A DNA stretch of 64,000 nucleotides from contig NZ_JAHBCL010000006.1 of assembly GCF_018390735.1 (NCBI RefSeq), forward strand, positions 62,001 to 126,000, read 5' to 3'. Position numbers and translations under genes: made by a program. The stretch comes from Fusibacter paucivorans. Its GTDB lineage: Bacteria > Bacillota > Clostridia > Peptostreptococcales > Acidaminobacteraceae. Position 1 is the stretch's first letter. Each line of letters opens with the position of its first letter. The notes under the pieces were generated by a model. The model was not told where the DNA came from, made no database searches, and saw only the letters and a program-made list of their open reading frames with translations. Below are positions 1 through 64,000 of the stretch, piece after piece.

Positions 1-101
1 TTGTTATCGAAAAAAAAGATAACGGCCTCCCCAGCAGCAATATCTTGTGTTGCTGTCACGACATTGTCGCGCTGATTTAGTAATACTGTGTTGGTCTTCA
101 T
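1..101 (-). CDS. UxaA-type SAF domain protein, N-terminal part only (cut by the window edge)
   Basis: The minus strand reads from an ATG at 101 off the left edge. The 33 visible residues (MKTNTVLLNQRDNVVTATQD...) have the DNV.TA..DI.AGE pattern of the SAF domain in the small subunit or N-terminal domain of altronate/galactarate-type dehydratases (UxaA family). A GGAG lies about a dozen bases upstream of the ATG. It follows the KDG permease by 46 bp on the same strand, so it is probably in the same sigma-54 driven operon. The context suggests a sugar-acid dehydratase supplying or using 2-keto-3-deoxy acids. The catalytic part would lie outside the window, so the substrate is not known. Confidence 0.7.
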   Translation of the reverse strand, partial: MKTNTVLLNQRDNVVTATQDIAAGEAVIFFFDN

Positions 102-147
102 TTTTCTTTTACACTCCATTTTTTTGGGATGACTGTGTGTACTGATT

Positions 148-1146
148 TTAAGCTTCGCTGACTTTCGTTTTTTTCATGAACCTCTCTTCAAAATCTGACA
201 TGCCGGTTTTCACTGATCCAAACCGTTTGGCGACAAAAGTGGTAATAACCGGTGTTAAGAGCGTCGTTACAATTACCGCAGCTGCAATTTGTGTTGTCGC
301 CACTTCAACCAATGGTGCCATAGCGGGAACCGCCAACGCAACAGCTGCCGGCGTCGCTACCGAATTGCCTGCCGCACTCGAAGCCGCAGCTGCAGCATAG
401 CCCGGACGGCGATTGATGTAGCGATCTGCGAAAAACATCGGAATACCGCTAACGAAAACGACTAATAATCCGAGCAGTACACCTGAAGCACCTGCACTTA
501 CAACATTTGTGAGCTTAATGCCGGCACCGAGGCCAAAAGCAAAAAACGGAATGAGCAACGAGACACCCGGTGTTAAAAATGTTTTGATTTTCGGATCGAG
601 ATTACCGAGCAAACAACCGAAGAGAATTGGGGAAATTGCAGCAAACAGACTCATGAAAGGTATATTTGCCATCCCTGTAGCACCTAATGCCACCAATGTT
701 AAAAACGGTCCATCATTGATATTCATAACAGCCTGTGATGCAATGTCTGTCGAATCACCGTATTCGCTGGCGAGCGCCATAAAAAGGCCGCCATTTGAAT
801 TTGTCACACTGCTGATAATAGCCAGTGTTGAAATGCCCATGAAACCAGCTGGACCCGTAACACGTCCAACGATGTAGCCAAACAAGGCACCTGCAATAAA
901 TTTGGTGATCAATAAGACGCCGCCGCGTTTGATCGCCGCCGGAGCATTTTTAAAATCAATTTGCGCCCCTACGCAAACCAGAAAAAATGCAATGGCAGGC
1001 GTCGCTGCTGCCTTTGAAAAATACGCACTATGCAGGCCGCCAAGTTCCAATACCTGCGGCAAAAAAGTGTTGAGCAGTGAACCAATCAGAAGCGGTATAA
1101 CCATTAGGCCACCCGGCACCCTCTTGACGTTATCCAATATGTTCAT
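148..1146 (-). CDS. kdgT: 2-keto-3-deoxygluconate permease (KdgT family)
   Basis: This is a hydrophobic protein of about 332 residues with roughly ten membrane segments and the KdgT signature (N-terminal VKRVPGGLMVIPLLIGSLLN, central TNSNGGLF and NDGPFLT). The family imports 2-keto-3-deoxygluconate by proton symport across the cytoplasmic membrane. I start it at the second ATG (MNIL), because GGATGG lies 8 bases before it and the first ATG of the track is inside that sequence; E. coli KdgT also begins close to the PGG motif. A consensus sigma-54 promoter lies 64 bp upstream and the sigma-54 activator gene is next to it. The substrate could be a related keto-deoxy acid. Confidence 0.88.
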   Translation of the reverse strand: MNILDNVKRVPGGLMVIPLLIGSLLNTFLPQVLELGGLHSAYFSKAAATPAIAFFLVCVGAQIDFKNAPAAIKRGGVLLITKFIAGALFGYIVGRVTGPAGFMGISTLAIISSVTNSNGGLFMALASEYGDSTDIASQAVMNINDGPFLTLVALGATGMANIPFMSLFAAISPILFGCLLGNLDPKIKTFLTPGVSLLIPFFAFGLGAGIKLTNVVSAGASGVLLGLLVVFVSGIPMFFADRYINRRPGYAAAAASSAAGNSVATPAAVALAVPAMAPLVEVATTQIAAAVIVTTLLTPVITTFVAKRFGSVKTGMSDFEERFMKKTKVSEA

Positions 1147-1209
1147 AACGCTAACCATCCTTTTTTTGAGTATTTAGAATAAACATTTGACCGGTCGATA
1201 TTTGAATAT

Positions 1210-1225
1210 CGCAATTCTCGTGCCA
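1210..1225 (-). promoter_or_regulatory. Sigma-54 (-24/-12) promoter of the kdgT operon
   Basis: On the minus strand the sequence reads TGGCACG-AGAA-TTGC, which matches the consensus TGGCACGN4TTGCW, with the GG and GC elements 10 bases apart as required. It lies 64 bp upstream of the kdgT start and downstream of an enhancer-binding protein gene. A possible upstream activator site is the imperfect inverted repeat TTGCCCA/TGGGTAA at 1310-1338, about 100 bp further upstream. That second element is only suggestive. Confidence 0.88.
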
Positions 1226-1347
1226 ACTGTCTAAAAAACACCTTTTGAATCCCTGCCATCCCATGCTGAAACCATTCAAAACACAATTCTTTATTTAAAT
1301 ATACACGACTTGCCCACGCATCAATCAGCAATGGGTAAGGCTATCAT

Positions 1348-1385
1348 AAAAAAACGGCAGCTATGGTATTCTGCCATAGCTGCCG
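1348..1385 (-). terminator. Intrinsic terminator of the PrpR_N-type activator gene
   Basis: A perfect 12-bp stem (CGGCAGCTATGG / CCATAGCTGCCG, loop of 7) is followed on the minus strand by seven T. It lies just after the activator stop codon and separates it from the sigma-54 promoter of kdgT. Confidence 0.9.
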
Positions 1386-1406
1386 CTGTATATTGCTACA
1401 GTTATC

Positions 1407-3320
1407 TTATAATGGGATCGAAAGCAATTTGATTTTACGAACCAGCGTCGTTCGGTCGATACCGAGCGCAAGCGCCGCCTTTGTACGATTGCCGTCATTT
1501 CGCTTTAGCGCCATTTCGATCGCCTGTCGCTCAATAGCCGCCAACGTCTGATCAAAAGGGTCTTTCAAGTCATCATTCAGTTGTCGCTGAAAGCAGTTTC
1601 GAATAAACGATACCATCGATTCACCAACAATCCCTCGCTGTTGAATGACAATAACCTTTTCAACGACATTTTCAAGTTCGCGAATATTCCCAGGCCAGCT
1701 GTATTGTTCAAACAGCTGAATAACGTCTTTTGAAAAACCTTCAACACGCCGATCAAGTTTCTGATTGATACGCTTGCGCAGGCTGTCCATTAAAATGGGA
1801 ATATCACCCTTTCGCTCCCGAAGCGGTGGTAAAATCAAATTCAAAACGTTCAATCGATAATAGAGATCTTCTCGATAGCGCCCCTGACGCATCTCATCCA
1901 GCAAGTCGCGATTGGTCGCTGCGATGACGCGAACATCTACGGGGATCACTCTAATATCACCAATCCGCATGACTTCTTGCTCCTGCAAAACACGCAGCAA
2001 TTTTGCCTGCATGCTCTTTTCGATTTCACCAATTTCGTCAAGGAATATCGTTCCCTTATGTGCCAGTTCAAAGAGCCCCATTTTGCCGCCCTTTTTGGCA
2101 CCGGTAAAGGCGCCGTCTCGATAGCCAAAGAGTTCACTCTCGAGCAGATTTGCCGGCAGTGCTGAACAATTAATCGCTACAAAGGGGCCCTGAGCCCGCT
2201 TGCTTGCATTGTGTATAGACTGTGCAAAGAGTTCTTTCCCCGTCCCCGTTTCACCGGTTAATAAAATCGTCGAATCCGTGCCGCTAAAATTTTGTGCAAG
2301 TTCAATCGTCGTTACAACCGACTGGCTATTGCCGATAATATTGGTAAAATGATATTTGGCCGTCAAGCGCCGTTCAACCAGTTCTTTCCGGATACTGCTC
2401 TCCATATTTACAATCTGTGATGCACGGTGCATAAAAGCGATCGCACCCTTAATTTCACCGTTGACGAGCATCGGCACCCGATCCACCATCACATTGACTC
2501 CAAAAAATGCTTCCATCTGCTCCATTTCCGCATCTTCACAAGAAAGAAAATCATATAGTCGAAGTGACGGCAGTACCATTTTGCTGTGTCGTCCTGCACA
2601 GTCTTTTAGCTGTATCTTAAGCAATTCCTCAGCAACCGCATTCATATTGATAATCATATCATTTTGATCAATAACGAGAATACCGCTCTGAGAATAATCC
2701 AAAACCGTTTTTAACACTTGGTGACGGCTTTTTTCACGCTGTTTGGCATAGAAAACCGCAATCGCACTTTCTATCGCCTGTCTCACAGATGGTTTTTGAG
2801 AATGCAGCATTTCATAACGAATATTTCTGGCCTTTAGGCCATCCTGATATTCAATCCCCCAGCTGCCGCCGATAAATAATTCAATGCCGTCAGCCATGGC
2901 TTGCTGCGTTTTTGCCTCAAACTCACTAACGTGATCGACTTGATAATAGTGCAAATCCAAACGCAGTTTTTCGTTTATCTTACGGCACCCTTCTATAAAG
3001 TCAGCCCCTTCTATAATACCGATTGGTTCATTAAAATCTTTATACTTAAACAATACATCAAAAAATTCATAACCTGTAAAGGGAATATTGATCACTTCTA
3101 CATCAATATTTTTCGCAATCGCCTTTGCCAAATTACCACGGCTTACAATAATTTCAACACCACGCCGTCTATAGGCATCCGCCACTGCAAGTGCATTGTC
3201 GATAACTATTTTTTCAATCGCAATGTTGATCGCTAATTCTTGGGTAATTGTCTTAGCTAGCTCAATCAGTTCATCATAGGGTAATAAAATCGCAATATTA
3301 TTTTCAATACAGTCCTTCAA
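1407..3320 (-). CDS. Sigma-54 dependent activator with PrpR_N sensor domain
   Basis: This 637-aa protein has a PrpR_N/propionate-activator-like N-terminal sensor (about residues 10-180), a PAS-like segment (about 200-300) and an AAA+ sigma-54 activation domain (about 320-560) with Walker A GETGTGKE, the sigma-54 contact loop GAFTGA and LDEIGE. A Fis-type helix-turn-helix ends it (AALALGIDRTTL). The start is TTG, supported by GGAGG 5 bases upstream. It faces the consensus sigma-54 promoter of kdgT on the same strand, so it is the likely activator of the KDG permease operon. PrpR_N domains usually sense small organic acids; the ligand here is presumably a keto-deoxy sugar acid, which is inference. 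Confidence 0.88.
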   Translation of the reverse strand: MKDCIENNIAILLPYDELIELAKTITQELAINIAIEKIVIDNALAVADAYRRRGVEIIVSRGNLAKAIAKNIDVEVINIPFTGYEFFDVLFKYKDFNEPIGIIEGADFIEGCRKINEKLRLDLHYYQVDHVSEFEAKTQQAMADGIELFIGGSWGIEYQDGLKARNIRYEMLHSQKPSVRQAIESAIAVFYAKQREKSRHQVLKTVLDYSQSGILVIDQNDMIINMNAVAEELLKIQLKDCAGRHSKMVLPSLRLYDFLSCEDAEMEQMEAFFGVNVMVDRVPMLVNGEIKGAIAFMHRASQIVNMESSIRKELVERRLTAKYHFTNIIGNSQSVVTTIELAQNFSGTDSTILLTGETGTGKELFAQSIHNASKRAQGPFVAINCSALPANLLESELFGYRDGAFTGAKKGGKMGLFELAHKGTIFLDEIGEIEKSMQAKLLRVLQEQEVMRIGDIRVIPVDVRVIAATNRDLLDEMRQGRYREDLYYRLNVLNLILPPLRERKGDIPILMDSLRKRINQKLDRRVEGFSKDVIQLFEQYSWPGNIRELENVVEKVIVIQQRGIVGESMVSFIRNCFQRQLNDDLKDPFDQTLAAIERQAIEMALKRNDGNRTKAALALGIDRTTLVRKIKLLSIPL

Positions 3321-3364
3321 AACGGCCTCCCATTTAACCAGCGAACCCCTTTTTTGCTGAACGC

Positions 3365-3401
3365 AAAAAAGTGCATCTTAAGTACGACTTAATAAATGCA
3401 C
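3365..3401 (-). terminator. Intrinsic terminator downstream of the diguanylate cyclase
   Basis: On the minus strand GTGCAT..TTAAGT-CGT-ACTTAA.ATGCAC forms a nearly continuous stem followed directly by TTTTTT. It lies between the cyclase stop (3489) and the start of the PrpR_N activator (3320). Confidence 0.75.
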
Positions 3402-3488
3402 ACAAACATCACTGACGTGATGTATCAATCATCCCTATTTACTTCATTCTACACGCAATCGTCTTTCTCCTTCTAAATGACTAAAAAT

Positions 3489-4598
3489 TTACGGTACAAA
3501 TATTTCCGAAGGTGTCGCTTCTCTCGAAAGCGCCAGCCGCTTTTCCACTTTACACTTGTACATATTCCGATCCGCTTCATCAATGAGCTGAATGACTGAA
3601 TGCGCTTCAAAGCTCGCAATACCATAGCTGAAGGCCACCGTTGTCTGTTGCTGAAATGTCATCAGCTGTGTATTCAGTACCTCTGCTGTCATATTGCGTC
3701 CGATCAGTAAGAATTCATCACCGCCATAACGTCCAACACTCACTTTGGGTATAAAAAAATCTTTAAGCTCAGTTGCCAGAGCCTTAATCATTTGATCGCC
3801 GTACTGATGCCCATAAGTATCGTTGATATGTTTAAAAGCATCAATATCCAGCATCGCAACCGTGAGCACCGTCCCTCTTCGCCGACTGTCTTCTACCAGC
3901 TTTTGGAGTTTTAAGTGGATTGTACTGTGATTATAAAGCCCCGTTAGCCCATCGTGCTGTGAAAGATACAAAAGTTCCCTGTTTCGTTCAAGAATGATTT
4001 CTCGCTGCTGCACGTCCCGCACACTATAACGGTAAAACATCCATGATATCATAAAGGCAATCACATTGAGTATGAGGCCATTCATTCGATGGGATAATAA
4101 ATAGGACGGCTTATCCTGAAAATAGGGCATGCCAAAGAAGAAAACGGCATAGCCAAGGCCGTACACAACAGCCGAAGCCCTCGGGCGCATGCGAACTGTC
4201 GCAGCGAGTCCAAAGACGACCAAGATGTAAATGCTGATATCCGATGTAATCGTCTGCGCAAAAAACGTACTAATAACAGACCATATGACGATGACGTTGA
4301 CATAACCTATCAGAATAAAATGTCTCAGATGATCTTCATTTTTCTCACGATCTTTCATCAGCCTGTCAAAAATAAAAAGCAATAGAACCAATCCTATGTA
4401 TAAACTCTTCATCCCAATATATTTAATATGGCGCAGCCGTTCATCAACCCCCAACAGATAACTGACCACGATTGCGCCTTGCAGCAGACATATTGCCAAA
4501 CTAATCGCCTTAACACGCTGATAGTTGCCAGACAGCAATTTACGTTTCATATTTTCATGACCATTTTCATAAGCAGCATCTACTCGATCGTCTTGCAT
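3489..4598 (-). CDS. Membrane diguanylate cyclase (GGDEF domain)
   Basis: The protein has about 369 residues. After a short charged N-terminus come about six membrane segments (roughly residues 30-185), then a GGDEF domain with the intact active site GRYGGDEFLL. It should make cyclic di-GMP from two GTP at the membrane. No RxxD inhibitory site is seen just before the GGDEF motif, so product inhibition through an I-site is unlikely. I start it at the ATG after AGGGGGG (MQDDRV), because the longer track start has no ribosome binding site. It is a single-gene unit ending at a hairpin terminator. The membrane part is not a recognised sensor and its signal is unknown. Confidence 0.85.
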   Translation of the reverse strand: MQDDRVDAAYENGHENMKRKLLSGNYQRVKAISLAICLLQGAIVVSYLLGVDERLRHIKYIGMKSLYIGLVLLLFIFDRLMKDREKNEDHLRHFILIGYVNVIVIWSVISTFFAQTITSDISIYILVVFGLAATVRMRPRASAVVYGLGYAVFFFGMPYFQDKPSYLLSHRMNGLILNVIAFMISWMFYRYSVRDVQQREIILERNRELLYLSQHDGLTGLYNHSTIHLKLQKLVEDSRRRGTVLTVAMLDIDAFKHINDTYGHQYGDQMIKALATELKDFFIPKVSVGRYGGDEFLLIGRNMTAEVLNTQLMTFQQQTTVAFSYGIASFEAHSVIQLIDEADRNMYKCKVEKRLALSREATPSEIFVP

Positions 4599-4713
4599 AA
4601 GCCCCCCTATAAAATTTCTTTTCTCCAAGTAATTGTTATTATACAACAATAAAAGCGGCTTGTAACGCGTAATGTTTTACGCTCTTCCGACAAAACGTTT
4701 TGAATATCAAAAA

Positions 4714-4760
4714 CAAAAAAACTGCGCACGTTTGTATCCATACAGATACTGTGCGCAAGT
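4714..4760 (-). terminator. Intrinsic terminator of the B3/B4 domain gene
   Basis: On the minus strand AACTTGCGCAC pairs with GTGCGCAGTT (one bulged base) around a loop of about 20 bases and is followed by a run of seven T. It lies 26 bp after the stop codon at 4786. Confidence 0.65.
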
Positions 4761-4785
4761 TTCTCTCATCACAGCGTTGCAATTA

Positions 4786-5490
4786 TTAATCAAATTCAAT
4801 ACTCGGATGGTCCTCATCCAGCATAAAACGCTGGTAATCGCCGCCAAATCGTCTTTCGATCAATGCGATGACTGCATCCATGGCATTGGTCAGTTGTTCG
4901 TAATGATCCCCTTCGAAGCCGACGAGCTGAAAGAAAATATCGGTGCTCGTTTCCGTTATTTTTCCCAGCTCGCTTTGACGCCACAGCCACTGACGCGTTT
5001 GAATTTTATTACCGCTGGTGAAAACGAGTTCTCCCGGCTTTACCGTTTCAAATGTCGTTTCGCCGAATGGCAGAAAACAGTCGCCTTCTTCCGAGAGCCG
5101 TACCGCCAAATCCGAATCAATGTCTCTCAGATCGTGTGCACCGAGCGAAACCATCTCGCCAATGGCAACGGCATTGCATAAATCGACAAGTGCATTGATT
5201 CTTGGCAAACTGCCGCCTTTAACAATGCGTTTACTCATCGCTTCAACTGAATTCATAAATTTATTGGGGTTGATTCCAGCGCTTTGAAGCGCTTCCCGAT
5301 AAAGCGCCACATCGGGGTGCTGTTTAAGCTGGTCTGAGGGAATTCGCTGTCTGAGCATCGTTTCTTTTTCATTGAGCAGTGCAGAATCTTCGTCTGTCGT
5401 CGGCGAATTTTTTAGACCCTTCGCAACAATAATACCGAACCGAACGTTGGGAATATGTTCAAATACCCATGAATCAACTGTATATTTCAT
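4786..5490 (-). CDS. B3/B4 (phenylalanyl-tRNA synthetase beta-like) domain protein
   Basis: This protein of about 234 residues resembles the free-standing B3/B4 domain related to the editing domain of phenylalanyl-tRNA synthetase beta. Typical stretches are the R.S(V/M)EA.....V.GG.LP.IN.LVDLCN region (about 80-110) and a later DIFFQLVGFEG segment. Stand-alone members are poorly characterised; a role in clearing mis-charged tRNA or in binding a nucleotide or amino-acid derivative is a guess. GGAGG 7 bases upstream selects the MKYTVD start; the track start lies inside that sequence. The promoter has the MerR signature and the divergent neighbour is a MerR activator with a drug-binding-type domain, so the gene is probably induced by a small molecule. 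Confidence 0.78.
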   Translation of the reverse strand: MKYTVDSWVFEHIPNVRFGIIVAKGLKNSPTTDEDSALLNEKETMLRQRIPSDQLKQHPDVALYREALQSAGINPNKFMNSVEAMSKRIVKGGSLPRINALVDLCNAVAIGEMVSLGAHDLRDIDSDLAVRLSEEGDCFLPFGETTFETVKPGELVFTSGNKIQTRQWLWRQSELGKITETSTDIFFQLVGFEGDHYEQLTNAMDAVIALIERRFGGDYQRFMLDEDHPSIEFD

Positions 5491-5514
5491 ATTTGCCTCC
5501 AATCATTTATCCCT

Positions 5515-5545
5515 ATTCTAAACCTTACATCTAGTGTAAGGTCAA
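5515..5545 (-). promoter_or_regulatory. MerR-type promoter and operator between the B3/B4 gene and merR
   Basis: On the minus strand TTGACC (-35) and TAGAAT (-10) are 19 bp apart, the over-long spacer that MerR activators correct by twisting DNA. The spacer holds a dyad (ACCTTACA-TCTAG-TGTAAGGT, 5522-5542) centred between the two boxes. On the plus strand a TATAAT at about 5556 for merR lies close by, so the same site could autoregulate merR. Confidence 0.88.
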
Positions 5546-5645
5546 TTCATTTCATGTTATAATCAACATAAGGCAACAAAATCACTATTCTAAGCGAAGC
5601 CACACTTTCATATGAGTGAATCTGCATTTTTAATATGGGGGCATT

Positions 5646-6473
5646 ATGAAAATACAGTTGACCGTTAAAGAAATTGCCGATATTGTAGGGATGCCGCCAA
5701 GGCGCATCCGTTATTACCATCAGATCGGACTCTTCGCTCCAAGTGGCGTCGATCCGCAAAACGGTTACCATTACTACACACTTGAAAAAATCGAAGAACT
5801 TAGGCTCATCATGTATCTTAGACATCTCAACGTGCCAATTGCCGAAATCAAACAGCATCTAAACAATCGCAACCTCTCTGATTATTCACGTATTCTGGAA
5901 CGTCAGCTACACCAAACGCGTGAAACCATTAGCGCGCTGACAGTCCTTGCATCCAGACTTGAAAAACGCATGCAGTCCATCGCTTACATACACCATCTTC
6001 CTGCAATCGGCAATATAACGCTGCTTGAATTGCCGCCACGCGATGTCCTCACCATTCGAAGGTCCATTAACGAACCCTTAGACTGGGAAATTGCCATGCT
6101 TGATTTTGAGCGAGAAGCCGACCTACCGCCGAGCCTCTTCATTGGCGACATCGGGTTTTTTGTCGACCTTCGCATCGTTGACCATCGGCACGCTACACAA
6201 TTTACAGGGCTATATCTCTTTGCTGACGATGCCTATTTTGGCGAAACACCCATGCGTGAAACACTGCCGGGCGGCAGTTGGCTTACCGTTGTCTTTAGAG
6301 GTGACCATCAGTCCGCCCCCGAACAGCTGAAAGCGATAAGCGCCTATGCCGAAGCAAATCATCTTCTCTTAGCAGATTACGCATTGGAACGCGTATTGAT
6401 AGATCATTTCATCGCCAGTGATCCAAATCTCTATCTGACCGAAATCCAAATTTATATTCTGGGATCATCCTGA
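5646..6473 (+). CDS. MerR family regulator with GyrI-like effector domain
   Basis: This 275-aa protein has an N-terminal MerR winged helix (about 3-72; VKEIADIVGMPPRRIRYYHQ and NGYHYYTLEKIEELRLI), a coiled coil (about 75-120) and a C-terminal GyrI/BmrR-like effector-binding domain (about 125-272). The start has GGGGG four bases upstream. Members of this architecture bind hydrophobic or cationic compounds and activate promoters with a 19-bp spacer. Exactly such a promoter lies in the divergent intergenic region before the B3/B4 gene. It has no metal-binding cysteines like those of MerR itself. The inducer is unknown. Confidence 0.88.
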   Translation: MKIQLTVKEIADIVGMPPRRIRYYHQIGLFAPSGVDPQNGYHYYTLEKIEELRLIMYLRHLNVPIAEIKQHLNNRNLSDYSRILERQLHQTRETISALTVLASRLEKRMQSIAYIHHLPAIGNITLLELPPRDVLTIRRSINEPLDWEIAMLDFEREADLPPSLFIGDIGFFVDLRIVDHRHATQFTGLYLFADDAYFGETPMRETLPGGSWLTVVFRGDHQSAPEQLKAISAYAEANHLLLADYALERVLIDHFIASDPNLYLTEIQIYILGSS

Positions 6474-6571
6474 TCCGCGTTAACCTTAACAACACTTAGA
6501 TTATTTATCTTTTTAATCAATTACACTTGCACTGGCAGGCGATAACAATACTGTAAAGCATCCTCAGCAAG

Positions 6572-7258
6572 TCATGAAAAACTCACCTGTTCAGCGGCGA
6601 GCATTAGACTAATGTTCAAATTGCCATTTCGACATCTCAACGAATCAATCAACGCTTTTGTACTTGTATTTTCATCTAGCGCCACATCGTATGTCAGTTG
6701 ATACAAACTGCCCATATTGGTTGTTTTAACACGCTTTAGCGTATATTGCACCGTATAGTTTTTCAAAATATCTTCAAAGGCGTTTTCAAAGTCAAGATCT
6801 TCCGGCACTGTTATTTGAAGCTGTCTTAATACTTCCGACTTCCCGCCGAGTCGCGTGCGACTGAGAAGATACATGCCGAGGCAGAGAACGGCGCTGAAGA
6901 GAAGTGCGTACAGGTAGGCACCGACGCCGACAGCTAATCCTGCTGCCATGGCAAACAGCACATAGGCAATGTCCTTTGGATCACCAGGTGCACTTCTAAA
7001 ACGAATAATTGAAAAAGCCCCTGCAAGGCTAAATGCTTTAGCAATATCACTGCCAATCAGCATAATAATAATGGCAATGACAGCGGGCAGCAGTATCATG
7101 GTTAATGCAAAACTTTGTGATATACGGCCATTTTGCTGTGTCTTGCGGTATGTACCGCTGATGAGTCCCCCGACGGCAAACGCAATTACAATGGTCATCA
7201 TCACATCTATAAATGCAATCTCAACACTTGTCGTGCCGGTAAAGATCGAATCAAGCAT
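6572..7258 (-). CDS. DUF4956 membrane protein
   Basis: This 228-aa protein has about four membrane segments in its first 135 residues and a soluble C-terminal domain. The segment SLAGAFSIIRFRSAPGDPKDIAYVL is the conserved core of DUF4956. The family is repeatedly found beside VTC-type polyphosphate polymerases, as here: the start lies inside the end of the polymerase gene (8-bp overlap), with AAGGAGGT 8 bases upstream. A role in polyphosphate synthesis, translocation or membrane anchoring of the polymerase is plausible but unproved. It is the last gene of a two-gene operon facing the merR gene. Confidence 0.85.
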   Translation of the reverse strand: MLDSIFTGTTSVEIAFIDVMMTIVIAFAVGGLISGTYRKTQQNGRISQSFALTMILLPAVIAIIIMLIGSDIAKAFSLAGAFSIIRFRSAPGDPKDIAYVLFAMAAGLAVGVGAYLYALLFSAVLCLGMYLLSRTRLGGKSEVLRQLQITVPEDLDFENAFEDILKNYTVQYTLKRVKTTNMGSLYQLTYDVALDENTSTKALIDSLRCRNGNLNISLMLAAEQVSFS

Positions 7259-7970
7259 ACTGGTTTACCTCCTTCTGCATTTTCAATTGATGCGCCTTGC
7301 CATATTTTGAAAAACTCACTGGGAATATTTTCATTGCCGACAGCGCATGCGCTAACCAAAGCGGCATGGCATTTTCAGCTTTAATTTCCATCAGCCACCA
7401 ACCTCGTTCAAGCAATTGCTCGCCAAAATCACCCGCCTCGAGCTGTAGCGCGTGGCGCCTCGTCCGTATATTCGAATCAAAGGTTATGCGCAATCCATCA
7501 CCAAAATAAGCACTTCTGTCATAGGCAATATACACCGCTGGCTCTAAGTGACATCTGTCAATCAGATATTGTATTTCATAAAGCACTTGCCGATTGTGGT
7601 GAGGCCTTGGTTCCGGCAGCCTCTTTTCCTTCAAGTACCGCTGAGCTTCTGTCAGCACCATATCGGTTCGGCGTTTATTCACCAACCCTTTATATTTCTT
7701 TTTAATCTCTAAATAAATGTGATCGTCTGCTTTCGGTACGCCATATGCTCTTAGTCTCAGCTTCTCTTTATAGATCGGCTTTTCTAGCGATCTTATAATC
7801 AACTCATCCTGTGGTGTATCATAATAAAGATTGCTGATCGTGTAAAAACCGTTTGACTGCTGATACGCATCCATCATCATATATGGCTGTATCAATGTCA
7901 GCATTTGACGATAGGCTTCCTCCGAGATCAGACATTTTTTTTCATATCTGTTGAAAACCTCAATTGCCAT
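7251..7970 (-). CDS. VTC domain polyphosphate polymerase
   Basis: The 239-aa protein matches the VTC/CYTH-like tunnel fold: N-terminal NRYEKKCLIS, ISNLYYDTPQDELIIRSL, KEKLRLRAYG, YLEIKKKYKGLVNKRR and a C-terminal LMEIKAENAMPLWL. The basic and acidic residues lining the tunnel (RYEKK, KLRLR, E.KKK, KRR, E.K) are present. In yeast Vtc4 this domain polymerises phosphate from ATP into polyphosphate, and bacterial proteins of this type are assigned the same activity. GGAGGG 8 bases upstream fixes the MAIEVF start, 20 codons inside the track ORF. It is co-transcribed with the DUF4956 protein and divergent from a two-component system. Confidence 0.82.
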   Translation of the reverse strand: MAIEVFNRYEKKCLISEEAYRQMLTLIQPYMMMDAYQQSNGFYTISNLYYDTPQDELIIRSLEKPIYKEKLRLRAYGVPKADDHIYLEIKKKYKGLVNKRRTDMVLTEAQRYLKEKRLPEPRPHHNRQVLYEIQYLIDRCHLEPAVYIAYDRSAYFGDGLRITFDSNIRTRRHALQLEAGDFGEQLLERGWWLMEIKAENAMPLWLAHALSAMKIFPVSFSKYGKAHQLKMQKEVNQYA

Positions 7971-8048
7971 GGTATATCCCTCCTGGTTTAACGCATACTT
8001 GCCGCATAGTGCGTTTGCCCATTGCTGCAAGGCGTTTGCTTTGCCTTC

Positions 8049-8081
8049 ATTATAGTCAGCCTAACTTAAACAAACCTTAAA
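8049..8081 (-). promoter_or_regulatory. Promoter of the polyphosphate operon with response-regulator direct repeats
   Basis: On the minus strand TTTAAG-N5-TTTAAG (complement of 8065-8070 and 8076-8081, 11-bp periodicity) sits just where a -35 box would be, followed by TATAAT (8049-8054). Direct repeats at 11 bp over the -35 region are the usual target of OmpR-family activators in Firmicutes. The divergent response regulator is the obvious candidate. Confidence 0.68.
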
Positions 8082-8106
8082 GCCAAATGCTTTGCCAGAG
8101 GTTAGC

Positions 8107-8152
8107 TTTTAAGTTTCATTAAAGCATCTTGTGTTATATTCTATGCTATAAT
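8107..8152 (+). promoter_or_regulatory. Promoter of the response regulator/kinase operon
   Basis: An extended -10 (TGC-TATAAT, 8147-8152) is preceded by TTTTAAG (8107-8113) and TTAAAG (8119-8124), which resemble the direct repeats in front of the divergent polyphosphate operon. This would fit autoregulation. Confidence 0.58.
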
Positions 8153-8196
8153 GAAGGCAAACAAACCATATCCGTCGCCGCAGGCAGGAGGAAACC

Positions 8197-8889
8197 ATGA
8201 GAATTTTACTGGTTGAAGATGAACGACATCTAGCAGAGGCCATTTCGCAGATCCTTAAAAAACAAAAATATACCGTTGATATGGTACACAATGGCGTTGC
8301 CGGACTCGACAACGCACTCAGCGACATCTATGATCTAATCATTCTTGATATAATGCTCCCTGAAATGAATGGTCTCGAAGTCCTTAGAACACTTCGCGCC
8401 GAAAGTATCGAAACACCTGTCTTGATGTTAACGGCCAAAGGTGAAATCACCGACCGCGTCAAAGGACTTGACAGTGGTGCCGATGATTATCTGCCAAAAC
8501 CATTTGCCACAGAAGAACTGCTCGCCAGAATACGCGCCCTCTCCAGACGCAAAGGCGAGATTGTCTCCAGCGATGCCATGTGTTTCGGCGACATCATCTT
8601 AAATACTGAAACGCTGCTGCTCAGTACAAACCACAAAGAAATAAAACTGACGCTTCGCGAAAGTGAACTATTGGCATTCCTTATTTTAAGAAAAGGACTA
8701 ATCGCCTCTAAAGAACTCATCATCGAAAAACTGTGGGGTTACGACTCCGAAGCAGAGCACAACAACGTCGAAGTTTATATTTCATTTTTACGCAAAAAAC
8801 TCCTATACCTTGATGCGCACGTCGTCATCACGACAACACGCGGTGTCGGCTATTCGCTGGAGGTGAAAATCCCGTGTTCAGAAAATTAA
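8197..8889 (+). CDS. OmpR family response regulator
   Basis: The 230-aa protein has a receiver domain (residues 1-118; acidic pair E8/D9, phosphoacceptor D51 in LIILDIMLP, K101 in LPKPF) and a winged-helix output domain (about 128-225; LTLRESELLAFLI and VEVYISFLRKKL). AGGAGG precedes the ATG. The partner kinase overlaps its end by 16 bp. Paired TTAAG-type direct repeats occur before this operon and before the divergent polyphosphate polymerase operon, so it probably controls both. Confidence 0.93.
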   Translation: MRILLVEDERHLAEAISQILKKQKYTVDMVHNGVAGLDNALSDIYDLIILDIMLPEMNGLEVLRTLRAESIETPVLMLTAKGEITDRVKGLDSGADDYLPKPFATEELLARIRALSRRKGEIVSSDAMCFGDIILNTETLLLSTNHKEIKLTLRESELLAFLILRKGLIASKELIIEKLWGYDSEAEHNNVEVYISFLRKKLLYLDAHVVITTTRGVGYSLEVKIPCSEN

Positions 8890-10145
8890 AAATACGCATG
8901 ATGCTCATGAACCTCAGCATTATCACAGTCCTTATGTTTATCGTCTTTGCATCCATCTATTTGATTACTTACAATAAAATGCAGGTTGCCATCGCCAACG
9001 ATTTGACGCGAGTCGCATCATTCCATCGCGGTCAGCCGCCTGAAGACAGTAAACCGCAAACAGATCTGCGATCCCTTGAAAATACAGAAACACACTCCGT
9101 CAATGAAAAATACCCTGAGCGCACCGTTTCTTTTACCATTCTGACTGATGGCGACCGTCAGATGCTGTCAAAAAATTCCTTTTTCGATGCAGAAGATGCA
9201 TTTTATGAAAATGCTTTGGCGGCTGCTGACAATCAACAAAAGGAAACAGGGATTTTTTCACTGGAGGGCAATGCGTGGGCATATCTCGTCGTCAACCGCG
9301 GCAGTGATAAACTATATGCATTTATCGACATTACAGCACAACAAAGTATGCTCGATCGGCTTATGTATACTTTTATCGCCGTATTCGTCATGACCTTTAT
9401 TTTTATTTATTTCATTAGTCTATTTCTTACCAAACGCTCTATTCAACCCATTAAGGACGCTTTCGACAAGCAGCGTCAATTCATTTCCGACGCTTCACAC
9501 GAGCTCAAAACACCGCTTGCCGTCATTCAGACCAACGTCGATGTCCTGCTTCAAAATAAAAAAGATCTTCACGAGGAAGATCAGAAATGGCTTGGCTATA
9601 TTCAAAGCGAAGTTCAGCGTATGAGCAATCTCACCAGAGATTTGCTCTATCTGACGCAAATGAGCGATGATGAGAGCCAACAGCTTATGCACTCGCCTTT
9701 TGATATCAGCGATTGTATTGAAAAGCAAATGCTCGGTTTAGAGGTGGTCGCCTTTGAAAAAGACATTATTCTGCAATACGCGCTTGAACCTGGTCTCATG
9801 ATGCAAGGCAACGCCGAGCAAATCGCTCAGATCATCATCATTTTAATGGACAATGCCATTAAATATACTCCGCCAAAAGGGCAAATAGCTTTGCAGCTCA
9901 AACAAATTGCACACACGATTCAAATTGAGATCACCAACACCGGCATGGGAATCTCCCCCGAGGATTTGCCCTATATTTTTGATCGCTTTTACCGCGCGGA
10001 CAAAGGCCGTTCTCGACAGAACGGCAGTTATGGCCTTGGTCTTTCAATTGCCAAAGCCATCGTCGAACGACACGGCGGGAAAATAAACTGTACGAGTAAC
10101 GATGGCGGCAATACACAGTTTCTAATCAAATTCAAATCGCTTTAA
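8874..10145 (+). CDS. Sensor histidine kinase
   Basis: This 423-aa kinase starts at GTG with GGAGGTG upstream. Membrane segments lie at about 10-33 and 164-187 and enclose an extracellular sensor of about 130 residues with no recognisable fold. The HisKA box has the phosphorylated His at about 209 (DASHELKTP). The HATPase domain follows, with its N box (LMDNAIKYTP), F box (YIFDRFYRAD) and G box (SYGLGLSIA). It should phosphorylate the response regulator encoded just upstream. The signal is unknown; the link to polyphosphate suggests phosphate, energy or envelope stress. Confidence 0.93.
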   Translation: MFRKLKIRMMLMNLSIITVLMFIVFASIYLITYNKMQVAIANDLTRVASFHRGQPPEDSKPQTDLRSLENTETHSVNEKYPERTVSFTILTDGDRQMLSKNSFFDAEDAFYENALAAADNQQKETGIFSLEGNAWAYLVVNRGSDKLYAFIDITAQQSMLDRLMYTFIAVFVMTFIFIYFISLFLTKRSIQPIKDAFDKQRQFISDASHELKTPLAVIQTNVDVLLQNKKDLHEEDQKWLGYIQSEVQRMSNLTRDLLYLTQMSDDESQQLMHSPFDISDCIEKQMLGLEVVAFEKDIILQYALEPGLMMQGNAEQIAQIIIILMDNAIKYTPPKGQIALQLKQIAHTIQIEITNTGMGISPEDLPYIFDRFYRADKGRSRQNGSYGLGLSIAKAIVERHGGKINCTSNDGGNTQFLIKFKSL

Positions 10146-10253
10146 TGCACTAAATGAAATATGGAACAGCATGTTCGCCCAAGATTCTCTCATGTCATCC
10201 ATTACCATTGTCTCGAACTTTATTCAGCAACCTTTAGTTTAAATATTTTCCTA

Positions 10254-10979
10254 TCAGCGCGGCTGCATCCGCGCTGTTAAATATTGGCGAAAAGCTTCTG
10301 CGTCGTAATTCATAATCAGCGCTTCTGGAAAATCAACCTCTGCAACGACAGACAGCGCATAATCAAAACGCGCAATATCCATATTGTAATGGGCATCGGA
10401 ACTCATCATTACAGGCACTTCATATTTTTTGCAAAGTGTCAGCATCACTTTGACATTTTCATAAGCACCCACTCTAAAAGCATTGGGCCCCAGCGAGCTA
10501 TTGTTAACTTCCAGCAGTACGCCCTTTTCCTTTGCCGCCAGTACGAGCGGCTCGTAGTCGACCGGAAAACGGCTGTCATCAGGATGTCCAATCATAATAA
10601 CCTTCTGATGATCCATGGCGCGAATGAGCGCTTCTGTATTGCCAGTCTGATTGCTCTTGCTGTAACAGGGCAGATGGATGCTTGCAATTGCATAATCCAG
10701 CGTACCGAGTAAATCTTCCGATAAGTCAATATCGCCATGTGAACTCAAGATATTTAGTTCGACGCCCTTTAAGAGCGTCAGCGCACCATAAGCTTTCGGC
10801 AAAACTCTCAAGTTTGCAAAATAAGCCGGACAAGTAGTATTCGGCAATGATGGCGCATGGTCGGAAACACCAAGTATGCTTAATCCGGCTGCCTGTGCAT
10901 TAACGATATTTTCGTTTAGGGTGCTATAGGCATGTGTGCTGGCAACCGTATGCGTGTGTAAATCAATTAAAGGCTTCAA
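10254..10979 (-). CDS. PHP domain phosphoesterase (YcdX-like)
   Basis: The 241-aa protein has the four PHP metal-binding motifs: DLHTHT near the N-terminus, GVSDHAP (about 37), KGVELN (about 70), SIHLP (about 98) and the C-terminal SSDAHYN. This is the YcdX/PHP hydrolase pattern with a trinuclear metal centre. The family hydrolyses phosphomonoesters; some members act as histidinol phosphatase, but no his genes are nearby, so the substrate is open. The start is TTG with GAGGT upstream. It is a single gene convergent with the histidine kinase. Confidence 0.85.
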   Translation of the reverse strand: MKPLIDLHTHTVASTHAYSTLNENIVNAQAAGLSILGVSDHAPSLPNTTCPAYFANLRVLPKAYGALTLLKGVELNILSSHGDIDLSEDLLGTLDYAIASIHLPCYSKSNQTGNTEALIRAMDHQKVIMIGHPDDSRFPVDYEPLVLAAKEKGVLLEVNNSSLGPNAFRVGAYENVKVMLTLCKKYEVPVMMSSDAHYNMDIARFDYALSVVAEVDFPEALIMNYDAEAFRQYLTARMQPR

Positions 10980-11059
10980 CGTTACCTCGCTTTCTCAGTG
11001 ATGTCATCAATGATTACGCGTAGATTATACCAGAAATGCTCTAAAGGGTCAAAATGACT

Positions 11060-11088
11060 TTGCATGCATGCCGTGCATAAGCTATAAT
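11060..11088 (+). promoter_or_regulatory. Sigma-A type promoter of the iclR gene
   Basis: TTGCAT (11060-11065) and TATAAT (11083-11088) are separated by 17 bp. The spacer and its flanks are rich in TGCATGC/GTGCAT half sites (TGCATGCATGCCGTGCA, with ATGCAT repeated just downstream), which could be an autoregulatory operator. Confidence 0.65.
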
Positions 11089-11135
11089 GAAAATATTAAC
11101 ATGCATTATACCAGTCTTTACCATGTGAGGTACTT

Positions 11136-11873
11136 ATGAAAGAAGAAAACAATTCCCTTCGAAAAGCATTAACGGTTCTCGACCTTTTTCTCAGGCGAGA
11201 TCGACTAACCATAAAGGACATCATGCAGCTGACCGGCTATTCAAAAAGTGCCGTCAATCGCATTATGTCTACGCTGGAAAGTACAGACTATGTGATCCGA
11301 ACCAAAGAGGACTATCAGTACGCACTTGCCAACAAAGTATTTTTTTTAGGCGAACGTACGGATCTTTACCGCAATATTCTCGCAGTCTGCGGTGACGAAG
11401 TCGAGGCGCTTTCCGTTCGCTCAGGATTCTCAGTTACGATTTCCGTTCGCGAAAGGAACATGAGTGTCACCATTTTTAAACGTGAATCAAATTCCACAAT
11501 GAGTCTCGTCCCCAATGTCGGCGATCATAAATCCCTACACTGCTCAGCTTCCGGCAAAGTACTCTTCGCCTATACTGAAAACAAGGAGAGTCTTTTAGAA
11601 CAAATTCTTTTCAATGCCGTCACGGAACACACCATCGTTGACAAAGATCGTTTTCTGGAAGCCGTCGAACGCGTCAAACACGAACACGTCGCCTATGACG
11701 ATGAGGAACTCTCGCCGGGGCTTTTCTGCGTCGCAATGCCCGTTGTTTCAAAAAATGGCGATTTTCTTTGCAGCATCAGTCTTTCAGGCTATAAACCGAA
11801 AATGCTTGAGAAAATGACAGAAGTCAAAGCCGAACTCAGACAGAGTATTGAGCGTATTCGAGAACGGCTGTAA
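11136..11873 (+). CDS. IclR family transcriptional regulator
   Basis: This 245-aa protein has an N-terminal winged helix-turn-helix (about 7-65; LTIKDIMQLTGYSKSAVNRIMSTL) and a C-terminal IclR effector domain (about 75-245; LHCSASGKVLFAY and VAYDDEELSPGLFCVAMPV). IclR proteins bind small organic acids and usually repress catabolic operons. The start has GAGGT upstream. It is convergent with iorAB, so it does not control them from a shared promoter, although distant control is possible. The effector cannot be read from sequence. Confidence 0.9.
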   Translation: MKEENNSLRKALTVLDLFLRRDRLTIKDIMQLTGYSKSAVNRIMSTLESTDYVIRTKEDYQYALANKVFFLGERTDLYRNILAVCGDEVEALSVRSGFSVTISVRERNMSVTIFKRESNSTMSLVPNVGDHKSLHCSASGKVLFAYTENKESLLEQILFNAVTEHTIVDKDRFLEAVERVKHEHVAYDDEELSPGLFCVAMPVVSKNGDFLCSISLSGYKPKMLEKMTEVKAELRQSIERIRERL

Positions 11874-11960
11874 CACATTGAGCTAAAGTGTGTGACAAAA
11901 ACTATCTATTTTTTAAAGCCTTTGTAACCATTTCCGAATCATTTATAATCGAATCAAACA

Positions 11961-11997
11961 AGCCTGCGTTAGCACTGTTTAAGTGCTGCCGCAGGCT
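11961..11997. terminator. Hairpin terminator between iclR and iorB
   Basis: AGCCTGCG pairs with CGCAGGCT, with an inner AGCACT/AGTGCT stem around a 5-base loop. A T-rich stretch follows on the plus strand. It lies between two convergent genes and may serve both. Confidence 0.75.
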
Positions 11998-12053
11998 TTC
12001 ATCTTATTTTATACACATCTCTCTTTAAAAGATGCACGAGACAAAGCAGTCCT

Positions 12054-12626
12054 TTATGAAATCATTTGCATTCCCTGATCAAATGCCCGCTTATTGAGTT
12101 CAATAAATTTAGGCTTGACTTCAGATGCAATAATAGCATGCCAATCAATCGCTTCGAGTCCCATCGCTTTAACCAATGCGCCAAGGAGAATGATATTCAT
12201 CACTTTTGGATTACCAATGGTCATTGCTGCACTTGAAGCATCAACAAAATCTGTCTTTGTTGCATCAGTGAGGACTGATTTAATGTCGGAGCTGTACTGC
12301 GCCCTTCCAGTTAATACCGGCATCGGATTAATCTCAAAGTCATTGACAATCAATTTACCGTCTTTTTTAAGATACGGCATCCATCGCATAGCTTCCATTT
12401 TTTCAAAAGCGACGAGAATATCGGCACTGCCAGCTTCAATCACCGGCGATGCAACGTTATCGCCAAAACGAACTTGTGACGATACAGAGCCGCCACGCTG
12501 ACTCATGCCATGTATTTCACTCATTTTCACATCATAGCCGGATTTCATTAAGCCAATTGTCAGCAGCTTGCTTGCCAGAATAGTTCCCTGACCGCCAACG
12601 CCAACTAGTAAAATATTTTTTGTCAT
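12054..12626 (-). CDS. iorB: Indolepyruvate:ferredoxin oxidoreductase, beta subunit
   Basis: The 190-aa protein is a pyruvate/ketoisovalerate oxidoreductase gamma-domain subunit with the motifs GVGGQGTILASKLL and SEIHGMSQRGG. With IorA it oxidatively decarboxylates aryl pyruvates (indolepyruvate, phenylpyruvate, hydroxyphenylpyruvate) to aryl-acetyl-CoA, reducing ferredoxin in the cytoplasm. Its ATG overlaps the iorA stop by 4 bp (ATGA), so the two are translationally coupled. Its length is normal for the family. It is the last gene of a three-gene operon. Confidence 0.92.
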   Translation of the reverse strand: MTKNILLVGVGGQGTILASKLLTIGLMKSGYDVKMSEIHGMSQRGGSVSSQVRFGDNVASPVIEAGSADILVAFEKMEAMRWMPYLKKDGKLIVNDFEINPMPVLTGRAQYSSDIKSVLTDATKTDFVDASSAAMTIGNPKVMNIILLGALVKAMGLEAIDWHAIIASEVKPKFIELNKRAFDQGMQMIS

Positions 12627-14404
12627 TGTGCTGCCTCCTTTTCAATCGCTTTCACCGGACAAACTTGCAGACATACCTCACATCCGACACAGACATTCGG
12701 ATCAATAGTCGTCTTCTTCGTTTCCTGATTAAAGCTTATCGCAGGACACCCGACACCCAAACACTTTTTACAGCCAATACATTTCTCTGTCTTAACCGTA
12801 CAATGCGCTGTAAAAGCATCTTTAAATTCTTCTCGGTCTGCTTCTGTAAAGCGTTTAAGTGCACATGGCCATCTCGTGATAATAAAAGAGGCTTCATCAG
12901 ACTCAAGCGCCCAATTCAGTGTCTCTTTAACTTCTTTCAAATTATTGGGATCAATTTGACGGACGCGCTTAGCCCCAAGGGTTTTTAAAATCGGCTCAAT
13001 GGCCATTTCACCAATGTGTTCCCCTTGAATCGTATACCCAGAACCTGGATTCTCCTGATGACCCGTCATCGCCGTCACGCGATTGTCCAAAATAACATTG
13101 ATACTGTTGCCTTTATTGTAAAGTACTTCAATCACTGAGTTAATTCCCGTATGGAAAAACGTCGAATCGCCTAATACGGAAATGACGCGTGGTGCCTCTG
13201 CACCAAGTTTGTTAAAAATCGTCTGAGCACCATGTCCCATACTAATGCTGGCACCCATACAGATACTGAAGTCAGTTGCATTATACGGTTCATCAAAACC
13301 CAGTGCATAACAACCAATATCACCTGAAATGACAACATTTTTTAATTTGCCAAGCTCATAGAAAAAACCTCTATGCGGACACCCAGCACAAAATGCAGGG
13401 GGACGCGGCACGGTTAAGTCTTCAAAATCAATGGTATCAAACGAAGGCTGTCCCAATGATTTACGAATAACATCCGGTGTCATTTCACCCATTTTGGGGA
13501 AAACTTCTTTACCTTTACAAGCAATACCAAGACGCTCAACGAATTCTTCAATAATGGGATCATTTTCTTCGATAATATAAATTGTCTTAACTTCTTTTGC
13601 AAATGCAGCAATCTTAGCGGCAGGCATCGGATTTGTAAAACCGAGCTTTAAATAAGAAGCCGTATCACCAAACACTTCACGAGCATATTGATAAGAAACG
13701 CCTGACGTAATGACACCAATCTCCGAATTATTTAGAATCATCTGATTAAGCGGTGTCGTTTCTGAAAACACCCTCAGCTTTTCCAAGCGTTCTTCAGCAC
13801 GAACACGCATGCCACGTGCATGTTTTGGTATAGGATGATATTTTGACATATGTTTCGTATAAGGCTTTATTGCCTTTTCATTACGATCATAACACTCGAC
13901 AAGTCCTTTTGAGTGACAGACGCGAGTTGTCATGCGAATCATCACGGGCGCATCAAAAGTTTCACTGATTTCAAAAGCTTCAATGAGCATATCCTTGCAT
14001 TCCTGACTGCTAGCAGGCTCCAACAGTGGAATTTTAGCAAATTTTGCATAATTCCGATTATCCTGCTCATTTTGTGATGAGTGCATTCCAGGCTCATCAG
14101 CCGTAATCAGCACCATCCCGCCGTTAACACCCGTATAGGCAAATGTCATTAATGGATCCGCAGCAACGTTGACGCCAACGTGTTTCATTGATGCCATTGA
14201 GCGTGCACCTGCAATCGAAGCGCCAATCACCGCTTCCAATGCTACTTTTTCATTAGGTGCCCATTCAGAAGTGATTGCTTCATATTGCGCAATATTCTCC
14301 ATAATTTCAGTGCTTGGCGTACCCGGATATGCCGCAGCAAAGTGCACGCCGGCTTCATAGGCACCACGTGCAATACTTTCATTGCCGGTTAATAGCTTTT
14401 TCAT
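12623..14404 (-). CDS. iorA: Indolepyruvate:ferredoxin oxidoreductase, alpha subunit
   Basis: The 593-aa protein has pyrimidine-binding and pyrophosphate-binding thiamine diphosphate domains (GDSTFFHTGINSVIEVLYNK) and a C-terminal pair of [4Fe-4S] motifs (CIGCKKCLGVGC and CVGCEVCLQVC). These identify the alpha subunit of IOR, used in anaerobic catabolism of aromatic amino acids with ferredoxin as acceptor. AGGAGG 5 bases upstream selects the second start of the track (ATG at 14404). It overlaps the stop of the upstream membrane protein by one base (TGATG). Confidence 0.94.
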   Translation of the reverse strand: MKKLLTGNESIARGAYEAGVHFAAAYPGTPSTEIMENIAQYEAITSEWAPNEKVALEAVIGASIAGARSMASMKHVGVNVAADPLMTFAYTGVNGGMVLITADEPGMHSSQNEQDNRNYAKFAKIPLLEPASSQECKDMLIEAFEISETFDAPVMIRMTTRVCHSKGLVECYDRNEKAIKPYTKHMSKYHPIPKHARGMRVRAEERLEKLRVFSETTPLNQMILNNSEIGVITSGVSYQYAREVFGDTASYLKLGFTNPMPAAKIAAFAKEVKTIYIIEENDPIIEEFVERLGIACKGKEVFPKMGEMTPDVIRKSLGQPSFDTIDFEDLTVPRPPAFCAGCPHRGFFYELGKLKNVVISGDIGCYALGFDEPYNATDFSICMGASISMGHGAQTIFNKLGAEAPRVISVLGDSTFFHTGINSVIEVLYNKGNSINVILDNRVTAMTGHQENPGSGYTIQGEHIGEMAIEPILKTLGAKRVRQIDPNNLKEVKETLNWALESDEASFIITRWPCALKRFTEADREEFKDAFTAHCTVKTEKCIGCKKCLGVGCPAISFNQETKKTTIDPNVCVGCEVCLQVCPVKAIEKEAAQ

Positions 14405-15108
14405 CAAGTCCTCCTAAATGATATGATTGTCTCATCCAATTTGGATTTAACACGACCTACTTTCGCATCACCAAAGTGAATGCGTTTGTCTAAGATATGA
14501 AGCGCCATATCAATGGCAGTTCCAATCGTCAGCGCCGACAACAGTGTTCCGAAGTAAATACCTCTAACGCCGCCAAAAAACATCAGACTCATCACGAGTG
14601 AACAAAGCGCCAGCGTCAAGTCAAAAGCCGTTTTGACAATGCCAATACGTTTTTCAATCTTTGCAGACAGCTCTCTGACAAACATGTCAAACGGCAGCAT
14701 CGGCATTTCACTGCGAATAAAAAAGGCAAGCGCAAACCCGATTAACAAGATGGAACAAATAAAACCAATGACGCGCTGAACATGTGTCTCAAATGTCATA
14801 TGCTGCAGCATCAGGACAAAGAGATCAATGCAATAGCCGAACAGGACATTTGTAATAAAGGAAAAAACGTGTTTCCATTTCAACGTTTGAAGCATTAGAA
14901 TCATTAATATAAAGACAACGCCTTGAATCATGTAATTAAATGTTCCCAGTGAAATGTCCGAAAAGTGAAGCGATAAGACATACGCTGGGGATGTTGCAAC
15001 TGTAACACCATAATTTGCTTTGACTGCAACGACAACGCCAAGGCTCAATAAGATTATTCCCCACAAAAATGCTACCCATTGATGTACACTGATTTTTTGT
15101 TCTACCAT
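14404..15108 (-). CDS. YczE/YitT-like integral membrane protein
   Basis: This protein of about 234 residues has five or six membrane segments (LLSLGVVVAVKANYGVTVATSP, then regular hydrophobic helices). The N-terminal G...A..YGV..ATSP stretch is typical of YczE/BCR-like membrane proteins of Firmicutes with no settled function. I start it at the ATG after AGGAG (MVEQKI). It heads the iorAB operon with a one-base overlap, so it may transport an aryl pyruvate, aryl acetate or aromatic amino acid, which is inference from position only. Confidence 0.75.
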   Translation of the reverse strand: MVEQKISVHQWVAFLWGIILLSLGVVVAVKANYGVTVATSPAYVLSLHFSDISLGTFNYMIQGVVFILMILMLQTLKWKHVFSFITNVLFGYCIDLFVLMLQHMTFETHVQRVIGFICSILLIGFALAFFIRSEMPMLPFDMFVRELSAKIEKRIGIVKTAFDLTLALCSLVMSLMFFGGVRGIYFGTLLSALTIGTAIDMALHILDKRIHFGDAKVGRVKSKLDETIISFRRT

Positions 15109-15374
15109 AATCACTCCTGTTCAATTTGTCGTACCGTATTTCGGTTCGTAATAACCGTTTTTCGGGACACTTTTACTATAACATGAAAGAATTCATTGCA
15201 CAAGACGCTAATAGATTAATTCACTTTTTACTTTTCACTTTTCCACTGTTTAATTTCTGATTTGGATTTTATAAAACAATCAACCGACAACTTCCAGCTT
15301 TGCCGAACGCTCATGCATCTAAAAAAAGACGAACGCATCAGCGCCGCCTTTATGAGATCATTGGATTAAATTTA

Positions 15375-16466
15375 TCACGCAAGCCCTTCGATTTCATACT
15401 TTTTGAGCGCCTCCAATAGCCCCTCCCGATAATGTGCTTCGACGCCAACCACAGTGTCGGCATAAATCAAAGCATGCAAAACCGCTTCCTCAGTTGCTTC
15501 TGCAACTGCTCGGAAAGGCATATCCATCTTCGTTTCAGAAAGCATTTTGACGGTTATAACAGAAGACTCCGGTTCATGCGGGATGCGATTAGCTGTTGAG
15601 AAACCGATGGCAATCTCACCGCTGCCGTTCCCAATATAGCCGCCAACCCGTGCAATGCCTACTGTCGTTCGCCGAAGCATACGCTTTAACTGCCGATGAC
15701 TTACAGGCAAATCGGTTGCGACAATAATAATAATTGAACCTTTGTCGATCGAATGATCAGAAGCATTCTCTGATTTTATGCCATGCTGTGCATCAATGGC
15801 ATGTCGCAACTTGCTTCCAATGGGAACCCCAGCGACCATCAAGTCTTCCATCCTGCCATAATTCGCCTGTACCAATACGCCCACTGTATAACATTCACCG
15901 TCGAGTTCAAACTGCCTTGATGATGAGCCAATTCCCCCTTTGAGTTGATGACAGCTCATGCCGCGGCCACCCCCTACAGCCCCCTCTTCAAAAACTGTCG
16001 CGGCTGACCGAATGGCCTGATGCACCATTTGTTCATCTATCACACGTTTCTCGATTGCATTGAGATAACTGTCGTTGCACTCACATACAATTGGATTAAA
16101 ACTCTTGAGCCTAACAGATTCCTGCTCGCAAGCTTCAAGCATGTATGCCACAAGTGCGTCTGAGACCTTACCAACATTAAGTGTGTTGGTCAGTGCAATG
16201 GGACTTTCCAATTGGCCTAGTTCTTCAATTTGAATCGTTCCCAACGTTTTGCCAAAGCCATTGATCACTTCTGAAGCCGCAACACATTTACTGACAAAGA
16301 CATTATCAGGCGTTGGCATGACAACGGTTACACCTGTCTGCATATCATTCGATGCCACTGTGACGTGCCCGACAGCTACACCGGCAACATCCGTTATTAA
16401 ATTATGCGCACCCTTTTGTAAACTGCCTATTTTTAGTCGATCAATGACATTTTTGCGTTTATTCAT
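15375..16466 (-). CDS. P1 family peptidase (DmpA-like N-terminal nucleophile aminopeptidase)
   Basis: The protein of about 363 residues matches the DmpA/BapA family (MEROPS S58): ITDVAGVAVGHVT near the N-terminus, GAVGGGRGM(S/T)C in the middle and KGSIIIIVATDLP around Ser244, the expected autoprocessing nucleophile after Gly243. Family members are cytoplasmic aminopeptidases acting on D-amino-acid or beta-alanyl peptides. I start it at the ATG after AAGGGG (MNKRKN); the longer ORF opens with a TTG lacking a ribosome site. A beta-peptide substrate would fit an organism that handles beta-alanine (55-64 kb), but nothing links the loci directly. Confidence 0.87.
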   Translation of the reverse strand: MNKRKNVIDRLKIGSLQKGAHNLITDVAGVAVGHVTVASNDMQTGVTVVMPTPDNVFVSKCVAASEVINGFGKTLGTIQIEELGQLESPIALTNTLNVGKVSDALVAYMLEACEQESVRLKSFNPIVCECNDSYLNAIEKRVIDEQMVHQAIRSAATVFEEGAVGGGRGMSCHQLKGGIGSSSRQFELDGECYTVGVLVQANYGRMEDLMVAGVPIGSKLRHAIDAQHGIKSENASDHSIDKGSIIIIVATDLPVSHRQLKRMLRRTTVGIARVGGYIGNGSGEIAIGFSTANRIPHEPESSVITVKMLSETKMDMPFRAVAEATEEAVLHALIYADTVVGVEAHYREGLLEALKKYEIEGLA

Positions 16467-16586
16467 CCGCCAGCACCCCTTTTTAAATAAGTCCAATAAC
16501 TTTACTTCACTTCGAATAACCCATTACCTATTAAAGAGGCATCCGTTATATCATCTATTAGCATTGTATGCCTTTTTTGATGCACT

Positions 16587-16736
16587 TTAAAGGCATTTTT
16601 CATCATCCAATCTGCTCAGGACAACCGTAGTCTCACTAAAATCAACTTCTGAAAAACGCCGGTATTTTTTGATGCATTGATACATTCGTTTGTTAAGTAA
16701 ATAACTTATGCCGCCCAGTAAAAAAAATGTGTTCAA
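16587..16736 (-). CDS. Possible 49-aa protein with TTG start
   Basis: A strong AGGAGGT sits 7 bases before a TTG on the minus strand and opens 49 codons (L/MNTFFLLGGISYLLNKRMYQ...). There is a short hydrophobic stretch (residues 2-15), then a basic segment (NKRMYQCIKKYRR) and an acidic tail. The track ORF is longer but its extra N-terminus covers the ribosome site. I do not recognise the product. It could be a small membrane-associated peptide, or a chance ORF. It lies alone between the P1 peptidase and nfnA. Confidence 0.4.
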   Translation of the reverse strand: MNTFFLLGGISYLLNKRMYQCIKKYRRFSEVDFSETTVVLSRLDDEKCL

Positions 16737-16893
16737 AACCTTGACCTCCTGCACGGTTATGATTAATATATGATATAAAGCAATCAACTTAGTCGATGCA
16801 TTTATAGCACTTCAAATAGCACGATTTCAGCATGATTTGTACCTTTGTATAAACATGCAAACAACTTTTCGTTAAACCCTAAGGAGGCACACG

Positions 16894-17742
16894 TTGTATA
16901 AAATTGTTCGTAAAGAAAACTTAGGCAGCAGCGTCGTCCAGTTTGATGTCGAAGCGCCGAAAATTGCTGCAAAAGCAAAATCAGGCCAATTCATTATCGT
17001 CAGACTTGATGAACAGTCAGAGCGCATTCCGTTAACCATTGCCGATTACGATCGAGAAGCCGGCACAATAACAATGATCTTTCAAGCTGTCGGTTTCTCT
17101 ACAAATGCATTAAAAACCCTCGAAGCAGGCGATTCTATCCTCGATGTCGTCGGGCCGCTTGGCACCGCATCGGAAATTGAAAATTATGGTACCGTCGTTT
17201 GCATCGGCGGCGGCGTCGGCATCGCTCCCGTCTATCCAATTGCACGTGATCTGAAAGAAGCCGGCAATAAAGTCATTTCTATTATTGGTGCAAGAAATGA
17301 AGACTTGCTCTTTTGGAAAGACAAAATGGCGGCAATCAGCGATGAGCTGCTGATCGCAACAGATGATGGCAGTGCCGGAATCAAGGGATTTGTCACAGAT
17401 GTTCTCAAATCTGTTATGGATCGTGAAAATGTAGATCGCGTCTGGGCAATCGGTCCAATGGTTATGATGAAAGCTGTTGCCAATACAACACGACCTTCAG
17501 GTGTTAAGACGATTGTAAGCCTTAATCCAATTATGGTTGACGGCACCGGCATGTGCGGTGGCTGCCGGGTTCAAATTGGAACAGAAACCAAATTCGCTTG
17601 CGTCGACGGGCCTGAATTCGATGGTCATCTCGTCGACTTTGATCTGGCGATGCGCCGATCATCCGTTTACAAAACAGAAGAACTGCAAGCTGTAGAGCAC
17701 GATCATCAATGCAGGATTGGAGGTATCGGGAAATGCCATTAA
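16894..17742 (+). CDS. nfnA: NADH-dependent reduced ferredoxin:NADP+ oxidoreductase, subunit A
   Basis: The 282-aa protein has a ferredoxin-reductase-type FAD domain (SERIPLTIADYD), an NAD domain (GGGVGIAPVYPIARDL) and a C-terminal [2Fe-2S] cluster motif (GTGMCGGCRVQ...FACVDGPEFDGH). This is the small subunit of NfnAB (also annotated SudB or GltB-like). NfnAB couples NADH and reduced ferredoxin oxidation to NADP+ reduction by flavin-based electron bifurcation. The start is TTG with AAGGAGG upstream. It overlaps nfnB by 10 bp. Alone it could be mistaken for the dihydroorotate dehydrogenase electron-transfer subunit; the nfnB partner settles it. Confidence 0.9.
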   Translation: MYKIVRKENLGSSVVQFDVEAPKIAAKAKSGQFIIVRLDEQSERIPLTIADYDREAGTITMIFQAVGFSTNALKTLEAGDSILDVVGPLGTASEIENYGTVVCIGGGVGIAPVYPIARDLKEAGNKVISIIGARNEDLLFWKDKMAAISDELLIATDDGSAGIKGFVTDVLKSVMDRENVDRVWAIGPMVMMKAVANTTRPSGVKTIVSLNPIMVDGTGMCGGCRVQIGTETKFACVDGPEFDGHLVDFDLAMRRSSVYKTEELQAVEHDHQCRIGGIGKCH

Positions 17743-19133
17743 AAGCGCCTAGAACCTCCATGCCGGCACAAGACCCTGCCGAAAGAAGTCATAATTTCAA
17801 GGAAGTCGCTCTTGGCTACACTGCCGAAATGGCCAAAACAGAAGCTTCAAGATGCCTTGACTGCAAAAATCCACTTTGTGTCAAAGGGTGTCCAGTAGAA
17901 GTCGATATCCCCGGTTTTATTCGCGCCATTGTTTCTGACGATATGTCTGGCGCAGTCGACGTCCTTAAACAAAAAAATAACCTTCCCGCTGTATGCGGCC
18001 GTGTATGTCCTCAGGAATCGCAATGTGAATCAAAATGCGTCTTAGGCATTAAAGGCGAATCCGTTGCCATTGGACGTCTCGAACGGTATACAGCAGACTG
18101 GGATATGGCACAGACATTCAAAGCACCTGAAAAACCCGAACCGAAATCAGAACGCGTCGCCATTGTTGGCTCAGGCCCAGCTGGCCTTACCGCCGCAGCA
18201 GATCTCGCTAAGATGGGCTATCAGGTTACTATATTTGAAGCACTTCATACGCCAGGCGGCGTCCTCATGTACGGCATACCAGAATTTCGTCTGCCGAAAG
18301 CCATTGTACAGCAGGAAATTGATTACATTCGTGCGCTTGGCGTCCAAATCGAAGTTAACGCAGTTGTCGGCAAAACCGTTTTAGTTGATGAACTGCTAGA
18401 CACAGAGGGTTTCGATGCCGTTTTTATCGGCACTGGCGCCGGACTGCCTAACTTCATGAATATCCCGGGAGAAAATCTAAATGGTGTCTATTCATCAAAT
18501 GAGTTTCTTACGCGTACCAATCTTATGAAGGCTTATGATTTTCCGAACTACCATACGCCAATTAAGATCGGTAAAAAAGTCGCCGTCATTGGTGCGGGCA
18601 ATGTTGCAATGGATGCCGCGAGAACTGCGCTTCGCTTAGGCGCAGAAGAAAGTTACATCGTTTACAGGCGTTCAGCTGCTGAAATGCCGGCACGGCATGA
18701 AGAAATTGAACACGCAGAAGAAGAAGGCGTTCAATTTCGTCTACTTCATAGTCCAATTGCCTATGAAGGTGATGAAAAGGGGCAGCTCACAAAAATGACG
18801 CTCCAACGCTTCGAACTCGGCGAACCGGATGCTTCCGGCAGACGGCGACCAATGCCAATTGAAGGCGATACCGTTGAAATGCCAATTGACACTGTTGTCG
18901 TCGCCATTGGCCAAGGCCCTAACCCATTGGTGCCGCATTCTACAGAAGGATTGGAACTGACGAAAAAAGGGAATATCGTTGCCGATGAAGAAACGGGCGT
19001 TACTTCTCGCGATGGCGTTTTTGCAGGCGGTGACATCGTCACTGGCGCTGCTACTGTAATCTTGGCCATGGGCGCAGGCAAGAAAAGCGCGCGCGCCATT
19101 GATGCTTACCTTAACGCAAAAAGAGATCAATGA
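17733..19133 (+). CDS. nfnB: NADH-dependent reduced ferredoxin:NADP+ oxidoreductase, subunit B
   Basis: The protein of about 466 residues has an N-terminal Fe-S domain (CLDCKNPLCVKGCP and CGRVCPQESQCESKC), an FAD domain (GSGPAGLTAAADL) and an NADPH domain (GAGNVAMDAARTALRLG). It is homologous to the glutamate synthase small subunit GltD. No gltB-like large subunit is present and it is fused in operon order to nfnA, so NfnB is the better call. GGAGG upstream of ATGCCATTA selects the start at 17733, eight codons inside the track ORF. The complex supplies NADPH from fermentation electrons in the cytoplasm. Confidence 0.9.
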   Translation: MPLKAPRTSMPAQDPAERSHNFKEVALGYTAEMAKTEASRCLDCKNPLCVKGCPVEVDIPGFIRAIVSDDMSGAVDVLKQKNNLPAVCGRVCPQESQCESKCVLGIKGESVAIGRLERYTADWDMAQTFKAPEKPEPKSERVAIVGSGPAGLTAAADLAKMGYQVTIFEALHTPGGVLMYGIPEFRLPKAIVQQEIDYIRALGVQIEVNAVVGKTVLVDELLDTEGFDAVFIGTGAGLPNFMNIPGENLNGVYSSNEFLTRTNLMKAYDFPNYHTPIKIGKKVAVIGAGNVAMDAARTALRLGAEESYIVYRRSAAEMPARHEEIEHAEEEGVQFRLLHSPIAYEGDEKGQLTKMTLQRFELGEPDASGRRRPMPIEGDTVEMPIDTVVVAIGQGPNPLVPHSTEGLELTKKGNIVADEETGVTSRDGVFAGGDIVTGAATVILAMGAGKKSARAIDAYLNAKRDQ

Positions 19134-19207
19134 AATGAAATTAAATGAACTGATCTTGAAGGGTTATCGGGAAAATACGCATTTTAATATTTAATCCCCC
19201 AAAAAAC

Positions 19208-19253
19208 AAACTGCTAGAAATAGGACTTTCAAAAATCCTAAATCTAGCAGTTT
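19208..19253. terminator. Bidirectional terminator between nfnB and the ABC permease gene
   Basis: AAACTGCTAGA pairs with TCTAGCAGTTT, with an inner TAGGA/TCCTA stem; A/T runs lie on both sides. It lies between two convergent operons and is well placed for both. Confidence 0.85.
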
Positions 19254-19307
19254 TATTGTGGTTTTGAACGTATAACACGCTTTAAGGAAATTGTATAATT
19301 TTCTCAA

Positions 19308-20525
19308 TTAGCCAATTTGGTGTTTTTTGAAAGAACGATACGCCAATGGCGCAAGCAACATGCTGATTACGATCGCAAAGATTGGCATAAATACATAAGG
19401 CTTTATCACCAGCCCAAGTAATTCATATAGAATACCATTCGTTACCGTCCAATAAGGCATCATATTGGTCGGAAGAAGCTGAAACAAATTATAGAGTACA
19501 ATGTTTCTTTCGGATATAGATACGAACATCGGCATAATTAGCAACAAACCGACAAGAATGATTACACCAAACGGGGATTTGAATTTTGCAGACAACAGCA
19601 TCGTAATTGCCGCTGTCATCAAACAGGCAAAAAGAGTACAGACTGCAAGAATCAAAGCGGTCTTACCCATCGTCAGCGGATAAGGTGAAAGTGGAGAGTA
19701 TAATTGAAGCGGCGCATCTGCGCCGTCCGAACCAAAAAGGCTCAATGATAGAATATAATCAACTGCCGTAAGCACAGCACAAATCAATGCAGCCAGAGAA
19801 AAACCGGTAAACAGCTTTGCTGCAATAAGCTTGTTTTTCCCGTGTCTTGACGTCAGAATGAGTTGATCTGTCCCCGCAGCGTATTCACCGGAAAATATCG
19901 GCGCAATACATACTGCCATGGCAAAAGCCGCTACTAGCCCCAATGTATAGACGGTTACAAAGAATCGTGTATAGCCATCCGTATAAGAAAAAATCAGTGG
20001 TGTCATAATCTTCGCGTCGAGTACCAGCACCTTTTCTTTGGCTTTATCACTCATGCTCGTTGCCTCGACAAGCTGTACCTGCTTATTTCGCCGCAAGGCA
20101 TAAAACTGTTCTACCTGCTCTTCTGACAATTTCTGGAAATCTTCCATATTAAACCGTTTGGATTCCGTATTATAAACAGTGCGAACGATGGCGTAAATCG
20201 CACTGTAAGGTCGTGCAAATGTTTGATACTCCGTGGTATCATGATAACTGTCGCTACCTGGTATTTTTGAATAGGCATCTACGGCTTTTACAATCAATTT
20301 ATGATCAATCGCTTGTCCAGAGAGTGAGCGCGCATAGGATCGATCTTTTGTCATGCCCTCATAGTTGGATTCATATATTTCACCATCTATATAAGAATTG
20401 CCTAACAAAGTCCCGCTTACGCTGATTACGGTAGCAATAATGGCTAGGAAAAAGACGATCCATGTACTTTTCCGACACAATATTTTTTTATACTCAAAGC
20501 CTGTCAGGCTCCAAAAACTATTCAC
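19308..20525 (-). CDS. ABC-2 type transporter permease
   Basis: The 405-aa protein has one N-terminal membrane helix (about 20-42), a large extracytoplasmic loop (about 45-180) and five more helices (about 185-395). This is the usual form of ABC-2 permeases in YtrB/antibiotic-export type modules. The start is GTG overlapping the ATPase stop by 4 bp. It is the last gene of the ECF sigma operon and ends at the shared hairpin. The substrate is unknown; such modules export peptides or lipid-targeting antibiotics, or sense envelope stress. Confidence 0.85.
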   Translation of the reverse strand: MNSFWSLTGFEYKKILCRKSTWIVFFLAIIATVISVSGTLLGNSYIDGEIYESNYEGMTKDRSYARSLSGQAIDHKLIVKAVDAYSKIPGSDSYHDTTEYQTFARPYSAIYAIVRTVYNTESKRFNMEDFQKLSEEQVEQFYALRRNKQVQLVEATSMSDKAKEKVLVLDAKIMTPLIFSYTDGYTRFFVTVYTLGLVAAFAMAVCIAPIFSGEYAAGTDQLILTSRHGKNKLIAAKLFTGFSLAALICAVLTAVDYILSLSLFGSDGADAPLQLYSPLSPYPLTMGKTALILAVCTLFACLMTAAITMLLSAKFKSPFGVIILVGLLLIMPMFVSISERNIVLYNLFQLLPTNMMPYWTVTNGILYELLGLVIKPYVFMPIFAIVISMLLAPLAYRSFKKHQIG

Positions 20526-21388
20526 TGTTCGTTCACCCCGCTAAAATAGTACAAGTATAGATCTTCAAGCGTTGCCGTTACGCCTGTTGCGTCATCCTGC
20601 GGCGGATTTTCGCATATCAGGCGAAGAAAAATTTTTTCTCCCTCTTGCCGTATGTTGATGACAGGATGTTTTTCACACATGATCTCCGCTGCTTCCTGTG
20701 AAACGCTGCATTCCCAAACCTTGCCCGTAATGGTGTCAATAATTTGTTCCAATGTTCCCTGATGGATCAACTGACCGTTCTTCATAAGGAGAATCGTATC
20801 GGCAATATGTTCTACATCCGAGACGATGTGGGTGGAAAGAAGCACAATCCGTTTGGCGCCAAGGCGAGAAATTAGATTTCTAAAGCGTACCCGCTCTTTG
20901 GGATCCAGTCCGGCAGTCGGTTCGTCTAAGATTAGTATTTTAGGATCGTTCAGCAGCGACTGGGCAATGCCAAGCCGTTGCTTCATCCCGCCTGAAAAGG
21001 TCTTGATCTTTTTCTTAGCTTCTTTTTCAAGGGAAACCAGTTCCAATAACTCTCGAGATTTTTCCATCGCCCTAACTTTAGGCAAGCCCTTGAGCATCGC
21101 GATATAAAGCATGAAGTTCTGTGCGGTAAATTCGGGATAATAGCCGAAATCCTGCGGCAGATACCCCAGCACATCCCGGTAATCTTCATGATTCACATCA
21201 ATTCCATCAAAGGCGATGGTTCCCGATGTCGGCGCTAATACACCACACATCATGCGCATCAGCGTGGTCTTTCCCGCTCCGTTTGCTCCCAACAGACCAT
21301 ATACACCCGCATGAAGGGTAAGAGAAATACGGTCGCATGCAATCTTATTGGCATAGCGTTTTGTCACTCGGTCAATAGCAAGTTCCAT
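20522..21388 (-). CDS. ABC transporter ATP-binding protein
   Basis: The 288-aa ATPase has Walker A GANGAGKTTLMRMM, Q-loop (YLPQDFGYYPEFT), signature (TFSGGMKQRLGIAQ), Walker B (ILILDEPTAGLDP) and switch His (LLSTHIVSDVEHI). A C-terminal extension of about 70 residues is typical of ABC-2 exporters. GGAGG precedes the ATG. It overlaps the upstream membrane protein gene by 25 bp and the permease gene by 4 bp, so stoichiometric expression is likely. It powers export through the adjacent permease. Confidence 0.9.
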   Translation of the reverse strand: MELAIDRVTKRYANKIACDRISLTLHAGVYGLLGANGAGKTTLMRMMCGVLAPTSGTIAFDGIDVNHEDYRDVLGYLPQDFGYYPEFTAQNFMLYIAMLKGLPKVRAMEKSRELLELVSLEKEAKKKIKTFSGGMKQRLGIAQSLLNDPKILILDEPTAGLDPKERVRFRNLISRLGAKRIVLLSTHIVSDVEHIADTILLMKNGQLIHQGTLEQIIDTITGKVWECSVSQEAAEIMCEKHPVINIRQEGEKIFLRLICENPPQDDATGVTATLEDLYLYYFSGVNEQ

Positions 21389-22107
21389 GTTTTATCCTCC
21401 GTTTGTTTCAATAGATTGTGGATTTGAAATCCAATCAGCACGATCGCAGCAGCCGACAGAAGTATCCAGTATCGCAAATATCCTGCTGAATAAAACTGTA
21501 CAGCGCTTCCAATAATCATATTGATAATGCCTACCAGGCCTGCGGCAGCAGCGCAGCCGTACATACTCTCCCGAGTGCTTGACCGATTTAGAATCAGAAG
21601 GCATAAACTGCAAGTAATCAGATAAGGAACAAGTAAATAGAAAGTTAATCGCAATATGCCAAAGTGAGAACTGCGATTGATCAAGATTAAAAGCAAAGAT
21701 AAAACAATAAAATTACCTGTTCCTAAAATACTAATCCTTGCCATGACGATCTGCGATAGATTGAACCGACAACTCGTTTCGAGCTCCGCCATACAATCAA
21801 AAGCGGAGCGGAAAATTTCCGTCACCGTAAGCAACGTCAAAAACGGAAGTATGGCGGAAACAGTCCATACCCTACTGGCTTCCATATGAAAATTCTGAAA
21901 CGCCGCTGAAAAAGAAACTGTCCATCCCATCAACAGAATAAAGGCTGAAAGCAGCCAAACGCGTTTGCGAATATAGGCAAACTGATAACCTAAGAAGCTT
22001 AGGTATGAAATTTTAGGGTAACGTAGCGTTTTTAAAAATTGAGCTTTTCTCTTTGGTATAGGTGCTTCAAAAGCAGACTGCAACCCCATTTTCAGTTTAT
22101 TATTCAA
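21364..22107 (-). CDS. Membrane protein of the ECF sigma/ABC operon
   Basis: The 247-aa protein has a cytoplasmic N-terminus of about 50 residues followed by six membrane helices. It starts at TTG inside the end of the sigma factor gene (4-bp overlap; AAGGAGG 11 bases upstream). Similar six-helix proteins sit between sigma factor and ABC genes in other Firmicutes. It lacks the zinc-binding anti-sigma motif (HxxxCxxC) and I do not recognise a defined family. From its place it may hold the sigma factor at the membrane, or be an extra transporter subunit. Confidence 0.68.
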   Translation of the reverse strand: MNNKLKMGLQSAFEAPIPKRKAQFLKTLRYPKISYLSFLGYQFAYIRKRVWLLSAFILLMGWTVSFSAAFQNFHMEASRVWTVSAILPFLTLLTVTEIFRSAFDCMAELETSCRFNLSQIVMARISILGTGNFIVLSLLLILINRSSHFGILRLTFYLLVPYLITCSLCLLILNRSSTRESMYGCAAAAGLVGIINMIIGSAVQFYSAGYLRYWILLSAAAIVLIGFQIHNLLKQTEDKTWNLLLTE

Positions 22108-22562
22108 GAAAAATCATCCTCCTTCATTAATCGTTTTAAAGTAGACAGCGCAGAGCTTGTCTTCCTATAAACCGCAAACCGCGAAAGTCCGGTAATAGCT
22201 GTAATTTCACCGACAGCTAGCCCGTTTACAAACCTCAAAAGCAATAGCTCCTGCTCCTGTTCCGGTAATTTTTTCAAAACTTGTCGTATGGCGATGCCAA
22301 GTTCAACGCGCTCAAAGGGCTCTACAGTTGCCACATCCTCTTTCAATTCTTCAAACTGCTTTTTTTGAAAGGTATCTATACAGAGGTTTCGGGCAATCAC
22401 ATAGAGATAGGCAAGTTTTTTGCCATGCTCAATATAGGAGTTCTGCGAGAAGTATTTTAGGAAGGTTTCTTGCGTTAGGTCTTCTGCCAATGTAGCATTT
22501 CCAACCTTAAAATAACAATAACGATAGATTTTGTCGTAATGTTCCTGAAGATCAGCGGACAA
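22104..22562 (-). CDS. ECF-type RNA polymerase sigma factor
   Basis: The protein of about 152 residues has sigma region 2 (ADLQEHYDKIYRYCYFKVGN..LAEDLTQETFLKYF) and region 4 (LPEQEQELLLLRFVNGLAVGEITAITGLS). It belongs to the small one-operon sigma factors of the extracytoplasmic function class. The best ribosome site is AGAGGAGGT, which lies inside the ATG start of the track ORF, so I move the start to the TTG six codons later (LSADL). It heads the operon sigma-membrane protein-ABC ATPase-permease, and probably drives its own operon when a membrane signal releases it. Confidence 0.85.
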   Translation of the reverse strand: MSADLQEHYDKIYRYCYFKVGNATLAEDLTQETFLKYFSQNSYIEHGKKLAYLYVIARNLCIDTFQKKQFEELKEDVATVEPFERVELGIAIRQVLKKLPEQEQELLLLRFVNGLAVGEITAITGLSRFAVYRKTSSALSTLKRLMKEDDFS

Positions 22563-22601
22563 CTTAAAACCTCCTCTCATTCTGTATAACGGTTTGTGAA
22601 G

Positions 22602-22630
22602 CTATAATGTGCGAAAAAAATATTTTTCAA
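22602..22630 (-). promoter_or_regulatory. Promoter of the ECF sigma operon
   Basis: On the minus strand TTGAAA (22625-22630) and TTATAG (22602-22607) are 17 bp apart, with the expected transcript start about 30 bases before the sigma factor start codon. A second TATAAT-like box lies further upstream (about 22655). An ECF-type promoter could not be recognised. Confidence 0.5.
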
Positions 22631-22735
22631 CAATTTTTTATTATAATACAACCAAACTATGAATGAAAGTCATTGCATACGTTGTAAAATCGATATTTCC
22701 AGAAAATTTCAGTTCAGATATCGAAAAAAAGAAAC

Positions 22736-22787
22736 GTTTGAAAGCAGTCCTACAGATAAAGAAAGTTTGAAAGCAATCCTACAGATA
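22736..22787 (+). repeat. Two direct repeats, 29 bp apart, in the sigma/LytTR intergenic region
   Basis: GTTTGAAAGCAGTCCTACAG(ATA) at 22736-22758 recurs as GTTTGAAAGCAATCCTACAG(ATA) at 22765-22787 with one mismatch in 23. Both copies lie between the divergent ECF sigma and LytTR operons. They could be a regulator binding site; LytTR proteins bind direct repeats, although usually with shorter spacing. The rest of the 22563-22937 gap holds the two promoters and no gene that I can see. Confidence 0.7.
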
Positions 22788-22879
22788 TTGACATGTGATT
22801 TTCCCGACATCCCTTTTTACGCTTAATAAGCCAATTTCTGCAGGTTACCCCCTAGATTGTGCAAGTTGCCTTTGAACAC

Positions 22880-22909
22880 TTGATATTATCTCAAAACATT
22901 GGATAATAA
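22880..22909 (+). promoter_or_regulatory. Probable promoter of the LytTR operon
   Basis: TTGATA (22880-22885) and TAATAA (22904-22909) are 18 bp apart, about 30 bp before the TTG start of the LytTR gene. It lies roughly 95 bp downstream of the direct repeat pair. Confidence 0.45.
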
Positions 22910-22937
22910 GAATATAAACAAAACTGGAGGTGTCCCT

Positions 22938-23378
22938 TTGAAGATTGTAATCGAATACGTCGCACCGCCTTTCGAAACCGAGCTGACGATTAAATGCAGC
23001 AATCCGGCAGACGCTACCACTAAGCAAATCATCCAAAACATTCAAAATATTTCAAGAGATGTCCTAGGCAGCAAAGACGGTGCTATCCACAAATTTACAC
23101 TGGCACAAATATTTTATATCGAAAGCGTCGATGAAAAAACGTTTCTCTATCTTGCAAACGATATCTTCGAAACTGATCAGCGCCTCTATATGTGGGAAGC
23201 GCAGCTGGAACACACATCCTTTGTACGCATCAGCAAATCTACCATTCTCAACACGGACAAACTGGAATCGATTCGTTCAATGCTTGGCGGCAAAATGGAA
23301 GCAACGATGCAGAATGGCGAAAAACTCATTATCAGTCGCCATTATCTATCAGCATTCCGAAAAAAATTTGGGATATGA
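22938..23378 (+). CDS. LytTR family DNA-binding regulator
   Basis: The 146-aa protein has an N-terminal segment of about 50 residues and a C-terminal LytTR DNA-binding domain (about 52-146; LAQIFYIESVDEKTFLYL, FVRISKSTILNTDKLESI and ISRHYLSAFRKKFGI). There is no receiver domain. GGAGGTG upstream selects the TTG start (MKIVIEY), 13 codons inside the track ORF. The next genes are DUF3021 and an ABC exporter, a common arrangement in Firmicutes in which the LytTR/DUF3021 pair controls the transporter. Confidence 0.9.
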   Translation: MKIVIEYVAPPFETELTIKCSNPADATTKQIIQNIQNISRDVLGSKDGAIHKFTLAQIFYIESVDEKTFLYLANDIFETDQRLYMWEAQLEHTSFVRISKSTILNTDKLESIRSMLGGKMEATMQNGEKLIISRHYLSAFRKKFGI

Positions 23379-23390
23379 AAGGAGCCTTTC

Positions 23391-23810
23391 ATGAAAAAAA
23401 AATCGATAAAGACTTATATCCTAACCGACTGTATCTCCTTTACTTTTTCTGCCATGATTTTGTCGATTATAGGTTTAATGCAAGATGTTATGATGTCTAT
23501 TGATAACGTCGTACTGCTTCAGCTTTTTACGTGCACCACACTTATCGCCGTGCTCATGTATTTTACGGAGAGCATTCCAGTCGAATCACAGCTAGCTGCA
23601 ATCTTTATCAATTTTATCGACACTTCGTTGGTTATTTTGGCAGTTGGCGGCGGTGTTTTTAAGTGGTTCCCCTGGGAAGCAATCTACGTTGGCGAAGTTG
23701 TCGCCATTCTCACTGTCGTCTTTATCATTACCACACTGATCATCACTTGGCAAAATTATCACCTCGCCAATTCGATTAACGAAATTATTAAGGAGCGCCA
23801 ACATGAGTAA
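23391..23810 (+). CDS. DUF3021 membrane protein
   Basis: The 139-aa protein has four membrane helices. The pattern MKKKSIKTYILTDCISFTF...I..I..L..., then YF.E..P, matches DUF3021, a family nearly always encoded next to a LytTR regulator. It is thought to act as a membrane partner or sensor for the regulator. Its gene starts 12 bp after lytTR and ends 8 bp inside the ABC ATPase gene. Confidence 0.83.
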   Translation: MKKKSIKTYILTDCISFTFSAMILSIIGLMQDVMMSIDNVVLLQLFTCTTLIAVLMYFTESIPVESQLAAIFINFIDTSLVILAVGGGVFKWFPWEAIYVGEVVAILTVVFIITTLIITWQNYHLANSINEIIKERQHE

Positions 23811-24735
23811 TCAAACGATTAATGACATCATCATCGAAGTCAAATCTTTAAAGAAATCATATGGTCCCGTAGAAGCCGTCAAGGCAATCAGTTTTTACGT
23901 CGAACGCGGTAAACTCTTTGCATTTCTCGGGCCGAATGGGGCTGGCAAAAGCACGACAATCGATATGATTTGTACCTTTTTAAAGCCTGACAGCGGCAAC
24001 GCAGTGATTAATGGCTTTACCCTCGGTAAAGACGATGCCGGCATTCGCAGCAGCATTGGCGCCGTCTTTCAAGACAGCCTGCTCGATGCGTTGCTCACCG
24101 TTGAAGAAAACTTGAGAAGTCGAGGTGCTTTTTACGGTTTAAGCGGGAATGAACTGACAAAAGCCATTGAAAACGCAATGACAGCTGTTGATATCACCGC
24201 ATTGGCAAAAAGACCTTATGGCAAACTATCCGGCGGTCAGCGCAGGCGATGCGATATTGCCAGAGCGTTAATTAACACACCCAAAATACTTTTTTTAGAT
24301 GAACCTACTACAGGACTGGATCCGCAGACTAGACAATCCGTCTGGCACACCATTCAAAAGTTGCAGCGCGAAAACGGCATGACTGTCTTTTTAACCACAC
24401 ACTATATGGAAGAAGCCGCAGAAGCTGACTATGTGGTGGTCATTGACGATGGCAATATCGCCGCCAAAGGGACACCAGCCGAATTGAGAGCCGCATACGC
24501 TAAGGATAAACTCGTGCTCCACTGCCACGATATTGACGCTGTCCGCAGTATTTTGTCAGCGCAGTCCATTTCAGGCATTTGGCAAGGCAGTCAAGTTACC
24601 ATCAATCTCGAACAGACAATGGCGGCACTGCCAATTGTACATCAGTGCGAATCATACATTCACAGCTTTGAAGTCAGCATCGGCACCATGGACGATGCCT
24701 TTATCGGTATCACCGGAAAGGAGATTAGACAATGA
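23803..24735 (+). CDS. ABC exporter ATP-binding protein (DrrA-like)
   Basis: The 310-aa ATPase has Walker A GPNGAGKSTTIDMI, Q-loop FQDSLLD, signature KLSGGQRRRCDIARAL, Walker B LFLDEPTTGLDP and switch His (FLTTHYMEEA). The C-terminal extension (about 225-310) resembles that of daunorubicin-resistance type DrrA ATPases. It overlaps the DUF3021 gene by 8 bp and the permease gene by 4 bp. With the permease it should export a hydrophobic compound or toxin. The substrate is unknown. Confidence 0.9.
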   Translation: MSNQTINDIIIEVKSLKKSYGPVEAVKAISFYVERGKLFAFLGPNGAGKSTTIDMICTFLKPDSGNAVINGFTLGKDDAGIRSSIGAVFQDSLLDALLTVEENLRSRGAFYGLSGNELTKAIENAMTAVDITALAKRPYGKLSGGQRRRCDIARALINTPKILFLDEPTTGLDPQTRQSVWHTIQKLQRENGMTVFLTTHYMEEAAEADYVVVIDDGNIAAKGTPAELRAAYAKDKLVLHCHDIDAVRSILSAQSISGIWQGSQVTINLEQTMAALPIVHQCESYIHSFEVSIGTMDDAFIGITGKEIRQ

Positions 24736-25586
24736 TTTCATTTATGCAGCGCAATTTAAAAGTATTTTTTAGAGATCGAAGCGCCGTCTTCTTTTCACTG
24801 CTCGCCTCACTGATCATTATTGGTATTTATGTACTCTTCCTCGGCGAAGTCTATGCATCAAATCTCAGCTCAATTGAGAACAGCCGCGAAATTATGGACA
24901 ACTGGATTATGGCCGGCCTATTGGCCACCACTTCTGTCACAACGACAATGGGCGCTTTTGGGATCATGGTCGATGATAAAGCCAAAAAGATCAACAAAGA
25001 CTTTTACGTTGCCCCGATTTCGAAATACAAGCTCGCTGGCGGCTATCTCTTTAGCGCCTTGATGATTGGTTTTATCCTTTCGGTCATTACATTTATCTTC
25101 GCAGAACTATACATTTTACTCAACGGCGGCAGTCTCATCGCTGCAGCTTCTCTGCCAGCATTCATTGGCACCCTAATGCTAACAGTTATCGCGAACGCGG
25201 CGATGGTCTTCTTCATCACTTCGTTTTTCAGCAGCAATAATGCCTATTCAACCGCCAGTACGATTATCGGCACCATCATTGGTTTCTTGACAGGTATTTA
25301 TCTACCGGTGGGGCAGCTGCCTCAGGCCGTTCAATGGATCGTAAAACTGTTTCCAACATCCCATGCAGCTGTCCTATTAAGACAAATTATGATGAACACG
25401 CCTTTGACCACCGGTTTTAGCGATATTCCTGTAAATTATCTTGCAGATTTTAAAGAAGAAATGGGCATTGTGTTTATTATTGGTGACAACACCGTCAGTA
25501 ATGCCACCAGCATCTTTTTCTTATTGGCAACGGCGCTCATCTTCTTTGCGCTGACGGCCTTTAATCTTTCGAGAAAAACCTCCTAA
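24732..25586 (+). CDS. ABC-2 type exporter permease (DrrB-like)
   Basis: The 284-aa protein has six membrane helices with an extracytoplasmic loop after the first (about 45-60) and the conserved ABC-2 region FLTGIYLPVGQLPQAVQWIVK before the last helices. It is the membrane partner of the upstream ATPase. It ends the LytTR-DUF3021-ABC operon and is followed by the hairpin at 25722. Confidence 0.88.
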   Translation: MISFMQRNLKVFFRDRSAVFFSLLASLIIIGIYVLFLGEVYASNLSSIENSREIMDNWIMAGLLATTSVTTTMGAFGIMVDDKAKKINKDFYVAPISKYKLAGGYLFSALMIGFILSVITFIFAELYILLNGGSLIAAASLPAFIGTLMLTVIANAAMVFFITSFFSSNNAYSTASTIIGTIIGFLTGIYLPVGQLPQAVQWIVKLFPTSHAAVLLRQIMMNTPLTTGFSDIPVNYLADFKEEMGIVFIIGDNTVSNATSIFFLLATALIFFALTAFNLSRKTS

Positions 25587-25595
25587 TCAACAAAT

Positions 25596-25648
25596 AAGGA
25601 AGTTGCATCATTACCTTTCGTTAAATCTTTACGACAATATGTTGAACT
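25596..25648 (+). repeat. Dispersed 53-bp intergenic repeat, copy 1
   Basis: The 53 bases starting AAGGAAGTTGCATCATTACC align without gaps to 32657-32709, with about 40 identities. Both copies are in intergenic DNA and in the same orientation. This copy begins 10 bp after the ABC permease stop. Confidence 0.5.
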
Positions 25649-25721
25649 GCCATACGATAAAAATAGCACAGACATTTATCAAACCCTGCTATTTTAATTA
25701 TTTTAATCGTAAAATATCGAT

Positions 25722-25766
25722 AAAACGCCCCAGTACATGCTTAAAACATCATGACGGGGGCGTTTT
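25722..25766. terminator. Terminator between the ABC exporter operon and the ferredoxin gene
   Basis: AAAACGCCCC pairs with GGGGCGTTTT around a loop of about 25 bases. The T run follows the stem on the plus strand and A/T bases flank the other side. It lies between convergent genes. Confidence 0.82.
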
Positions 25767-25842
25767 CATTTCATTTTTATAATTTTTCAGGCACTTTTTC
25801 CATCTTTATATCGTCTTCATAAGCCATTTAAAAACTTTCAAT

Positions 25843-26151
25843 TTAGGCGATGACGAGTGATTCAACCACTTCGCCAGCTTCCAACGCATCTAGAATCTCT
25901 GGAATATCATCTTCGGCGACTTCACCGTACCATGTCCCTTCCGGATAAATGATCACGATCGGCCCTTTATCACACAGACCTAAACAGCCTGTGCTCGTGA
26001 CCATTACGTCTGCTTCCAGATCGCGATCCGATAGCTCTTCATTAATCATCGCCAAGAGATTGTGCGATTCTTTTCGCTCGCATGTCCCCGTCACCTTGCC
26101 GTTAAGGCGTGTACTCGCGCATACGAATATATGATGCTTTGGTTTTTCCAT
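25843..26151 (-). CDS. Thioredoxin-like [2Fe-2S] ferredoxin
   Basis: The protein of about 102 residues has the four cysteines of the thioredoxin-like [2Fe-2S] ferredoxins: C8 and C20 (FVCASTRLNGKVTGTCERK) and TGCLGLCDKGP. GGAGG upstream selects the MEKPKHH start, 7 codons inside the track ORF. Proteins of this type are often encoded in nif regions, where they may carry electrons to nitrogenase or take part in cofactor assembly. It lies 255 bp downstream of nifK on the same strand, so it may be the last member of the nif locus or have its own promoter. Confidence 0.85.
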   Translation of the reverse strand: MEKPKHHIFVCASTRLNGKVTGTCERKESHNLLAMINEELSDRDLEADVMVTSTGCLGLCDKGPIVIIYPEGTWYGEVAEDDIPEILDALEAGEVVESLVIA

Positions 26152-26337
26152 TTCATGCCTCCATTTCTTCATTGTAGGGTAACGCCGGATATGACAGCAC
26201 TAATTTTACGCCGCTTTCGTTCAATTATCACACCTCTCTAATGAAACACAATGGACTGTACTTGGTTAAGAGCGATTGATCAAGAACGATAACAAAGCTT
26301 GAAGGCGCTTACTGGAGAAATGGGGTATCTCCCAATA

Positions 26338-26370
26338 AACACCAACAAGCTTGCTGACATTGGGGTGTTA
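26338..26370 (-). terminator. Possible weak terminator after nifK
   Basis: On the minus strand AACACC(CC)AA pairs with TTGGTGTT, with a CAAGCTTG palindrome in the loop; only a short T-rich stretch follows. It is the only clear hairpin in the 26152-26405 gap, which otherwise shows no gene. Confidence 0.35.
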
Positions 26371-26405
26371 TAACAATTAATATGCTTTTACACGCTTACT
26401 TTTCT

Positions 26406-27770
26406 TTAAAGAACGAGTTCAAAATCTTCATCAGAACATGTTTTGTCTCTTAGGTCAAGGAATGCCGTACTGATTTTTTCGATCATTCGAATGGCGCCCA
26501 TGTAACCTACAAGCGGGAAATAACTATGACCAACGCGGTCGAGGATCGGCCAGCCGACTCTTACCAGTGGAATATCCTCCGCACGGGCAATGTATTTACC
26601 ATAAGTGTTGCCAATAATCATATCAACCGGACTTTCTTTAATCCATTGGTGCAGCTCCATGAGGTCTCCTTTTGACTTGACGTGTTCTGCTGTCTCACCA
26701 TATGTTTGCAGTGTTTCTTCAACCGTCTTGTCAAAGTCCTTTCCAGGTGTTCCCGTCAGTATGTGCACAGGTTTCATCCCTAAACTGAGAACGAGCTCCG
26801 TCATGGCAATCACAATATCAGGATCGCCGAAAATGGCAACGCGCTTGTTATGATAGTGATTATGCACATCTACCATGAGATCGACGAGCTGACCGCGTTC
26901 CATTTCCAGTTCATAGGGCACGCTTCCGCCAGTAATTTCAAGTACTTTCATAATAAAATCGTCTGTGGCTTTAACGCCCATTGGCACTTTAATAACATGG
27001 CACGGGATATTGCATTTTGATTCGAGTTCATAACCACCGTCTTTTGAAGCAAAAGAACCCATGGCAATCGTCGCCTTGCTGCTGCCGGACTTACGAATTT
27101 CTTCAACTTTTGTGCCGCCCTTTGGGTACATTTCATATTTCCCCGTCATTGGGGCATTGACAACATCACTGGTGTCTGGAAACATGATATAAGGAGCATC
27201 TAAGAGTCTCATGATCCGCTTCATTTCTTTCATATCCGATGGTTCAACATAGCCCGGAATAATGTTGATGGTGCTATTCTTAACTTCTGTATCTTCTGCC
27301 AGATAGGCAACCATTGCTTTGACCATATTTGAAAACCCGGTGACATGTGAACCCACATAGCTTGGCGTATTGGCGTGAATCACCACTTTACCTTCTGGAA
27401 TTTTCGCACTGCGGATAATGTCGCTGATATCGTCACCGATGGTTTCAGATAAACACGTCGTGTTAATGGCAACGACATCTGGATCGTAAATTTCAAATAT
27501 ATTGGTGAGGCCTTTCGTGAGATTCGGCTTACCGCCGAAGACGCACGCGCCTTCTGTAAACGAACTCGTGGAGGCCATAATGGGATCTCTAAAGTGTCTC
27601 GTCAGATGCATTCTGTGATAGGAACAGCAGCCTTGCGAGCCATGACTGTGCGGCAGACAATTGTGAATGCCAAGTGCTGCGTACATTGCCCCAACGGGCT
27701 GACACGTTTTTGCAGGATTGACAACCAATGCGCTGCGTTCTGATAATTTACTCGGGGTTTGATCTAACAT
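26406..27770 (-). CDS. nifK: Nitrogenase molybdenum-iron protein beta chain
   Basis: The 454-aa protein carries the beta-subunit P-cluster ligands Cys23 (PAKTCQPVGA), Cys48 (GSQGCCSYHR) and Cys106 (NTTCLSETIGDD). The N-terminus is about 50 residues shorter than in proteobacterial NifK, as in clostridial enzymes. With NifD it forms the alpha2-beta2 MoFe protein that reduces N2 in the cytoplasm. The gene starts 1 bp after the nifD stop and is preceded by GGAGAGG. It ends the nifHI1I2DK operon. No nifE, nifN or nifB follows. Confidence 0.95.
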   Translation of the reverse strand: MLDQTPSKLSERSALVVNPAKTCQPVGAMYAALGIHNCLPHSHGSQGCCSYHRMHLTRHFRDPIMASTSSFTEGACVFGGKPNLTKGLTNIFEIYDPDVVAINTTCLSETIGDDISDIIRSAKIPEGKVVIHANTPSYVGSHVTGFSNMVKAMVAYLAEDTEVKNSTINIIPGYVEPSDMKEMKRIMRLLDAPYIMFPDTSDVVNAPMTGKYEMYPKGGTKVEEIRKSGSSKATIAMGSFASKDGGYELESKCNIPCHVIKVPMGVKATDDFIMKVLEITGGSVPYELEMERGQLVDLMVDVHNHYHNKRVAIFGDPDIVIAMTELVLSLGMKPVHILTGTPGKDFDKTVEETLQTYGETAEHVKSKGDLMELHQWIKESPVDMIIGNTYGKYIARAEDIPLVRVGWPILDRVGHSYFPLVGYMGAIRMIEKISTAFLDLRDKTCSDEDFELVL

Positions 27771-27771
27771 C

Positions 27772-29379
27772 TTATGCCTCTCCTTCCTCTACGTATTTGC
27801 CAACCAATCCTGGTTGCGTCTTCCACGGCGGCAATACATACTGCCATGCCGGTGTAAACATGCCTGCGACAACATCTCGGGCGAAATTAACCGCGCCGCG
27901 GTAACCTGCATAAGGTCCACCATAATCGTAGGAATGCAATTGTTTTGCATAAACGCCCATTTTCTGAACGGCGTATTTGTCCTTAATCCCAGAACCAAAG
28001 AATGATGGCTTTAGCGCCTTAATCAATACTTCTGTCTCGAAATGGTTAAGGTCGTCAATGAGCATACTGCCATCCGGCATATCGGTAATCATCCCTTTGT
28101 AAACACTCATTGGCACCGTTGATTTCAGCTCTTCAATACGTTCTGCCGGAATTCTGAGATGGAATTTTTCCGCATCCTGTTCTACTGAAATTTCTTCAAT
28201 ATTTCGCGTATCGGCATCCAGTTTAATATCCGGTATAATATCCCTGCCCTCATAGTCATCTCGATGGGCAAACTCGTAGCCAGCAGCAACTGTTGAAATA
28301 CCGATTTCACTTAAAAGTCCTTGGTAGTGATGTGCTCTGGAACCGCCGACAAATAGAATAGCCGTTTTCCCATCACACATTGCCTTGTAACCTGCGATTT
28401 CATCTTCAAGCTCTGCCACTTCTTCTGCGATGACCTGTTCTGTACGCTTTTTGAGATTGTCATCATCAAAGTACTCGGCAATATCTCTCAGTGTTTTGCT
28501 CATGGCTTCAATACCGATGAAGTTAACTTTCATCCAAGGTGCACCGTATTTAATTTCGATCATATCGGCAATGTAGTTGATGGAACGATGACACTGAACG
28601 AGGTTTAAGTCTGCCTGATGCGCCGTTGCAATTTCATCATAGGTTGAGTTGCCTGTCATCGTCGTCATAATGTTATAGCCTATTTTATGCAGAACGCGTG
28701 CAATTTCCCACTCATCGCCGCCAATGTTGTACTCACCGAGAATATTGATGGAAAACGGCTTTGTTTCAATATCATTTTTCCCGACAACTTCCAGCATGAG
28801 TTTATTGTTGGCAATATGATGCCCCGCCGACTGACTTACACCCTTATAGCCTTCACAGTTAAACGAGAGTACCGGAATACCGTATTTCTCCTGTGCCGAT
28901 TTTGCAACGGCACTGATATCATCACCTATGAGCCCCACCGGACAAGTGGCACTAATGGAGATCGCTCTGGGATTAAAAATTTCAACTGCTTCATCAATTG
29001 CTTTGGCGAGTTTCTTTTCACCGCCAAAGACAATATCGCTTTCCTGCATGTCTGTGCTGAAACAATACTCGAGAAAGCTCTTGCCGCCTTCTCTTGCAAC
29101 ACCTTTATTTCGTCTTGTCTGCCAAGCGTAATAGGAACAGCCTATCGGTCCGTGTACGATGTGAACCATGTCGACAATCGGCCCGATGACAACGCCTTTA
29201 CAGCCTGCGTAAGCACACCCACGGTTTGTGATAATACCGGGAATGGTACGCGTATTGGCCTGAATTTCCTGTATTTCACTTGAATCTTTTATAATAATGT
29301 GCTTTTTCCTGTTCTTCATGACACTTGCAGGATAAGCATCAAGTATCTTTGATTGCAAGTCCTTTTTGCTGACTGCCAT
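27772..29379 (-). CDS. nifD: Nitrogenase molybdenum-iron protein alpha chain
   Basis: The protein has about 535 residues. P-cluster ligands are Cys55 (RGCAYAGCKG), Cys81 (HGPIGCSYY) and Cys146 (ATCPVGLIGDD). FeMo-cofactor ligands are Cys263 (QCHRSINYI) and His482 (LHSYDYGGPY). Substrate-site residues Gln183 and His187 (SQSAGHHIA) are also present. An insertion of about 50 residues near 375-425 is typical of clostridial NifD. These features argue for the Mo enzyme and not AnfD or VnfD. AGGAGG 5 bases upstream selects ATG (MAVSKK); the track start is a GTG inside the nifI2 gap. All catalytic residues are intact. Confidence 0.96.
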   Translation of the reverse strand: MAVSKKDLQSKILDAYPASVMKNRKKHIIIKDSSEIQEIQANTRTIPGIITNRGCAYAGCKGVVIGPIVDMVHIVHGPIGCSYYAWQTRRNKGVAREGGKSFLEYCFSTDMQESDIVFGGEKKLAKAIDEAVEIFNPRAISISATCPVGLIGDDISAVAKSAQEKYGIPVLSFNCEGYKGVSQSAGHHIANNKLMLEVVGKNDIETKPFSINILGEYNIGGDEWEIARVLHKIGYNIMTTMTGNSTYDEIATAHQADLNLVQCHRSINYIADMIEIKYGAPWMKVNFIGIEAMSKTLRDIAEYFDDDNLKKRTEQVIAEEVAELEDEIAGYKAMCDGKTAILFVGGSRAHHYQGLLSEIGISTVAAGYEFAHRDDYEGRDIIPDIKLDADTRNIEEISVEQDAEKFHLRIPAERIEELKSTVPMSVYKGMITDMPDGSMLIDDLNHFETEVLIKALKPSFFGSGIKDKYAVQKMGVYAKQLHSYDYGGPYAGYRGAVNFARDVVAGMFTPAWQYVLPPWKTQPGLVGKYVEEGEA

Positions 29380-29399
29380 AGTTTCCTCCTGTTCACTCA

Positions 29400-29783
29400 C
29401 TAAATTGCACTATCTCCTATTTCACCCGTTCTCACGCGAATGACCTCAGCAACCGGCAGAACGAATATTTTACCGTCTCCCATGTTGCCGGTCTGATTGT
29501 GTTCAACAATAATGTTTACAACCGCATCGACGTCTTCGTCTTTGACAACCAGCGACATGATGCGCTTTGCAAAGAGTCTTTGACTTTCTGAAATGCTTTC
29601 CAGCGTTCTCGGCGGTGCTTCAATGCCATCGTCGATCACCTTCTCGAGCAATTCGAAATTCAAATTCTTTTTACCGCGTCCGAAGACTTTACGCCCTGTC
29701 ATAGAAGAGAATCCGGCTTCCGAAAGTGCATGAGCGGTATCATTGATGTTATGCATACGAATGATTGCCATAATTTCTTTCAC
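29400..29783 (-). CDS. nifI2: PII-like nitrogenase regulator NifI2
   Basis: This 127-aa PII-family protein (MKEIMAIIRMHN, GRGKKNLNFELLEK and a C-terminal GDGKIFVLPVAEVIRVRTGE) is the second of the paired PII proteins found between nifH and nifD in archaea and anaerobic bacteria. NifI1 and NifI2 form a complex that binds the MoFe protein and shuts off nitrogenase when ammonium is present; 2-oxoglutarate and ATP relieve this. GTG is the start, with AAGGAGG 7 bases upstream. The T-loop is longer than in NifI1. It lies 13 bp after nifI1. Confidence 0.93.
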   Translation of the reverse strand: MKEIMAIIRMHNINDTAHALSEAGFSSMTGRKVFGRGKKNLNFELLEKVIDDGIEAPPRTLESISESQRLFAKRIMSLVVKDEDVDAVVNIIVEHNQTGNMGDGKIFVLPVAEVIRVRTGEIGDSAI

Positions 29784-29796
29784 GAGTTGCCTCCTT

Positions 29797-30120
29797 CTAA
29801 GCTTCTACTTCTCCCGAGCTGATGGTAATTGCCTTTTCAACGTCAGTCACAAAAATCTTACCATCTCCGAAAGTACCTTCACCTGTCTTTGCATTTTTAA
29901 TAATGAGTTTTATAATCTCATCTGAATCTTCCGCCTTACAGACGATCATCAGGAGTTCTTTTTCTAGCTGTTCATAATAGACATTGCCTACTTTGACGCC
30001 TCTCTGGCGACCGCGCCCGACGACGTCCATCTTTGTAACCGAGCTATATCCTGCTTCCTGCAGTTCATTGAGAACCTTTGAGACCTTTTCAGGTCTGATG
30101 ATTGCTCTGATCATTTTCAT
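29797..30120 (-). CDS. nifI1: PII-like nitrogenase regulator NifI1
   Basis: This 107-aa PII-family protein (MKMIRAIIRPEKVSKVLNEL, VVGRGRQRGVKVG and GDGKIFVTDVEKAITISSGE) is the first of the NifI pair. It acts with NifI2 in post-translational ammonium switch-off of nitrogenase. The T-loop has no Tyr at the position uridylylated in GlnB, as is usual for NifI. It lies 178 bp after nifH, behind an intercistronic hairpin; GGGGGA precedes the ATG by 10 bases. Confidence 0.93.
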   Translation of the reverse strand: MKMIRAIIRPEKVSKVLNELQEAGYSSVTKMDVVGRGRQRGVKVGNVYYEQLEKELLMIVCKAEDSDEIIKLIIKNAKTGEGTFGDGKIFVTDVEKAITISSGEVEA

Positions 30121-30251
30121 AATGGTTGTATCCCCCTTTTGATTTTGATGTAATCTTTCTGCTTCATCACTCCGCCACCGTGTCGATGTTTTAAACCGAT
30201 TTTTACCATCTAAAACACGATCGACTGCAACTAATTGAATATTGATTCATT

Positions 30252-30286
30252 GAATAGCGCATCGAGTGGTTCGTACACCGCTATTC
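30252..30286 (-). other. Intercistronic hairpin between nifH and nifI1
   Basis: GAATAGCG and CGCTATTC form a perfect 8-bp stem around a 19-base loop that can fold further (GTG/CAC). No T run follows, so it is not a typical terminator. It begins about 13 bases after the nifH stop and could protect the 3' end of a processed nifH transcript, which is needed in excess over nifDK. Confidence 0.55.
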
Positions 30287-30298
30287 GCTAATTTGCCA

Positions 30299-31132
<834 letters not shown>

Positions 31133-31159
31133 TCATCGCGGCCAGCAAGTTTGGTTAAT

Positions 31160-31200
31160 AAAAAAAGGCGCTCGTTTACGCAATAAACGAAAGCGCCTTT
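31160..31200 (-). terminator. Intrinsic terminator inside the nifH leader (attenuator)
   Basis: On the minus strand AAAGGCGCT-TT-CGTTTA-TTGCG-TAAACG-AGCGCC is followed by seven T. It is about 15 bp of stem with one small bulge. It lies between the nifH promoter and the nifH start codon, 43 bp before the ATG, so it would stop nif transcription unless read-through is allowed. Confidence 0.85.
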
Positions 31201-31309
31201 GCCTTGAAGCCTTTAATTGTGTGACCTATCACCCTGTGCGTGAAAACTCGACCTTTAAAAAAAACAGCACCTTCCTCCCAATTGGTTATATAGGAAAAAG
31301 GCGCCGCTG
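31193..31309 (-). promoter_or_regulatory. Candidate antiterminator region in the nifH leader
   Basis: The transcript contains GCGCCTTT (complement of 31297-31304), a perfect 8-base match to AAAGGCGC, the 5' arm of the terminator (31193-31200). Pairing would break the terminator. The same GCGCCTT can instead be held in an upstream helix with AAGGTGCTG (31265-31273), which would free the terminator. These exclusive pairings are the layout of an attenuator or riboswitch-like leader. A small hairpin GTG-ATAGGT-CAC (31221-31232) has A1 and G4 in a six-base loop, as in ANTAR targets, but I cannot find a clear second loop. Folding was by eye. Confidence 0.55.
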
Positions 31310-31427
31310 CCGTTTCTGATCTCATTATCATTTACTTGTCATTATCTGCTTGTCGTGAACTGTATGTTTTTTTGAACACATGGTCAAGTTTTCCTCGCAG
31401 CTTGTTGATATGTCTTATTATTTGTGT

Positions 31428-31456
31428 ATTCTAGCATAGAGTAAAATCCATAGCAA
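31428..31456 (-). promoter_or_regulatory. Promoter of the nif operon
   Basis: On the minus strand TTGCTA (31451-31456) and TAGAAT (31428-31433) are separated by 17 bp, with TGC before the -10 box (extended -10). The predicted start near 31421 gives a leader of about 300 nt before nifH. No -24/-12 sigma-54 element is seen here, so nif control differs from the NifA/sigma-54 scheme. The rest of the 31457-31565 stretch is AT-rich, with no gene seen. Confidence 0.68.
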
Positions 31457-31565
31457 GTTTTTTTGAAAGTACAAAATGATAATATTTTGAAGTTTTCTGT
31501 TTTTCCAATGCTTAACGCCAAAAAACTTTTTTTGAATTTTCAGTAAACTTCCAACTGTCCTATGC

Positions 31566-31618
31566 AAAAAATAAAATCGCCCGAACAATTTCGCATCATC
31601 GCAGCATATTGTTCAGGC
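31566..31618 (-). terminator. Terminator of rarD
   Basis: On the minus strand CCTGAACAAT pairs with ATTGTTCGG (one bulge) around a loop of about 18 bases and is followed by ATTTTATTTTTT. It lies 80 bp after the rarD stop. Confidence 0.7.
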
Positions 31619-31697
31619 ATATATGTTTTGCTTTTCAAATACAAACAGACTTGTTTCATTCGGTTCATTTAACGTATTTTTCAATCAGTATCCTTTA

Positions 31698-32609
31698 TCA
31701 GCTTTCTTCAACCACCATCGGTCTCTTTTTCATTTTCAGCATCAAATACTGCTCACGTGTAAAAATAACGAGGCCGATCCATATAAAGATAAATGCCAAT
31801 AATGCATTGAGATCAAATGGCTCGTGAAAAACGAAAATACCTAAGAAAAGCGAAATTGTCGGTGCAATATACTGTAAAAAGCCAACGATACTTAACGGCA
31901 GCCGCTTCGTACCCTCAGCATACAATAAAATCGGAACTGCTGTCAAAATTCCGCTAATGGCAATCATCCCCCAATAAAATGGCGGCAAGTTGCCAACAAT
32001 ACCAGCACCGGACGTTTCGACTTTTATCAAATAAATCAAACTTGGCACACCAATGATCAACGTTTCAATGCCAAATCCCTCTACAGATGAAAATTGCGAT
32101 TTCTTTTTTAAAAGACCATAGATCGCAAAAGAAAATGCCAACAGCAGCGCAACATAAGGGATTCTCCCATAAGTTAACGTTTTATAGACAACGCCGACAG
32201 CTGCAAAACCAATACCGATTTTCTGCATTTTCGTTAAATTTTCCTTGAAGAACACTCTCCCAAAGAATGTTAGCACCAACGGATTAATATAATAACCCAA
32301 ACTGGTCTCAAGAACATAGCCATTGTTGACGCCCCATATAAAGCCCATCCAGTTCGCAGAAATGAAAAACGCAGGCCCTATCGTCATCAAAAGATGCTTT
32401 GGCTGCCGTGCAAGCTGAAAAAACGCCTTTAACTGCCCCTTAAAACTTAGCAATATGATAACGAGCACAAAAGACCACATGACGCGCTGTGCAAAAATCT
32501 CATAGGGTGATATAGCACTCACCCATTTCCAATATAACGGCAACAAACCCCAAATCACAAAAGCTGCGCTCCCCATCGCAAGCCCTTCTACATACCTCTT
32601 TTGATCCAT
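31698..32609 (-). CDS. rarD: RarD family (EamA/DMT superfamily) transporter
   Basis: The 303-aa protein has ten membrane helices. Its motifs (AFVIWGLLPLYWKW, SANWMGFIWGVNNGYVLETSLGYYINPL and GFLQYIAPTISLFLGIFVFHEP) are those of RarD. The family belongs to the drug/metabolite transporters and probably moves a small metabolite across the cytoplasmic membrane; E. coli RarD was named from chloramphenicol sensitivity. AGGAGAGG precedes the ATG. It is a single gene between nif and dha loci, with no clear functional link to either. Confidence 0.88.
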   Translation of the reverse strand: MDQKRYVEGLAMGSAAFVIWGLLPLYWKWVSAISPYEIFAQRVMWSFVLVIILLSFKGQLKAFFQLARQPKHLLMTIGPAFFISANWMGFIWGVNNGYVLETSLGYYINPLVLTFFGRVFFKENLTKMQKIGIGFAAVGVVYKTLTYGRIPYVALLLAFSFAIYGLLKKKSQFSSVEGFGIETLIIGVPSLIYLIKVETSGAGIVGNLPPFYWGMIAISGILTAVPILLYAEGTKRLPLSIVGFLQYIAPTISLFLGIFVFHEPFDLNALLAFIFIWIGLVIFTREQYLMLKMKKRPMVVEES

Positions 32610-32656
32610 CGCCTCTCCTTATGTCTCCGTCATTAATGATATATGACAATATATGT

Positions 32657-32709
32657 AAGGAAATCGCATCATTACTTTTAGTTGATCCGTCACTGCAATC
32701 TGTTGAATT
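32657..32709 (+). repeat. Dispersed 53-bp intergenic repeat, copy 2
   Basis: AAGGAAATCGCATCATTAC... aligns to 25596-25648 without gaps (about 40 of 53 identical). It lies about 50 bp upstream of the rarD start, on the strand opposite to that gene. No open reading frame or RNA gene is recognised in it. Confidence 0.5.
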
Positions 32710-32937
32710 TTCACCTAAGGAAAATAATATGTATTGTCGTAAAAGGATTAAATTTGTATGATGCATTTCCCCATGTAAATAGCTTGATGCATTATACCAT
32801 TTTTTCTACTAGATGAAAACACTCGTTTGCCTCCACTTAAGTATCGTTACCACTTTTCTATGGATCATTAATGATTTCAATCACTTGGCAATAATGAATT
32901 CTTTCTATAATATAGTGTCTATTAATTATTTCTATAA
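32710..32937. other. Intergenic stretch with no recognised gene
   Basis: This AT-rich stretch lies between the second 53-bp repeat and the dhaK terminator. It contains TGATGCATT twice (near 32758 and 32787) and short ORFs without ribosome sites. I see no gene or RNA motif in it. Confidence 0.6.
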
Positions 32938-32980
32938 AAAACGCCGGATATTACTTGATCATGGTAACACCCGGCGTTTT
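32938..32980 (-). terminator. Terminator of the dha operon
   Basis: AAAACGCCGG pairs with CCGGCGTTTT around a 23-base loop; on the minus strand TTTTTATAG follows. It lies 92 bp after the dhaK stop. The symmetric T/A flanks would allow it to work in both directions. Confidence 0.85.
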
Positions 32981-33071
32981 GATTCGCTTCATCTATTTTC
33001 TTTTAATTCATCCTTGGCGATCTGTTTTATTCAGACAGCACGTGCTAAATTTATGTTTCAGTTGGCTTACT

Positions 33072-34064
33072 TCACTGAACAAGCGCAGGCGTATTGGCTT
33101 CAGCCAATAGCAATTCTTTTAATTCTGCATCAAGTTTGATAACAGAGATTGAAAAACCAGCCATTTCAAGTGATGTCATATAGTTCCCAACATACGTTTT
33201 GGCAATCTTAATGCCTTTTTCTTTCATGACTTCTGAAACACGAAGATTCGCAACGTAGAGTTCCATTGTTGGCGTACCGCCTAAGCCGTTCACCATAACT
33301 GCAACTTCATCATCAGCTGCAAGTGATATATCATCAAAAATCTTTTGGAGCAAGTGATCAACGATTTCATTTGCTGTTTTAAGCGTTTCACGATGCGTTC
33401 CCGGTTCACCATGAATACCCATGCCGATTTCAACTTCATTTTCAGCAAGTGTAAAGCTCGGTTTACCCGCAGCCGGAACAGTACAAGGGGACAACGCCAT
33501 ACCCATAGACCGTACATTAGTAATCACTTTTTCCGCAACAGCCTTGACTTCATCCAGTGAACCGCCCGCTTCAGCTTTGGCACCTGCAATTTTATGTACA
33601 AACAGTGTCCCGGCAATACCGCGTCTTCCCGTTGTCCATGTACTGTCTTCAACGGCAACATCATCGTTGACAACAACTTTTTCAACTTTAATACCGTCAG
33701 CTTCAGCCATTTCTGCTGCAATTTCAAAGTTCATGACATCGCCCGTATAATTTTTAATGACGAGCAAAACACCTTTTCCACCATCAACCGCTTTAACTGC
33801 TTCATAGACCTGATCCGGTGTTGGTGATGTAAACACGGCACCTGCAACAGCACCATCGAGCATTCCCTTACCGACGAATCCGCCATGGCTAGGCTCATGG
33901 CCGCTGCCGCCGCCACTGACGAGCGCCACTTTGTCTGTTGGGCCCTGAGCGCGCACGAGGACTTCAAAACCCTCTAAACGCTTCACGTGATTAGGATGTG
34001 CCGCAACAATACCTTTTAACATTTCATCAACGACGTTCTTTGGATCATTAATAATCTTTTTCAT
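33072..34064 (-). CDS. dhaK: PTS-dependent dihydroxyacetone kinase, substrate-binding subunit
   Basis: The 330-aa protein matches DhaK: MKKIINDPKNVVDEMLKG, SGGGSGHEPSHGGFVGKGMLDGAV and EIGMGIHGEPGTHRE, whose His binds dihydroxyacetone covalently as a hemiaminal. DhaL passes phosphate to the bound substrate to give dihydroxyacetone phosphate for glycolysis. AAGGAGG precedes the ATG. It overlaps the end of ptsI by 17 bp and is the last gene of the operon dhaL-dhaM-ptsH-ptsI-dhaK. In most operons dhaK comes first; here it is last. Confidence 0.94.
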   Translation of the reverse strand: MKKIINDPKNVVDEMLKGIVAAHPNHVKRLEGFEVLVRAQGPTDKVALVSGGGSGHEPSHGGFVGKGMLDGAVAGAVFTSPTPDQVYEAVKAVDGGKGVLLVIKNYTGDVMNFEIAAEMAEADGIKVEKVVVNDDVAVEDSTWTTGRRGIAGTLFVHKIAGAKAEAGGSLDEVKAVAEKVITNVRSMGMALSPCTVPAAGKPSFTLAENEVEIGMGIHGEPGTHRETLKTANEIVDHLLQKIFDDISLAADDEVAVMVNGLGGTPTMELYVANLRVSEVMKEKGIKIAKTYVGNYMTSLEMAGFSISVIKLDAELKELLLAEANTPALVQ

Positions 34065-35778
34065 GAATTTCCTCCTTAAGCTTTATCTTTTCAAGATAAT
34101 GCGTCAGACGCGCTCGGGTATCAACAGCGCTTCGACTCGCCAACACATCATCTAAAAGTACAGAATCAACTTTCAGTGACTTCATTAAATATTTTACTTT
34201 TAGAACAGAAGGGGCGCTCATGCTGAGTTCGTCAAATCCCATTGCCAGCAGTACGGGAAGCGCCAGCGGGTCACCTGCCATTTCACCGCACATGCCAATC
34301 CAAATGCCATTAGCATGCGCCGCTGCTGCTACCATATTTATCGCATACAGCACAGATGGATGAAAATAGTCATAGCGATCACTTATTTTCGGATTACCAC
34401 GGTCAACAGCAAGTGTATACTGAGTCAAATCGTTGGTGCCTACGGAAAAGAAATCAACGACTTTTGCCAGACGTTCTGCCTGCATGACCGCTGCCGGTGT
34501 TTCAATCATAATACCAACTTCAATTGCTTCATCAAATGGCATCCCTGCTGTTCTGAGTTCAGCCTTGGCTTCATCAATCAGCGCCTTTGAATCGAGTACT
34601 TCTGATTCGCTGATAATCATCGGCAGCATAATCGCAGCTTTACCATAGTGCGAAGCTCTTAAGATCGCACGAATTTGCGTTTTAAACAGTTCCGGTTTAT
34701 CAAGACAAATCCGAATGGCGCGCCACCCTAGAAACGGATTGGCTTCTTCGCCAATTTCAAGATAATCTGCCGGCTTGTCACCGCCAATATCAAGTGTTCG
34801 TATCACACATAAATGCGGTTTCGCACGCTCGACAACATAGCGATACGCTTCGAATTGTTCATCCTCATCAGGCGCTTTCGCTTTGCCCATAAAGACAAAC
34901 TCCGTCCGATAGAGTCCAACCCCTTCAGCACCATTTGCCTTCATCGAATCAATATCCGTTGGATTACCAACATTAATCGCCAATGGCAGATGCATTCCGT
35001 CTTTTAATACGCTAGGCTGATCAACAATGGCATCATACTGCTTTGCCATCGCTTTAATTGCCGCAACACGTTCTTGATAACGCACTTTTACGGTTTCATC
35101 CGGTGAAATAATTATTTCTCCCGTCTCACCGTCTACATAAACAGTCTCACCGTTTTCAATCGCATCAATGTGGTTTCCAAGCCCGACAACTGTTGGTATC
35201 CCTTTGGTCTTTGCAATGATAACCGCATGTGAAGTCGTGCTGCCCTGACCGAGTATAATCGCGCCAACATGTTCTGATGTCATATTGGCAACCATTGACG
35301 GTTCAATATCATCACCACACAGCACGTGATAGCCAACAGCAATATCCGGCGCAGAAATGCCAAGCATGATTCTCACCATTCGTTTGCCAATGTCAATAAC
35401 ATCCTTACTGCGTTCTTTCAAGTACTCATCTTCAATCGCGCCGAGCATTGCCGCCATTTCATTTGCAGCATCCATCACAGCGCGCGGCGCCGATAGGCCG
35501 CCGCTAATCTTTGCTTCTATAGAATCTGTCAGCATGACATCGGTTATCATAAGCAGATGTGCATTTAGCACATCTGCCTGCGTTTGATCCGTTGCATTTT
35601 TAATCAATTCTTCTATTTGACCAACCGCCGCCTGCGATGCCTGTTGATAGGCACTTTTCTCATCTTCAATTGTCGATACAGCATAGCGATCGAGTACACC
35701 TTCAATATCTTCTGATAATGTCATTACGCTTGCTAAACATACGCCGTCTACGACGCCTTTTCCCATAATCTGCTTCAT
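34048..35778 (-). CDS. ptsI: PTS enzyme I (phosphoenolpyruvate-protein phosphotransferase), dha-linked
   Basis: The 576-aa protein is a full-length enzyme I: an N-terminal HPr-binding/phospho-His domain (active His in GQGSTTSHAVIIAKT), a linker, and a PEP-binding TIM barrel (GLYRTEFVFMGK, GTNDLTQYTLAVDR and GMCGEMAGDP). It autophosphorylates from PEP and passes phosphate to HPr. Placement inside the dha operon, next to its own HPr and DhaM, indicates a phosphorelay dedicated to dihydroxyacetone kinase. In E. coli the corresponding domains are fused in DhaM. It may still serve sugar PTS if no other ptsI exists. Confidence 0.94.
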   Translation of the reverse strand: MKQIMGKGVVDGVCLASVMTLSEDIEGVLDRYAVSTIEDEKSAYQQASQAAVGQIEELIKNATDQTQADVLNAHLLMITDVMLTDSIEAKISGGLSAPRAVMDAANEMAAMLGAIEDEYLKERSKDVIDIGKRMVRIMLGISAPDIAVGYHVLCGDDIEPSMVANMTSEHVGAIILGQGSTTSHAVIIAKTKGIPTVVGLGNHIDAIENGETVYVDGETGEIIISPDETVKVRYQERVAAIKAMAKQYDAIVDQPSVLKDGMHLPLAINVGNPTDIDSMKANGAEGVGLYRTEFVFMGKAKAPDEDEQFEAYRYVVERAKPHLCVIRTLDIGGDKPADYLEIGEEANPFLGWRAIRICLDKPELFKTQIRAILRASHYGKAAIMLPMIISESEVLDSKALIDEAKAELRTAGMPFDEAIEVGIMIETPAAVMQAERLAKVVDFFSVGTNDLTQYTLAVDRGNPKISDRYDYFHPSVLYAINMVAAAAHANGIWIGMCGEMAGDPLALPVLLAMGFDELSMSAPSVLKVKYLMKSLKVDSVLLDDVLASRSAVDTRARLTHYLEKIKLKEEIHEKDY

Positions 35779-35781
35779 TGC

Positions 35782-36048
35782 CTACGCCTCGTTAAAATTA
35801 TTGCCGATTAGTGTATCAAAAGCCTGCATGGCATCTGCTTCATCCGGCCCATCTATTGTAAGTTCAATTGTCTGTCCCATTTTTGCGCCCAATGACATCA
35901 CCATCAATAAGCTCTTTGCATCTGCACGTTTTTCACCGGCAACAATCGTTACTTTGCTTTCATAAGCACCTGCAAGTTTTACCAGCTCAGCCGCTGGTCG
36001 AGCATGTATGCCCAATTTATTTCCTAATGTATATGATTTTTGAATCAA
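35782..36048 (-). CDS. ptsH: HPr phosphocarrier protein, dha-linked
   Basis: The 88-aa protein is a canonical HPr with phosphoacceptor His15 (NKLGIHARPAAELV) and Ser46 (AKSLLMVMSLGAKMGQ), the site of HPr kinase in Firmicutes. It takes phosphate from the adjacent enzyme I and passes it to DhaM. The start is TTG with AGGAGG 5 bases upstream. It sits 3 bp before ptsI and 9 bp after dhaM. Retention of the Ser46 region means that it could also take part in carbon catabolite control. Confidence 0.94.
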   Translation of the reverse strand: MIQKSYTLGNKLGIHARPAAELVKLAGAYESKVTIVAGEKRADAKSLLMVMSLGAKMGQTIELTIDGPDEADAMQAFDTLIGNNFNEA

Positions 36049-36057
36049 GATGTCCTC

Positions 36058-36450
36058 CTACAATTTCTGCATGGCTTTTGCCATTTCTGCAGCTGCTTTT
36101 ACTTCTGCCAGTGTTGCGCCAATAGAAGCTTGTACGGCAGCACTAATAGCGCCTTCAACAATTGGCGCATCAGCAATAACAACCCGTGCCGCCACTTCTG
36201 GCTCTATAAGTTCAAATGCGGTTTCTGTGCTGATAATGGCACTGCCTAAATCAACCAATACCAGTACGCCATCACCCGAATCAGCGGCTGCAACTGCTTC
36301 GCTAATGCGTATCGCATCTGTTCCAATACTTCCGTCTGTCATGCCGCCTGCTGCAATAATCTTCTGATTAGCACCTGCCATTTGACCCGCTAAGGTTTTA
36401 ATGCCCTCTGCAATCTGCTCGCTATGAGAGACAATGACAATTCCTACCAT
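36058..36450 (-). CDS. dhaM: Dihydroxyacetone kinase phosphotransfer subunit (EIIA-Man domain)
   Basis: The 130-aa protein is the EIIA-type domain of DhaM, with His9 in GIVIVSHSEQIAEGI as the phosphorylation site. It accepts phosphate from HPr and rephosphorylates ADP bound to DhaL. The E. coli DhaM carries HPr and enzyme I-like domains in the same chain; here these functions are separate genes directly downstream, so this is the minimal one-domain form. Confidence 0.93.
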   Translation of the reverse strand: MVGIVIVSHSEQIAEGIKTLAGQMAGANQKIIAAGGMTDGSIGTDAIRISEAVAAADSGDGVLVLVDLGSAIISTETAFELIEPEVAARVVIADAPIVEGAISAAVQASIGATLAEVKAAAEMAKAMQKL

Positions 36451-36463
36451 AACAACCTCCCGT

Positions 36464-37084
36464 TTACGCTTTTAAATACTTGGTTGCGGTCTCAAGCATT
36501 AATGTAAATGAAGTTGCACCCGGATCTTGATGTCCGATGCTTCGATCGCCCAAATAGCTGGCGCGGCCTTTCGTCGCACGTATTGTCTTTGTAAATTCAA
36601 TGCCTTCATTCGCTGCGGCACATGCCTTTTCAAGTCCTTCTACTACAGATAGACCTTCAGCAACCGCCTGTTTCAGCGCATCTTGTGCCGGCATCATAGC
36701 ATCAAGCATGGTTTTTTCACCTTTAACGGCTTTACCGCGGTCTTGGATACCTTTTATCGCAGCCGCGAGCATTACTTCTGCCTCTTCAAGCGTCAGTGTT
36801 TCTTTTCCTTGTGCTTCGGCACCTGCTCTCATAAATGCCGTTCCATATAATGGCCCGCTTGCGCCGCCTACAGTAGAAAGCAGTGTCATCCCTAATTTTT
36901 TAAGTGATGCACCAATATCTGTATCCTCTTCTGTAAATTTCGTAATAACCGCTTCAAAACCTCGATTCATGTTGATACCGTGGTCAGCATCACCGATAGC
37001 CCCATCAAGCTCTGTTAAAAAAGCTTCTTGACTTGATATGGTCTCTTGGAGTGCTTGGATCATCCCAAACAATGTTTTGCTCAT
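36464..37084 (-). CDS. dhaL: Dihydroxyacetone kinase, ADP-binding subunit
   Basis: The protein of about 206 residues has the DhaL nucleotide motifs DGAIGDADHGINMNRGF (Mg-ADP binding Asp residues), GGASGPLYGTAF and a C-terminal GRASYLGDRSIGHQDPGA. It holds ADP as a cofactor that is rephosphorylated by DhaM and then phosphorylates dihydroxyacetone on DhaK. GGAGG upstream selects MSKTLF, 21 codons inside the track ORF. It is the first gene of the operon, about 40 bp downstream of a sigma-54 promoter. Confidence 0.94.
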   Translation of the reverse strand: MSKTLFGMIQALQETISSQEAFLTELDGAIGDADHGINMNRGFEAVITKFTEEDTDIGASLKKLGMTLLSTVGGASGPLYGTAFMRAGAEAQGKETLTLEEAEVMLAAAIKGIQDRGKAVKGEKTMLDAMMPAQDALKQAVAEGLSVVEGLEKACAAANEGIEFTKTIRATKGRASYLGDRSIGHQDPGATSFTLMLETATKYLKA

Positions 37085-37122
37085 AATTCGACCTCCATGT
37101 GATAGTGTTTGATTATAAAAAA

Positions 37123-37138
37123 AGCAAAATACATGCCA
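37123..37138 (-). promoter_or_regulatory. Sigma-54 (-24/-12) promoter of the dha operon
   Basis: On the minus strand TGGCATG-TATT-TTGC matches the consensus TGGCACGN4TTGC with one change, and GG and GC are 10 bases apart. It lies about 40 bp upstream of the dhaL start and downstream of a sigma-54 activator gene on the same strand. Confidence 0.86.
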
Positions 37139-37269
37139 ACTTTTCAAAGCGTGTATTTTGCTACATTTAAACGTGAACGATTACTAATGTTTGGTGTTTT
37201 TCGGTTCTTTATTTTAAAGAGTTGGTAATATCTCCCCAAAAATGTATTGTGCATTAAGCCGATAAAATG

Positions 37270-37289
37270 CGCTTTTTGAAAAACAAGCG
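37270..37289 (-). other. Imperfect palindrome, activator site or weak terminator
   Basis: CGCTT and AAGCG flank a T/A-rich centre (CGCTTTTTGAAAAACAAGCG). It lies 25 bp after the stop of the HPr-domain activator and about 140 bp upstream of the dha sigma-54 promoter. Both an upstream activator site and a weak terminator are possible. Confidence 0.35.
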
Positions 37290-37314
37290 TCCTACACTCG
37301 ATCATCATCTGCGC

Positions 37315-39372
37315 TTAATCGATCAAATGGTATTTCTTTGCTTTTGCCGATACCGTTTTATGGTTAATACCCAGCGCCTTACCGGCAGCATTGCAGCTTC
37401 CATATTGAAGCAGTGCATGTTCAATAATTCGCTTTTCGTAGGTCTCCCACGACTCTACTTTTCCGGAACTGACTTCGACAATTTCTGCTGTTTGAATCTC
37501 TGAAGACGGCATGTGTTCAATGACATATGACGGCAAGTCCTTTAATGTCACCACATCGCCTTCCAACAGCAATAATGTTCTTTCCAGCAGATTCTCCAGT
37601 TCTCGAATATTGCCAGGCCAAGGGTAGCTTATCAACGCGTCCATTACGCTGCGCGCATAGGTGACTTTCGATTTTGAAAGTTCTTCACAAATACGTTTTG
37701 TAAATGTCTCCACCAGTATTGCGATATCTTCTTTACGTTCTCGAAGCGGCGGCAATAGAATGGGAATAACGTTTAAGCGATAATAGAGATCTTCTCGAAA
37801 ACTTCCCTCTTTAACCAAATCTTCCAGCCTGCGATTTGTCGCTGCGATAATGCGGATGTCCAATTTAATCGTCTCTTCACCGCCAACACGCTGAAATTCC
37901 CTATTTTGGACAACTCTTAGCAGTTTTACCTGCATGTTTTTATCCATTTCACCGATTTCATCCAGAAAAATGGTGCCATTGTTGGCGAGTTCAAACTTAC
38001 CATATTTCGTTTTATAAGCACCTGTAAAAGCACCTTTTTCATGACCAAACAATTCGCTTTCCATCAGTGTCGGCGGAATTGCCGCACAGTTGACTCGGAT
38101 AAACGGTTCACCTGCGCGATCGCTGGAATAGTGTATCGCCTCGGCCATTAATTCTTTGCCTGTTCCGCTTTCGCCATTGATCATGACGGTATAACGGCTC
38201 CCGGCCGCTTTAGAGGCAATCGCCATCGCATCCATTATCTTGCCCCCAGTTCCAATGATACGGTCAAATGCAGGGCCAATCTTTTTGGTACGTATGAGTT
38301 CTTCTTCAAGATAAGCTGCTTTGGCTGATACCTTGTGCAGTTTATCCACCAGTTCTTTCACTGCCGTAATATCTTTCACAACGGATAAAACGCCAGTGCC
38401 GCGACCATCTACAATAATGGGCGTCACATTGGCAATAATCTGTGTCCCATTGCTTTTCGTGGTAATGCCGCCGATTATTTTTCGCCCAGAGTTCAGCACT
38501 TTTGCACGATTGCCTTTCGGTGCCACTTCCATAACATTTTTGCCAATGAGATTTTCATAGCTCTCACCACAAATTTTTTGGTAAGCCGCGTTAATGTACG
38601 TAATGACTCCCGTTTGATTAATCACACAGATGCCGTCTTGAACGGTTTCAAGAATCAATTGATATTTTTCTTTGAGTTCTTTAATTTCGTTAAGTTCCCA
38701 AGAGATATGGACCAGTTTTGTAATATCTTCAAAAATACTGATCGCGCCTTTACACGATTGATCAATCATAATCGGCGTCACATTTGAAACAACGGTAAAT
38801 TGGCCAATGCGATTGGTATAGGCAATTTCGGGTTTGAGCGTCTTAACCACTTGAGGCAACCTCGAATTGGGCAGTACATCGAGAATCTTTTTGCCGATTA
38901 CCGAGCTTGCGGACATACCGAAGATTCGTTCGGCCTCGCTATTAAACATGATAATGTCTTCTTTTTCATTGATTACGACAAGACCATTCGCAATATGTTT
39001 AAAAATATTGTCTGCCGTCAGTAAATTATTCTGTAAGATATCGTCAATTTTATAAATGGCATTTGGATCGCCAAAAGAAAAGCCCCCCTCTAAAAAGCGT
39101 TTCATTTCATCAGACGCTTCATTCGCAAGCTCGCCATAAGTCACAAGTTCCAAAATGTCATTTGCCTTAATCCGCAATTCGATTAAGAGTAAAATACTGT
39201 CTAGCGGCACTTCTGAATAACCGTCTTTTTGCACTTTAAAAATGACGTTATACCGGTTCTGAAGTTCTCCGGCCTTATGTACGACCATCGCTGCAACACG
39301 GGCATGCATACCTTTTTCATGTCGAAAAGTTACTTCTGTTCGGATACTATCTTGCGTGATGGTGTTGAGCAT
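37315..39372 (-). CDS. Sigma-54 activator with N-terminal HPr-like domain and two PAS domains
   Basis: The 685-aa protein begins with an HPr-like domain (about 10-95; TFRHEKGMHARVAAMVVHKA), keeping the phosphoacceptor His23 and Arg25 while the usual proline is Val. Two PAS domains follow (about 110-220 and 235-350). Next is an AAA+ activator domain (about 375-605; GESGTGKELMAE, GAFTGA, LDEIGEM), and a Fis-type helix-turn-helix at the C-terminus (AAGKALGINHKTVSAK). AGGAGGT precedes the ATG. It lies next to the sigma-54 dha operon with its own enzyme I and HPr, so phosphorylation by the PTS relay probably reports dihydroxyacetone or PEP status. That last point is inference. Confidence 0.87.
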   Translation of the reverse strand: MLNTITQDSIRTEVTFRHEKGMHARVAAMVVHKAGELQNRYNVIFKVQKDGYSEVPLDSILLLIELRIKANDILELVTYGELANEASDEMKRFLEGGFSFGDPNAIYKIDDILQNNLLTADNIFKHIANGLVVINEKEDIIMFNSEAERIFGMSASSVIGKKILDVLPNSRLPQVVKTLKPEIAYTNRIGQFTVVSNVTPIMIDQSCKGAISIFEDITKLVHISWELNEIKELKEKYQLILETVQDGICVINQTGVITYINAAYQKICGESYENLIGKNVMEVAPKGNRAKVLNSGRKIIGGITTKSNGTQIIANVTPIIVDGRGTGVLSVVKDITAVKELVDKLHKVSAKAAYLEEELIRTKKIGPAFDRIIGTGGKIMDAMAIASKAAGSRYTVMINGESGTGKELMAEAIHYSSDRAGEPFIRVNCAAIPPTLMESELFGHEKGAFTGAYKTKYGKFELANNGTIFLDEIGEMDKNMQVKLLRVVQNREFQRVGGEETIKLDIRIIAATNRRLEDLVKEGSFREDLYYRLNVIPILLPPLRERKEDIAILVETFTKRICEELSKSKVTYARSVMDALISYPWPGNIRELENLLERTLLLLEGDVVTLKDLPSYVIEHMPSSEIQTAEIVEVSSGKVESWETYEKRIIEHALLQYGSCNAAGKALGINHKTVSAKAKKYHLID

Positions 39373-39543
39373 AAAACCTCCTATGGTGATTATGTCATTA
39401 TTGTATCACATCTTGCCTAAAGTCGCATTTTGACGTCTGGTAATATTTCATCTAATTGAGAAAACTTTTTCTCAGCCTTACAAAGTCTCCTATGTGGCAA
39501 ACGGCTGTTCATCACCATCACGCCCCTCAGATAAAATTTGATA

Positions 39544-39577
39544 AAAAAAATCGGTCATTCAATCCGACCGATTTTTT
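39544..39577 (-). terminator. Terminator of the carbonic anhydrase gene
   Basis: AAAAAATCGGTC pairs with GACCGATTTTTT around a 9-base loop, directly after the stop codon at 39585. T runs flank both sides, so it may work in both directions. Confidence 0.88.
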
Positions 39578-39584
39578 GGCCTAT

Positions 39585-40142
39585 TTAGTTGCCGTCATGC
39601 ACAATCGTCAGCGCCCCGGTATCCGGCGACATAATCAAACCGTGAACGCGTACGTCTTTGGGAACGAGCGGGTGCGCTTCAATGATGCTAACGCTTTCAA
39701 GTATCGCAGATTCAACGGATTCAAATCCGTGCAGCCATTTTCGGATATCAATGCCCGCATTCGTCAGTGTATTGACCACCTCTTTATCAATGCCGCGCTC
39801 AACCATTTTGCCAACAACGACTTCACTGTTCAGATTACTCATACCACAGCCATAATGTCCCACGACAAAAATATCTTCGATGGCAAACTCATAAATGGCG
39901 ACGACAATGCTTCGTATAATACTGCCGAAAGGGTGCATCACCGTCGCGCCGGCATTCTTAACCAGCTTGGCATCGCCGTTTTTAATGTTCATTGCCTGCG
40001 GCAGCAGCTCTGTCAGTCGCGTATCCATGCAGGAAAGAATGAGCATTTTCTTTGCCGGTTCCTTATTGGTCTGAAATTGCGCATAACCTTCCGCTGCGAT
40101 AAACGCCTGATTATAAGTCATAATTTCTTCGAGTCTGTTCAA
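39585..40142 (-). CDS. Beta-class carbonic anhydrase
   Basis: The 185-aa protein has the zinc ligands Cys38, His96 and Cys99 (LILSCMDTRL and VVGHYGCGM), with the catalytic dyad Asp40/Arg42. It interconverts CO2 and bicarbonate in the cytoplasm. It is of the short bacterial type, near the plant-type beta clade of Firmicutes. The start is TTG with AGGAGGTG upstream. It is a single gene with its own terminator. It may supply bicarbonate for carboxylations, but its neighbours give no further clue. Confidence 0.92.
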   Translation of the reverse strand: MNRLEEIMTYNQAFIAAEGYAQFQTNKEPAKKMLILSCMDTRLTELLPQAMNIKNGDAKLVKNAGATVMHPFGSIIRSIVVAIYEFAIEDIFVVGHYGCGMSNLNSEVVVGKMVERGIDKEVVNTLTNAGIDIRKWLHGFESVESAILESVSIIEAHPLVPKDVRVHGLIMSPDTGALTIVHDGN

Positions 40143-40281
40143 GCGACACCTCCTGTTTTGTTATGATGTTCTCAATGCCGTTTTCATTGCAGCGCCTATC
40201 ATTGCTCTTCCATACAACGCTTACAAATTCACACGTCACTTACATCAATTATGAATATTATACAGGAAGGTATGCATTTGT

Positions 40282-40309
40282 CAAAACGGCTGACATCTAT
40301 GCCAGCCGT
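40282..40309 (-). terminator. Terminator of the DUF302 gene
   Basis: On the minus strand ACGGCTG pairs with CAGCCGT around a 10-base loop and is followed by TTTT. It lies 42 bp after the stop codon at 40351. Confidence 0.72.
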
Positions 40310-40350
40310 CTTACCATTTATATTACTTTTTAATTGTTAGCTGTCCTTCA

Positions 40351-40761
40351 TCAAATGTTGACTTCTTCTTCAGATACAACTTTATCAATGATATCTGTCA
40401 ATGCCATCTCAACTTCTTCCGCATAAGAGCGCAATAGGTCATCCGGCGTCAAGAGTGCTATAAGCTCAACAGGTCTGGGAAGTCCAATAAAAACTTCGCC
40501 ATCCTGTTCGTAAGCTGCCATTTTACATGGCAGGAAGTAACCGGTTTTAATCCATTCATTAAGTACTTTATCCGCTTTTGATGGATTGCATACTTCAAAT
40601 ACCCAAAAGTTATCCTGAAGTTCAAATCCCTTTTCTGAAAGTTTATCCTTAAAATTCAATTCCCACAAAACACCAAATCCTTGTGACGGCAACAGCGCTT
40701 TAAAGCGTTCAATCGTTGTCTTAAGGTCATAAGGTGATTTCTTTTCAACAATAAAATTCAT
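40351..40761 (-). CDS. DUF302 domain protein
   Basis: The protein of about 136 residues matches DUF302: SPYDLKTTIERFKALLPSQGFGVLWE, FWVFEVCNPSKADKVL and LPCKMAAYEQDGEVFIGL. The Cys in LPCK is conserved in the family. The function is unknown; members occur with sulfur and thiol metabolism genes. There is no signal peptide, so it is cytoplasmic. AGGAGGT upstream selects MNFIVE, 6 codons inside the track ORF. It stands alone with its own terminator. Confidence 0.82.
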   Translation of the reverse strand: MNFIVEKKSPYDLKTTIERFKALLPSQGFGVLWELNFKDKLSEKGFELQDNFWVFEVCNPSKADKVLNEWIKTGYFLPCKMAAYEQDGEVFIGLPRPVELIALLTPDDLLRSYAEEVEMALTDIIDKVVSEEEVNI

Positions 40762-40923
40762 TGCTACCTCCTTCTTCATTCTTACTGACGATTCAATTTG
40801 GTTTTAAGCATAATACTCACGCTTACTTCCCAGTAATGTTCTAACATGTTGCTTTAAAAACGTCCTTTTTATTATTGTGCTCCCATTGGATAAATGCCTT
40901 TAGCAATAGAGGGAATTATTTCT

Positions 40924-42600
40924 CTAAATAATATAGTCTGTTGCATCACGGTGAATCACTTGAAGATTCCGCTTAATAATCGCTTTTTCACGATACATGC
41001 GCTCATCAGCCAAATGAATCAACGCTTCGAGATTTGCTTGGCTCAACTCACTAATCCCTGAAACACCGTGGCTAAGGCTAATGACAAAAGCCGCTTCAGC
41101 AGTCTGGTTAAATCGCTGAACACCCTCTAAAATACGTTTCCAGATCACCTCGGCTTCTTGCGGCGTCGTACCGACAAAGCCAATAACGAACTCATCGCCG
41201 CCAAAACGGCAGAGCACGTCTTCATTGCGTATTTTTTCCTTCAACAGTTCAGCAGAAGTTTGAAGCAGCTTGTCACCCGCTTCATGCCCCAATGTATCGT
41301 TGACGACTTTTAAGCCGTTAACGTCAATAAAGCAGATTGAAAGTTGTTCATCATAGTCAGACAATATCTCTTCCAGTAAATCAAATCCCTTTCTTCGATT
41401 GTAAACGCCCGTCAGCGAATCAATTTCAGAAAAACGCTTTATTTTGGCACGTGTAAAACGACGACTTAAAAGAAACGGAAAAAATCCCAGCATCACAATG
41501 AACGCCATCATTAAAAACCATTTATAGCGTTCGACAACGCGCAAAAACATTGCCATTTGATCATTTGAAAATAAATAGCCGACGTCGCTCGTTTTTGAAA
41601 TAAATGACACCATCATCAGTCGTCCGGGATCATAAGCAATTAATGGTACCGTATGGAGTACGGTTGCTTCTGAGGCAACAGTCTCTTGGGTTAGTGCTTG
41701 ATAAATATAACCGCCGGCTTCTGTCTGTACTTTTCCGGTATCGTTCTCAAGCATTGCCACCCACGCCAGTGGATCGAGTCTGCCAAATGTTATTTCTGAA
41801 CGTTCTAAAATAGAATTGCCCCACGTTTGCGACGGATCCGGTGATACGAGATAATAGCCGTCACTGTCAAGTAACAACAGCTCACTGTCAGTCCCTTCCG
41901 AGAACTGTTCATAGAGCATCAGCAAGTCATCTAGTTTATAATTAATCACGAGAATACCTTCTGGCGAATCGCCTTTAAAAATTGGCGTCGAAAACCTGAC
42001 AACAGGATTATAAGGTTTCTCCACTTCATCATTCTCCACATTGAGATCCAGTGCTGAAATATGGATAGCACCATCAATGAGTTCTCGCGCTTTGACAAAA
42101 TATTCCCGTGAACGTTTATCCTGTAGTCCCGTTTCAGAGACAATCTCCGCACCAGTCGGCGTATTGATGACACGTACGCGCTCCATACCGTCTACACCGA
42201 TGAAGCGCACTTGATCATAATGCAAATGCGTCGATAAAAATTCGATGAAACGGACTGCCATCCTTTCTTCGGACAACGCCCTTTCGTTTATCGGCAAATC
42301 CGTATCTGCTGATATCAATGTTTTTAAATAGAGCAAATCAGAAACTGCTTCATCAAAAGAAGTACTGAACAGCTTTGCTTCTGCACTTAAAATATGCATT
42401 TCTTTATCGACAATGGAGGCTTTGAGTGCTGTATTGCTCTTTTCATCAACATAGACAATCAAACAAATGAGCGTCACTAAAATGACAGACATTAGCGCAA
42501 CATAAAAGGCGATATCTTTTGGCCTTATCGCTTCCTTACGGTAATGGTAAGGTTCAGAATGCCTCACCGCTCTCTTTTGTCCGTTTCGCTCATTGCTCAT
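40924..42600 (-). CDS. Diguanylate cyclase with extracellular dCACHE-like sensor
   Basis: The 558-aa protein has a membrane helix at about 30-50, an extracytoplasmic double-CACHE-like sensor (about 55-340), a second helix (about 350-372) and a C-terminal GGDEF domain (about 390-550) with the intact active site CRFGGDEFVIGF. It should make cyclic di-GMP in response to an external ligand. No RxxD inhibitory site lies just before GGDEF. GGAGGCGG precedes the ATG by 7 bases. It is a single gene. No EAL or HD-GYP phosphodiesterase is in the window. Confidence 0.88.
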   Translation of the reverse strand: MSNERNGQKRAVRHSEPYHYRKEAIRPKDIAFYVALMSVILVTLICLIVYVDEKSNTALKASIVDKEMHILSAEAKLFSTSFDEAVSDLLYLKTLISADTDLPINERALSEERMAVRFIEFLSTHLHYDQVRFIGVDGMERVRVINTPTGAEIVSETGLQDKRSREYFVKARELIDGAIHISALDLNVENDEVEKPYNPVVRFSTPIFKGDSPEGILVINYKLDDLLMLYEQFSEGTDSELLLLDSDGYYLVSPDPSQTWGNSILERSEITFGRLDPLAWVAMLENDTGKVQTEAGGYIYQALTQETVASEATVLHTVPLIAYDPGRLMMVSFISKTSDVGYLFSNDQMAMFLRVVERYKWFLMMAFIVMLGFFPFLLSRRFTRAKIKRFSEIDSLTGVYNRRKGFDLLEEILSDYDEQLSICFIDVNGLKVVNDTLGHEAGDKLLQTSAELLKEKIRNEDVLCRFGGDEFVIGFVGTTPQEAEVIWKRILEGVQRFNQTAEAAFVISLSHGVSGISELSQANLEALIHLADERMYREKAIIKRNLQVIHRDATDYII

Positions 42601-42683
42601 GGCAAAACCGCCTCCGTGATACTGTTTATGTTATCATTATTACCCCCACTTTATTATTTCACACATGCCTTTTAACAAAACAA

Positions 42684-42748
42684 AAATCCTCGCCCTTCCG
42701 ATATCACTAAACTTCATTAGCAATAACCGAAAACAGGCGAGGATATTT
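42684..42748 (-). terminator. Terminator of the BASS transporter gene
   Basis: ATCCTCGCC pairs with GGCGAGGAT around a loop of about 41 bases; on the minus strand ATTTTTGTTTTG follows. It lies about 70 bp after the stop codon at 42815. Confidence 0.62.
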
Positions 42749-42814
42749 TAATCATCATACTCTATTCAACATACTTTTTCTTGTTTTTGAACACTTAAAT
42801 GTCTCAAAATACCA

Positions 42815-43786
42815 TTATGCTTCCATCTCTGATTCCGCCATCTTCGCTTCTCTCGACTTGACGATTGCCGCAAAGAGTGCACCGGATATATTATGCCATG
42901 CACTAAATAGCGCTGCCGGTACTGCCGCCATTGGCATTGCAGCAAATTGGCTTGCTGCAAGCGATGCTGCAAGACCTGAATTCTGCATCCCCACTTCAAC
43001 CGCAAGTGTAATACGCTTCTTGCGCGGCATCCCTGTTATTTTTCCGACAAAATAGCCAAGCGCATAGCCACTGAGATTATGCAGTATAATCACAATGACA
43101 ATAATGCCAAGCGCACCAATAATACGTTCCGCATTAGCGCCAATAACGCCCCCGACGATACATGCAATTGATAATGACGAAATCGCAGGCATCACATCAT
43201 TCACCACATTCGCCTTTTCTTTAAGCATGGCTTTGACAATTAGTCCAAGTGCAATTGGCAGTAAAACGACCTGCACAATGCTGATAAACATGCTCATCGG
43301 ATCGAAAGACACGGTCTGGCGAATGAGGAAATAGGTAATCGCCGGCGTTAGAATCGGTGCTAAAAGTGTTGAGACAGTGGTCATCGCCACCGACAACGCA
43401 ACATCACCGCCTGCCATATAAGAAATAACATTTGAAGACGTTCCGCCAGGGCATGTCCCGACGAGAACAACCCCCACCATCAGTGCCTCTTCAAGACCAA
43501 ACAGTTTTGATAGAATAACAGCCAGGAGCGGCATCACGATAAATTGAGCTGCTGTTCCCTTTAAAATATCAAGGGGACGCTGCAATACAATTTTGAAATC
43601 ATCAAGGCTAAGCGTCATCCCCATACCAAACATAATGACGCCAAGCAAAATGGTAATCATTGATTGACCGAATACTTTTTTCAGCACCCATCCAAAGAGT
43701 GTAGGCTGTATAAAGCCAAGAATCATGCAGATAATAATGATGACGCCAAAATACTTTGAAATCCCCTTTGCAATTTTTGTAACCAC
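42815..43786 (-). CDS. Bile acid:sodium symporter family (BASS) transporter
   Basis: The 323-aa protein has nine or ten membrane helices and the BASS motifs GVIMFGMGMTLS, VGTCPGGTSSNVISYMAGGDVALS and EVGMQNSGLAASLA. The family uses sodium to take up organic anions such as bile acids, pyruvate or keto acids (plant BASS2 moves pyruvate). The start is GTG with AGGAGGT upstream. It lies just downstream of a cupin/PocR/AraC regulator and near ilvD on the same strand, so a keto-acid substrate would fit, but this is not shown. Confidence 0.88.
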   Translation of the reverse strand: MVTKIAKGISKYFGVIIIICMILGFIQPTLFGWVLKKVFGQSMITILLGVIMFGMGMTLSLDDFKIVLQRPLDILKGTAAQFIVMPLLAVILSKLFGLEEALMVGVVLVGTCPGGTSSNVISYMAGGDVALSVAMTTVSTLLAPILTPAITYFLIRQTVSFDPMSMFISIVQVVLLPIALGLIVKAMLKEKANVVNDVMPAISSLSIACIVGGVIGANAERIIGALGIIVIVIILHNLSGYALGYFVGKITGMPRKKRITLAVEVGMQNSGLAASLAASQFAAMPMAAVPAALFSAWHNISGALFAAIVKSREAKMAESEMEA

Positions 43787-43910
43787 AAATACCTCCTATA
43801 AGTTCGATAAAAATTTGAGCATAAAAATTTAATTTCATCAATTTTACCAAACAAATCGCTCAGTTAAAAGCATTTTATTCAATTTTCTACAAATTTTGTA
43901 AACCTTCCGT

Positions 43911-45524
43911 TTATGTTAATTGCCTGTTTTGCATTCGAAACTTTCCCGGTGTCATACCCTCCCGCAGCTTAAAGCACTTGGTAAAATAACTGACATTCTG
44001 AAAACCGGACCGATGGGCAATATCAATAATCTTCATATGACTATTCAACAGCATCACCTTTGCCGCGTCAATACGCAAATCGGTGATATAGTCTGTAAAA
44101 GAGCATTGATTTACTTCATTGAATTTGGCACTTAAATAATTGGGCGAAATGTAAAAGTGCGTCGCAACTGACTGAAGATTTAACGGTTCTCTATAATGCA
44201 GCTCCAAATATTGATTGACACGCTCTATGAGCGTCCCGTCATTTTCTGCATAAGAATCCTTAATGTCACTAAGGCATTCTATACAAAATGTTTTGAGCAA
44301 TCCTTTTCGATCCTCAACATCGCGCTTTGTCAGTGCTTCTTCATACTTTCGCATTAACCGCGCCGTTTTTTCAAAGTCTTTTGTCTTCCGCGCCGGCACT
44401 CTCGAGAGTACCACTATCATTTCCATGATTGTTTTCAGATCATAATTGGTCAGGTAAGTTGCCTCATCCAGCAATTGAGTTACTCTTAAAGCATCCTCAT
44501 CGACCAGCGCATTTTCGAGTGCCATTTCCAGCGCATATGGATACATCATCTTTGGCGTTCGTCGTGAACTGTCAATAAGAAAACTGTCATGGGCATTCCG
44601 AGCACCCGTCTTGAGTAAACGATCTTTAAGTTTCAGCTGTTCCTGTGTTTTTCTGAGCAATTCGTTTTCTTTATCGAGCAGAACACTTTCCAAAACACGT
44701 CGCTCGTGAACCATATTGATAAATTGAGCCGCAATGGTCATGTGATCAAAGACGACGTATATTCTGCTTTTGATAAATGTTTTAAACCGGCTGTACTCTC
44801 TGGCCGCCTGTTCTGCTTCATTGCCAAAATCGCCAAAGCTGTTGCGCGTGTAATCACCACCGCCAAGTACAAAGCGCTCTGTCCACAAAGTGCCGTATTG
44901 CCGTTCATTGAGTACCAATGGTGCCGCAATCTGAGAAACACCATAGGGACAGTAATACTGACGGATCCCGTCATGAGGTGTCTGTTCTGATTCAAGTGCA
45001 CAATCTCGGTGTCGGGCACACGTTATACAAAATTCCGGGAGTGTCAAATCACAATTGCCGCCTCTAAGGTAGTGCATGTCGAGTTTCAAGAGTTGGCTCA
45101 GTTCTTCTGTAACATTTTGTATCAGCTCTAAATTCACATGTTCGGTCACATCAACATGCCATTCAGATACCTTGGGCATATCAAGCGGTGATAGAGAAAT
45201 TGGCGCATAGATCACCATGAGCACTAAATCTTCCTTTGCAGATTCATTAATGACAACGTGCTCGGCAAACGGTGCAACATATTGAAAGGCTGTTGATTCA
45301 ATATGACGTTCAACGCCGTTATTAATAAAAATGCCTTTCCCTGACAAAACAAAGAGCATCTGTTCTTCACCAACGTGAAAGTGCTTGTTTTGGTGCGCTT
45401 TTGGCGATATGACAACACGCGCCAGACTCAGATGATGATGAGGGGAATCCGACGGTTCATGAAGCCATTCGATGGTTCCCCAATTAAATTGCTGCACATC
45501 TACATGATAATCTGTACGATTCAT
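43911..45524 (-). CDS. AraC family regulator with cupin and PocR-like sensor domains
   Basis: The protein of about 537 residues has an N-terminal cupin (about 20-115; HQNKHFHVGEEQMLFVLSGKG), a Cys-rich PocR-like sensory domain (about 130-270; CITCARHRDC and YYCPYGVSQIAAP) and a helical linker. The C-terminal AraC double helix-turn-helix spans about 430-537 (LNLQSVATHFYISPNYLSAKF and IIDIAHRSGFQNVSYFTKCF). PocR domains bind small diols or hydrocarbon derivatives. The ribosome site favours the second ATG (MNRTDY). It probably controls the adjacent BASS transporter or ilvD. Confidence 0.88.
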   Translation of the reverse strand: MNRTDYHVDVQQFNWGTIEWLHEPSDSPHHHLSLARVVISPKAHQNKHFHVGEEQMLFVLSGKGIFINNGVERHIESTAFQYVAPFAEHVVINESAKEDLVLMVIYAPISLSPLDMPKVSEWHVDVTEHVNLELIQNVTEELSQLLKLDMHYLRGGNCDLTLPEFCITCARHRDCALESEQTPHDGIRQYYCPYGVSQIAAPLVLNERQYGTLWTERFVLGGGDYTRNSFGDFGNEAEQAAREYSRFKTFIKSRIYVVFDHMTIAAQFINMVHERRVLESVLLDKENELLRKTQEQLKLKDRLLKTGARNAHDSFLIDSSRRTPKMMYPYALEMALENALVDEDALRVTQLLDEATYLTNYDLKTIMEMIVVLSRVPARKTKDFEKTARLMRKYEEALTKRDVEDRKGLLKTFCIECLSDIKDSYAENDGTLIERVNQYLELHYREPLNLQSVATHFYISPNYLSAKFNEVNQCSFTDYITDLRIDAAKVMLLNSHMKIIDIAHRSGFQNVSYFTKCFKLREGMTPGKFRMQNRQLT

Positions 45525-45618
45525 TAGCATAACCTCCCCCAGTGGCAGTACAAATGTTATACAGTTTTATCATACACTAGTTCGCATCAATTCAAAACCG
45601 GTGTTTATAAAATCGCGT

Positions 45619-47283
45619 TTAATCTCCGCTAAGGACAGCGCCGCGGTTGCCGGATGTCACCAGTTTGGCGTAGCGTTTCAGGTATCCCGTTTTAATTTTC
45701 GGCGGTTTAGGTATCCACGTTGCACGCCTTATTGCTAAAACCTCATCGGTCACTTCGATGTTAATTTCGCAGGCATCAATGTCAATCGCGATGATATCCC
45801 CTTCTTCAATTAATGCGATATTGCCGCCAACAGCAGCTTCCGGCGAAACGTGTCCTATTGCGGCACCTCTTGTCGCGCCACTGAAGCGCCCGTCGGTGAT
45901 GAGTGTCACGGACTCTCCTAAACCGCGTCCCATAATTGCTGCAGTAGGGTTTAACATTTCACGCATTCCCGGACCACCTTTTGGGCCTTCATATCGGATA
46001 ATTACCACATCACCCGCTACAATTCTGCCTTCGTTAATGGCTGTAATTGCCGCCTCTTCACCATCAAAAACCCGCGCAGGTCCCTTGTGTTTCATCATTG
46101 CTTCTGAAACGGCCGAGCGTTTGACCACACAGGTATCCGGCGCTAAATTGCCGCTTAATACCGCGATGCCGCCTTTTGTGCTAAACGGATTCTCAATCGG
46201 ACGAATTACTTGTGGATCAATAATTTCACACCCTATTATATTGTCTGCAACGGTTTTTCCCGTACATGTGAGCACATCACCGTTTAGAAGGGTTTGTTTA
46301 TTCAATTCGTGCATGATTGCATAAACACCTCCGGCTCGGTGAAGGTCTTCTATATAATCATCACCCGCCGGTGATAAGTGACAAAGATTCGGCGTGCGTT
46401 CACTAATCGTATTTACTTTTGTTAGATCAATCGTCACATCTGCCTCATAGGCAATTGCCGGTAAATGCAGCAGACTGTTTGTACTGCATCCAAGCGCCAT
46501 ATCAACGATGATGGCATTTTCAAATGCCGCCTCTGTCATAATGTCCTTTGGCTTAATGTCTTTGCCGATCAGCGTCATAATTTGCATGCCTGTTTGTTTA
46601 GCCAACATTAGCCTCTCTGAGTAAATCGCCGGCAACGTGCCATTCCCCTTAAGTGCCATGCCCAATACCTCAGTCAGACAATTCATGCTGTTTGCCGTAA
46701 ACATCCCCGAACACGACCCACAAGTCGGACACGTTTTTTCCGCCATTGTTTCCAGTGTTTCTCGCGATAGCTTTCCTACTTTATAAGCACTCACCGCCTC
46801 GGTAATCGTTGTAAACCCAATTTTTTCAGCTTCAAATACGCCTGCCAGCATCGGCCCGCCGCTGACAAAAATCGACGGTATATTCAGGCGTGCTGCCGCC
46901 ATCAACAATCCCGGTACATTTTTATCACAGTTTGGCACCATGACCAGCCCATCCAGCATATGCGCCATGGCCATTGCCTCAGTAGAATCAGCAATGAGTT
47001 CTCGCGTTACCAGTGAATAGTGCATGCCCTCGTGCCCCATGGCAATCCCGTCGCAAACGGCAATTGCCGGAAAGACAACAGGTGTACCGCCAGCAGCAAT
47101 CACACCGGCACGAACTGCCTCTGTCATTTTGTCCAGATTCATATGTCCCGGAACAATTTCATTGTAGGAATTGACAATGCCGATAATTGGTTTCGCTAAT
47201 TCGACATCTGTCAGTCCAAGCGCCCGAAGCAAGGCACGTTTCGGTGCATTTGCCGCACCGAGTTTAATCGCATCACTTCTCAT
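45619..47283 (-). CDS. ilvD: Dihydroxy-acid dehydratase
   Basis: The 554-aa protein is a full-length IlvD/Edd family enzyme. It dehydrates 2,3-dihydroxy-3-methyl acids to the 2-keto acids of valine, leucine and isoleucine synthesis. Cluster ligands expected for the family are Cys77 ([12 protein letters not shown]), Cys119 (PNCDKNVPG) and the CPTCGSC segment (185-191). The usual PCN position of the [2Fe-2S] type reads GHMNL here, so it is the oxygen-labile [4Fe-4S] type. AGGAGG precedes the ATG. No other ilv gene is nearby, so a sugar-acid dehydratase role cannot be excluded. Confidence 0.88.
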
Positions 47284-47373
47284 CTTAACCTCCTTATCTT
47301 TCTATACCGTCATTATACAGAGGTTTTGTGGTCATTTATTACGGGAATTGAGAACAACTTTATGATTGTTGAA

Positions 47374-47412
47374 AATAAAAAAATATTAAGATACGTTGTC
47401 ATATCTTAATAT
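47374..47412 (-). terminator. Terminator of the giant surface protein gene
   Basis: ATATTAAGATA pairs with TATCTTAATAT around an 8-base loop; on the minus strand a run of seven T follows. It lies 30 bp after the stop codon at 47442. Confidence 0.8.
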
Positions 47413-47441
47413 CTTAATATTTTAAATATTCCTATAAAACA

Positions 47442-50400
47442 CTAATAGACGGGCTGTAATGATATCCGATCATAGATATTCCCAGTGATCTCAACGTCAT
47501 CAATAGACGCCTTCACACTTGACAGCTCTTGACTCGCCGTAAGCTCTGCCTCGTAAGGACTTCGCTTTCGAATATCTTCCCATGACAGCGTTGAAGGCGC
47601 CAGCGGCAGTAAATACGTCCCCTCCCAATTACTCATGGCACTCGCCTCATCATAAGAGACCATACTTAGCGCCAATGGAAAGGACACATCGTACCCAACC
47701 AGTTCTTCATATTCATAGACGACACCATAAGGGTCTGTATACGTCATTGCCATCAACTCCGGCGACAGCATCACTGCTACTGTCTCCGGAAGACCTTGAA
47801 CAGAAGCGTGAAAGGTCACTGTTTCAAGCGACAAAAATCGGTGCGCATTCGGCGTCAAATAAATGCCGCGATAATCTGTACGCCCATCCCAGTGATTCCA
47901 CGCGCCTGTAATCTCAAAATCACTGATATGCAGCGGCTGTACGATAAAAGTTTTGACGTCTTCATCAGTCGCCGTCCCATCACTGACAACCGCCTTGGCG
48001 GTATAGGTTCCTTCCGGTAAGTTATCATACGATTTTTTTATCATTTCATATTGCGTGCCAAGCCACGCCACGGGGAATGTACTGACATCATAAGTCGTAC
48101 CGTCTTTTATAACCGTCAGGGTTACGGTGAGCGGCTCATGATCACCATCGTCAAACAGCATGGCGACGGTTGCCTTCTGCCCTGCATAAAGCGTTTCGGG
48201 GGTTACACCAACTGTCACAGAAGGCGGCAGATTGCGTGGTATGACATTAAAGCTGTAGTTGACGTAATTCGATGTTGCATAGCCATCCCATGCCGCCACT
48301 TGTCCTAGATAACTGCCGATTGGTAAATTCGGGAATGTGAACAGCACATCACTGTATATGCCGCCAACAGGCGCAACTGTGGTGTTCTGACGACTATATA
48401 ATACACCTTCCTTGTAAAGCTCTGTCTGAACAAACAGGTTTTGCGGGTCGATGTCCGTTAAATGTGTCGTCAGTGTATTGCTGTCGCCATCGAGCACTTC
48501 TGGGAATGCAATTTCTGCGGTGATGTATGGCGGTGAATTGACATAGACGGGAAATGTAGCAGTTGCCGTGGCATTGCCATAGTCATCTGCTGCAAATGCC
48601 CTTACAGTGTAAGTCCCCGCACTGAGGTTATTAAGTGTTATCACTTCATCGGTATAAGGCGACGTTTTATTGTAGCTAAACGTCCGATAAACGGTGCCGT
48701 CTTTGAGAACCGTTACATCGAGTGCCAAATCATCCCCTTCCGCATCATATACACTGACAAATGCCGTGTTGGTATCTGTCTCAAAGAGATACAGCGATGC
48801 TACATTAACCGCTACAGCTGGTGGTGTATTGGGGATCACGGTAAACACCAGTATTTGCGTCGCTGTGGCCGCCCCATCATTCACTGTTGCCGTCACCGCG
48901 TAATTGCCCGTCTCAAGATTTGGAAGCGTCAGCGTCGTCGTATCGTACGGGTATGACTTCATATACGATTTAGACAGATATACTTCGCCGTCCTTCTTCA
49001 CTTCAACGCTCAATGACAGATTATCCAAATTCGGATCGCTGACATTGAGATACACAACATTGTCACGCCCCTGATACAGTGCGGTTGCCGCTAAACTGGC
49101 CGATAGTGACGGCGGGTCATTTGCATAGAGAGTGATGTCTTTTCTGACGTAATGCCGTTCACCTGTTATGGTACTTACCATTGCGATTTCCATTTGGTAC
49201 GTTTTATTTTCAAGTCCAACCACATCAGGTATATAGAAGTCCTGCGGCTGCCAGTTCCAATCGTAGAAATTGCCCGATATTTTTGAATAATCATCCACAA
49301 CCATCATTGGCACGTTTTCTACAGGAAGACCATTAGATTCAAGAAGCCTTATTTCGAGGCGATGTTCTGGTTGAAATCTTCCTGAATCACGCACATTGAT
49401 GTTATACCACTGCACGTAATTGCCCGGTCGAAATGCCGTCAATGGATTGCCCGCATTGCTTGACTGTAAATCCGCTGTAATACTCAGCAGGTAGTGTTGC
49501 GGCGGGGGTGTAGCAATGGTTTTCTCTGTCCAGTCACTCCATACCCCTTCAACATCTTTAGCGCGAAGGCGCATATAAGTGCCGCTAATGCCTGCATACC
49601 CAGTGGGTAATATTCCTGGCTGCCAAGGCTCTGAATTAAGTCGATACTGAACCTCAATTTGTTTGATGCCTCGATCCGGATCACTCTTATGATCGTAATC
49701 GTAGGATAAATCTTCAAAAGCTTGGGGATTCCAATTGTAGTAGAAATCTGCCACAGGTTTTCGGTGCACCAAAACTGTTTGATGCATTTTATCACGCGAC
49801 CAATAGCGATACTTATCCAGTGCATCGTTCTTCCCAACAGGATTATCACGCACGTAAAAGTCCATATCATACTTTCCTACTTTATCGAAGATGATTTCAT
49901 CACCCCGAAATTGTGTATTGTGATACCCTGATACACCCATGCTGTTTTCATAATAATATGGGTCTGTATGTACGATATCAGCTCTAAAATCATAGCGTGC
50001 ATCATTTTCATAATCGTGGTAAAGTGAGGCAATTGACAACGGATCACCAACTGTCACCAAGATCGTCTCTGCTTCTGCACTGCCCTGATCTTGCAGGTTG
50101 ATTAACGCATTGCCCAGTTCCGTGTATTGACTCATCCGTAATGCACTGCCGAGTTTATCACTTTGATTCGTCGTAATAAGCTGCTTTTGTGTTATTAAAT
50201 TTGCCAGTTGATTGGATTCGTTGGCAGAGATATAAGAAAAGTCATCGCTGCCAAGCAGGACGTAGTACGTGTTCTCCGATAGCTTTTCAAGCTGATTTTT
50301 GGTGTTGGTATAAAAATAGTTCTTCGTCTGAACGTTATATGCCCAAACACCAGCATCAAAGAGCTGCCTTAGATAAATATAATTCTGTTCTGCACGTTCT

Positions 50401-53400
50401 ACATAATTAAATTCAATGTACTGATTGTGCGTTCCTGCCCAACTTCCCGTCGAAACGCAAAATGTACCCACGTTTGCAGGTGCCAGCATGTGATCGTAGT
50501 TCATGTAAAACGGCGCATAATAATCTGTATCACCATTTTTATCTTCTACAGGGTAAGCCGCCCCCTCATCAATCGTTATATTCATGGTATTCTGTGGTGC
50601 GTGATTTACAAATTGACTGCCCTGTACAATATTTGAAGCGTTAATATTATCGTCTTGATAACTAACAATCGTATCTTGACCTGTTTTGACATTGTAAGCA
50701 TGGTAATAACCTTGGAAGTAGTATAAAACACTATCCGGCATATCCTTATAAGCTGCAATCCACGGTCTGGACTGGTCATCATAGGTTAGATCAAAATCTT
50801 GTACCTTATGCCATTTTATCTGAAAGTCTTTTGTGATTTCGACCAGTGCATACGCTGTAATTGAATAATCTCTTTTATAGTAAAAGTAGTATTTTTGCAT
50901 GTAGAAGATTGATGCGTCAGGATTTTGTGTAATCATGTCATTGTATGATGTCACCGCATGCTCGCTTGCAGGATACGAATAAATGCTCGATGTATAAGCA
51001 AGCATATCATTAACGCTATAAACAGGTGAATCACCGTAATTAAAGAAATTAGCAGGGCACCAATGGGAAGGTGTAATAACCTGTCCCGTATCTAAGTTAG
51101 TAATTTTACAGCCAAGCAAAAATTCTTCAGGGTAATCTCCCACTGTCATATAGACCTTGTTTGAATATCCCGTCGTATACCCTAGAGGCGCTGAGACGCC
51201 ATACAGCGAATCGGTACTCAATCCTTGAGACGATACCATTTCGTAACCCACTGGTTGATTGACAATTTCAAAACTGTCAATGAAGATGTTCTCTGATTTC
51301 AGTTGCGTTGTTAATGAGCCATTGATATAGGCCGTCAGCATTTCAGGGCTAAGGCCACTGTTCCCCGTTTGAAGCTTCAAATTGATGTGTTTGGGCGCTT
51401 TCACCGTTACCGCTGTACTTGGCGGGATGTTGTCCACCTCAACGATATGGTTTTGATTAACAGAGCCATCGTAGGTACTGTCATATAGATAAACGGCACT
51501 GCTTTCCATGCCGGGCATTGGTGTGTAGGTTTCTGCAACAGAAAGTGCTACATAGTATTTGCCCACACTGGATACGTTAAATGAATAATCCTTGTTTTCT
51601 GAACCGTCTGCATTTCTTTTCGGCGCACCCCAATAGGCGATATGTTGCACTTCATCATCAAACCGATTATCACCGTCGTGATCGTACCAGTAAGATACTT
51701 GAATGGAGCCAATAGCATCACCATCTTTGGATGTACTTTCATTTAATACCGAAATGGTTGCCGTGTTGCTGTTCGATGGGTCGCGATAGACTTTATTCAC
51801 TACCGATAAAGCAGCTTCCGGCGGTTCATCCGGTGTAATGGTAATGATTTTACTTGCCTGTCCTTCATAGCCAAGAGTGTTTTTCAGTGTGACGGACGTG
51901 TTAATCGTTCCCGCTGTTGGTACACCAAAATCAAACTTTCGGCTGCCGTCAGGATCGGCAGGCGAATAGACGCCCGATGCCGCATTAACGGTGCCGCTTG
52001 AAACCCACCAATCCGTTTGACTGTCTACAATGGGAAATTTATCGGGGCTGTCCGACTGCATGCTCGATACGGTAATCTTACGGTATGGTTTGAGCTGTCC
52101 TTCGGTATGTATAACGGCATCGACTGTGGGCGGCAGTACCATTGTTGTATCTTCACCATAGCCACTGTAGCCAAGGGTATCAATGGCAACCCCTGTAAAG
52201 GTCTGTTCACCTTCCCTTGTAAATTCATACTGTTTATTCAAATAGCCATCGGTTGGATGTTCAACGGCTATGTCAGTGCTCCCATCATTTAAGATAAGAT
52301 AGTCCAGTGCGCCCGTGACGCTGCTCCCACGTACTGTTATCCCCTTTGTATCACCGACCTTTGCCGTTTTGGGGGCATTGACTTTGACTTCCGGCGGCTT
52401 CGGCTCACCCACCACAACGGTCATATCATCACCACTTGCCTCTAGGACGCGGCCGTCTTTCAGCGTGACATCGACGGTAACGTTCCAAGGCTGTTTAATC
52501 TTTTTATCTGGGTTGTCGGCAAAAGGCGCACCATCAATGGTTCGATGAAATGTCACGGTAGGATTAATGACACTGGCATATTGACATTCCCCGTCAAGCC
52601 ACACGGCAATATTCGCTACATTTGCAGTGGTAACTTTATAAAGTGAGATGTCAGCAGTGATGCTGACATCGACATCACTGCCGCTTGATGTTTTATACCG
52701 CGGATTTGCCGTTACAAGACAGCTCGCTGTGGGGACAGCAGGTTCTTCTACGGTAACGATGACTTTTCGCGTGAGGTTTCCTGACTTTTTCGGGTCATTT
52801 TTAAAAATGGTATCCAGTACGTAACTGCCGCTGATTTCAACTTCTTGTGTGCCTACCACCAGTTCACTTCTGTTAATGCGCACGGTTCTGTTAACCGTCT
52901 TTCTCAGTACAGAAAATGCCGCTTCTGCGCTGTCAATCACACTGCCATCTTTGCTGATACTGGCTTCAAACTGTTTGACATGCTCTTTTTTCATATATTG
53001 ATTGTCCGGTACAATGACTGCCGTATACGAGGTATTCACTTCAACAAATTGCTGATCGGATGCCATTGTAACGGCAATGTCATTGTTTTGAAGATTCAGC
53101 GTTAACCATTGATCGACGCGTGCATTTGATGCCATGCCGTCGCCAATCCACGTTTGATAATATTTACCGCGCTCCGTTCGCACAGAAAAGTTCGTATACC
53201 AACCGCCAGCTGTAAGCAGAAGGGTGCGCTTATAGCTATCTGTGACGCCATCAATGGGATAAGCATTCAGCGCACCCATTGACCGCGTATTGTTGATCGT
53301 TTCAACGGTGTACTGTGTATTGATATCGTTTGGATTTGTATTAATACCATTGCCGCCGATCCAGTGTGCGGTCATGTATTCACGTAAGTTTCCGTCTTTA

Positions 53401-53882
53401 ACAACTTGCCACGAAGCAGGTGCACCTTTTACATCGGAATATTCTTCAATCCACTTATTTTTATCTGATAACGGCGCATCTGGTGGATAGTAGGCATTAG
53501 TGACAACTTCGCCGCTTGCACTATAACCTAAATAACGATAGCCTGTTGTACCCGTCTTTTTATCATTATAGATTTCTTCTGCTGAGCTGTTTTCATGGGG
53601 ATAGCCAACAGGAAGCGAATCGTAGTTAATTATCTTTTCATTGCCGTAGACAACAAGGCCGTATTTATCGTAATCGGCTTTGTTGATATATAGCGTTTTG
53701 CCTGTGCTGAAATTATCAACTTTAAGTGGCAATGATTGCGCCACTATGAAATCCTCAAATGATGCATAGCCGCTATAATTTACCGAATAAGTAAATAATG
53801 GCGATTCGTCAGCGGCGGCACTAATGGGGACACTGCTTATAAGCAAGGCAACAATTAAAATCATGGATAGATATTTTTTCAT
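47442..53882 (-). CDS. Giant secreted surface protein with Ig-like repeats (2146 aa)
   Basis: A signal peptide (MKKYLSMILIVALLISSVPISAAADE) is followed by a very long extracellular chain. Most of it is beta-rich and I do not recognise a family. At the C-terminal side there are four repeats of about 100 residues starting near 1584, 1687, 1782 and 1884, each opening N.PP and including an L.V.V.KDG.....S motif and an LP.G.Y...A...DG segment. This is an Ig/cadherin-like fold. There is no LPXTG, SLH or choline-binding anchor. The SLH protein lies 20 bp upstream and could hold it at the S-layer. AAGGAGT precedes the ATG. Likely roles are adhesion or surface structure. Confidence 0.8.
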   Translation of the reverse strand: MKKYLSMILIVALLISSVPISAAADESPLFTYSVNYSGYASFEDFIVAQSLPLKVDNFSTGKTLYINKADYDKYGLVVYGNEKIINYDSLPVGYPHENSSAEEIYNDKKTGTTGYRYLGYSASGEVVTNAYYPPDAPLSDKNKWIEEYSDVKGAPASWQVVKDGNLREYMTAHWIGGNGINTNPNDINTQYTVETINNTRSMGALNAYPIDGVTDSYKRTLLLTAGGWYTNFSVRTERGKYYQTWIGDGMASNARVDQWLTLNLQNNDIAVTMASDQQFVEVNTSYTAVIVPDNQYMKKEHVKQFEASISKDGSVIDSAEAAFSVLRKTVNRTVRINRSELVVGTQEVEISGSYVLDTIFKNDPKKSGNLTRKVIVTVEEPAVPTASCLVTANPRYKTSSGSDVDVSITADISLYKVTTANVANIAVWLDGECQYASVINPTVTFHRTIDGAPFADNPDKKIKQPWNVTVDVTLKDGRVLEASGDDMTVVVGEPKPPEVKVNAPKTAKVGDTKGITVRGSSVTGALDYLILNDGSTDIAVEHPTDGYLNKQYEFTREGEQTFTGVAIDTLGYSGYGEDTTMVLPPTVDAVIHTEGQLKPYRKITVSSMQSDSPDKFPIVDSQTDWWVSSGTVNAASGVYSPADPDGSRKFDFGVPTAGTINTSVTLKNTLGYEGQASKIITITPDEPPEAALSVVNKVYRDPSNSNTATISVLNESTSKDGDAIGSIQVSYWYDHDGDNRFDDEVQHIAYWGAPKRNADGSENKDYSFNVSSVGKYYVALSVAETYTPMPGMESSAVYLYDSTYDGSVNQNHIVEVDNIPPSTAVTVKAPKHINLKLQTGNSGLSPEMLTAYINGSLTTQLKSENIFIDSFEIVNQPVGYEMVSSQGLSTDSLYGVSAPLGYTTGYSNKVYMTVGDYPEEFLLGCKITNLDTGQVITPSHWCPANFFNYGDSPVYSVNDMLAYTSSIYSYPASEHAVTSYNDMITQNPDASIFYMQKYYFYYKRDYSITAYALVEITKDFQIKWHKVQDFDLTYDDQSRPWIAAYKDMPDSVLYYFQGYYHAYNVKTGQDTIVSYQDDNINASNIVQGSQFVNHAPQNTMNITIDEGAAYPVEDKNGDTDYYAPFYMNYDHMLAPANVGTFCVSTGSWAGTHNQYIEFNYVERAEQNYIYLRQLFDAGVWAYNVQTKNYFYTNTKNQLEKLSENTYYVLLGSDDFSYISANESNQLANLITQKQLITTNQSDKLGSALRMSQYTELGNALINLQDQGSAEAETILVTVGDPLSIASLYHDYENDARYDFRADIVHTDPYYYENSMGVSGYHNTQFRGDEIIFDKVGKYDMDFYVRDNPVGKNDALDKYRYWSRDKMHQTVLVHRKPVADFYYNWNPQAFEDLSYDYDHKSDPDRGIKQIEVQYRLNSEPWQPGILPTGYAGISGTYMRLRAKDVEGVWSDWTEKTIATPPPQHYLLSITADLQSSNAGNPLTAFRPGNYVQWYNINVRDSGRFQPEHRLEIRLLESNGLPVENVPMMVVDDYSKISGNFYDWNWQPQDFYIPDVVGLENKTYQMEIAMVSTITGERHYVRKDITLYANDPPSLSASLAATALYQGRDNVVYLNVSDPNLDNLSLSVEVKKDGEVYLSKSYMKSYPYDTTTLTLPNLETGNYAVTATVNDGAATATQILVFTVIPNTPPAVAVNVASLYLFETDTNTAFVSVYDAEGDDLALDVTVLKDGTVYRTFSYNKTSPYTDEVITLNNLSAGTYTVRAFAADDYGNATATATFPVYVNSPPYITAEIAFPEVLDGDSNTLTTHLTDIDPQNLFVQTELYKEGVLYSRQNTTVAPVGGIYSDVLFTFPNLPIGSYLGQVAAWDGYATSNYVNYSFNVIPRNLPPSVTVGVTPETLYAGQKATVAMLFDDGDHEPLTVTLTVIKDGTTYDVSTFPVAWLGTQYEMIKKSYDNLPEGTYTAKAVVSDGTATDEDVKTFIVQPLHISDFEITGAWNHWDGRTDYRGIYLTPNAHRFLSLETVTFHASVQGLPETVAVMLSPELMAMTYTDPYGVVYEYEELVGYDVSFPLALSMVSYDEASAMSNWEGTYLLPLAPSTLSWEDIRKRSPYEAELTASQELSSVKASIDDVEITGNIYDRISLQPVY

Positions 53883-53902
53883 TTAATGACTCCTTAGCGA
53901 AT

Positions 53903-55327
53903 CTAATGAATCGTAAAAAAGATGTGCAACGGGGCATCAGATTTTGAAATAAGCGGCACGACAACATCAACATTACCAATGGTTTTCACCGCGTCGTAAT
54001 CAGGATAATTGTTACGTCCAAAATTGACATAGTAATTCGTATGTGTTTGTTGCACGTAATCCGCAATTTCAGCACCATACACCTCACCAAAAAAGGCCTT
54101 AACAGATTCTTTCAAAGGTGTCATATAACGGTCATCATATCCCTGTTTCCAGTATGTTTCTGTTCTTTCCGTATCATCATCATAAAGCCTATTGATGGTT
54201 AGCTCTACCGTGGCACCTTTTTTGGTTTGTGATGCCTTGTATGTTTTGGTATCTAAATAATGATCGTGATGTATTACAAATTGGAAGTATGGAAAATTAT
54301 TATAGTAATCCAGTTTGTTGCCAAGTGCTACTAATATGAATTCTTGTTGGCCACTTACGCCTTCCAGTGGACTTCTCGTCGTATAAAGACCTGAAAATCT
54401 TTCCAATCTCGCCATGTAGTTAAGTAAATTGTTTAATCTGGCTGTGAGATCCGGTGTATACGTATCTTTTACCACAAGGTCACCGTAACCGCCGCCGCCA
54501 TCTACAATTGTGAGGACACCATCTTCAAAGGTACTGATGGCATATTCTCTTGATAGGTGTTCTTCTTGGTATTCAGGCGATTGTGACTGCACCCACTCAA
54601 GCCACGACGAATCACCTTCAAGCGGTTTATCTTCTTCTATTGGCGTGCGCAGACTGTCATCTAGCAGTTTTGAGATCACAACACTGGCTTCGCCCCTTGT
54701 GGCATTGCCAAGCGGTTTAAAGGAACCGTCACCGTAGCCTGCGATGAAATTAAGGGCATAGGCTGTGGTGACTTCTGTTTTATAAGAAGCGGAGACATTG
54801 ACGAGATCACCAATTTGCTTTTGTGCTTTCGTCACAACGCCATCTGTGATGGCTGTGTCGCCGCCAATGGCATCATAAGCTTTTACAATAATCGATGCCA
54901 TTTCTTCTCTGGTAATAGCCGTCTCGTAGTCAGCTGCTGCCGTTGTATAATTTTCAAGCAGATTCATTTCGATGGCTTTTTCAATGTAAGGCATGCCCCA
55001 GTAGCTCCCAACTGGCGCAGTCGCATCTAGCGTGATCGTCCCCTCACTTTCAAGTGCTTTAAGCGTTAAAACGATAAATTCAATGCGTTTCAGTGTATTG
55101 TCAGGTTTAAAGGTACCGTCACCATACCCTGAGATAATGCCGCGGTCTGTCAGTGACGATACATAGCTGTTTGACCAGTGGGTGGTCATGTCGGAAAAGC
55201 CATTGCCATTAACATTAAGACCACTGTTGCTGTCCCCGTTGCCGTTATTCACCGCAAATGCAAAACCAGAAAGAAATAATACCCCTGCCATTATACCTGT
55301 TGTCACTTTGATTTTCAGATTTTTCAT
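53903..55327 (-). CDS. S-layer homology (SLH) domain protein
   Basis: The protein of about 474 residues has a signal peptide (MKNLKIKVTTGIMAGVLFLSGFAFA) and three SLH motifs (about 40-85, 100-150 and 165-220; HWSNSYVSSLTDRGIISGYGDGTFKP, and AYALNFIAGYGDGSFKPLGNATRGE). The second motif is degenerate. The C-terminal 230 residues are not recognised. SLH domains bind pyruvylated cell-wall polymer, so the protein is on the outer surface. The ribosome site GGGGAG selects MKNLKI, 17 codons inside the track ORF. It is co-transcribed with the giant protein and may anchor it. Confidence 0.87.
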   Translation of the reverse strand: MKNLKIKVTTGIMAGVLFLSGFAFAVNNGNGDSNSGLNVNGNGFSDMTTHWSNSYVSSLTDRGIISGYGDGTFKPDNTLKRIEFIVLTLKALESEGTITLDATAPVGSYWGMPYIEKAIEMNLLENYTTAAADYETAITREEMASIIVKAYDAIGGDTAITDGVVTKAQKQIGDLVNVSASYKTEVTTAYALNFIAGYGDGSFKPLGNATRGEASVVISKLLDDSLRTPIEEDKPLEGDSSWLEWVQSQSPEYQEEHLSREYAISTFEDGVLTIVDGGGGYGDLVVKDTYTPDLTARLNNLLNYMARLERFSGLYTTRSPLEGVSGQQEFILVALGNKLDYYNNFPYFQFVIHHDHYLDTKTYKASQTKKGATVELTINRLYDDDTERTETYWKQGYDDRYMTPLKESVKAFFGEVYGAEIADYVQQTHTNYYVNFGRNNYPDYDAVKTIGNVDVVVPLISKSDAPLHIFFTIH

Positions 55328-55742
55328 TTTATGTATACTCCCCTCAAATTTAGCGTTTTCAATCGTACGCTGCCACATATGCCGCCATAAAGTGTGTTGT
55401 CTATCGTTCTAAAAAATACGCATTGCAACGTATTGCAGTTGTTGATATCATGGCGCTGTTTGATTATTTATACTATTAAAACTTTTATACATTATTATAA
55501 CATAAATACAATTATTTCCAAATCCCCAAATGCATTCTTATCTCTCTTTTTTTGCTATGTTTCTACGCATTATCATCTGAGGAATTGTAGTCGACTTCAC
55601 ACGTAAATGAATCTGTTTCTTTTGATCTTGTTTGTCTTATCTTGTCTTATCTGTTCTTGTCTTATCTAAAATTTTCTTATCTTGTCTTTTCGATTTTGTC
55701 ATTTTTACATCGTTCTGGTTATTTAGCATCACAGGGAACGAC
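55328..55742. other. Upstream region of the SLH operon, no gene recognised
   Basis: This AT-rich region between the pyrimidine operon terminator and the SLH gene must hold the SLH promoter, but several AT-rich boxes fit and none is clearly best. It includes the TGTCTTATCT repeats at 55631-55690. The short ORFs here have no ribosome sites. Confidence 0.6.
55631..55690 (+). repeat. Short repeats of TGTCTTATCT upstream of the SLH gene
   Basis: TGTCTTATCT occurs at 55633, 55643 and 55658, with degenerate relatives (TTCTTATCTTGTC) just after. On the transcribed minus strand it reads AGATAAGACA. It lies about 300 bp upstream of the SLH start. It may be simple-sequence DNA or a cluster of regulator sites. 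Confidence 0.6.
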
Positions 55743-55747
55743 ATAAA

Positions 55748-55791
55748 AATAATGCCCAAATCAAAGTTTAAATCTTTGATCGGGCATTATT
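55748..55791 (-). terminator. Terminator of the pyrimidine degradation operon
   Basis: AATAATGCCC pairs with GGGCATTATT, with an inner ATCAAAG/CTTTGAT stem. On the minus strand TTTTTATG follows. It lies 65 bp after the stop of the substrate-binding protein gene. Confidence 0.88.
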
Positions 55792-55855
55792 TGATCACTT
55801 CTTTTATACTTTATTAACTATTTTTATTCAATGTCTTGGTTAATGATCGTCTCAA

Positions 55856-56935
55856 TTATTTCGTTGCTTCTTCGAAGTATTTGCTGGTAATCGTCGTATC
55901 GTCAAGTACCGCAGGCTCTGTCAGCAAGCCGTATTTGTAAGCGAGGTCTGCCGTTTGTTGGATGGCATCCATATCGATGTAGCCGATTTTTGCAGGGTCA
56001 AAACCTTCTGGTGTAACAAGTTTTGCGATTTCTTTTGCCATGTAGACTTGGTGCTCAAGCGAAACACTTTGGTCAGCATCATAAACGACTTGACCTGCCG
56101 CTTCAGGATCTGCACATGCATCTTGCCATCCTTTGATAGAGGCTCTTAAGAATCTGACGAAGAGGTCTTCGTTTTCCGCAATCCATTCATCAGTAACGAA
56201 TAGACAGTCTTCAAGCATTGCAACGCCTTCATCATTCATATCAAGGACGTTTAAGTCTGCATCCGAAAGACCTGATTCGAGCAATAAGCCGTATTCATTG
56301 TAAGTCATGGCAGAAGCTGCATCAATTTCGTCATTGAGTATTTGGTTCATGGTAAAGTCTTGTTGTACGAGTTCGAGATCTTTTTCTCTGTCGATGCCGT
56401 TTGCTTCGAGAAGTGCATAAATTTCATACTCATTGCCGCCGAACCAAGAGCCAACTTTTTTGCCGACTAAGTCTTCCGGTGATGTAATGCCTGTTTCTGC
56501 TTTAGAGACGAGAAGCATTGCGCTCTTTTGGAATACTTGTGCCACTTCTTTGAGTTCCCATCCTTGTGACTGGTACTTCAGCAAGCTCGATACCCAAGTG
56601 ACACCGACATCGGCAACGCCGTTGTAAACTTGCTGTTCAGGGATGATATCACTACCGCCCGGCAAGATTTCAATATCAATGCCTTCATCTTCATAGTAAC
56701 CTTTGGAAGCCGCCATATAGTACCCCATAAATTGTGACTGAGGCAGCCATTTGAGCTGAATCGTCATTTTGTCCATTTCTTTTGGCGTGTCCGTGGATGT
56801 TGACGATTCGGTTGTTGTTTCTGATGCAGAAGCGCTTTCTGTCGATGCAGGCGCACTCGAGCTGCACGCTGACATCAGGAGTGATACCATAAGCAGCATC
56901 ACTAACACAAGTTTTAAATTTCTCTTTTTAAACAT
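55856..56935 (-). CDS. ABC transporter substrate-binding lipoprotein (NMT1/SsuA type)
   Basis: The 359-aa protein has a lipoprotein signal (LLMSAC, lipid Cys24), a Ser/Thr-rich linker and an NMT1/THI5-like binding domain (about 50-340; IQLKWLPQSQFMGYYMAASKGYYEDEGIDIEI). This family includes binders of thiamine-type pyrimidines, nitrate, sulfonates and riboflavin. GGGAGG precedes the ATG. Two permease genes and an ATPase gene lie upstream in one operon with pyrimidine catabolic enzymes, so uracil, thymine or a related pyrimidine is the likely ligand, which is inference. Confidence 0.87.
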   Translation of the reverse strand: MFKKRNLKLVLVMLLMVSLLMSACSSSAPASTESASASETTTESSTSTDTPKEMDKMTIQLKWLPQSQFMGYYMAASKGYYEDEGIDIEILPGGSDIIPEQQVYNGVADVGVTWVSSLLKYQSQGWELKEVAQVFQKSAMLLVSKAETGITSPEDLVGKKVGSWFGGNEYEIYALLEANGIDREKDLELVQQDFTMNQILNDEIDAASAMTYNEYGLLLESGLSDADLNVLDMNDEGVAMLEDCLFVTDEWIAENEDLFVRFLRASIKGWQDACADPEAAGQVVYDADQSVSLEHQVYMAKEIAKLVTPEGFDPAKIGYIDMDAIQQTADLAYKYGLLTEPAVLDDTTITSKYFEEATK

Positions 56936-56956
56936 TTAAATTCCTCCCTTATTTTT

Positions 56957-57724
56957 CTATCTTTGTGAAGCATGCCACTTGATGACATTGCGTTCTAACA
57001 ATAAGATGACGATGTAAATCAAAACGCCGGCAAGTGATGCGACGACGATATACGACCAGCCCATTGCCATTTCAGCTTTTCTAAGGTTATCTTTGATGCC
57101 AAAGCCGAGACCGGCTGTTGACGTCGCAAAATATTCGCTGATAATAGCCGCAATAATGGAAGCTGCTACGTTGATTTTAAACGCCGTAAAAACATTGGGC
57201 ATACAGTTTGGCAATCGGAGCTTCTTAAAGATCACCCAGCGTTCAGCCGCCACGGAGTGCATTAAGTCCATGGAATACGGCTTCAAGGTGTTGAGTCCGC
57301 TGTATGCGTTCATGGCCATTGCAGCCATGCAGACAATGGTAACGACGCCGATTTTCTGCGCCATCCCCGTCGAAAAATACAGGTTCATAATTGGCGACAA
57401 GGCGACAATTGGCATTGCATTAAAAGCTGTGATAATGATAAGACCGCCATAGCCCCACTTCGGAAAAATCGTTGCGATCACGGCGATCATAAAGCCGATG
57501 GCCGATCCAATCATCATGCCGATAAAAGCACCTGAAAGGGTAACGCCGCAGTCTTTAATCGCCTTTGGCAAGTTCGCATGCAGTGTCTGCACGATTTCTA
57601 ATGGCACGGGAAGTTGAAACGGTTTTAAATCCAATACTTTATGGACGTATCCCATTTGCCACAGTGCTAAAAAAGCGATCCCGAAAAGCAATGGCCACAA
57701 GATATTCTTAACTTTGTTCATCAT
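56957..57724 (-). CDS. ABC transporter permease (SsuC/ThiX-like), second copy
   Basis: The 255-aa protein has six membrane helices and the EAA-type loop for ATPase contact (EYFATSTAGLGFGIKDNLRKAEM). It is homologous to the neighbouring permease, so the importer uses a heterodimeric channel. Its ATG overlaps the stop of the upstream permease by 4 bp. It passes the substrate delivered by the lipoprotein into the cytoplasm. Confidence 0.88.
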   Translation of the reverse strand: MMNKVKNILWPLLFGIAFLALWQMGYVHKVLDLKPFQLPVPLEIVQTLHANLPKAIKDCGVTLSGAFIGMMIGSAIGFMIAVIATIFPKWGYGGLIIITAFNAMPIVALSPIMNLYFSTGMAQKIGVVTIVCMAAMAMNAYSGLNTLKPYSMDLMHSVAAERWVIFKKLRLPNCMPNVFTAFKINVAASIIAAIISEYFATSTAGLGFGIKDNLRKAEMAMGWSYIVVASLAGVLIYIVILLLERNVIKWHASQR

Positions 57725-58512
57725 GCCGTTTCACCCTCCTTTCCCGATTGCCATGGGAGGAAGAAATGCTCTGCATTAATCACGAGATAGTAACTGACAA
57801 TTCCTAAAATAGCACTGGTAATAACGGAAGCCCAAAAAATATCCATTGAGCTTGAATAGAGCGAATAAAGCATTTTTACGCCAATGCCGCTCTTTGAACC
57901 AAGCATGTCAACTAAGATAGAGGCCGTAACAGCCATTGGCGCGGCAATTTTTAAACCTGTAAACAAATAGGGCATCGCGTAGGGCAGCATCAGTTTTCGA
58001 TAGACATTGAATTTTGATGCCGCAATGGCATAAAGCAGCTCTTTCTTTTCTTGATCAACGCTTTTGAGACCACTGAGCATATTGACGGAAACCGGGAAGA
58101 ACGTAATGTAGGCGGCTATGATAATCCTCGAAAGATTCATATCCCTGACAATATTGAAAATAATCGGCGCCAGCCCCAATACCGGGATCATCTGTGAAAT
58201 GATGAGATATGGAAACGCAATGCGCTCCAGTGTCTTGGATAAACTCATGAGAATGGCTAAGACGACGCCAATGACAGCTCCAATGGCAAATCCCAAGAGC
58301 GCTCGCGAAAAGGTTACAGCGCTTGCTTCAAGCAGCATGCCGGCATTTTGGAACATGGTGATAAAAATCGTATGGAGAAATGGTAATTTTACCGATGCCA
58401 TCTCACTCTTCACCACGTATTTCAAGATGAAGGCCATGATTTCCCAGAATGCCAGAATACCGACTAGCCAGACGGCTGTTACCAGCCTTCTTTCATGTTT
58501 TGAGATGGTCAC
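57721..58512 (-). CDS. ABC transporter permease (SsuC/ThiX-like), first copy
   Basis: The protein of about 263 residues has six membrane helices and a BPD transport domain with the cytoplasmic coupling segment VDMLGSKSGIGVKMLYSLYSS. AGGAGGTG upstream selects the GTG start 7 codons inside the track ORF, giving a 4-bp overlap (GTGA) with the ATPase gene. It pairs with the second permease. Confidence 0.88.
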   Translation of the reverse strand: MTISKHERRLVTAVWLVGILAFWEIMAFILKYVVKSEMASVKLPFLHTIFITMFQNAGMLLEASAVTFSRALLGFAIGAVIGVVLAILMSLSKTLERIAFPYLIISQMIPVLGLAPIIFNIVRDMNLSRIIIAAYITFFPVSVNMLSGLKSVDQEKKELLYAIAASKFNVYRKLMLPYAMPYLFTGLKIAAPMAVTASILVDMLGSKSGIGVKMLYSLYSSSMDIFWASVITSAILGIVSYYLVINAEHFFLPWQSGKEGETA

Positions 58513-59285
58513 ATTTTCACCTCCTGAAAGCACTTTCTAATCTTTGCTACGTATTCAAAGAATTCAGGTGAATCTCTGAGTTCATTGCGCCTCGGTCTTG
58601 GCAAATCAATGTCAACTACCGCTGCCAATTTACCCGGATGAGGCGTCAAGACGATGACGCGATCTGAAAGAAAAACGGATTCCGGAATATTGTGTGTGAC
58701 GAAAATAACGGTACTCTTTGTCTTGCCCCAAATCTCGAGCAAATCTTCATTGAGCTTTTCTCTTGTAAACTCATCCAGCGCCGAGAACGGCTCATCCATG
58801 AGCAGGTATTTAGGATTAAGCGCCAATGCTCTGGCAATGCCGACACGCTGCTGCATACCACCGCTGAGTTCAAATGGATATTTCTTGCCAAAGTCTTTCA
58901 GCCCTACCAAATCCAGCTTTTCATCAATCCGTGAAGTTCGCTCTTTTTTCGGAACGCCCATAATCTCCATGGGCAGACATATATTGCGTCTGACCGTTCG
59001 CCAATCGTAAAGAACCGGCTGTTGGAACACAATGCCATATTCCTGTTTGATCCGTATATCCCTCGGAGACTGACCGTCAATAATAATTTCACCGTCCGTT
59101 GGCTGAAGCAAATCGGCGATGATTCTTAAAAGCGTCGTTTTGCCGCACCCAGAAGGGCCTAACAGCGAAATGAACTCTCCTTCTTTAATATCTAAACTAA
59201 CACTGTCCAGTGCATTGATTTTTTCACCTGCATTATTGGTGTAAACCATGCTGACATCTTTTACTTGAATTTGTGTTTCTGACAT
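58509..59285 (-). CDS. ABC transporter ATP-binding protein (SsuB/TauB-like)
   Basis: The 258-aa ATPase has Walker A GPSGCGKTTLLRII, Q-loop VFQQPVLYDW, signature ELSGGMQQRVGIARAL, Walker B YLLMDEPFSALDE and switch His (FVTHNIPESVFLSD). Its closest types are nitrate/sulfonate/taurine and thiamine-precursor importers. It powers the two permeases encoded downstream. GGGGGA precedes the ATG. It lies 30 bp after the dihydropyrimidine dehydrogenase gene. Confidence 0.9.
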   Translation of the reverse strand: MSETQIQVKDVSMVYTNNAGEKINALDSVSLDIKEGEFISLLGPSGCGKTTLLRIIADLLQPTDGEIIIDGQSPRDIRIKQEYGIVFQQPVLYDWRTVRRNICLPMEIMGVPKKERTSRIDEKLDLVGLKDFGKKYPFELSGGMQQRVGIARALALNPKYLLMDEPFSALDEFTREKLNEDLLEIWGKTKSTVIFVTHNIPESVFLSDRVIVLTPHPGKLAAVVDIDLPRPRRNELRDSPEFFEYVAKIRKCFQEVKM

Positions 59286-59315
59286 AAGTCCCCCTTTAAC
59301 CTCGAAGGTTTTTCT

Positions 59316-60824
59316 CTAATGCTTATGCGCTACTCTTGTACCAGTGCTAATGGCACCAACCGGACAAACCACAGCACACAAATGGCATCCGACACACTTA
59401 TCCGCCAATAGTCTCGGCGTTCTGTCTGATGTTAGTGTCAACGCCTGATGACCGCCATCATCACAAGAAACGTAACATCTGCCGCAGCCAATGCACTTGA
59501 TTCGATCAAACTTGGGATACGCAATGGATTGTCGATTCAAAGCCTCGGAAGAAACGAGATTTGGCAATGCCTTGCCGACAATTTCCTGAATTTTTGTATA
59601 CCCTTGTGACTGCAAATAGCGTTTCATGCCGTCAATCATATCATCAATCACACGGTAACCATATTGCATAACCGAAGTAGTTACCTGTAGGTTTTCACAG
59701 CCCATCGCCATAAATTCTGCGGCATCCCGCCATGTTTCTATGCCGCCCATGCCACTAATAGGCGCAGCTGATAGCTGAAAGTGCTTTTTCATATCATGAA
59801 TAAAACGCAGTGCTATGGGTTTCACCGTTTTACCGGAGTACCCGCCGACACAGGATTTTCCCTCTACAGAAGGTTCTGAGCCAAAAGAGCCCAAATCGAC
59901 ATTCATAATACTCTTAATGGTATTAATCGCCGCGATTCCCGTTGCACCGGCTTCCATTGCGGCAATGGCAGGCGGCTCCATATTACCAACATTCGGCGTC
60001 ATTTTGGCAAGTACAGGCAAATGTGTTCCTGCGAGCGTCGCTTTTGTATATTTATAGACGAGTTCGGGATCTTGCCCCACATCGGAGCCAAGACCATCGC
60101 CAGACATGTGCGGACACGAAAAATTGCATTCAATGATATCTGCGCCTGCTTCTGTGACGACTTTCGCCAAATACGTCCATTCCGCTTCATTCTGTCCTAA
60201 AATTGAAGCAATCAGCACTTTATTGGGATAATCTTTTTTCAGCTTTCTGAAATAGCTTAAATTTTCTTCCAGTGTATGATCTGATATCTGCTCAATATTT
60301 TTAAAGCCTATAAAGGAATTGCCTTCTTTGCGTATGCCGGCGAATCTCGGTGATACTTCTTCCGGTACAAAAGTGCCCACCGTTTTAAAACAAGCACCAC
60401 CCCATCCCATTTCAAATGCACGCGCCACCATCTCATAATTACTGGCGACAACAGACGATGAAAGAAAAAACGGATTTTCGCAATGAACACCGCAAAAGTC
60501 AATACTGAGGTCTACATTCGAATCAATTGCTTCTGTGTTTGTTTCAGCCGCACCTGCACTGGCAAACATCATAAAACCTTTAATATCTACCGGTCGATCA
60601 ATTTTACTTTTTACACAATGCGCTTGACACGTTTGCAGTTCACATGAAGCACAAACATCACCGGATGCTTTGGCAAAGGCACCTATCACGTTGTCAAATC
60701 GATAAGCGAGTAAAACACCCGCCGGATCTTGACCTTGAGGACAGTGTTTGGTACAAGGTGCATCATGGCAAAGCAAGCACCCGTCTGATTCATTTTTTGC
60801 TGCAAAAGCGCTAAGTGGCGACAT
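59316..60824 (-). CDS. Dihydropyrimidine dehydrogenase, PreA-like, with N-terminal Fe-S extension
   Basis: The 502-aa protein has three parts. An N-terminal Cys-rich segment (about 15-85; CLLCHDAPCTKHCP and CASCELQTCQAHC) resembles the Fe-S domain of GltD/PreT and of animal DPD domain I. A PreA/DHODH-type FMN barrel follows (about 105-420; FFLSSSVVASN, NFSCPHMSGDG). A C-terminal 2[4Fe-4S] ferredoxin domain ends it (CIGCGRCYVSC and CVGCHLCAVVC). It should reduce uracil or thymine to the dihydro form. Usual PreA is about 90 residues shorter and works with PreT; no PreT is seen here, so ferredoxin may be the donor. AAGGAGG precedes the ATG. Confidence 0.85.
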   Translation of the reverse strand: MSPLSAFAAKNESDGCLLCHDAPCTKHCPQGQDPAGVLLAYRFDNVIGAFAKASGDVCASCELQTCQAHCVKSKIDRPVDIKGFMMFASAGAAETNTEAIDSNVDLSIDFCGVHCENPFFLSSSVVASNYEMVARAFEMGWGGACFKTVGTFVPEEVSPRFAGIRKEGNSFIGFKNIEQISDHTLEENLSYFRKLKKDYPNKVLIASILGQNEAEWTYLAKVVTEAGADIIECNFSCPHMSGDGLGSDVGQDPELVYKYTKATLAGTHLPVLAKMTPNVGNMEPPAIAAMEAGATGIAAINTIKSIMNVDLGSFGSEPSVEGKSCVGGYSGKTVKPIALRFIHDMKKHFQLSAAPISGMGGIETWRDAAEFMAMGCENLQVTTSVMQYGYRVIDDMIDGMKRYLQSQGYTKIQEIVGKALPNLVSSEALNRQSIAYPKFDRIKCIGCGRCYVSCDDGGHQALTLTSDRTPRLLADKCVGCHLCAVVCPVGAISTGTRVAHKH

Positions 60825-60838
60825 ACACGTCCTCCTTT

Positions 60839-60902
60839 CTTTTTATCTTTATTTCTTTTTATCTTTATTTCTTTTTATCTTTATTTCTTTTTATCTCTAT
60901 CT
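60839..60902 (+). repeat. 16-bp tandem repeat in the 5' leader of the preA-like gene
   Basis: CTTTTTATCTTTATTT occurs three times without mismatch (60839-60886) and a fourth time with two changes, then decays into similar pyrimidine-rich sequence to about 60930. On the transcript it reads as an A-rich leader with no C, ending directly at the ribosome site AAAGGAGG. Such tandem units can change in number by slippage. Confidence 0.9.
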
Positions 60903-60938
60903 CTCTTTATTTCTCTTTTTATCTCTCTTTTAGTTTTT

Positions 60939-60968
60939 CTATAACTCTGTATCAATCCAACTTGCCAA
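60939..60968 (-). promoter_or_regulatory. Possible internal promoter before the preA-like gene
   Basis: On the minus strand TTGGCA (60963-60968) and TTATAG (60939-60944) are 18 bp apart. Transcription from here would begin just before the C-free repeat leader. It would allow preA and the importer to be expressed apart from the upstream genes. Confidence 0.45.
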
Positions 60969-61090
60969 ATCCTTGCTATCTCTCACTGTCGATTTCTTGT
61001 TTCTCTATTTTCTTTATGGTTTTCTACGCTTTACAAACAGCGTTGCGCAGTCATTTTTAATTGTTGAATGCATTCATATACAGATACGTT

Positions 61091-62461
61091 TTAATCATTG
61101 CGACTGGCACGTTTTACGAATTGACCCCATCCGGCTTCACCGACGAATTCACCATCTTTATAGACGAGCTTTCCTCTGGAAAATGTCATCACCGGATAAC
61201 CATTCAGCGATTTGCCTTCCCAGATCGTATGATCGTAATCCGAATGCATATTGTCAACACTAATCGTTAACGTCTTCTCAGGATCGTAAATGACGATATC
61301 TGCGTCTTTGCCGACTGTCAGCGATCCTTTTGACGTACAGCCGAAGATTTTCGCCGGATTTGTCGAACAGAGTTCTACAGCTCTGCTGAATGAGATTTTG
61401 CCGTCATTTGCCGCAGCCAGCATATACGGATAGAGGTTTTCAACCCCTGCACAGCCATTTGGTATTTTCGTGAAATCATCCTTGCCCCAGTCTTTTTCAT
61501 AGCTTTGGAAAGGACAGTGATCGGTAGCAACCGTATCAATCTGACCATTTTGAATGGCTTTCCAGAGAGCGTCCTGACTTTCCTGTCCTTTCATCGGCGG
61601 TGAACAGACGAAATTACGGCCGTCTTCACGCTTATACACTTCACTGGTAAATTCCAGATACTGCGGGCACGTTTCAACGTAAATATCGTGCCCTTCTCGT
61701 TTGGCATCTATGGCAGCTTCAAGCCCTTCTTTATCAGCCATGTGTACAATGTACAACGGTGCCTCTAAATGCTTCGCCCAGTGAATGCCGCGTTTATCCG
61801 CTTCTGCTTCCACGTATTCAGGTCTGGAAAGGTAGTGATACCAAGGCGATAACTTGCCTTCTGCGACAAATTTAGCAACATTTAAGTCGATAAGATCCGG
61901 ATTTTCAGCATGAAGATTAATCATAGCACCAATCTCCTTTGCACGTGCGAGCAACTTGGCAAATGTACCGTCATCAACCATCATGCCTTCTTTTTTGTAG
62001 ACAAAGAAACATTTAAAACTCGTAATCCCTTCTTCAACGGCTGTTGCCATCTCTTCGATAATTTTGCCTTCCTCAATGTCGGTGATGCAGCAATGGAAGG
62101 CATAGTCAATACAGGCTTCCGCCTCGCATATTTTCTTTTTATCGTTAATCAGTCCCATAATGCCTGTCCCCTTGCGCTGTACCGGGTAATCAAATACCGT
62201 GGTAACACCGCCGCATGCTGCCGCTCGGGTACCAGAGAAATAACCGTCCGCTGAAACCGTACCGCCAAAAGGCATGGCAAGATGGGTGTGTACATCAATG
62301 GCGCCGGGCAATACGAGTTTACCTTTTGCATCAATAACTGTTGTAGCCGTTTCTGGCAAAAGTGTTCCAATGGCAACGATTTTGCCATCTTTCACGGCAA
62401 GATCCGCTGAATAGGTTTCTGATGATGTTACAATGGTGCCGTTCTTTATTAATAAATCCAT
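61091..62461 (-). CDS. Dihydropyrimidinase (D-hydantoinase family)
   Basis: The 456-aa protein has the amidohydrolase metal motifs: IDVHTHLAMPFGGT, the Lys to be carboxylated (ITSFKCFFVYKK), INLHAEN, the later IVHMAD and ATDHCPF. It opens dihydrouracil or dihydrothymine to N-carbamoyl-beta-amino acids, step 2 of reductive pyrimidine breakdown; hydantoins may also be used. AGGAGGT precedes the ATG. It lies between the Fe-ADH and the PreA-like dehydrogenase in one operon, which supports the pyrimidine role. The length is normal. Confidence 0.92.
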   Translation of the reverse strand: MDLLIKNGTIVTSSETYSADLAVKDGKIVAIGTLLPETATTVIDAKGKLVLPGAIDVHTHLAMPFGGTVSADGYFSGTRAAACGGVTTVFDYPVQRKGTGIMGLINDKKKICEAEACIDYAFHCCITDIEEGKIIEEMATAVEEGITSFKCFFVYKKEGMMVDDGTFAKLLARAKEIGAMINLHAENPDLIDLNVAKFVAEGKLSPWYHYLSRPEYVEAEADKRGIHWAKHLEAPLYIVHMADKEGLEAAIDAKREGHDIYVETCPQYLEFTSEVYKREDGRNFVCSPPMKGQESQDALWKAIQNGQIDTVATDHCPFQSYEKDWGKDDFTKIPNGCAGVENLYPYMLAAANDGKISFSRAVELCSTNPAKIFGCTSKGSLTVGKDADIVIYDPEKTLTISVDNMHSDYDHTIWEGKSLNGYPVMTFSRGKLVYKDGEFVGEAGWGQFVKRASRND

Positions 62462-62559
62462 AGCATTACCTCCTTACGCTTTTTCTGCTTATTTCCTGAC
62501 AACTTATTCGCGATAACTGTTTGAATAAAGGTTAGCTTTTAACGGCCAAAATTTTGACA

Positions 62560-63678
62560 TTACATGGCGTTAAGCGCTTCTTGATACATGTTCATAATAT
62601 CTTCTTTAGCTGGCTTAACCAGACAATTCAATACATTGGATGTCTTTAATACTTTTTGTGTATAATGCTCAATTTCATCTTCACTTAAATGGACACCTTC
62701 GCCAATCATCGGCAAGATCAATTTATCCATTGATTCAATACTGTCATATCCCATAACGCTTACAATCTTATCCGCTAAATCTGAATCCTGCTTCGATACC
62801 AGTTTTAAATAACTGCCCATGAGCAAGCCATTTGCTTTGCCGTGATCAATACCTTTGGAATACGTCAGTGCATAACCCATTGCATGCACCACTGTCGTCC
62901 CCGTTTGCGCAATGACGATGCCCGCCATAAAAGATGCGTAAAGCAGCTTGTCACGCATTTCTGACGTCATTTTGACATCATCACCCATCCCCGCAATTGC
63001 TTTCAGCGTTTCCATAATGGATCGAATACTCTCCATTGCAAGGGCATCTGAGATAAAAGAACGTCGTACAGAAAGCATTCCTTCAACTGCATGCGACAGT
63101 GCATCAACCGCTGTGTTCACAAGGGTTGTATAAGAAAGCGCTTCCATGTATTTGGAATCCAAAAATGCAATGGCCGGGAAAATATAATTGGATGCGATCC
63201 CCGTCTTCGTCTGCATGGCATCATTGGTTAAAATCGAGTATTGTGTCACTTCCGACCCCGTTCCGGCTGTGGTTGGTACGGCCACAATCGGCAGAACTTT
63301 GTTTTCATACTTGCCGCTGAACAATGCAGAAGGCTCAATATCCTGTGCTGCCAACAGTGCAATGGCCTTGCCTGCATCCATTGGCGAACCACCGCCAATG
63401 GCGATGATAAAATCCACATCATTCGCTTTCGCAAGCGCCGCACCTTCATAAGCACACGCCACTGTCGGATTGCTCATGACTTTATCGTAAACGAGATAGG
63501 TGATGCCAACGGCTTCAAGTGCTGACATAATGTCCTTTGCAGAGCCATTTAATTTCGCTGACCGCGCACCTGTTACCAGCATGGCCCGTTTACCTAGCGT
63601 TTTGAACACATCACTGTGATTTAAAATACAATCCTCGCCAATAATCGCGCGGGTTGGCATATAATATTGATAATTCAT
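62560..63678 (-). CDS. Iron-containing alcohol dehydrogenase, probable 3-hydroxypropionate dehydrogenase
   Basis: The 372-aa protein is a group III Fe-ADH with NAD motif GGGSPMDAGKA and metal ligands in VDALSHAVEG and VVHAMGYALTYSKGIDHG. The family reduces aldehydes to alcohols with NAD(P)H. It lies between an aminotransferase and dihydropyrimidinase; beta-alanine transamination gives malonate semialdehyde, and reduction of that gives 3-hydroxypropionate, the likely excreted product. The substrate is inferred from context only. GGGGG precedes the ATG. Confidence 0.85.
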   Translation of the reverse strand: MNYQYYMPTRAIIGEDCILNHSDVFKTLGKRAMLVTGARSAKLNGSAKDIMSALEAVGITYLVYDKVMSNPTVACAYEGAALAKANDVDFIIAIGGGSPMDAGKAIALLAAQDIEPSALFSGKYENKVLPIVAVPTTAGTGSEVTQYSILTNDAMQTKTGIASNYIFPAIAFLDSKYMEALSYTTLVNTAVDALSHAVEGMLSVRRSFISDALAMESIRSIMETLKAIAGMGDDVKMTSEMRDKLLYASFMAGIVIAQTGTTVVHAMGYALTYSKGIDHGKANGLLMGSYLKLVSKQDSDLADKIVSVMGYDSIESMDKLILPMIGEGVHLSEDEIEHYTQKVLKTSNVLNCLVKPAKEDIMNMYQEALNAM

Positions 63679-63686
63679 AAAACCCC

Positions 63687-64000
63687 CTATAGCATTGTTT
63701 CATCTACAATTGTCAGTACGTCATCCATAATCGCCATTGCTTCTTTAAGTTCTGCTTCATTAATAATCAGCGGCGGTGCAACGATGATACAGTTTTCATG
63801 TGTATACGTTGAAAAACCGCGTTCGCTGAGCATGCCGTTAATCTTTGGCATCAACTTATCCGGATCACCGTCATATGGCACAAGTGCTTCTTTCGTCGCC
63901 TTGTCTTTTACGAGTTCAACAGCTGAGAAGAGGCCAATGTAACGAACATCGCCAACACAGGCATGTTTTGACTTTAAAGTTTCCAGTAAATCTCCAAGTA
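63687..64000 (-). CDS. Class III aminotransferase, C-terminal part (cut by the window edge)
   Basis: The last 104 codons are visible on the minus strand, running in from the right edge and ending at 63687. The sequence GDVRYIGLFSAVELVKDKATKEALVPYD and the C-terminal NCIIVAPPLIINEAELKEAM are typical of the C-terminal domain of omega-amino acid:pyruvate or beta-alanine aminotransferases. The PLP-binding Lys is outside the window. It is the gene before the Fe-ADH (8-bp gap), so it is the likely beta-alanine aminotransferase of this operon. Other omega-amino acids are possible. The track ORF starts at an internal Met only. Confidence 0.82.
   Translation of the reverse strand, partial: LGDLLETLKSKHACVGDVRYIGLFSAVELVKDKATKEALVPYDGDPDKLMPKINGMLSERGFSTYTHENCIIVAPPLIINEAELKEAMAIMDDVLTIVDETML

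Follow-up and report, generated by a model that had tools for sequence, protein, structure and literature searches.

A sigma-54 promoter and a neighbouring PrpR_N-type activator as the likely control of a kdgT operon variant that ends in a LeuA-fold lyase gene

In the 64-kb stretch of DNA analysed here (the window), an exact sigma-54 promoter stands between the gene of a PrpR_N-containing activator and an operon that begins with kdgT, and both the order of these genes and their conservation are directly apparent in the sequences of several genomes. The arrangement is best explained, with a probability of roughly 0.8, as a one-component, inducer-controlled sigma-54 operon; as a design, its control by sigma-54 together with the neighbouring activator is very likely. 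We infer the binding site of the activator, its ligand, the reactions of the enzymes and a role for a palindrome at the start point as parts of the following scheme. Sigma-54 RNA polymerase would wait at 1225-1211, and the PrpR_N activator from the gene just upstream would bind an upstream site about 140 nt away, most likely the TRT-N11-AYA repeat at approximately 1362-1378. A small carboxylic acid, either the pathway substrate or its dehydration product, might be bound by the PrpR_N domain as the inducer, upon which the AAA+ domain with its GAFTGA motif would open the promoter. The transcript would then supply an acid importer of the KdgT family, a UxaA-type dehydratase in two parts, predicted to convert a 2,3-dihydroxy acid to a 2-keto-3-deoxy acid, and a LeuA-fold lyase, the probable role of which is to cleave this product. 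A second regulator, probably a repressing one, might act at the palindrome.

The promoter is the exact match TGGCACGAGAATTGC in the window letters, read on the minus strand from 1225 to 1211, 53 nt upstream of the kdgT ORF and 182 nt past the stop of the activator gene (Table 1). It conforms to the consensus TGGCAY-N5-TTGC with its invariant GG and GC; a small departure is the G that follows TTGC, where the clostridial consensus has T or A. The first-pass annotation had placed a consensus sigma-54 promoter before kdgT, and this is upheld by the exact -24/-12 match along with the comparative evidence given below. The exact form TGGCAYNNNNNTTGC is found twice in the 64-kb window as against 0.61 matches expected from shuffles. 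In 47 kdgT loci the sigma-54 pattern occurs at a frequency of 0.014 per strand-kb, which amounts to about 0.004 chance sites in the approximately 250 nt from activator to kdgT. Genome-wide, the pattern with a following A or T (TGGCAYNNNNNTTGCW) has 56 sites versus 4 for the reversed control, indicating that sigma-54 is clearly used, or was recently used, by this genome. A second perfect site in the window (TGGCATGTATTTTGC, 37138-37124 on the minus strand) separates the gene of a PTS-HPr/PAS sigma-54 activator (37315-39372) from a DAK2-domain/dhaL gene. It is a candidate promoter of a dha operon, and the arrangement resembles the DhaQ-dhaKLM regulon of Nie 2019 (PMC6615313).

Table 1. Features of the kdgT operon, its regulatory region and the rpoN gene (positions are those of the window unless a locus is named)
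Feature	Position	Strand	Remarks
SAF-domain small subunit of UxaA-type dehydratase, start	1..104	-	continues in L009:13806-14105
KdgT-family permease, operon gene 1	148..1158 (start 1158 or 1146)	-	PF03812, 380.5 bits
Palindrome (T/C)GACCGGTCA, candidate operator	1188..1197	.	12-13 nt after TTGC
Sigma-54 promoter (-24/-12), TGGCACG-AGAA-TTGC	1211..1225	-	exact pattern match; same element in related loci
Terminator-like hairpin of activator gene	1353..1387	-	17-mer is the hairpin core in the window
Candidate activator-binding site TATGGCAGAATACCATA (TRT-N11-AYA)	1362..1378	-	within the inverted repeat/terminator that follows the activator gene
Sigma-54 activator	1407..3320	-	PrpR_N 29-196, PAS 205-281, AAA+ with GAFTGA, lid, Fis-type HTH
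UxaA large part	L009:12641-13801	-	second and C-terminal domains of galactarate/altronate dehydratase
LeuA/NifV-like HMGL protein, 403 residues	L009:11415-12626	-	downstream of UxaA
rpoN halves	L114 (G000:C39:17000-20661) and L115 (G000:C1:1-1500)		

A scan of named genomes recovered KdgT proteins that are 97% identical in a MAG of the same genus as the window organism, and 81-84% identical in a Halothermothrix MAG, Sporosalibacterium faouarense and Lutispora saccharofermentans. All five genomes share the order activator, sigma-54 site, kdgT, SAF, UxaA, HMGL, which is termed type B here. In the three distant named organisms KdgT, UxaC and HMGL of this five-gene unit are 78-84% identical, and the genes flanking the unit differ from one organism to another. 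The commoner class A is typified by the order activator, sigma-54 site, SAF, UxaA, KdgT, and in several of its operons (L029, L038, L048, L049, L052 and L058) KdgT is followed by a DUF1537-type kinase and a PdxA-like gene, suggesting four-carbon acid sugars rather than 2-keto-3-deoxygluconate (KDG) for the XduR-type systems (see below). In a third set, kdgT-SAF-UxaA is accompanied by a regulator of the IclR type and an aldolase of the DHDPS family, with neither a sigma-54 activator nor a sigma-54 site. The sigma-54 element is present in all type-B loci, being kept at the orthologous place in L039, L040, L041 and L042, and in nearly all class-A loci. A strict site was found at 14 of the 15 kdgT loci that have a PrpR_N activator next to them as against 1 of the 32 without one (Fisher p = 6e-10, a value that serves as a guide only since the 47 loci are phylogenetically non-independent). 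The sole exception among the activator-linked loci, L048, has TGGCATGATTATTGA, which is one base off, and L034 has a site in the absence of an adjacent activator. This co-occurrence over 47 loci is much stronger evidence than the single match in the window, and in this form the part of the earlier claim that concerned sigma-54/PrpR_N control stands, as control of the kdgT operon rather than of KDG uptake.

Alignment of the five type-B regions between activator and kdgT revealed three conserved blocks, namely an inverted repeat, the sigma-54 site and the palindrome. The last spans approximately +2 to +12 relative to the predicted start, with the same spacing in the window, L039, L040, L041 and L042, and has the form TGACCGGTCA, with TGACTAGTCA in one genome and CGACCGGTCA in the window. 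The composite sigma54-N8-20-GACYRGTC has exactly one match per genome in five of five genomes, in each case at this operon, and its reversed control has no match in the same five, though the patterns of these intergenic elements were picked after inspecting the sequences. The palindrome may point to a second regulator, probably a repressing one. The conserved inverted repeat contains copies of TRTGGCANNATNCNAYA and lies some 140 to 290 nt upstream; the 17-mer TRTGGCANNANNCNAYA occurs once or twice at the equivalent place in each of the five genomes and is rare elsewhere in them. A simple search for TGT-N-ACA gave no consistent activator site; comparison of the inverted repeats did give one, and the 17-mer is a likely candidate for the activator-binding site (UAS). 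The site of XduR is described as TGT-N10-12-ACA in Nie 2019 (PMC6615313), to which the type-B TRT-N11-AYA is close and lies in the expected place, though inside a terminator-like hairpin. Given this overlap, its conservation could partly reflect termination.

The promoter may be silent in this strain, and it is possible, although less likely than not, that it is a relic there, with rpoN inactivated and the whole sigma-54 regulon silent or decaying, a situation that would be compatible with the scheme outlined above. The single rpoN gene of the assembly is split over two contig ends, which jointly cover the whole model, with the break separating the N-terminal region from the core-binding domain, and there is no second rpoN in the genome assembly. 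Both breaks abut the 14-bp sequence CCTGAATTATTCAT in opposite orientation, and TTGAG is repeated on both sides; such inverted ends combined with a duplication are a signature of an inserted element, and rpoN appears to be interrupted by one. Should this interruption be real, the strain probably has no functional sigma-54 promoters, and the genome would amount to a naturally occurring sigma-54 knock-out that has kept its regulon intact. Against decay of the regulon, the operon, its activator and the other sigma-54 activators are all intact, which would imply that any loss of rpoN is recent or confined to part of the population. Furthermore, the interrupting element was not seen at the 40 other contig ends examined, and a mis-assembly or a mixed population is a possible alternative source of the split.

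Turning to the activator of the sigma-54 operon, its gene encodes a protein of 637 residues with Pfam PrpR_N, PAS, Sigma54_activat and HTH_8 domains, in which the AAA+ module with GAFTGA and the Fis-type HTH are those of a sigma-54 activator (bEBP). PrpR_N (PF06506) scores 101.9 bits against a gathering cut-off of 29.1, in agreement with the initial identification of such an activator next to the promoter. The protein reaches 365.6 bits with the PrpR equivalog TIGR02329, under the cut-off of 499.2, and no prp genes lie near it in the window and the adjoining contig sequence. In a maximum-likelihood tree (which left out the activator C86) the five type-B activators make up a single clade with full support, separate from class A and from C. 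difficile XduR; orthology to the latter was not recovered in this tree, the C. difficile-type row grouping with class A. The type-B sensor domains are 21-31% identical to those of class A and XduR. The motif SRGG(T/N), carried by most PrpR_N sequences, takes the form (S/A)RGNL in type B, and is followed there by TGYEF as against (G/S)(Y/F/H)D in class A. The type-B activators could plausibly respond to a different ligand. As an orthologue probe across the class the sensor domain alone recovered weak paralogues only, kdgT being the better probe, and a search of viral contigs with this domain gave no matches.

The genome encodes nine PrpR_N proteins. Five other activators (C11, C22, C26, C86 and C96) are each directly followed by a sigma-54 site, and those of C77, C11, C96 and C26 adjoin LeuC/LeuD-type dehydratase genes, some along with transporters or PdxA-like genes, these gene names being readings of the sequences rather than profile matches. 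In this genome PrpR_N seems to serve organic-acid operons as a sensor of general use, which renders the "new ligand class" of the first-pass annotation less surprising than had been held. The emphasis on propionate in its premise about the domain is not borne out by the nine proteins found here, most of which are beside other organic-acid operons. Loci L074-L079 (contigs C77, C22, C11, C96, C26 and C30) are PrpR_N loci in which several sigma-54 activators immediately precede such organic-acid-type operons, mostly with a sigma-54 site separating the two. A further PrpR_N protein of about 290 aa, seemingly devoid of AAA+ and HTH domains, is encoded at L073:8398-9270 on the plus strand beside an amidase-like gene.

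On the genome contig the operon runs past the edge of the window, with kdgT, SAF, UxaA and HMGL all in one direction. KdgT scores 241.9 bits with the KDG transporter equivalog TIGR00793, far under its cut-off of 453.8, and the UxaA parts are far under the galactarate dehydratase cut-off. Both TLRDGEQ and the metal motif HxH are retained in the HMGL protein. In contrast, Ile stands in place of the Glu (xEDxxR) that five solved LeuA/homocitrate synthases have in common, and Val in place of the SGIH histidine of LeuA/homocitrate synthase; the closer homologues of the protein (to about 47% identity) have Ile for Glu and Val or Ile for His. Its assignment as an ordinary isopropylmalate synthase was rejected, as these key residues are missing and its scores lie below every equivalog cut-off. 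The homologues (L127-L141) occur in varied organic-acid clusters, two of them with SAF-UxaA, one of which also has a confirmed lactate-racemase-family gene; others are beside genes that read as fumarase-type hydro-lyases or 2-hydroxyacid dehydrogenases. This LeuA-fold subfamily is widespread and is probably misannotated as isopropylmalate or homocitrate synthase. We take the protein, as a guess, to be a metal-dependent lyase or aldolase that would act on the product of the dehydratase; the presence of an aldolase in the IclR-type kdgT-SAF-UxaC operons makes an aldolase-like step after the dehydratase plausible. Two further genes were observed in the region beyond the operon: a RuBisCO-like protein beside a PTS fructose-type transporter gene, about 7-10 kb from the operon end (L009:2512-3855, minus strand), and ferredoxin and iron-hydrogenase-like domains fused to a chemoreceptor signalling domain (L009:5694-7703, plus strand).

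On the whole, we tentatively propose, at a little short of even odds, that an undescribed pathway is controlled by a PrpR_N clade which is distinct from PrpR and XduR and senses a hydroxy or 2-keto-3-deoxy acid. The steps of this pathway would be uptake by a KdgT-type permease, dehydration of the UxaA type and a cleavage catalysed by a LeuA-fold lyase that lacks the Claisen catalytic residues, and a second regulator would act at the start-site palindrome. The initial suggestion had been KDG, in which case the activator would sense this compound and the promoter would serve its uptake in hexuronate or pectin breakdown. This would be consistent with the KdgT family and UxaA-type dehydratase of the operon, with the filing of kdgT-uxaA under pectin degradation in Nie 2019 (PMC6615313), and with the single KDPG-type aldolase gene found elsewhere in the genome in four of the five operon-bearing genomes. 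Nevertheless, it is rather improbable, since the KdgT equivalog and galactarate dehydratase cut-offs are missed, no uronate isomerase (PF02614) was found in the five genomes with the operon, and the longer operon ends in a gene for a LeuA-fold lyase rather than for a KDG kinase or KDPG aldolase. The DUF1537-type kinase and PdxA-like genes of the related class A likewise point to four-carbon acid sugars. KDG may thus be retained as a weakly supported candidate ligand among others. A further reading, in which a real promoter has a different activator or an overlapping sigma-70 promoter as its main driver and the neighbouring activator works elsewhere, is highly improbable: the genome has several further sigma-54 activators, a weak sigma-70-like match overlaps the site and at L034 a site stands without an adjacent activator, but activator, promoter and operon occur together in 14 or 15 loci from many genera, and sigma-70-like matches are about as frequent as chance predicts (9 vs 6.3 expected).

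The promoter is better read as serving a whole module of acid catabolism, which recurs as a unit in distant genera, than as serving KDG uptake. The type-B operon offers a well-defined case in which to test the sensing range of PrpR_N domains, and it draws attention to a subfamily of LeuA-fold lyases to which annotation pipelines will probably give the name isopropylmalate or homocitrate synthase despite the missing key residues.

The general arrangement is already known, and the type-B operon is a new variant of it. Nie 2019 (PMC6615313) predicted sigma-54-dependent control of kdgT-uxaA by XduR, filed as pectin degradation, and listed XduR in Alkaliphilus, Clostridioides, Clostridium and Geosporobacter. 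In C. difficile, kdgT1-uxaA has the promoter TTGGCATAGTAATTGCTTT and the regulator CD2869/XduR (Soutourina 2020, PMC7438776), and its expression in a sigL mutant is 0.12-0.23 of wild type (PMC7438776, Table 4). A 2025 survey includes altronate dehydratase among the sigma-54 targets of Bacillota (PMC12316311). The locus L033 carries TTGGCATAGTAATTGCTTT letter for letter before kdgT-SAF-UxaA, with an activator whose PrpR_N domain scores 173 bits, and its genome also carries the exact C. difficile prdA promoter, which makes C. difficile or a close relative its very probable source. Given the XduR precedent and the PrpR_N domain at L033, the combination of PrpR_N, sigma-54 and kdgT is not new, and the novelty initially claimed gives way to the published prediction and sigL dependence. 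For the type-B unit with the HMGL gene and start-site palindrome, a literature search of incomplete coverage found no description.

The window locus shares with the XduR system a sigma-54 promoter before kdgT and a split uxaA, and an adjacent PrpR_N/PAS/AAA+/Fis activator, and with its activator beside a kdgT-uxaA operon that has a sigma-54 site it shows the layout of an XduR regulon. It differs in that its activator belongs to a separate clade with the sensor motif SRGNLA/TGYEF in place of SRGGT/..(Y/F)D, and in that the operon ends in the LeuA-fold lyase and has a start-site palindrome; several class-A XduR-like operons have the order SAF-UxaC-KdgT-DUF1537-PdxA, unlike that of the window. 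As the activator clades differ, the C. difficile evidence transfers to the window operon only by analogy. The propionate/2-methylcitrate activator PrpR likewise combines a PrpR_N sensor with a sigma-54 activator, but the window protein has a PAS domain between sensor and AAA+, falls below the TIGR02329 cut-off and has no prp neighbours. The IclR-regulated operons (L026, L027, L028, L046 and L047) are reminiscent of the window operon in their kdgT-SAF-UxaC order with an aldolase-type gene thereafter, and the identity for KdgT and UxaC is 50-56%; in contrast, they have no sigma-54 site or PrpR_N activator, and their aldolase is of the DHDPS family rather than of the LeuA fold. Finally, LeuA, NifV and homocitrate synthase share with the last protein of the operon the HMGL-like domain, TLRDGEQ and HxH, and are set apart from it by the catalytic Glu and His, which are Ile and Val in the operon protein.

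Follow-up and report, generated by a model that had tools for sequence, protein, structure and literature searches.

The window, by which we mean the whole 64,000-nucleotide stretch of Fusibacter paucivorans DNA that was analysed, carries on its minus strand a gene for an SLH-domain protein followed directly by a gene for a giant secreted protein. The features of this pair are listed below, with residue numbers referring to the protein concerned.

53903..55327, minus strand: gene of the SLH anchor protein, 474 aa when counted from the second ATG (Pfam SLH, E 2.6e-26)
54644..55198, minus strand: SLH repeats, the wall anchor, residues 44-228 (Pfam)
53906..54643, minus strand: putative dock, residues 229-474, which form the C-terminal domain of the anchor protein (related domains occur in the partners of other giants)
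53883..53902, minus strand: spacer of 20 bp, with an AAGGAG ribosome-binding site at 53895-53890
47442..53882, minus strand: giant secreted protein gene, an ORF of 2146 aa (239 kDa, pI 4.55)
53811..53882, minus strand: signal peptide of the giant, residues 1-24 (hydrophobic window at residues 2-26)
53184..53687, minus strand: Athe_2463 domain (NF047340), residues 66-233 (E 5.3e-14), the proposed contact to the anchor protein
51783..52145, minus strand: conserved module gKENR, residues 580-700 (alignment and HMM survey)
51381..51767, minus strand: Ig/FN3-like module gCA, residues 706-834 (AlphaFold pLDDT 70-90; Foldseek FN3/Ig matches)
50103..51335, minus strand: hypervariable central region, residues 850-1260, a putative recognition domain (drop in identity between paralogues)
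49509..50060, minus strand: module gVHR (VHRKPxADF), residues 1275-1458, two Ig-like sandwiches (pLDDT 81-96)
47931..49121, minus strand: four Ig-like repeats, residues about 1588-1984, of 97-102 aa each (mutual matches)
47445..47948, minus strand: conserved C-terminal module gCT (WNHW..PHRFLS..GNIYD), residues 1979-2146 (alignment and HMM survey)

The two ORFs and their 20-bp spacing agree exactly with the original prediction, the signal peptide of the giant is confirmed, and for the SLH gene a longer start is also possible, at an in-frame ATG at 55378. The AAGGAG motif stands 7 nt before the ATG of the giant, and with this ribosome-binding site in the spacer the SLH gene and the giant gene after it look like parts of a single transcription unit. 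Upstream of the SLH gene there is a promoter-like site, such matches being not clearly above chance. To either side of the pair (window positions 43911-47283 and 55856-59285) are ilvD, an AraC/PocR-type regulator with a cupin, and two ABC permease genes together with that of a binding protein; neither of these two flanks holds a gene for a surface protein, a sortase or glycosylation.

Both proteins carry a signal peptide. That of the giant (residues 2-26) is the only hydrophobic stretch in its chain, and the absence of a sorting signal that had been claimed for this protein holds, as neither an LPXTG-like motif, nor a lipobox after the signal peptide, nor a C-terminal transmembrane segment was found in its sequence, which places it outside the sortase-anchored and lipoprotein-anchored classes. 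For many giant proteins that Clostridia and Bacilli secrete, no anchor can be seen. The SLH protein belongs to the SLH class, with 91.8 bits to PF00395 against a gathering score of 20.8 and two stretches that pass on their own.

The giant had been described as containing about 1500 residues without a recognised domain. This is correct for Pfam, but NCBIfam places NF047340 at residues 66-233, where the full profile (1-177) is matched with 53.1 bits against a curated cut-off of 36 bits, making the giant a member of the Athe_2463 family, and structure prediction gives Ig/FN3-like folds at about 700-830 and 1275-1460. Foldseek matches to residues 700-1465 are to common Ig/FN3 folds only, a phmmer search of the giant against the PDB returned no match, and by Pfam neither the giant nor the SLH protein has a Cohesin, Dockerin or enzyme domain that passes the cut-off. 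The four C-terminal Ig-like repeats of about 100 residues that had been proposed are real, resembling each other with z = 8.0-15.5 relative to shuffled sequences. An HMM survey finds gVHR in nearly all complete relatives, and gCT is missing in the Paenibacillus and thermophile relatives. Between the Ig/FN3-like flanks the central core has an AlphaFold pLDDT of about 30, and because of this value we do not claim a vWA-like fold for it, which had been suspected from a strand-helix-strand pattern.

Past residue about 228 the SLH protein has no match in Pfam, and a Foldseek search of its C-terminal model against the PDB gave none either (best E 0.3), in agreement with its earlier description as unrecognised. 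A single dock family over all lineages was considered and given up, as profile-profile comparison failed between most groups; the relationship of the docks is solid between Paenibacillus and Vulcanibacillus and marginal between Fusibacter and Vulcanibacillus. Since the sequences are not recognisably homologous throughout and the AlphaFold pLDDT of the domain is 58, a dock fold common to the lineages stays putative. In Paenibacillus algorifonticola (L121:3317-5573) two successive SLH partners with unlike docks precede one giant.

Relatives of the giant were found in 25 of 41 genomes of its own family, which includes Fusibacter and Acidaminobacter, and a search for the Athe_2463 domain alone found it in 29 of 399 genomes sampled from the phylum. 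A wide scan of 85,000 species representatives, with a shortened alignment as query, gave 68 loci, among whose sources are Fusibacter, Acidaminobacter, Ruminiclostridium, Lutispora, Thermosediminibacter, Thermoanaerobacterium, Caloramator, Vulcanibacillus, many Paenibacillus and one Calditrichales record. Counting the 69 loci that contain the 5' end of the giant, which are partly interdependent as they include several Paenibacillus and Fusibacter paralogues, the gene directly upstream on the same strand encodes an SLH protein in 44, a PF07833 protein in 18 and neither in seven. The next downstream gene encodes SLH or PF07833 in 5 of 60 cases, and among background ORFs of the same loci the figure is 21/990 (2%), counted with the same SLH and CAO profiles, which were built from these partners. 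Anchor and giant are separated by a median of 11.5 nt, and by no more than 80 nt in 60 of 62 cases; on plasmid pVpro of Vallitalea pronyensis the pair has been annotated independently, 8 bp apart. Thus the original prediction, which was to be refuted if the two genes did not co-occur elsewhere, survives this check, the pair recurring in Clostridia, Paenibacillus and others with the anchor upstream in 62/69.

Several loci depart from this simple arrangement. The giant is split into two ORFs, with the order of the frames kept, at L077, L086, L087 and L116, which suggests decay, phase change or sequencing error. At L086, on a 1.7-Mb contig of Calditrichales bacterium MX18-03, an SLH protein adjoins the giant pieces outside the Bacillota, through either transfer or a misplaced record. 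Two tandem pairs of a CAO anchor and an Athe_2463 protein are present at L175:6399-9134 and 10564-13295, where the second proteins are short (612-613 aa), and in one family DUF4320 proteins with a pilin-like start lie directly upstream of the pair or the giant at L173:5080-5520 and L174:6026-6484.

The partners with PF07833 gave the first impression that the anchor had been lost. This was overturned by the CAO-like domain of Clostridium thermocellum OlpC, which, according to PMC4582956 (citing Pinheiro et al.), has been shown by experiment to bind secondary cell-wall polymers, as SLH does, and anchors OlpC. Among scaffoldins, an SLH module (SdbA/ScaF) and a CAO-like domain (OlpC/ScaG) serve the same purpose (PMC3413522). 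An HMM of the dock built from five Paenibacillus SLH partners matches the C-terminal domain of the CAO-anchored Vulcanibacillus partner with E 5e-17, and the Fusibacter dock HMM matches the same partner weakly (E 0.0017). Judged by these profile matches, in the case of Paenibacillus and Vulcanibacillus the anchors have been swapped and the dock has been retained, which is as expected of a protein composed of an anchor plus a dock. We also weighed whether the two genes might be neighbours only, with a giant that is freely secreted and an SLH protein that has another task; the docks do differ between lineages and the contact between the two proteins is putative, but the anchor gene directly upstream in 62 of 69 loci against the 2% background, and a pair that is kept while its type of anchor is swapped, make this reading very improbable. 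That the SLH partner anchors the giant seems to us, from the sequences compared, quite probable.

Which part of the giant could meet the dock was approached through rates of divergence. Compared with the DJKA81 MAG of the same genus (L088), the SLH repeats are 94% identical and the dock 53-54%, while the giant is 40-60% identical over residues 25-850 and 86-94% over 1821-2146. Across 11 close pairs, which are mutually dependent, the dock correlates with the N-terminal module of the giant (gNT) at rho = 0.80 and with the SLH repeats at rho = 0.52, and over all pairs, dependent in the same way, the dock and gCT show a rho of 0.14. As gCT is missing in many paired giants and does not diverge with the dock, we rejected it as the dock receptor. 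The joint divergence of the dock and the N-terminal half of the giant points to this half as the contact; however, the dock and the 5' end of the giant gene are adjacent on the DNA, so that recombination tracts could give joint divergence in the absence of any contact, and we would give an even chance to the dock contacting the N-terminal half, that is, the Athe_2463 domain and what follows it. The proposal of a dock at the C-terminal end of the SLH protein thus gains indirect support, in that the domain there stands behind two unrelated anchors and its divergence appears to track that of the N-terminal half of the giant.

The genome of F. paucivorans contains a second SLH and giant pair, divided between contigs C3 and C13, the halves of which we infer to be one gene, and its giant also matches the Athe_2463 domain. 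Between the two copies the SLH repeats, the dock and residues 25-700 and 1691-2146 of the giant are 85-96% identical, with dS of 0.25-0.52, while residues 851-1270 of the giant have only 16-24% amino acid identity and saturated dS. For the giant alone the figures are 86-96% at 25-700 and 91-95% at 1691-2146, with dS of 0.25-0.44, against 21-24% at 850-1270. Paralogues in Fusibacter ferrireducens follow the same course, being 84-99% identical at residues 201-800, 15-49% at 801-1400 and 79-93% thereafter. A recognition module would be expected to show just such a divergent core set in a conserved frame, and that the variable core binds a ligand is in our judgement a matter evenly balanced; alternatively, the core could be a passive surface that evolves fast and not a site of binding. 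Either exchange or diversification in place may underlie the divergence of the core.

Both halves of copy 2 are bordered by a repeat (L002:1-178 on contig C3 and L003:1-121 on C13) that has 16-17 matches over the genome, for the most part at contig ends or close to them. Because this high-copy repeat is found at both contig ends, copy 2 probably owes its break either to a mobile element or to the assembly, and the repeat itself is probably such an element, present in many copies and here inserted in the variable core. An intron or structured RNA at the break was rejected, an Rfam search there having given no match. Between L088 and L003, which represent two species, identity reaches 97% in the C-terminal part of the giant (95% at the DNA level) and is 36-47% in the part before it, a sign of recombination across species.

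One rival reading is that the giant is an S-layer or S-layer-associated lattice protein, for which the SLH protein would be a wall linker and which would recognise no specific ligand. The assembly domains of S-layers typically consist of Ig-like modules, the assembly domain of Bacillus anthracis Sap is among the weak Foldseek matches (E 5e-3), and the acidic pI of 4.55 and large size of the giant fit such a role. Against it, S-layer proteins usually carry their own anchor, genomes hold several variant copies of the giant with a hypervariable core, and many relatives are shorter, at 421-890 aa, than would be expected of a major lattice-forming protein, so we regard it as unlikely. The pair shares SLH wall attachment with SLH-anchored and S-layer proteins of Bacillota, but here anchor and giant are separate products.

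The closest described counterpart is Athe_2463 with Athe_2464 of Caldicellulosiruptor bescii, which form one operon, are extracellular and rise together strongly on xylan and xylose (PMC5865380). They have in common with our pair the N-terminal domain, secretion and the two-gene operon, but the proteins are shorter and the partner at the locus to which they probably correspond (L166, at 2.601 Mb in G220, matched by genome position only) has no SLH or CAO domain and is lipoprotein-like, which counts against our main reading. The induction by xylan and xylose makes binding of a polymer a live alternative, in which the pair would be a device for capturing polysaccharide (xylan or similar) for feeding and not an adhesin towards cells or surfaces. 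One Caldicellulosiruptor partner has a sub-threshold CBM46-like match (E 0.0027). A Y_Y_Y/Ig frame is common in carbohydrate-binding proteins, but Fusibacter and Acidaminobacter are mostly not polysaccharide degraders. As Pfam shows neither a glycoside hydrolase nor a CBM in the pair of the window, and with branched-chain amino-acid, transport and regulatory genes as its neighbours, we think a feeding role rather unlikely.

An accessory function in a Tad/Flp pilus, in which the SLH/CAO protein would fix the pilus and the Athe_2463 protein would cap or decorate it, is suggested by distant lineages where the pair is inside or beside Tad genes: at L180 it lies amid RcpC/CpaB, an A24 prepilin peptidase and TadE, and there is T2SSE at L168, while L171 has A24 peptidases and the C. 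bescii locus has Tad-like genes. Neither the window nor the other Fusibacter loci have a Tad gene beside the pair, though, and in F. paucivorans RcpC is on contigs C37 and C7, apart from the pair on C66 and copy 2 on C3/C13. A strong co-occurrence with Tad was also discarded, as RcpC is present in 19/29 genomes with Athe_2463 against 201/399 overall, which is modest, and such a function appears improbable.

Anchoring scaffoldins (SdbA/ScaF with SLH and cohesin, OlpC/ScaG with a CAO-like domain and cohesin) likewise join a wall module to a dock for an anchorless large protein, and their wall-binding module, SLH or CAO-like, is found in the anchor proteins studied here. However, the pair has no cohesin, dockerin, CBM or catalytic domain, its dock is unrecognised and the partner genes are adjacent. 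Cohesin and Dockerin gave no match to the two proteins even with E allowed up to 1, and they are also missing from the families listed for 22 giants and 33 partners, so that the pair would work in the manner of an anchoring scaffoldin but is not one. Giant Ig-rich adhesins such as GhpA of Aureispira and Bap have similarly long Ig/FN3-like chains, and fragments of GhpA as well as Bap are matched by the flanking modules in Foldseek, but the matches reflect common Ig/FN3 topology only and these adhesins are held on the cell by other means.

The recurrence of the pair over many Bacillota, in which the wall grips are interchangeable and the middle of the giant varies strongly, makes a general system for the surface display of a large, variable protein the most likely reading. 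More specifically, we consider it somewhat probable that the pair serves as a wall-docked adhesin or recognition fibre, in which an SLH or CAO protein docks an Ig-stalked giant, the adhesin class being inferred from architecture and the variable core. The SLH protein would be exported and bind secondary cell-wall polymer through its SLH repeats, and its C-terminal domain would hold the anchorless giant via the N-terminal half of the latter. The giant would then project outward as a chain of Ig/FN3-like modules, with the variable centre and the conserved C-terminal cap facing the outside, and the variable region would recognise something, whether a surface, a polysaccharide or a partner cell.

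Tentatively, and short of calling it probable, we propose that this is an undescribed general docking system for cell walls of the Gram-positive type, unrelated to cohesin-dockerin and sortases, which combines a swappable wall module, a dedicated dock, an Athe_2463-type giant and a recognition cassette that is exchanged or diversified between paralogues, its ends being homogenised by recombination. A limited search of the open-access literature found no description of the two-gene unit, the anchor swap or the variable core; the novelty first claimed for the system has nevertheless to be reduced, as the N-terminal domain was already a named family and co-expression of Athe_2463/2464 had been reported (PMC5865380). 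The variable core within a conserved frame makes the recognition target directly testable. If it is indeed a docking system, it would explain how one widespread class of anchorless giants is retained at the wall, would provide a function for Athe_2463, a named domain family of unknown function, and would constitute a cohesin-independent means of displaying large proteins on SLH-type walls.
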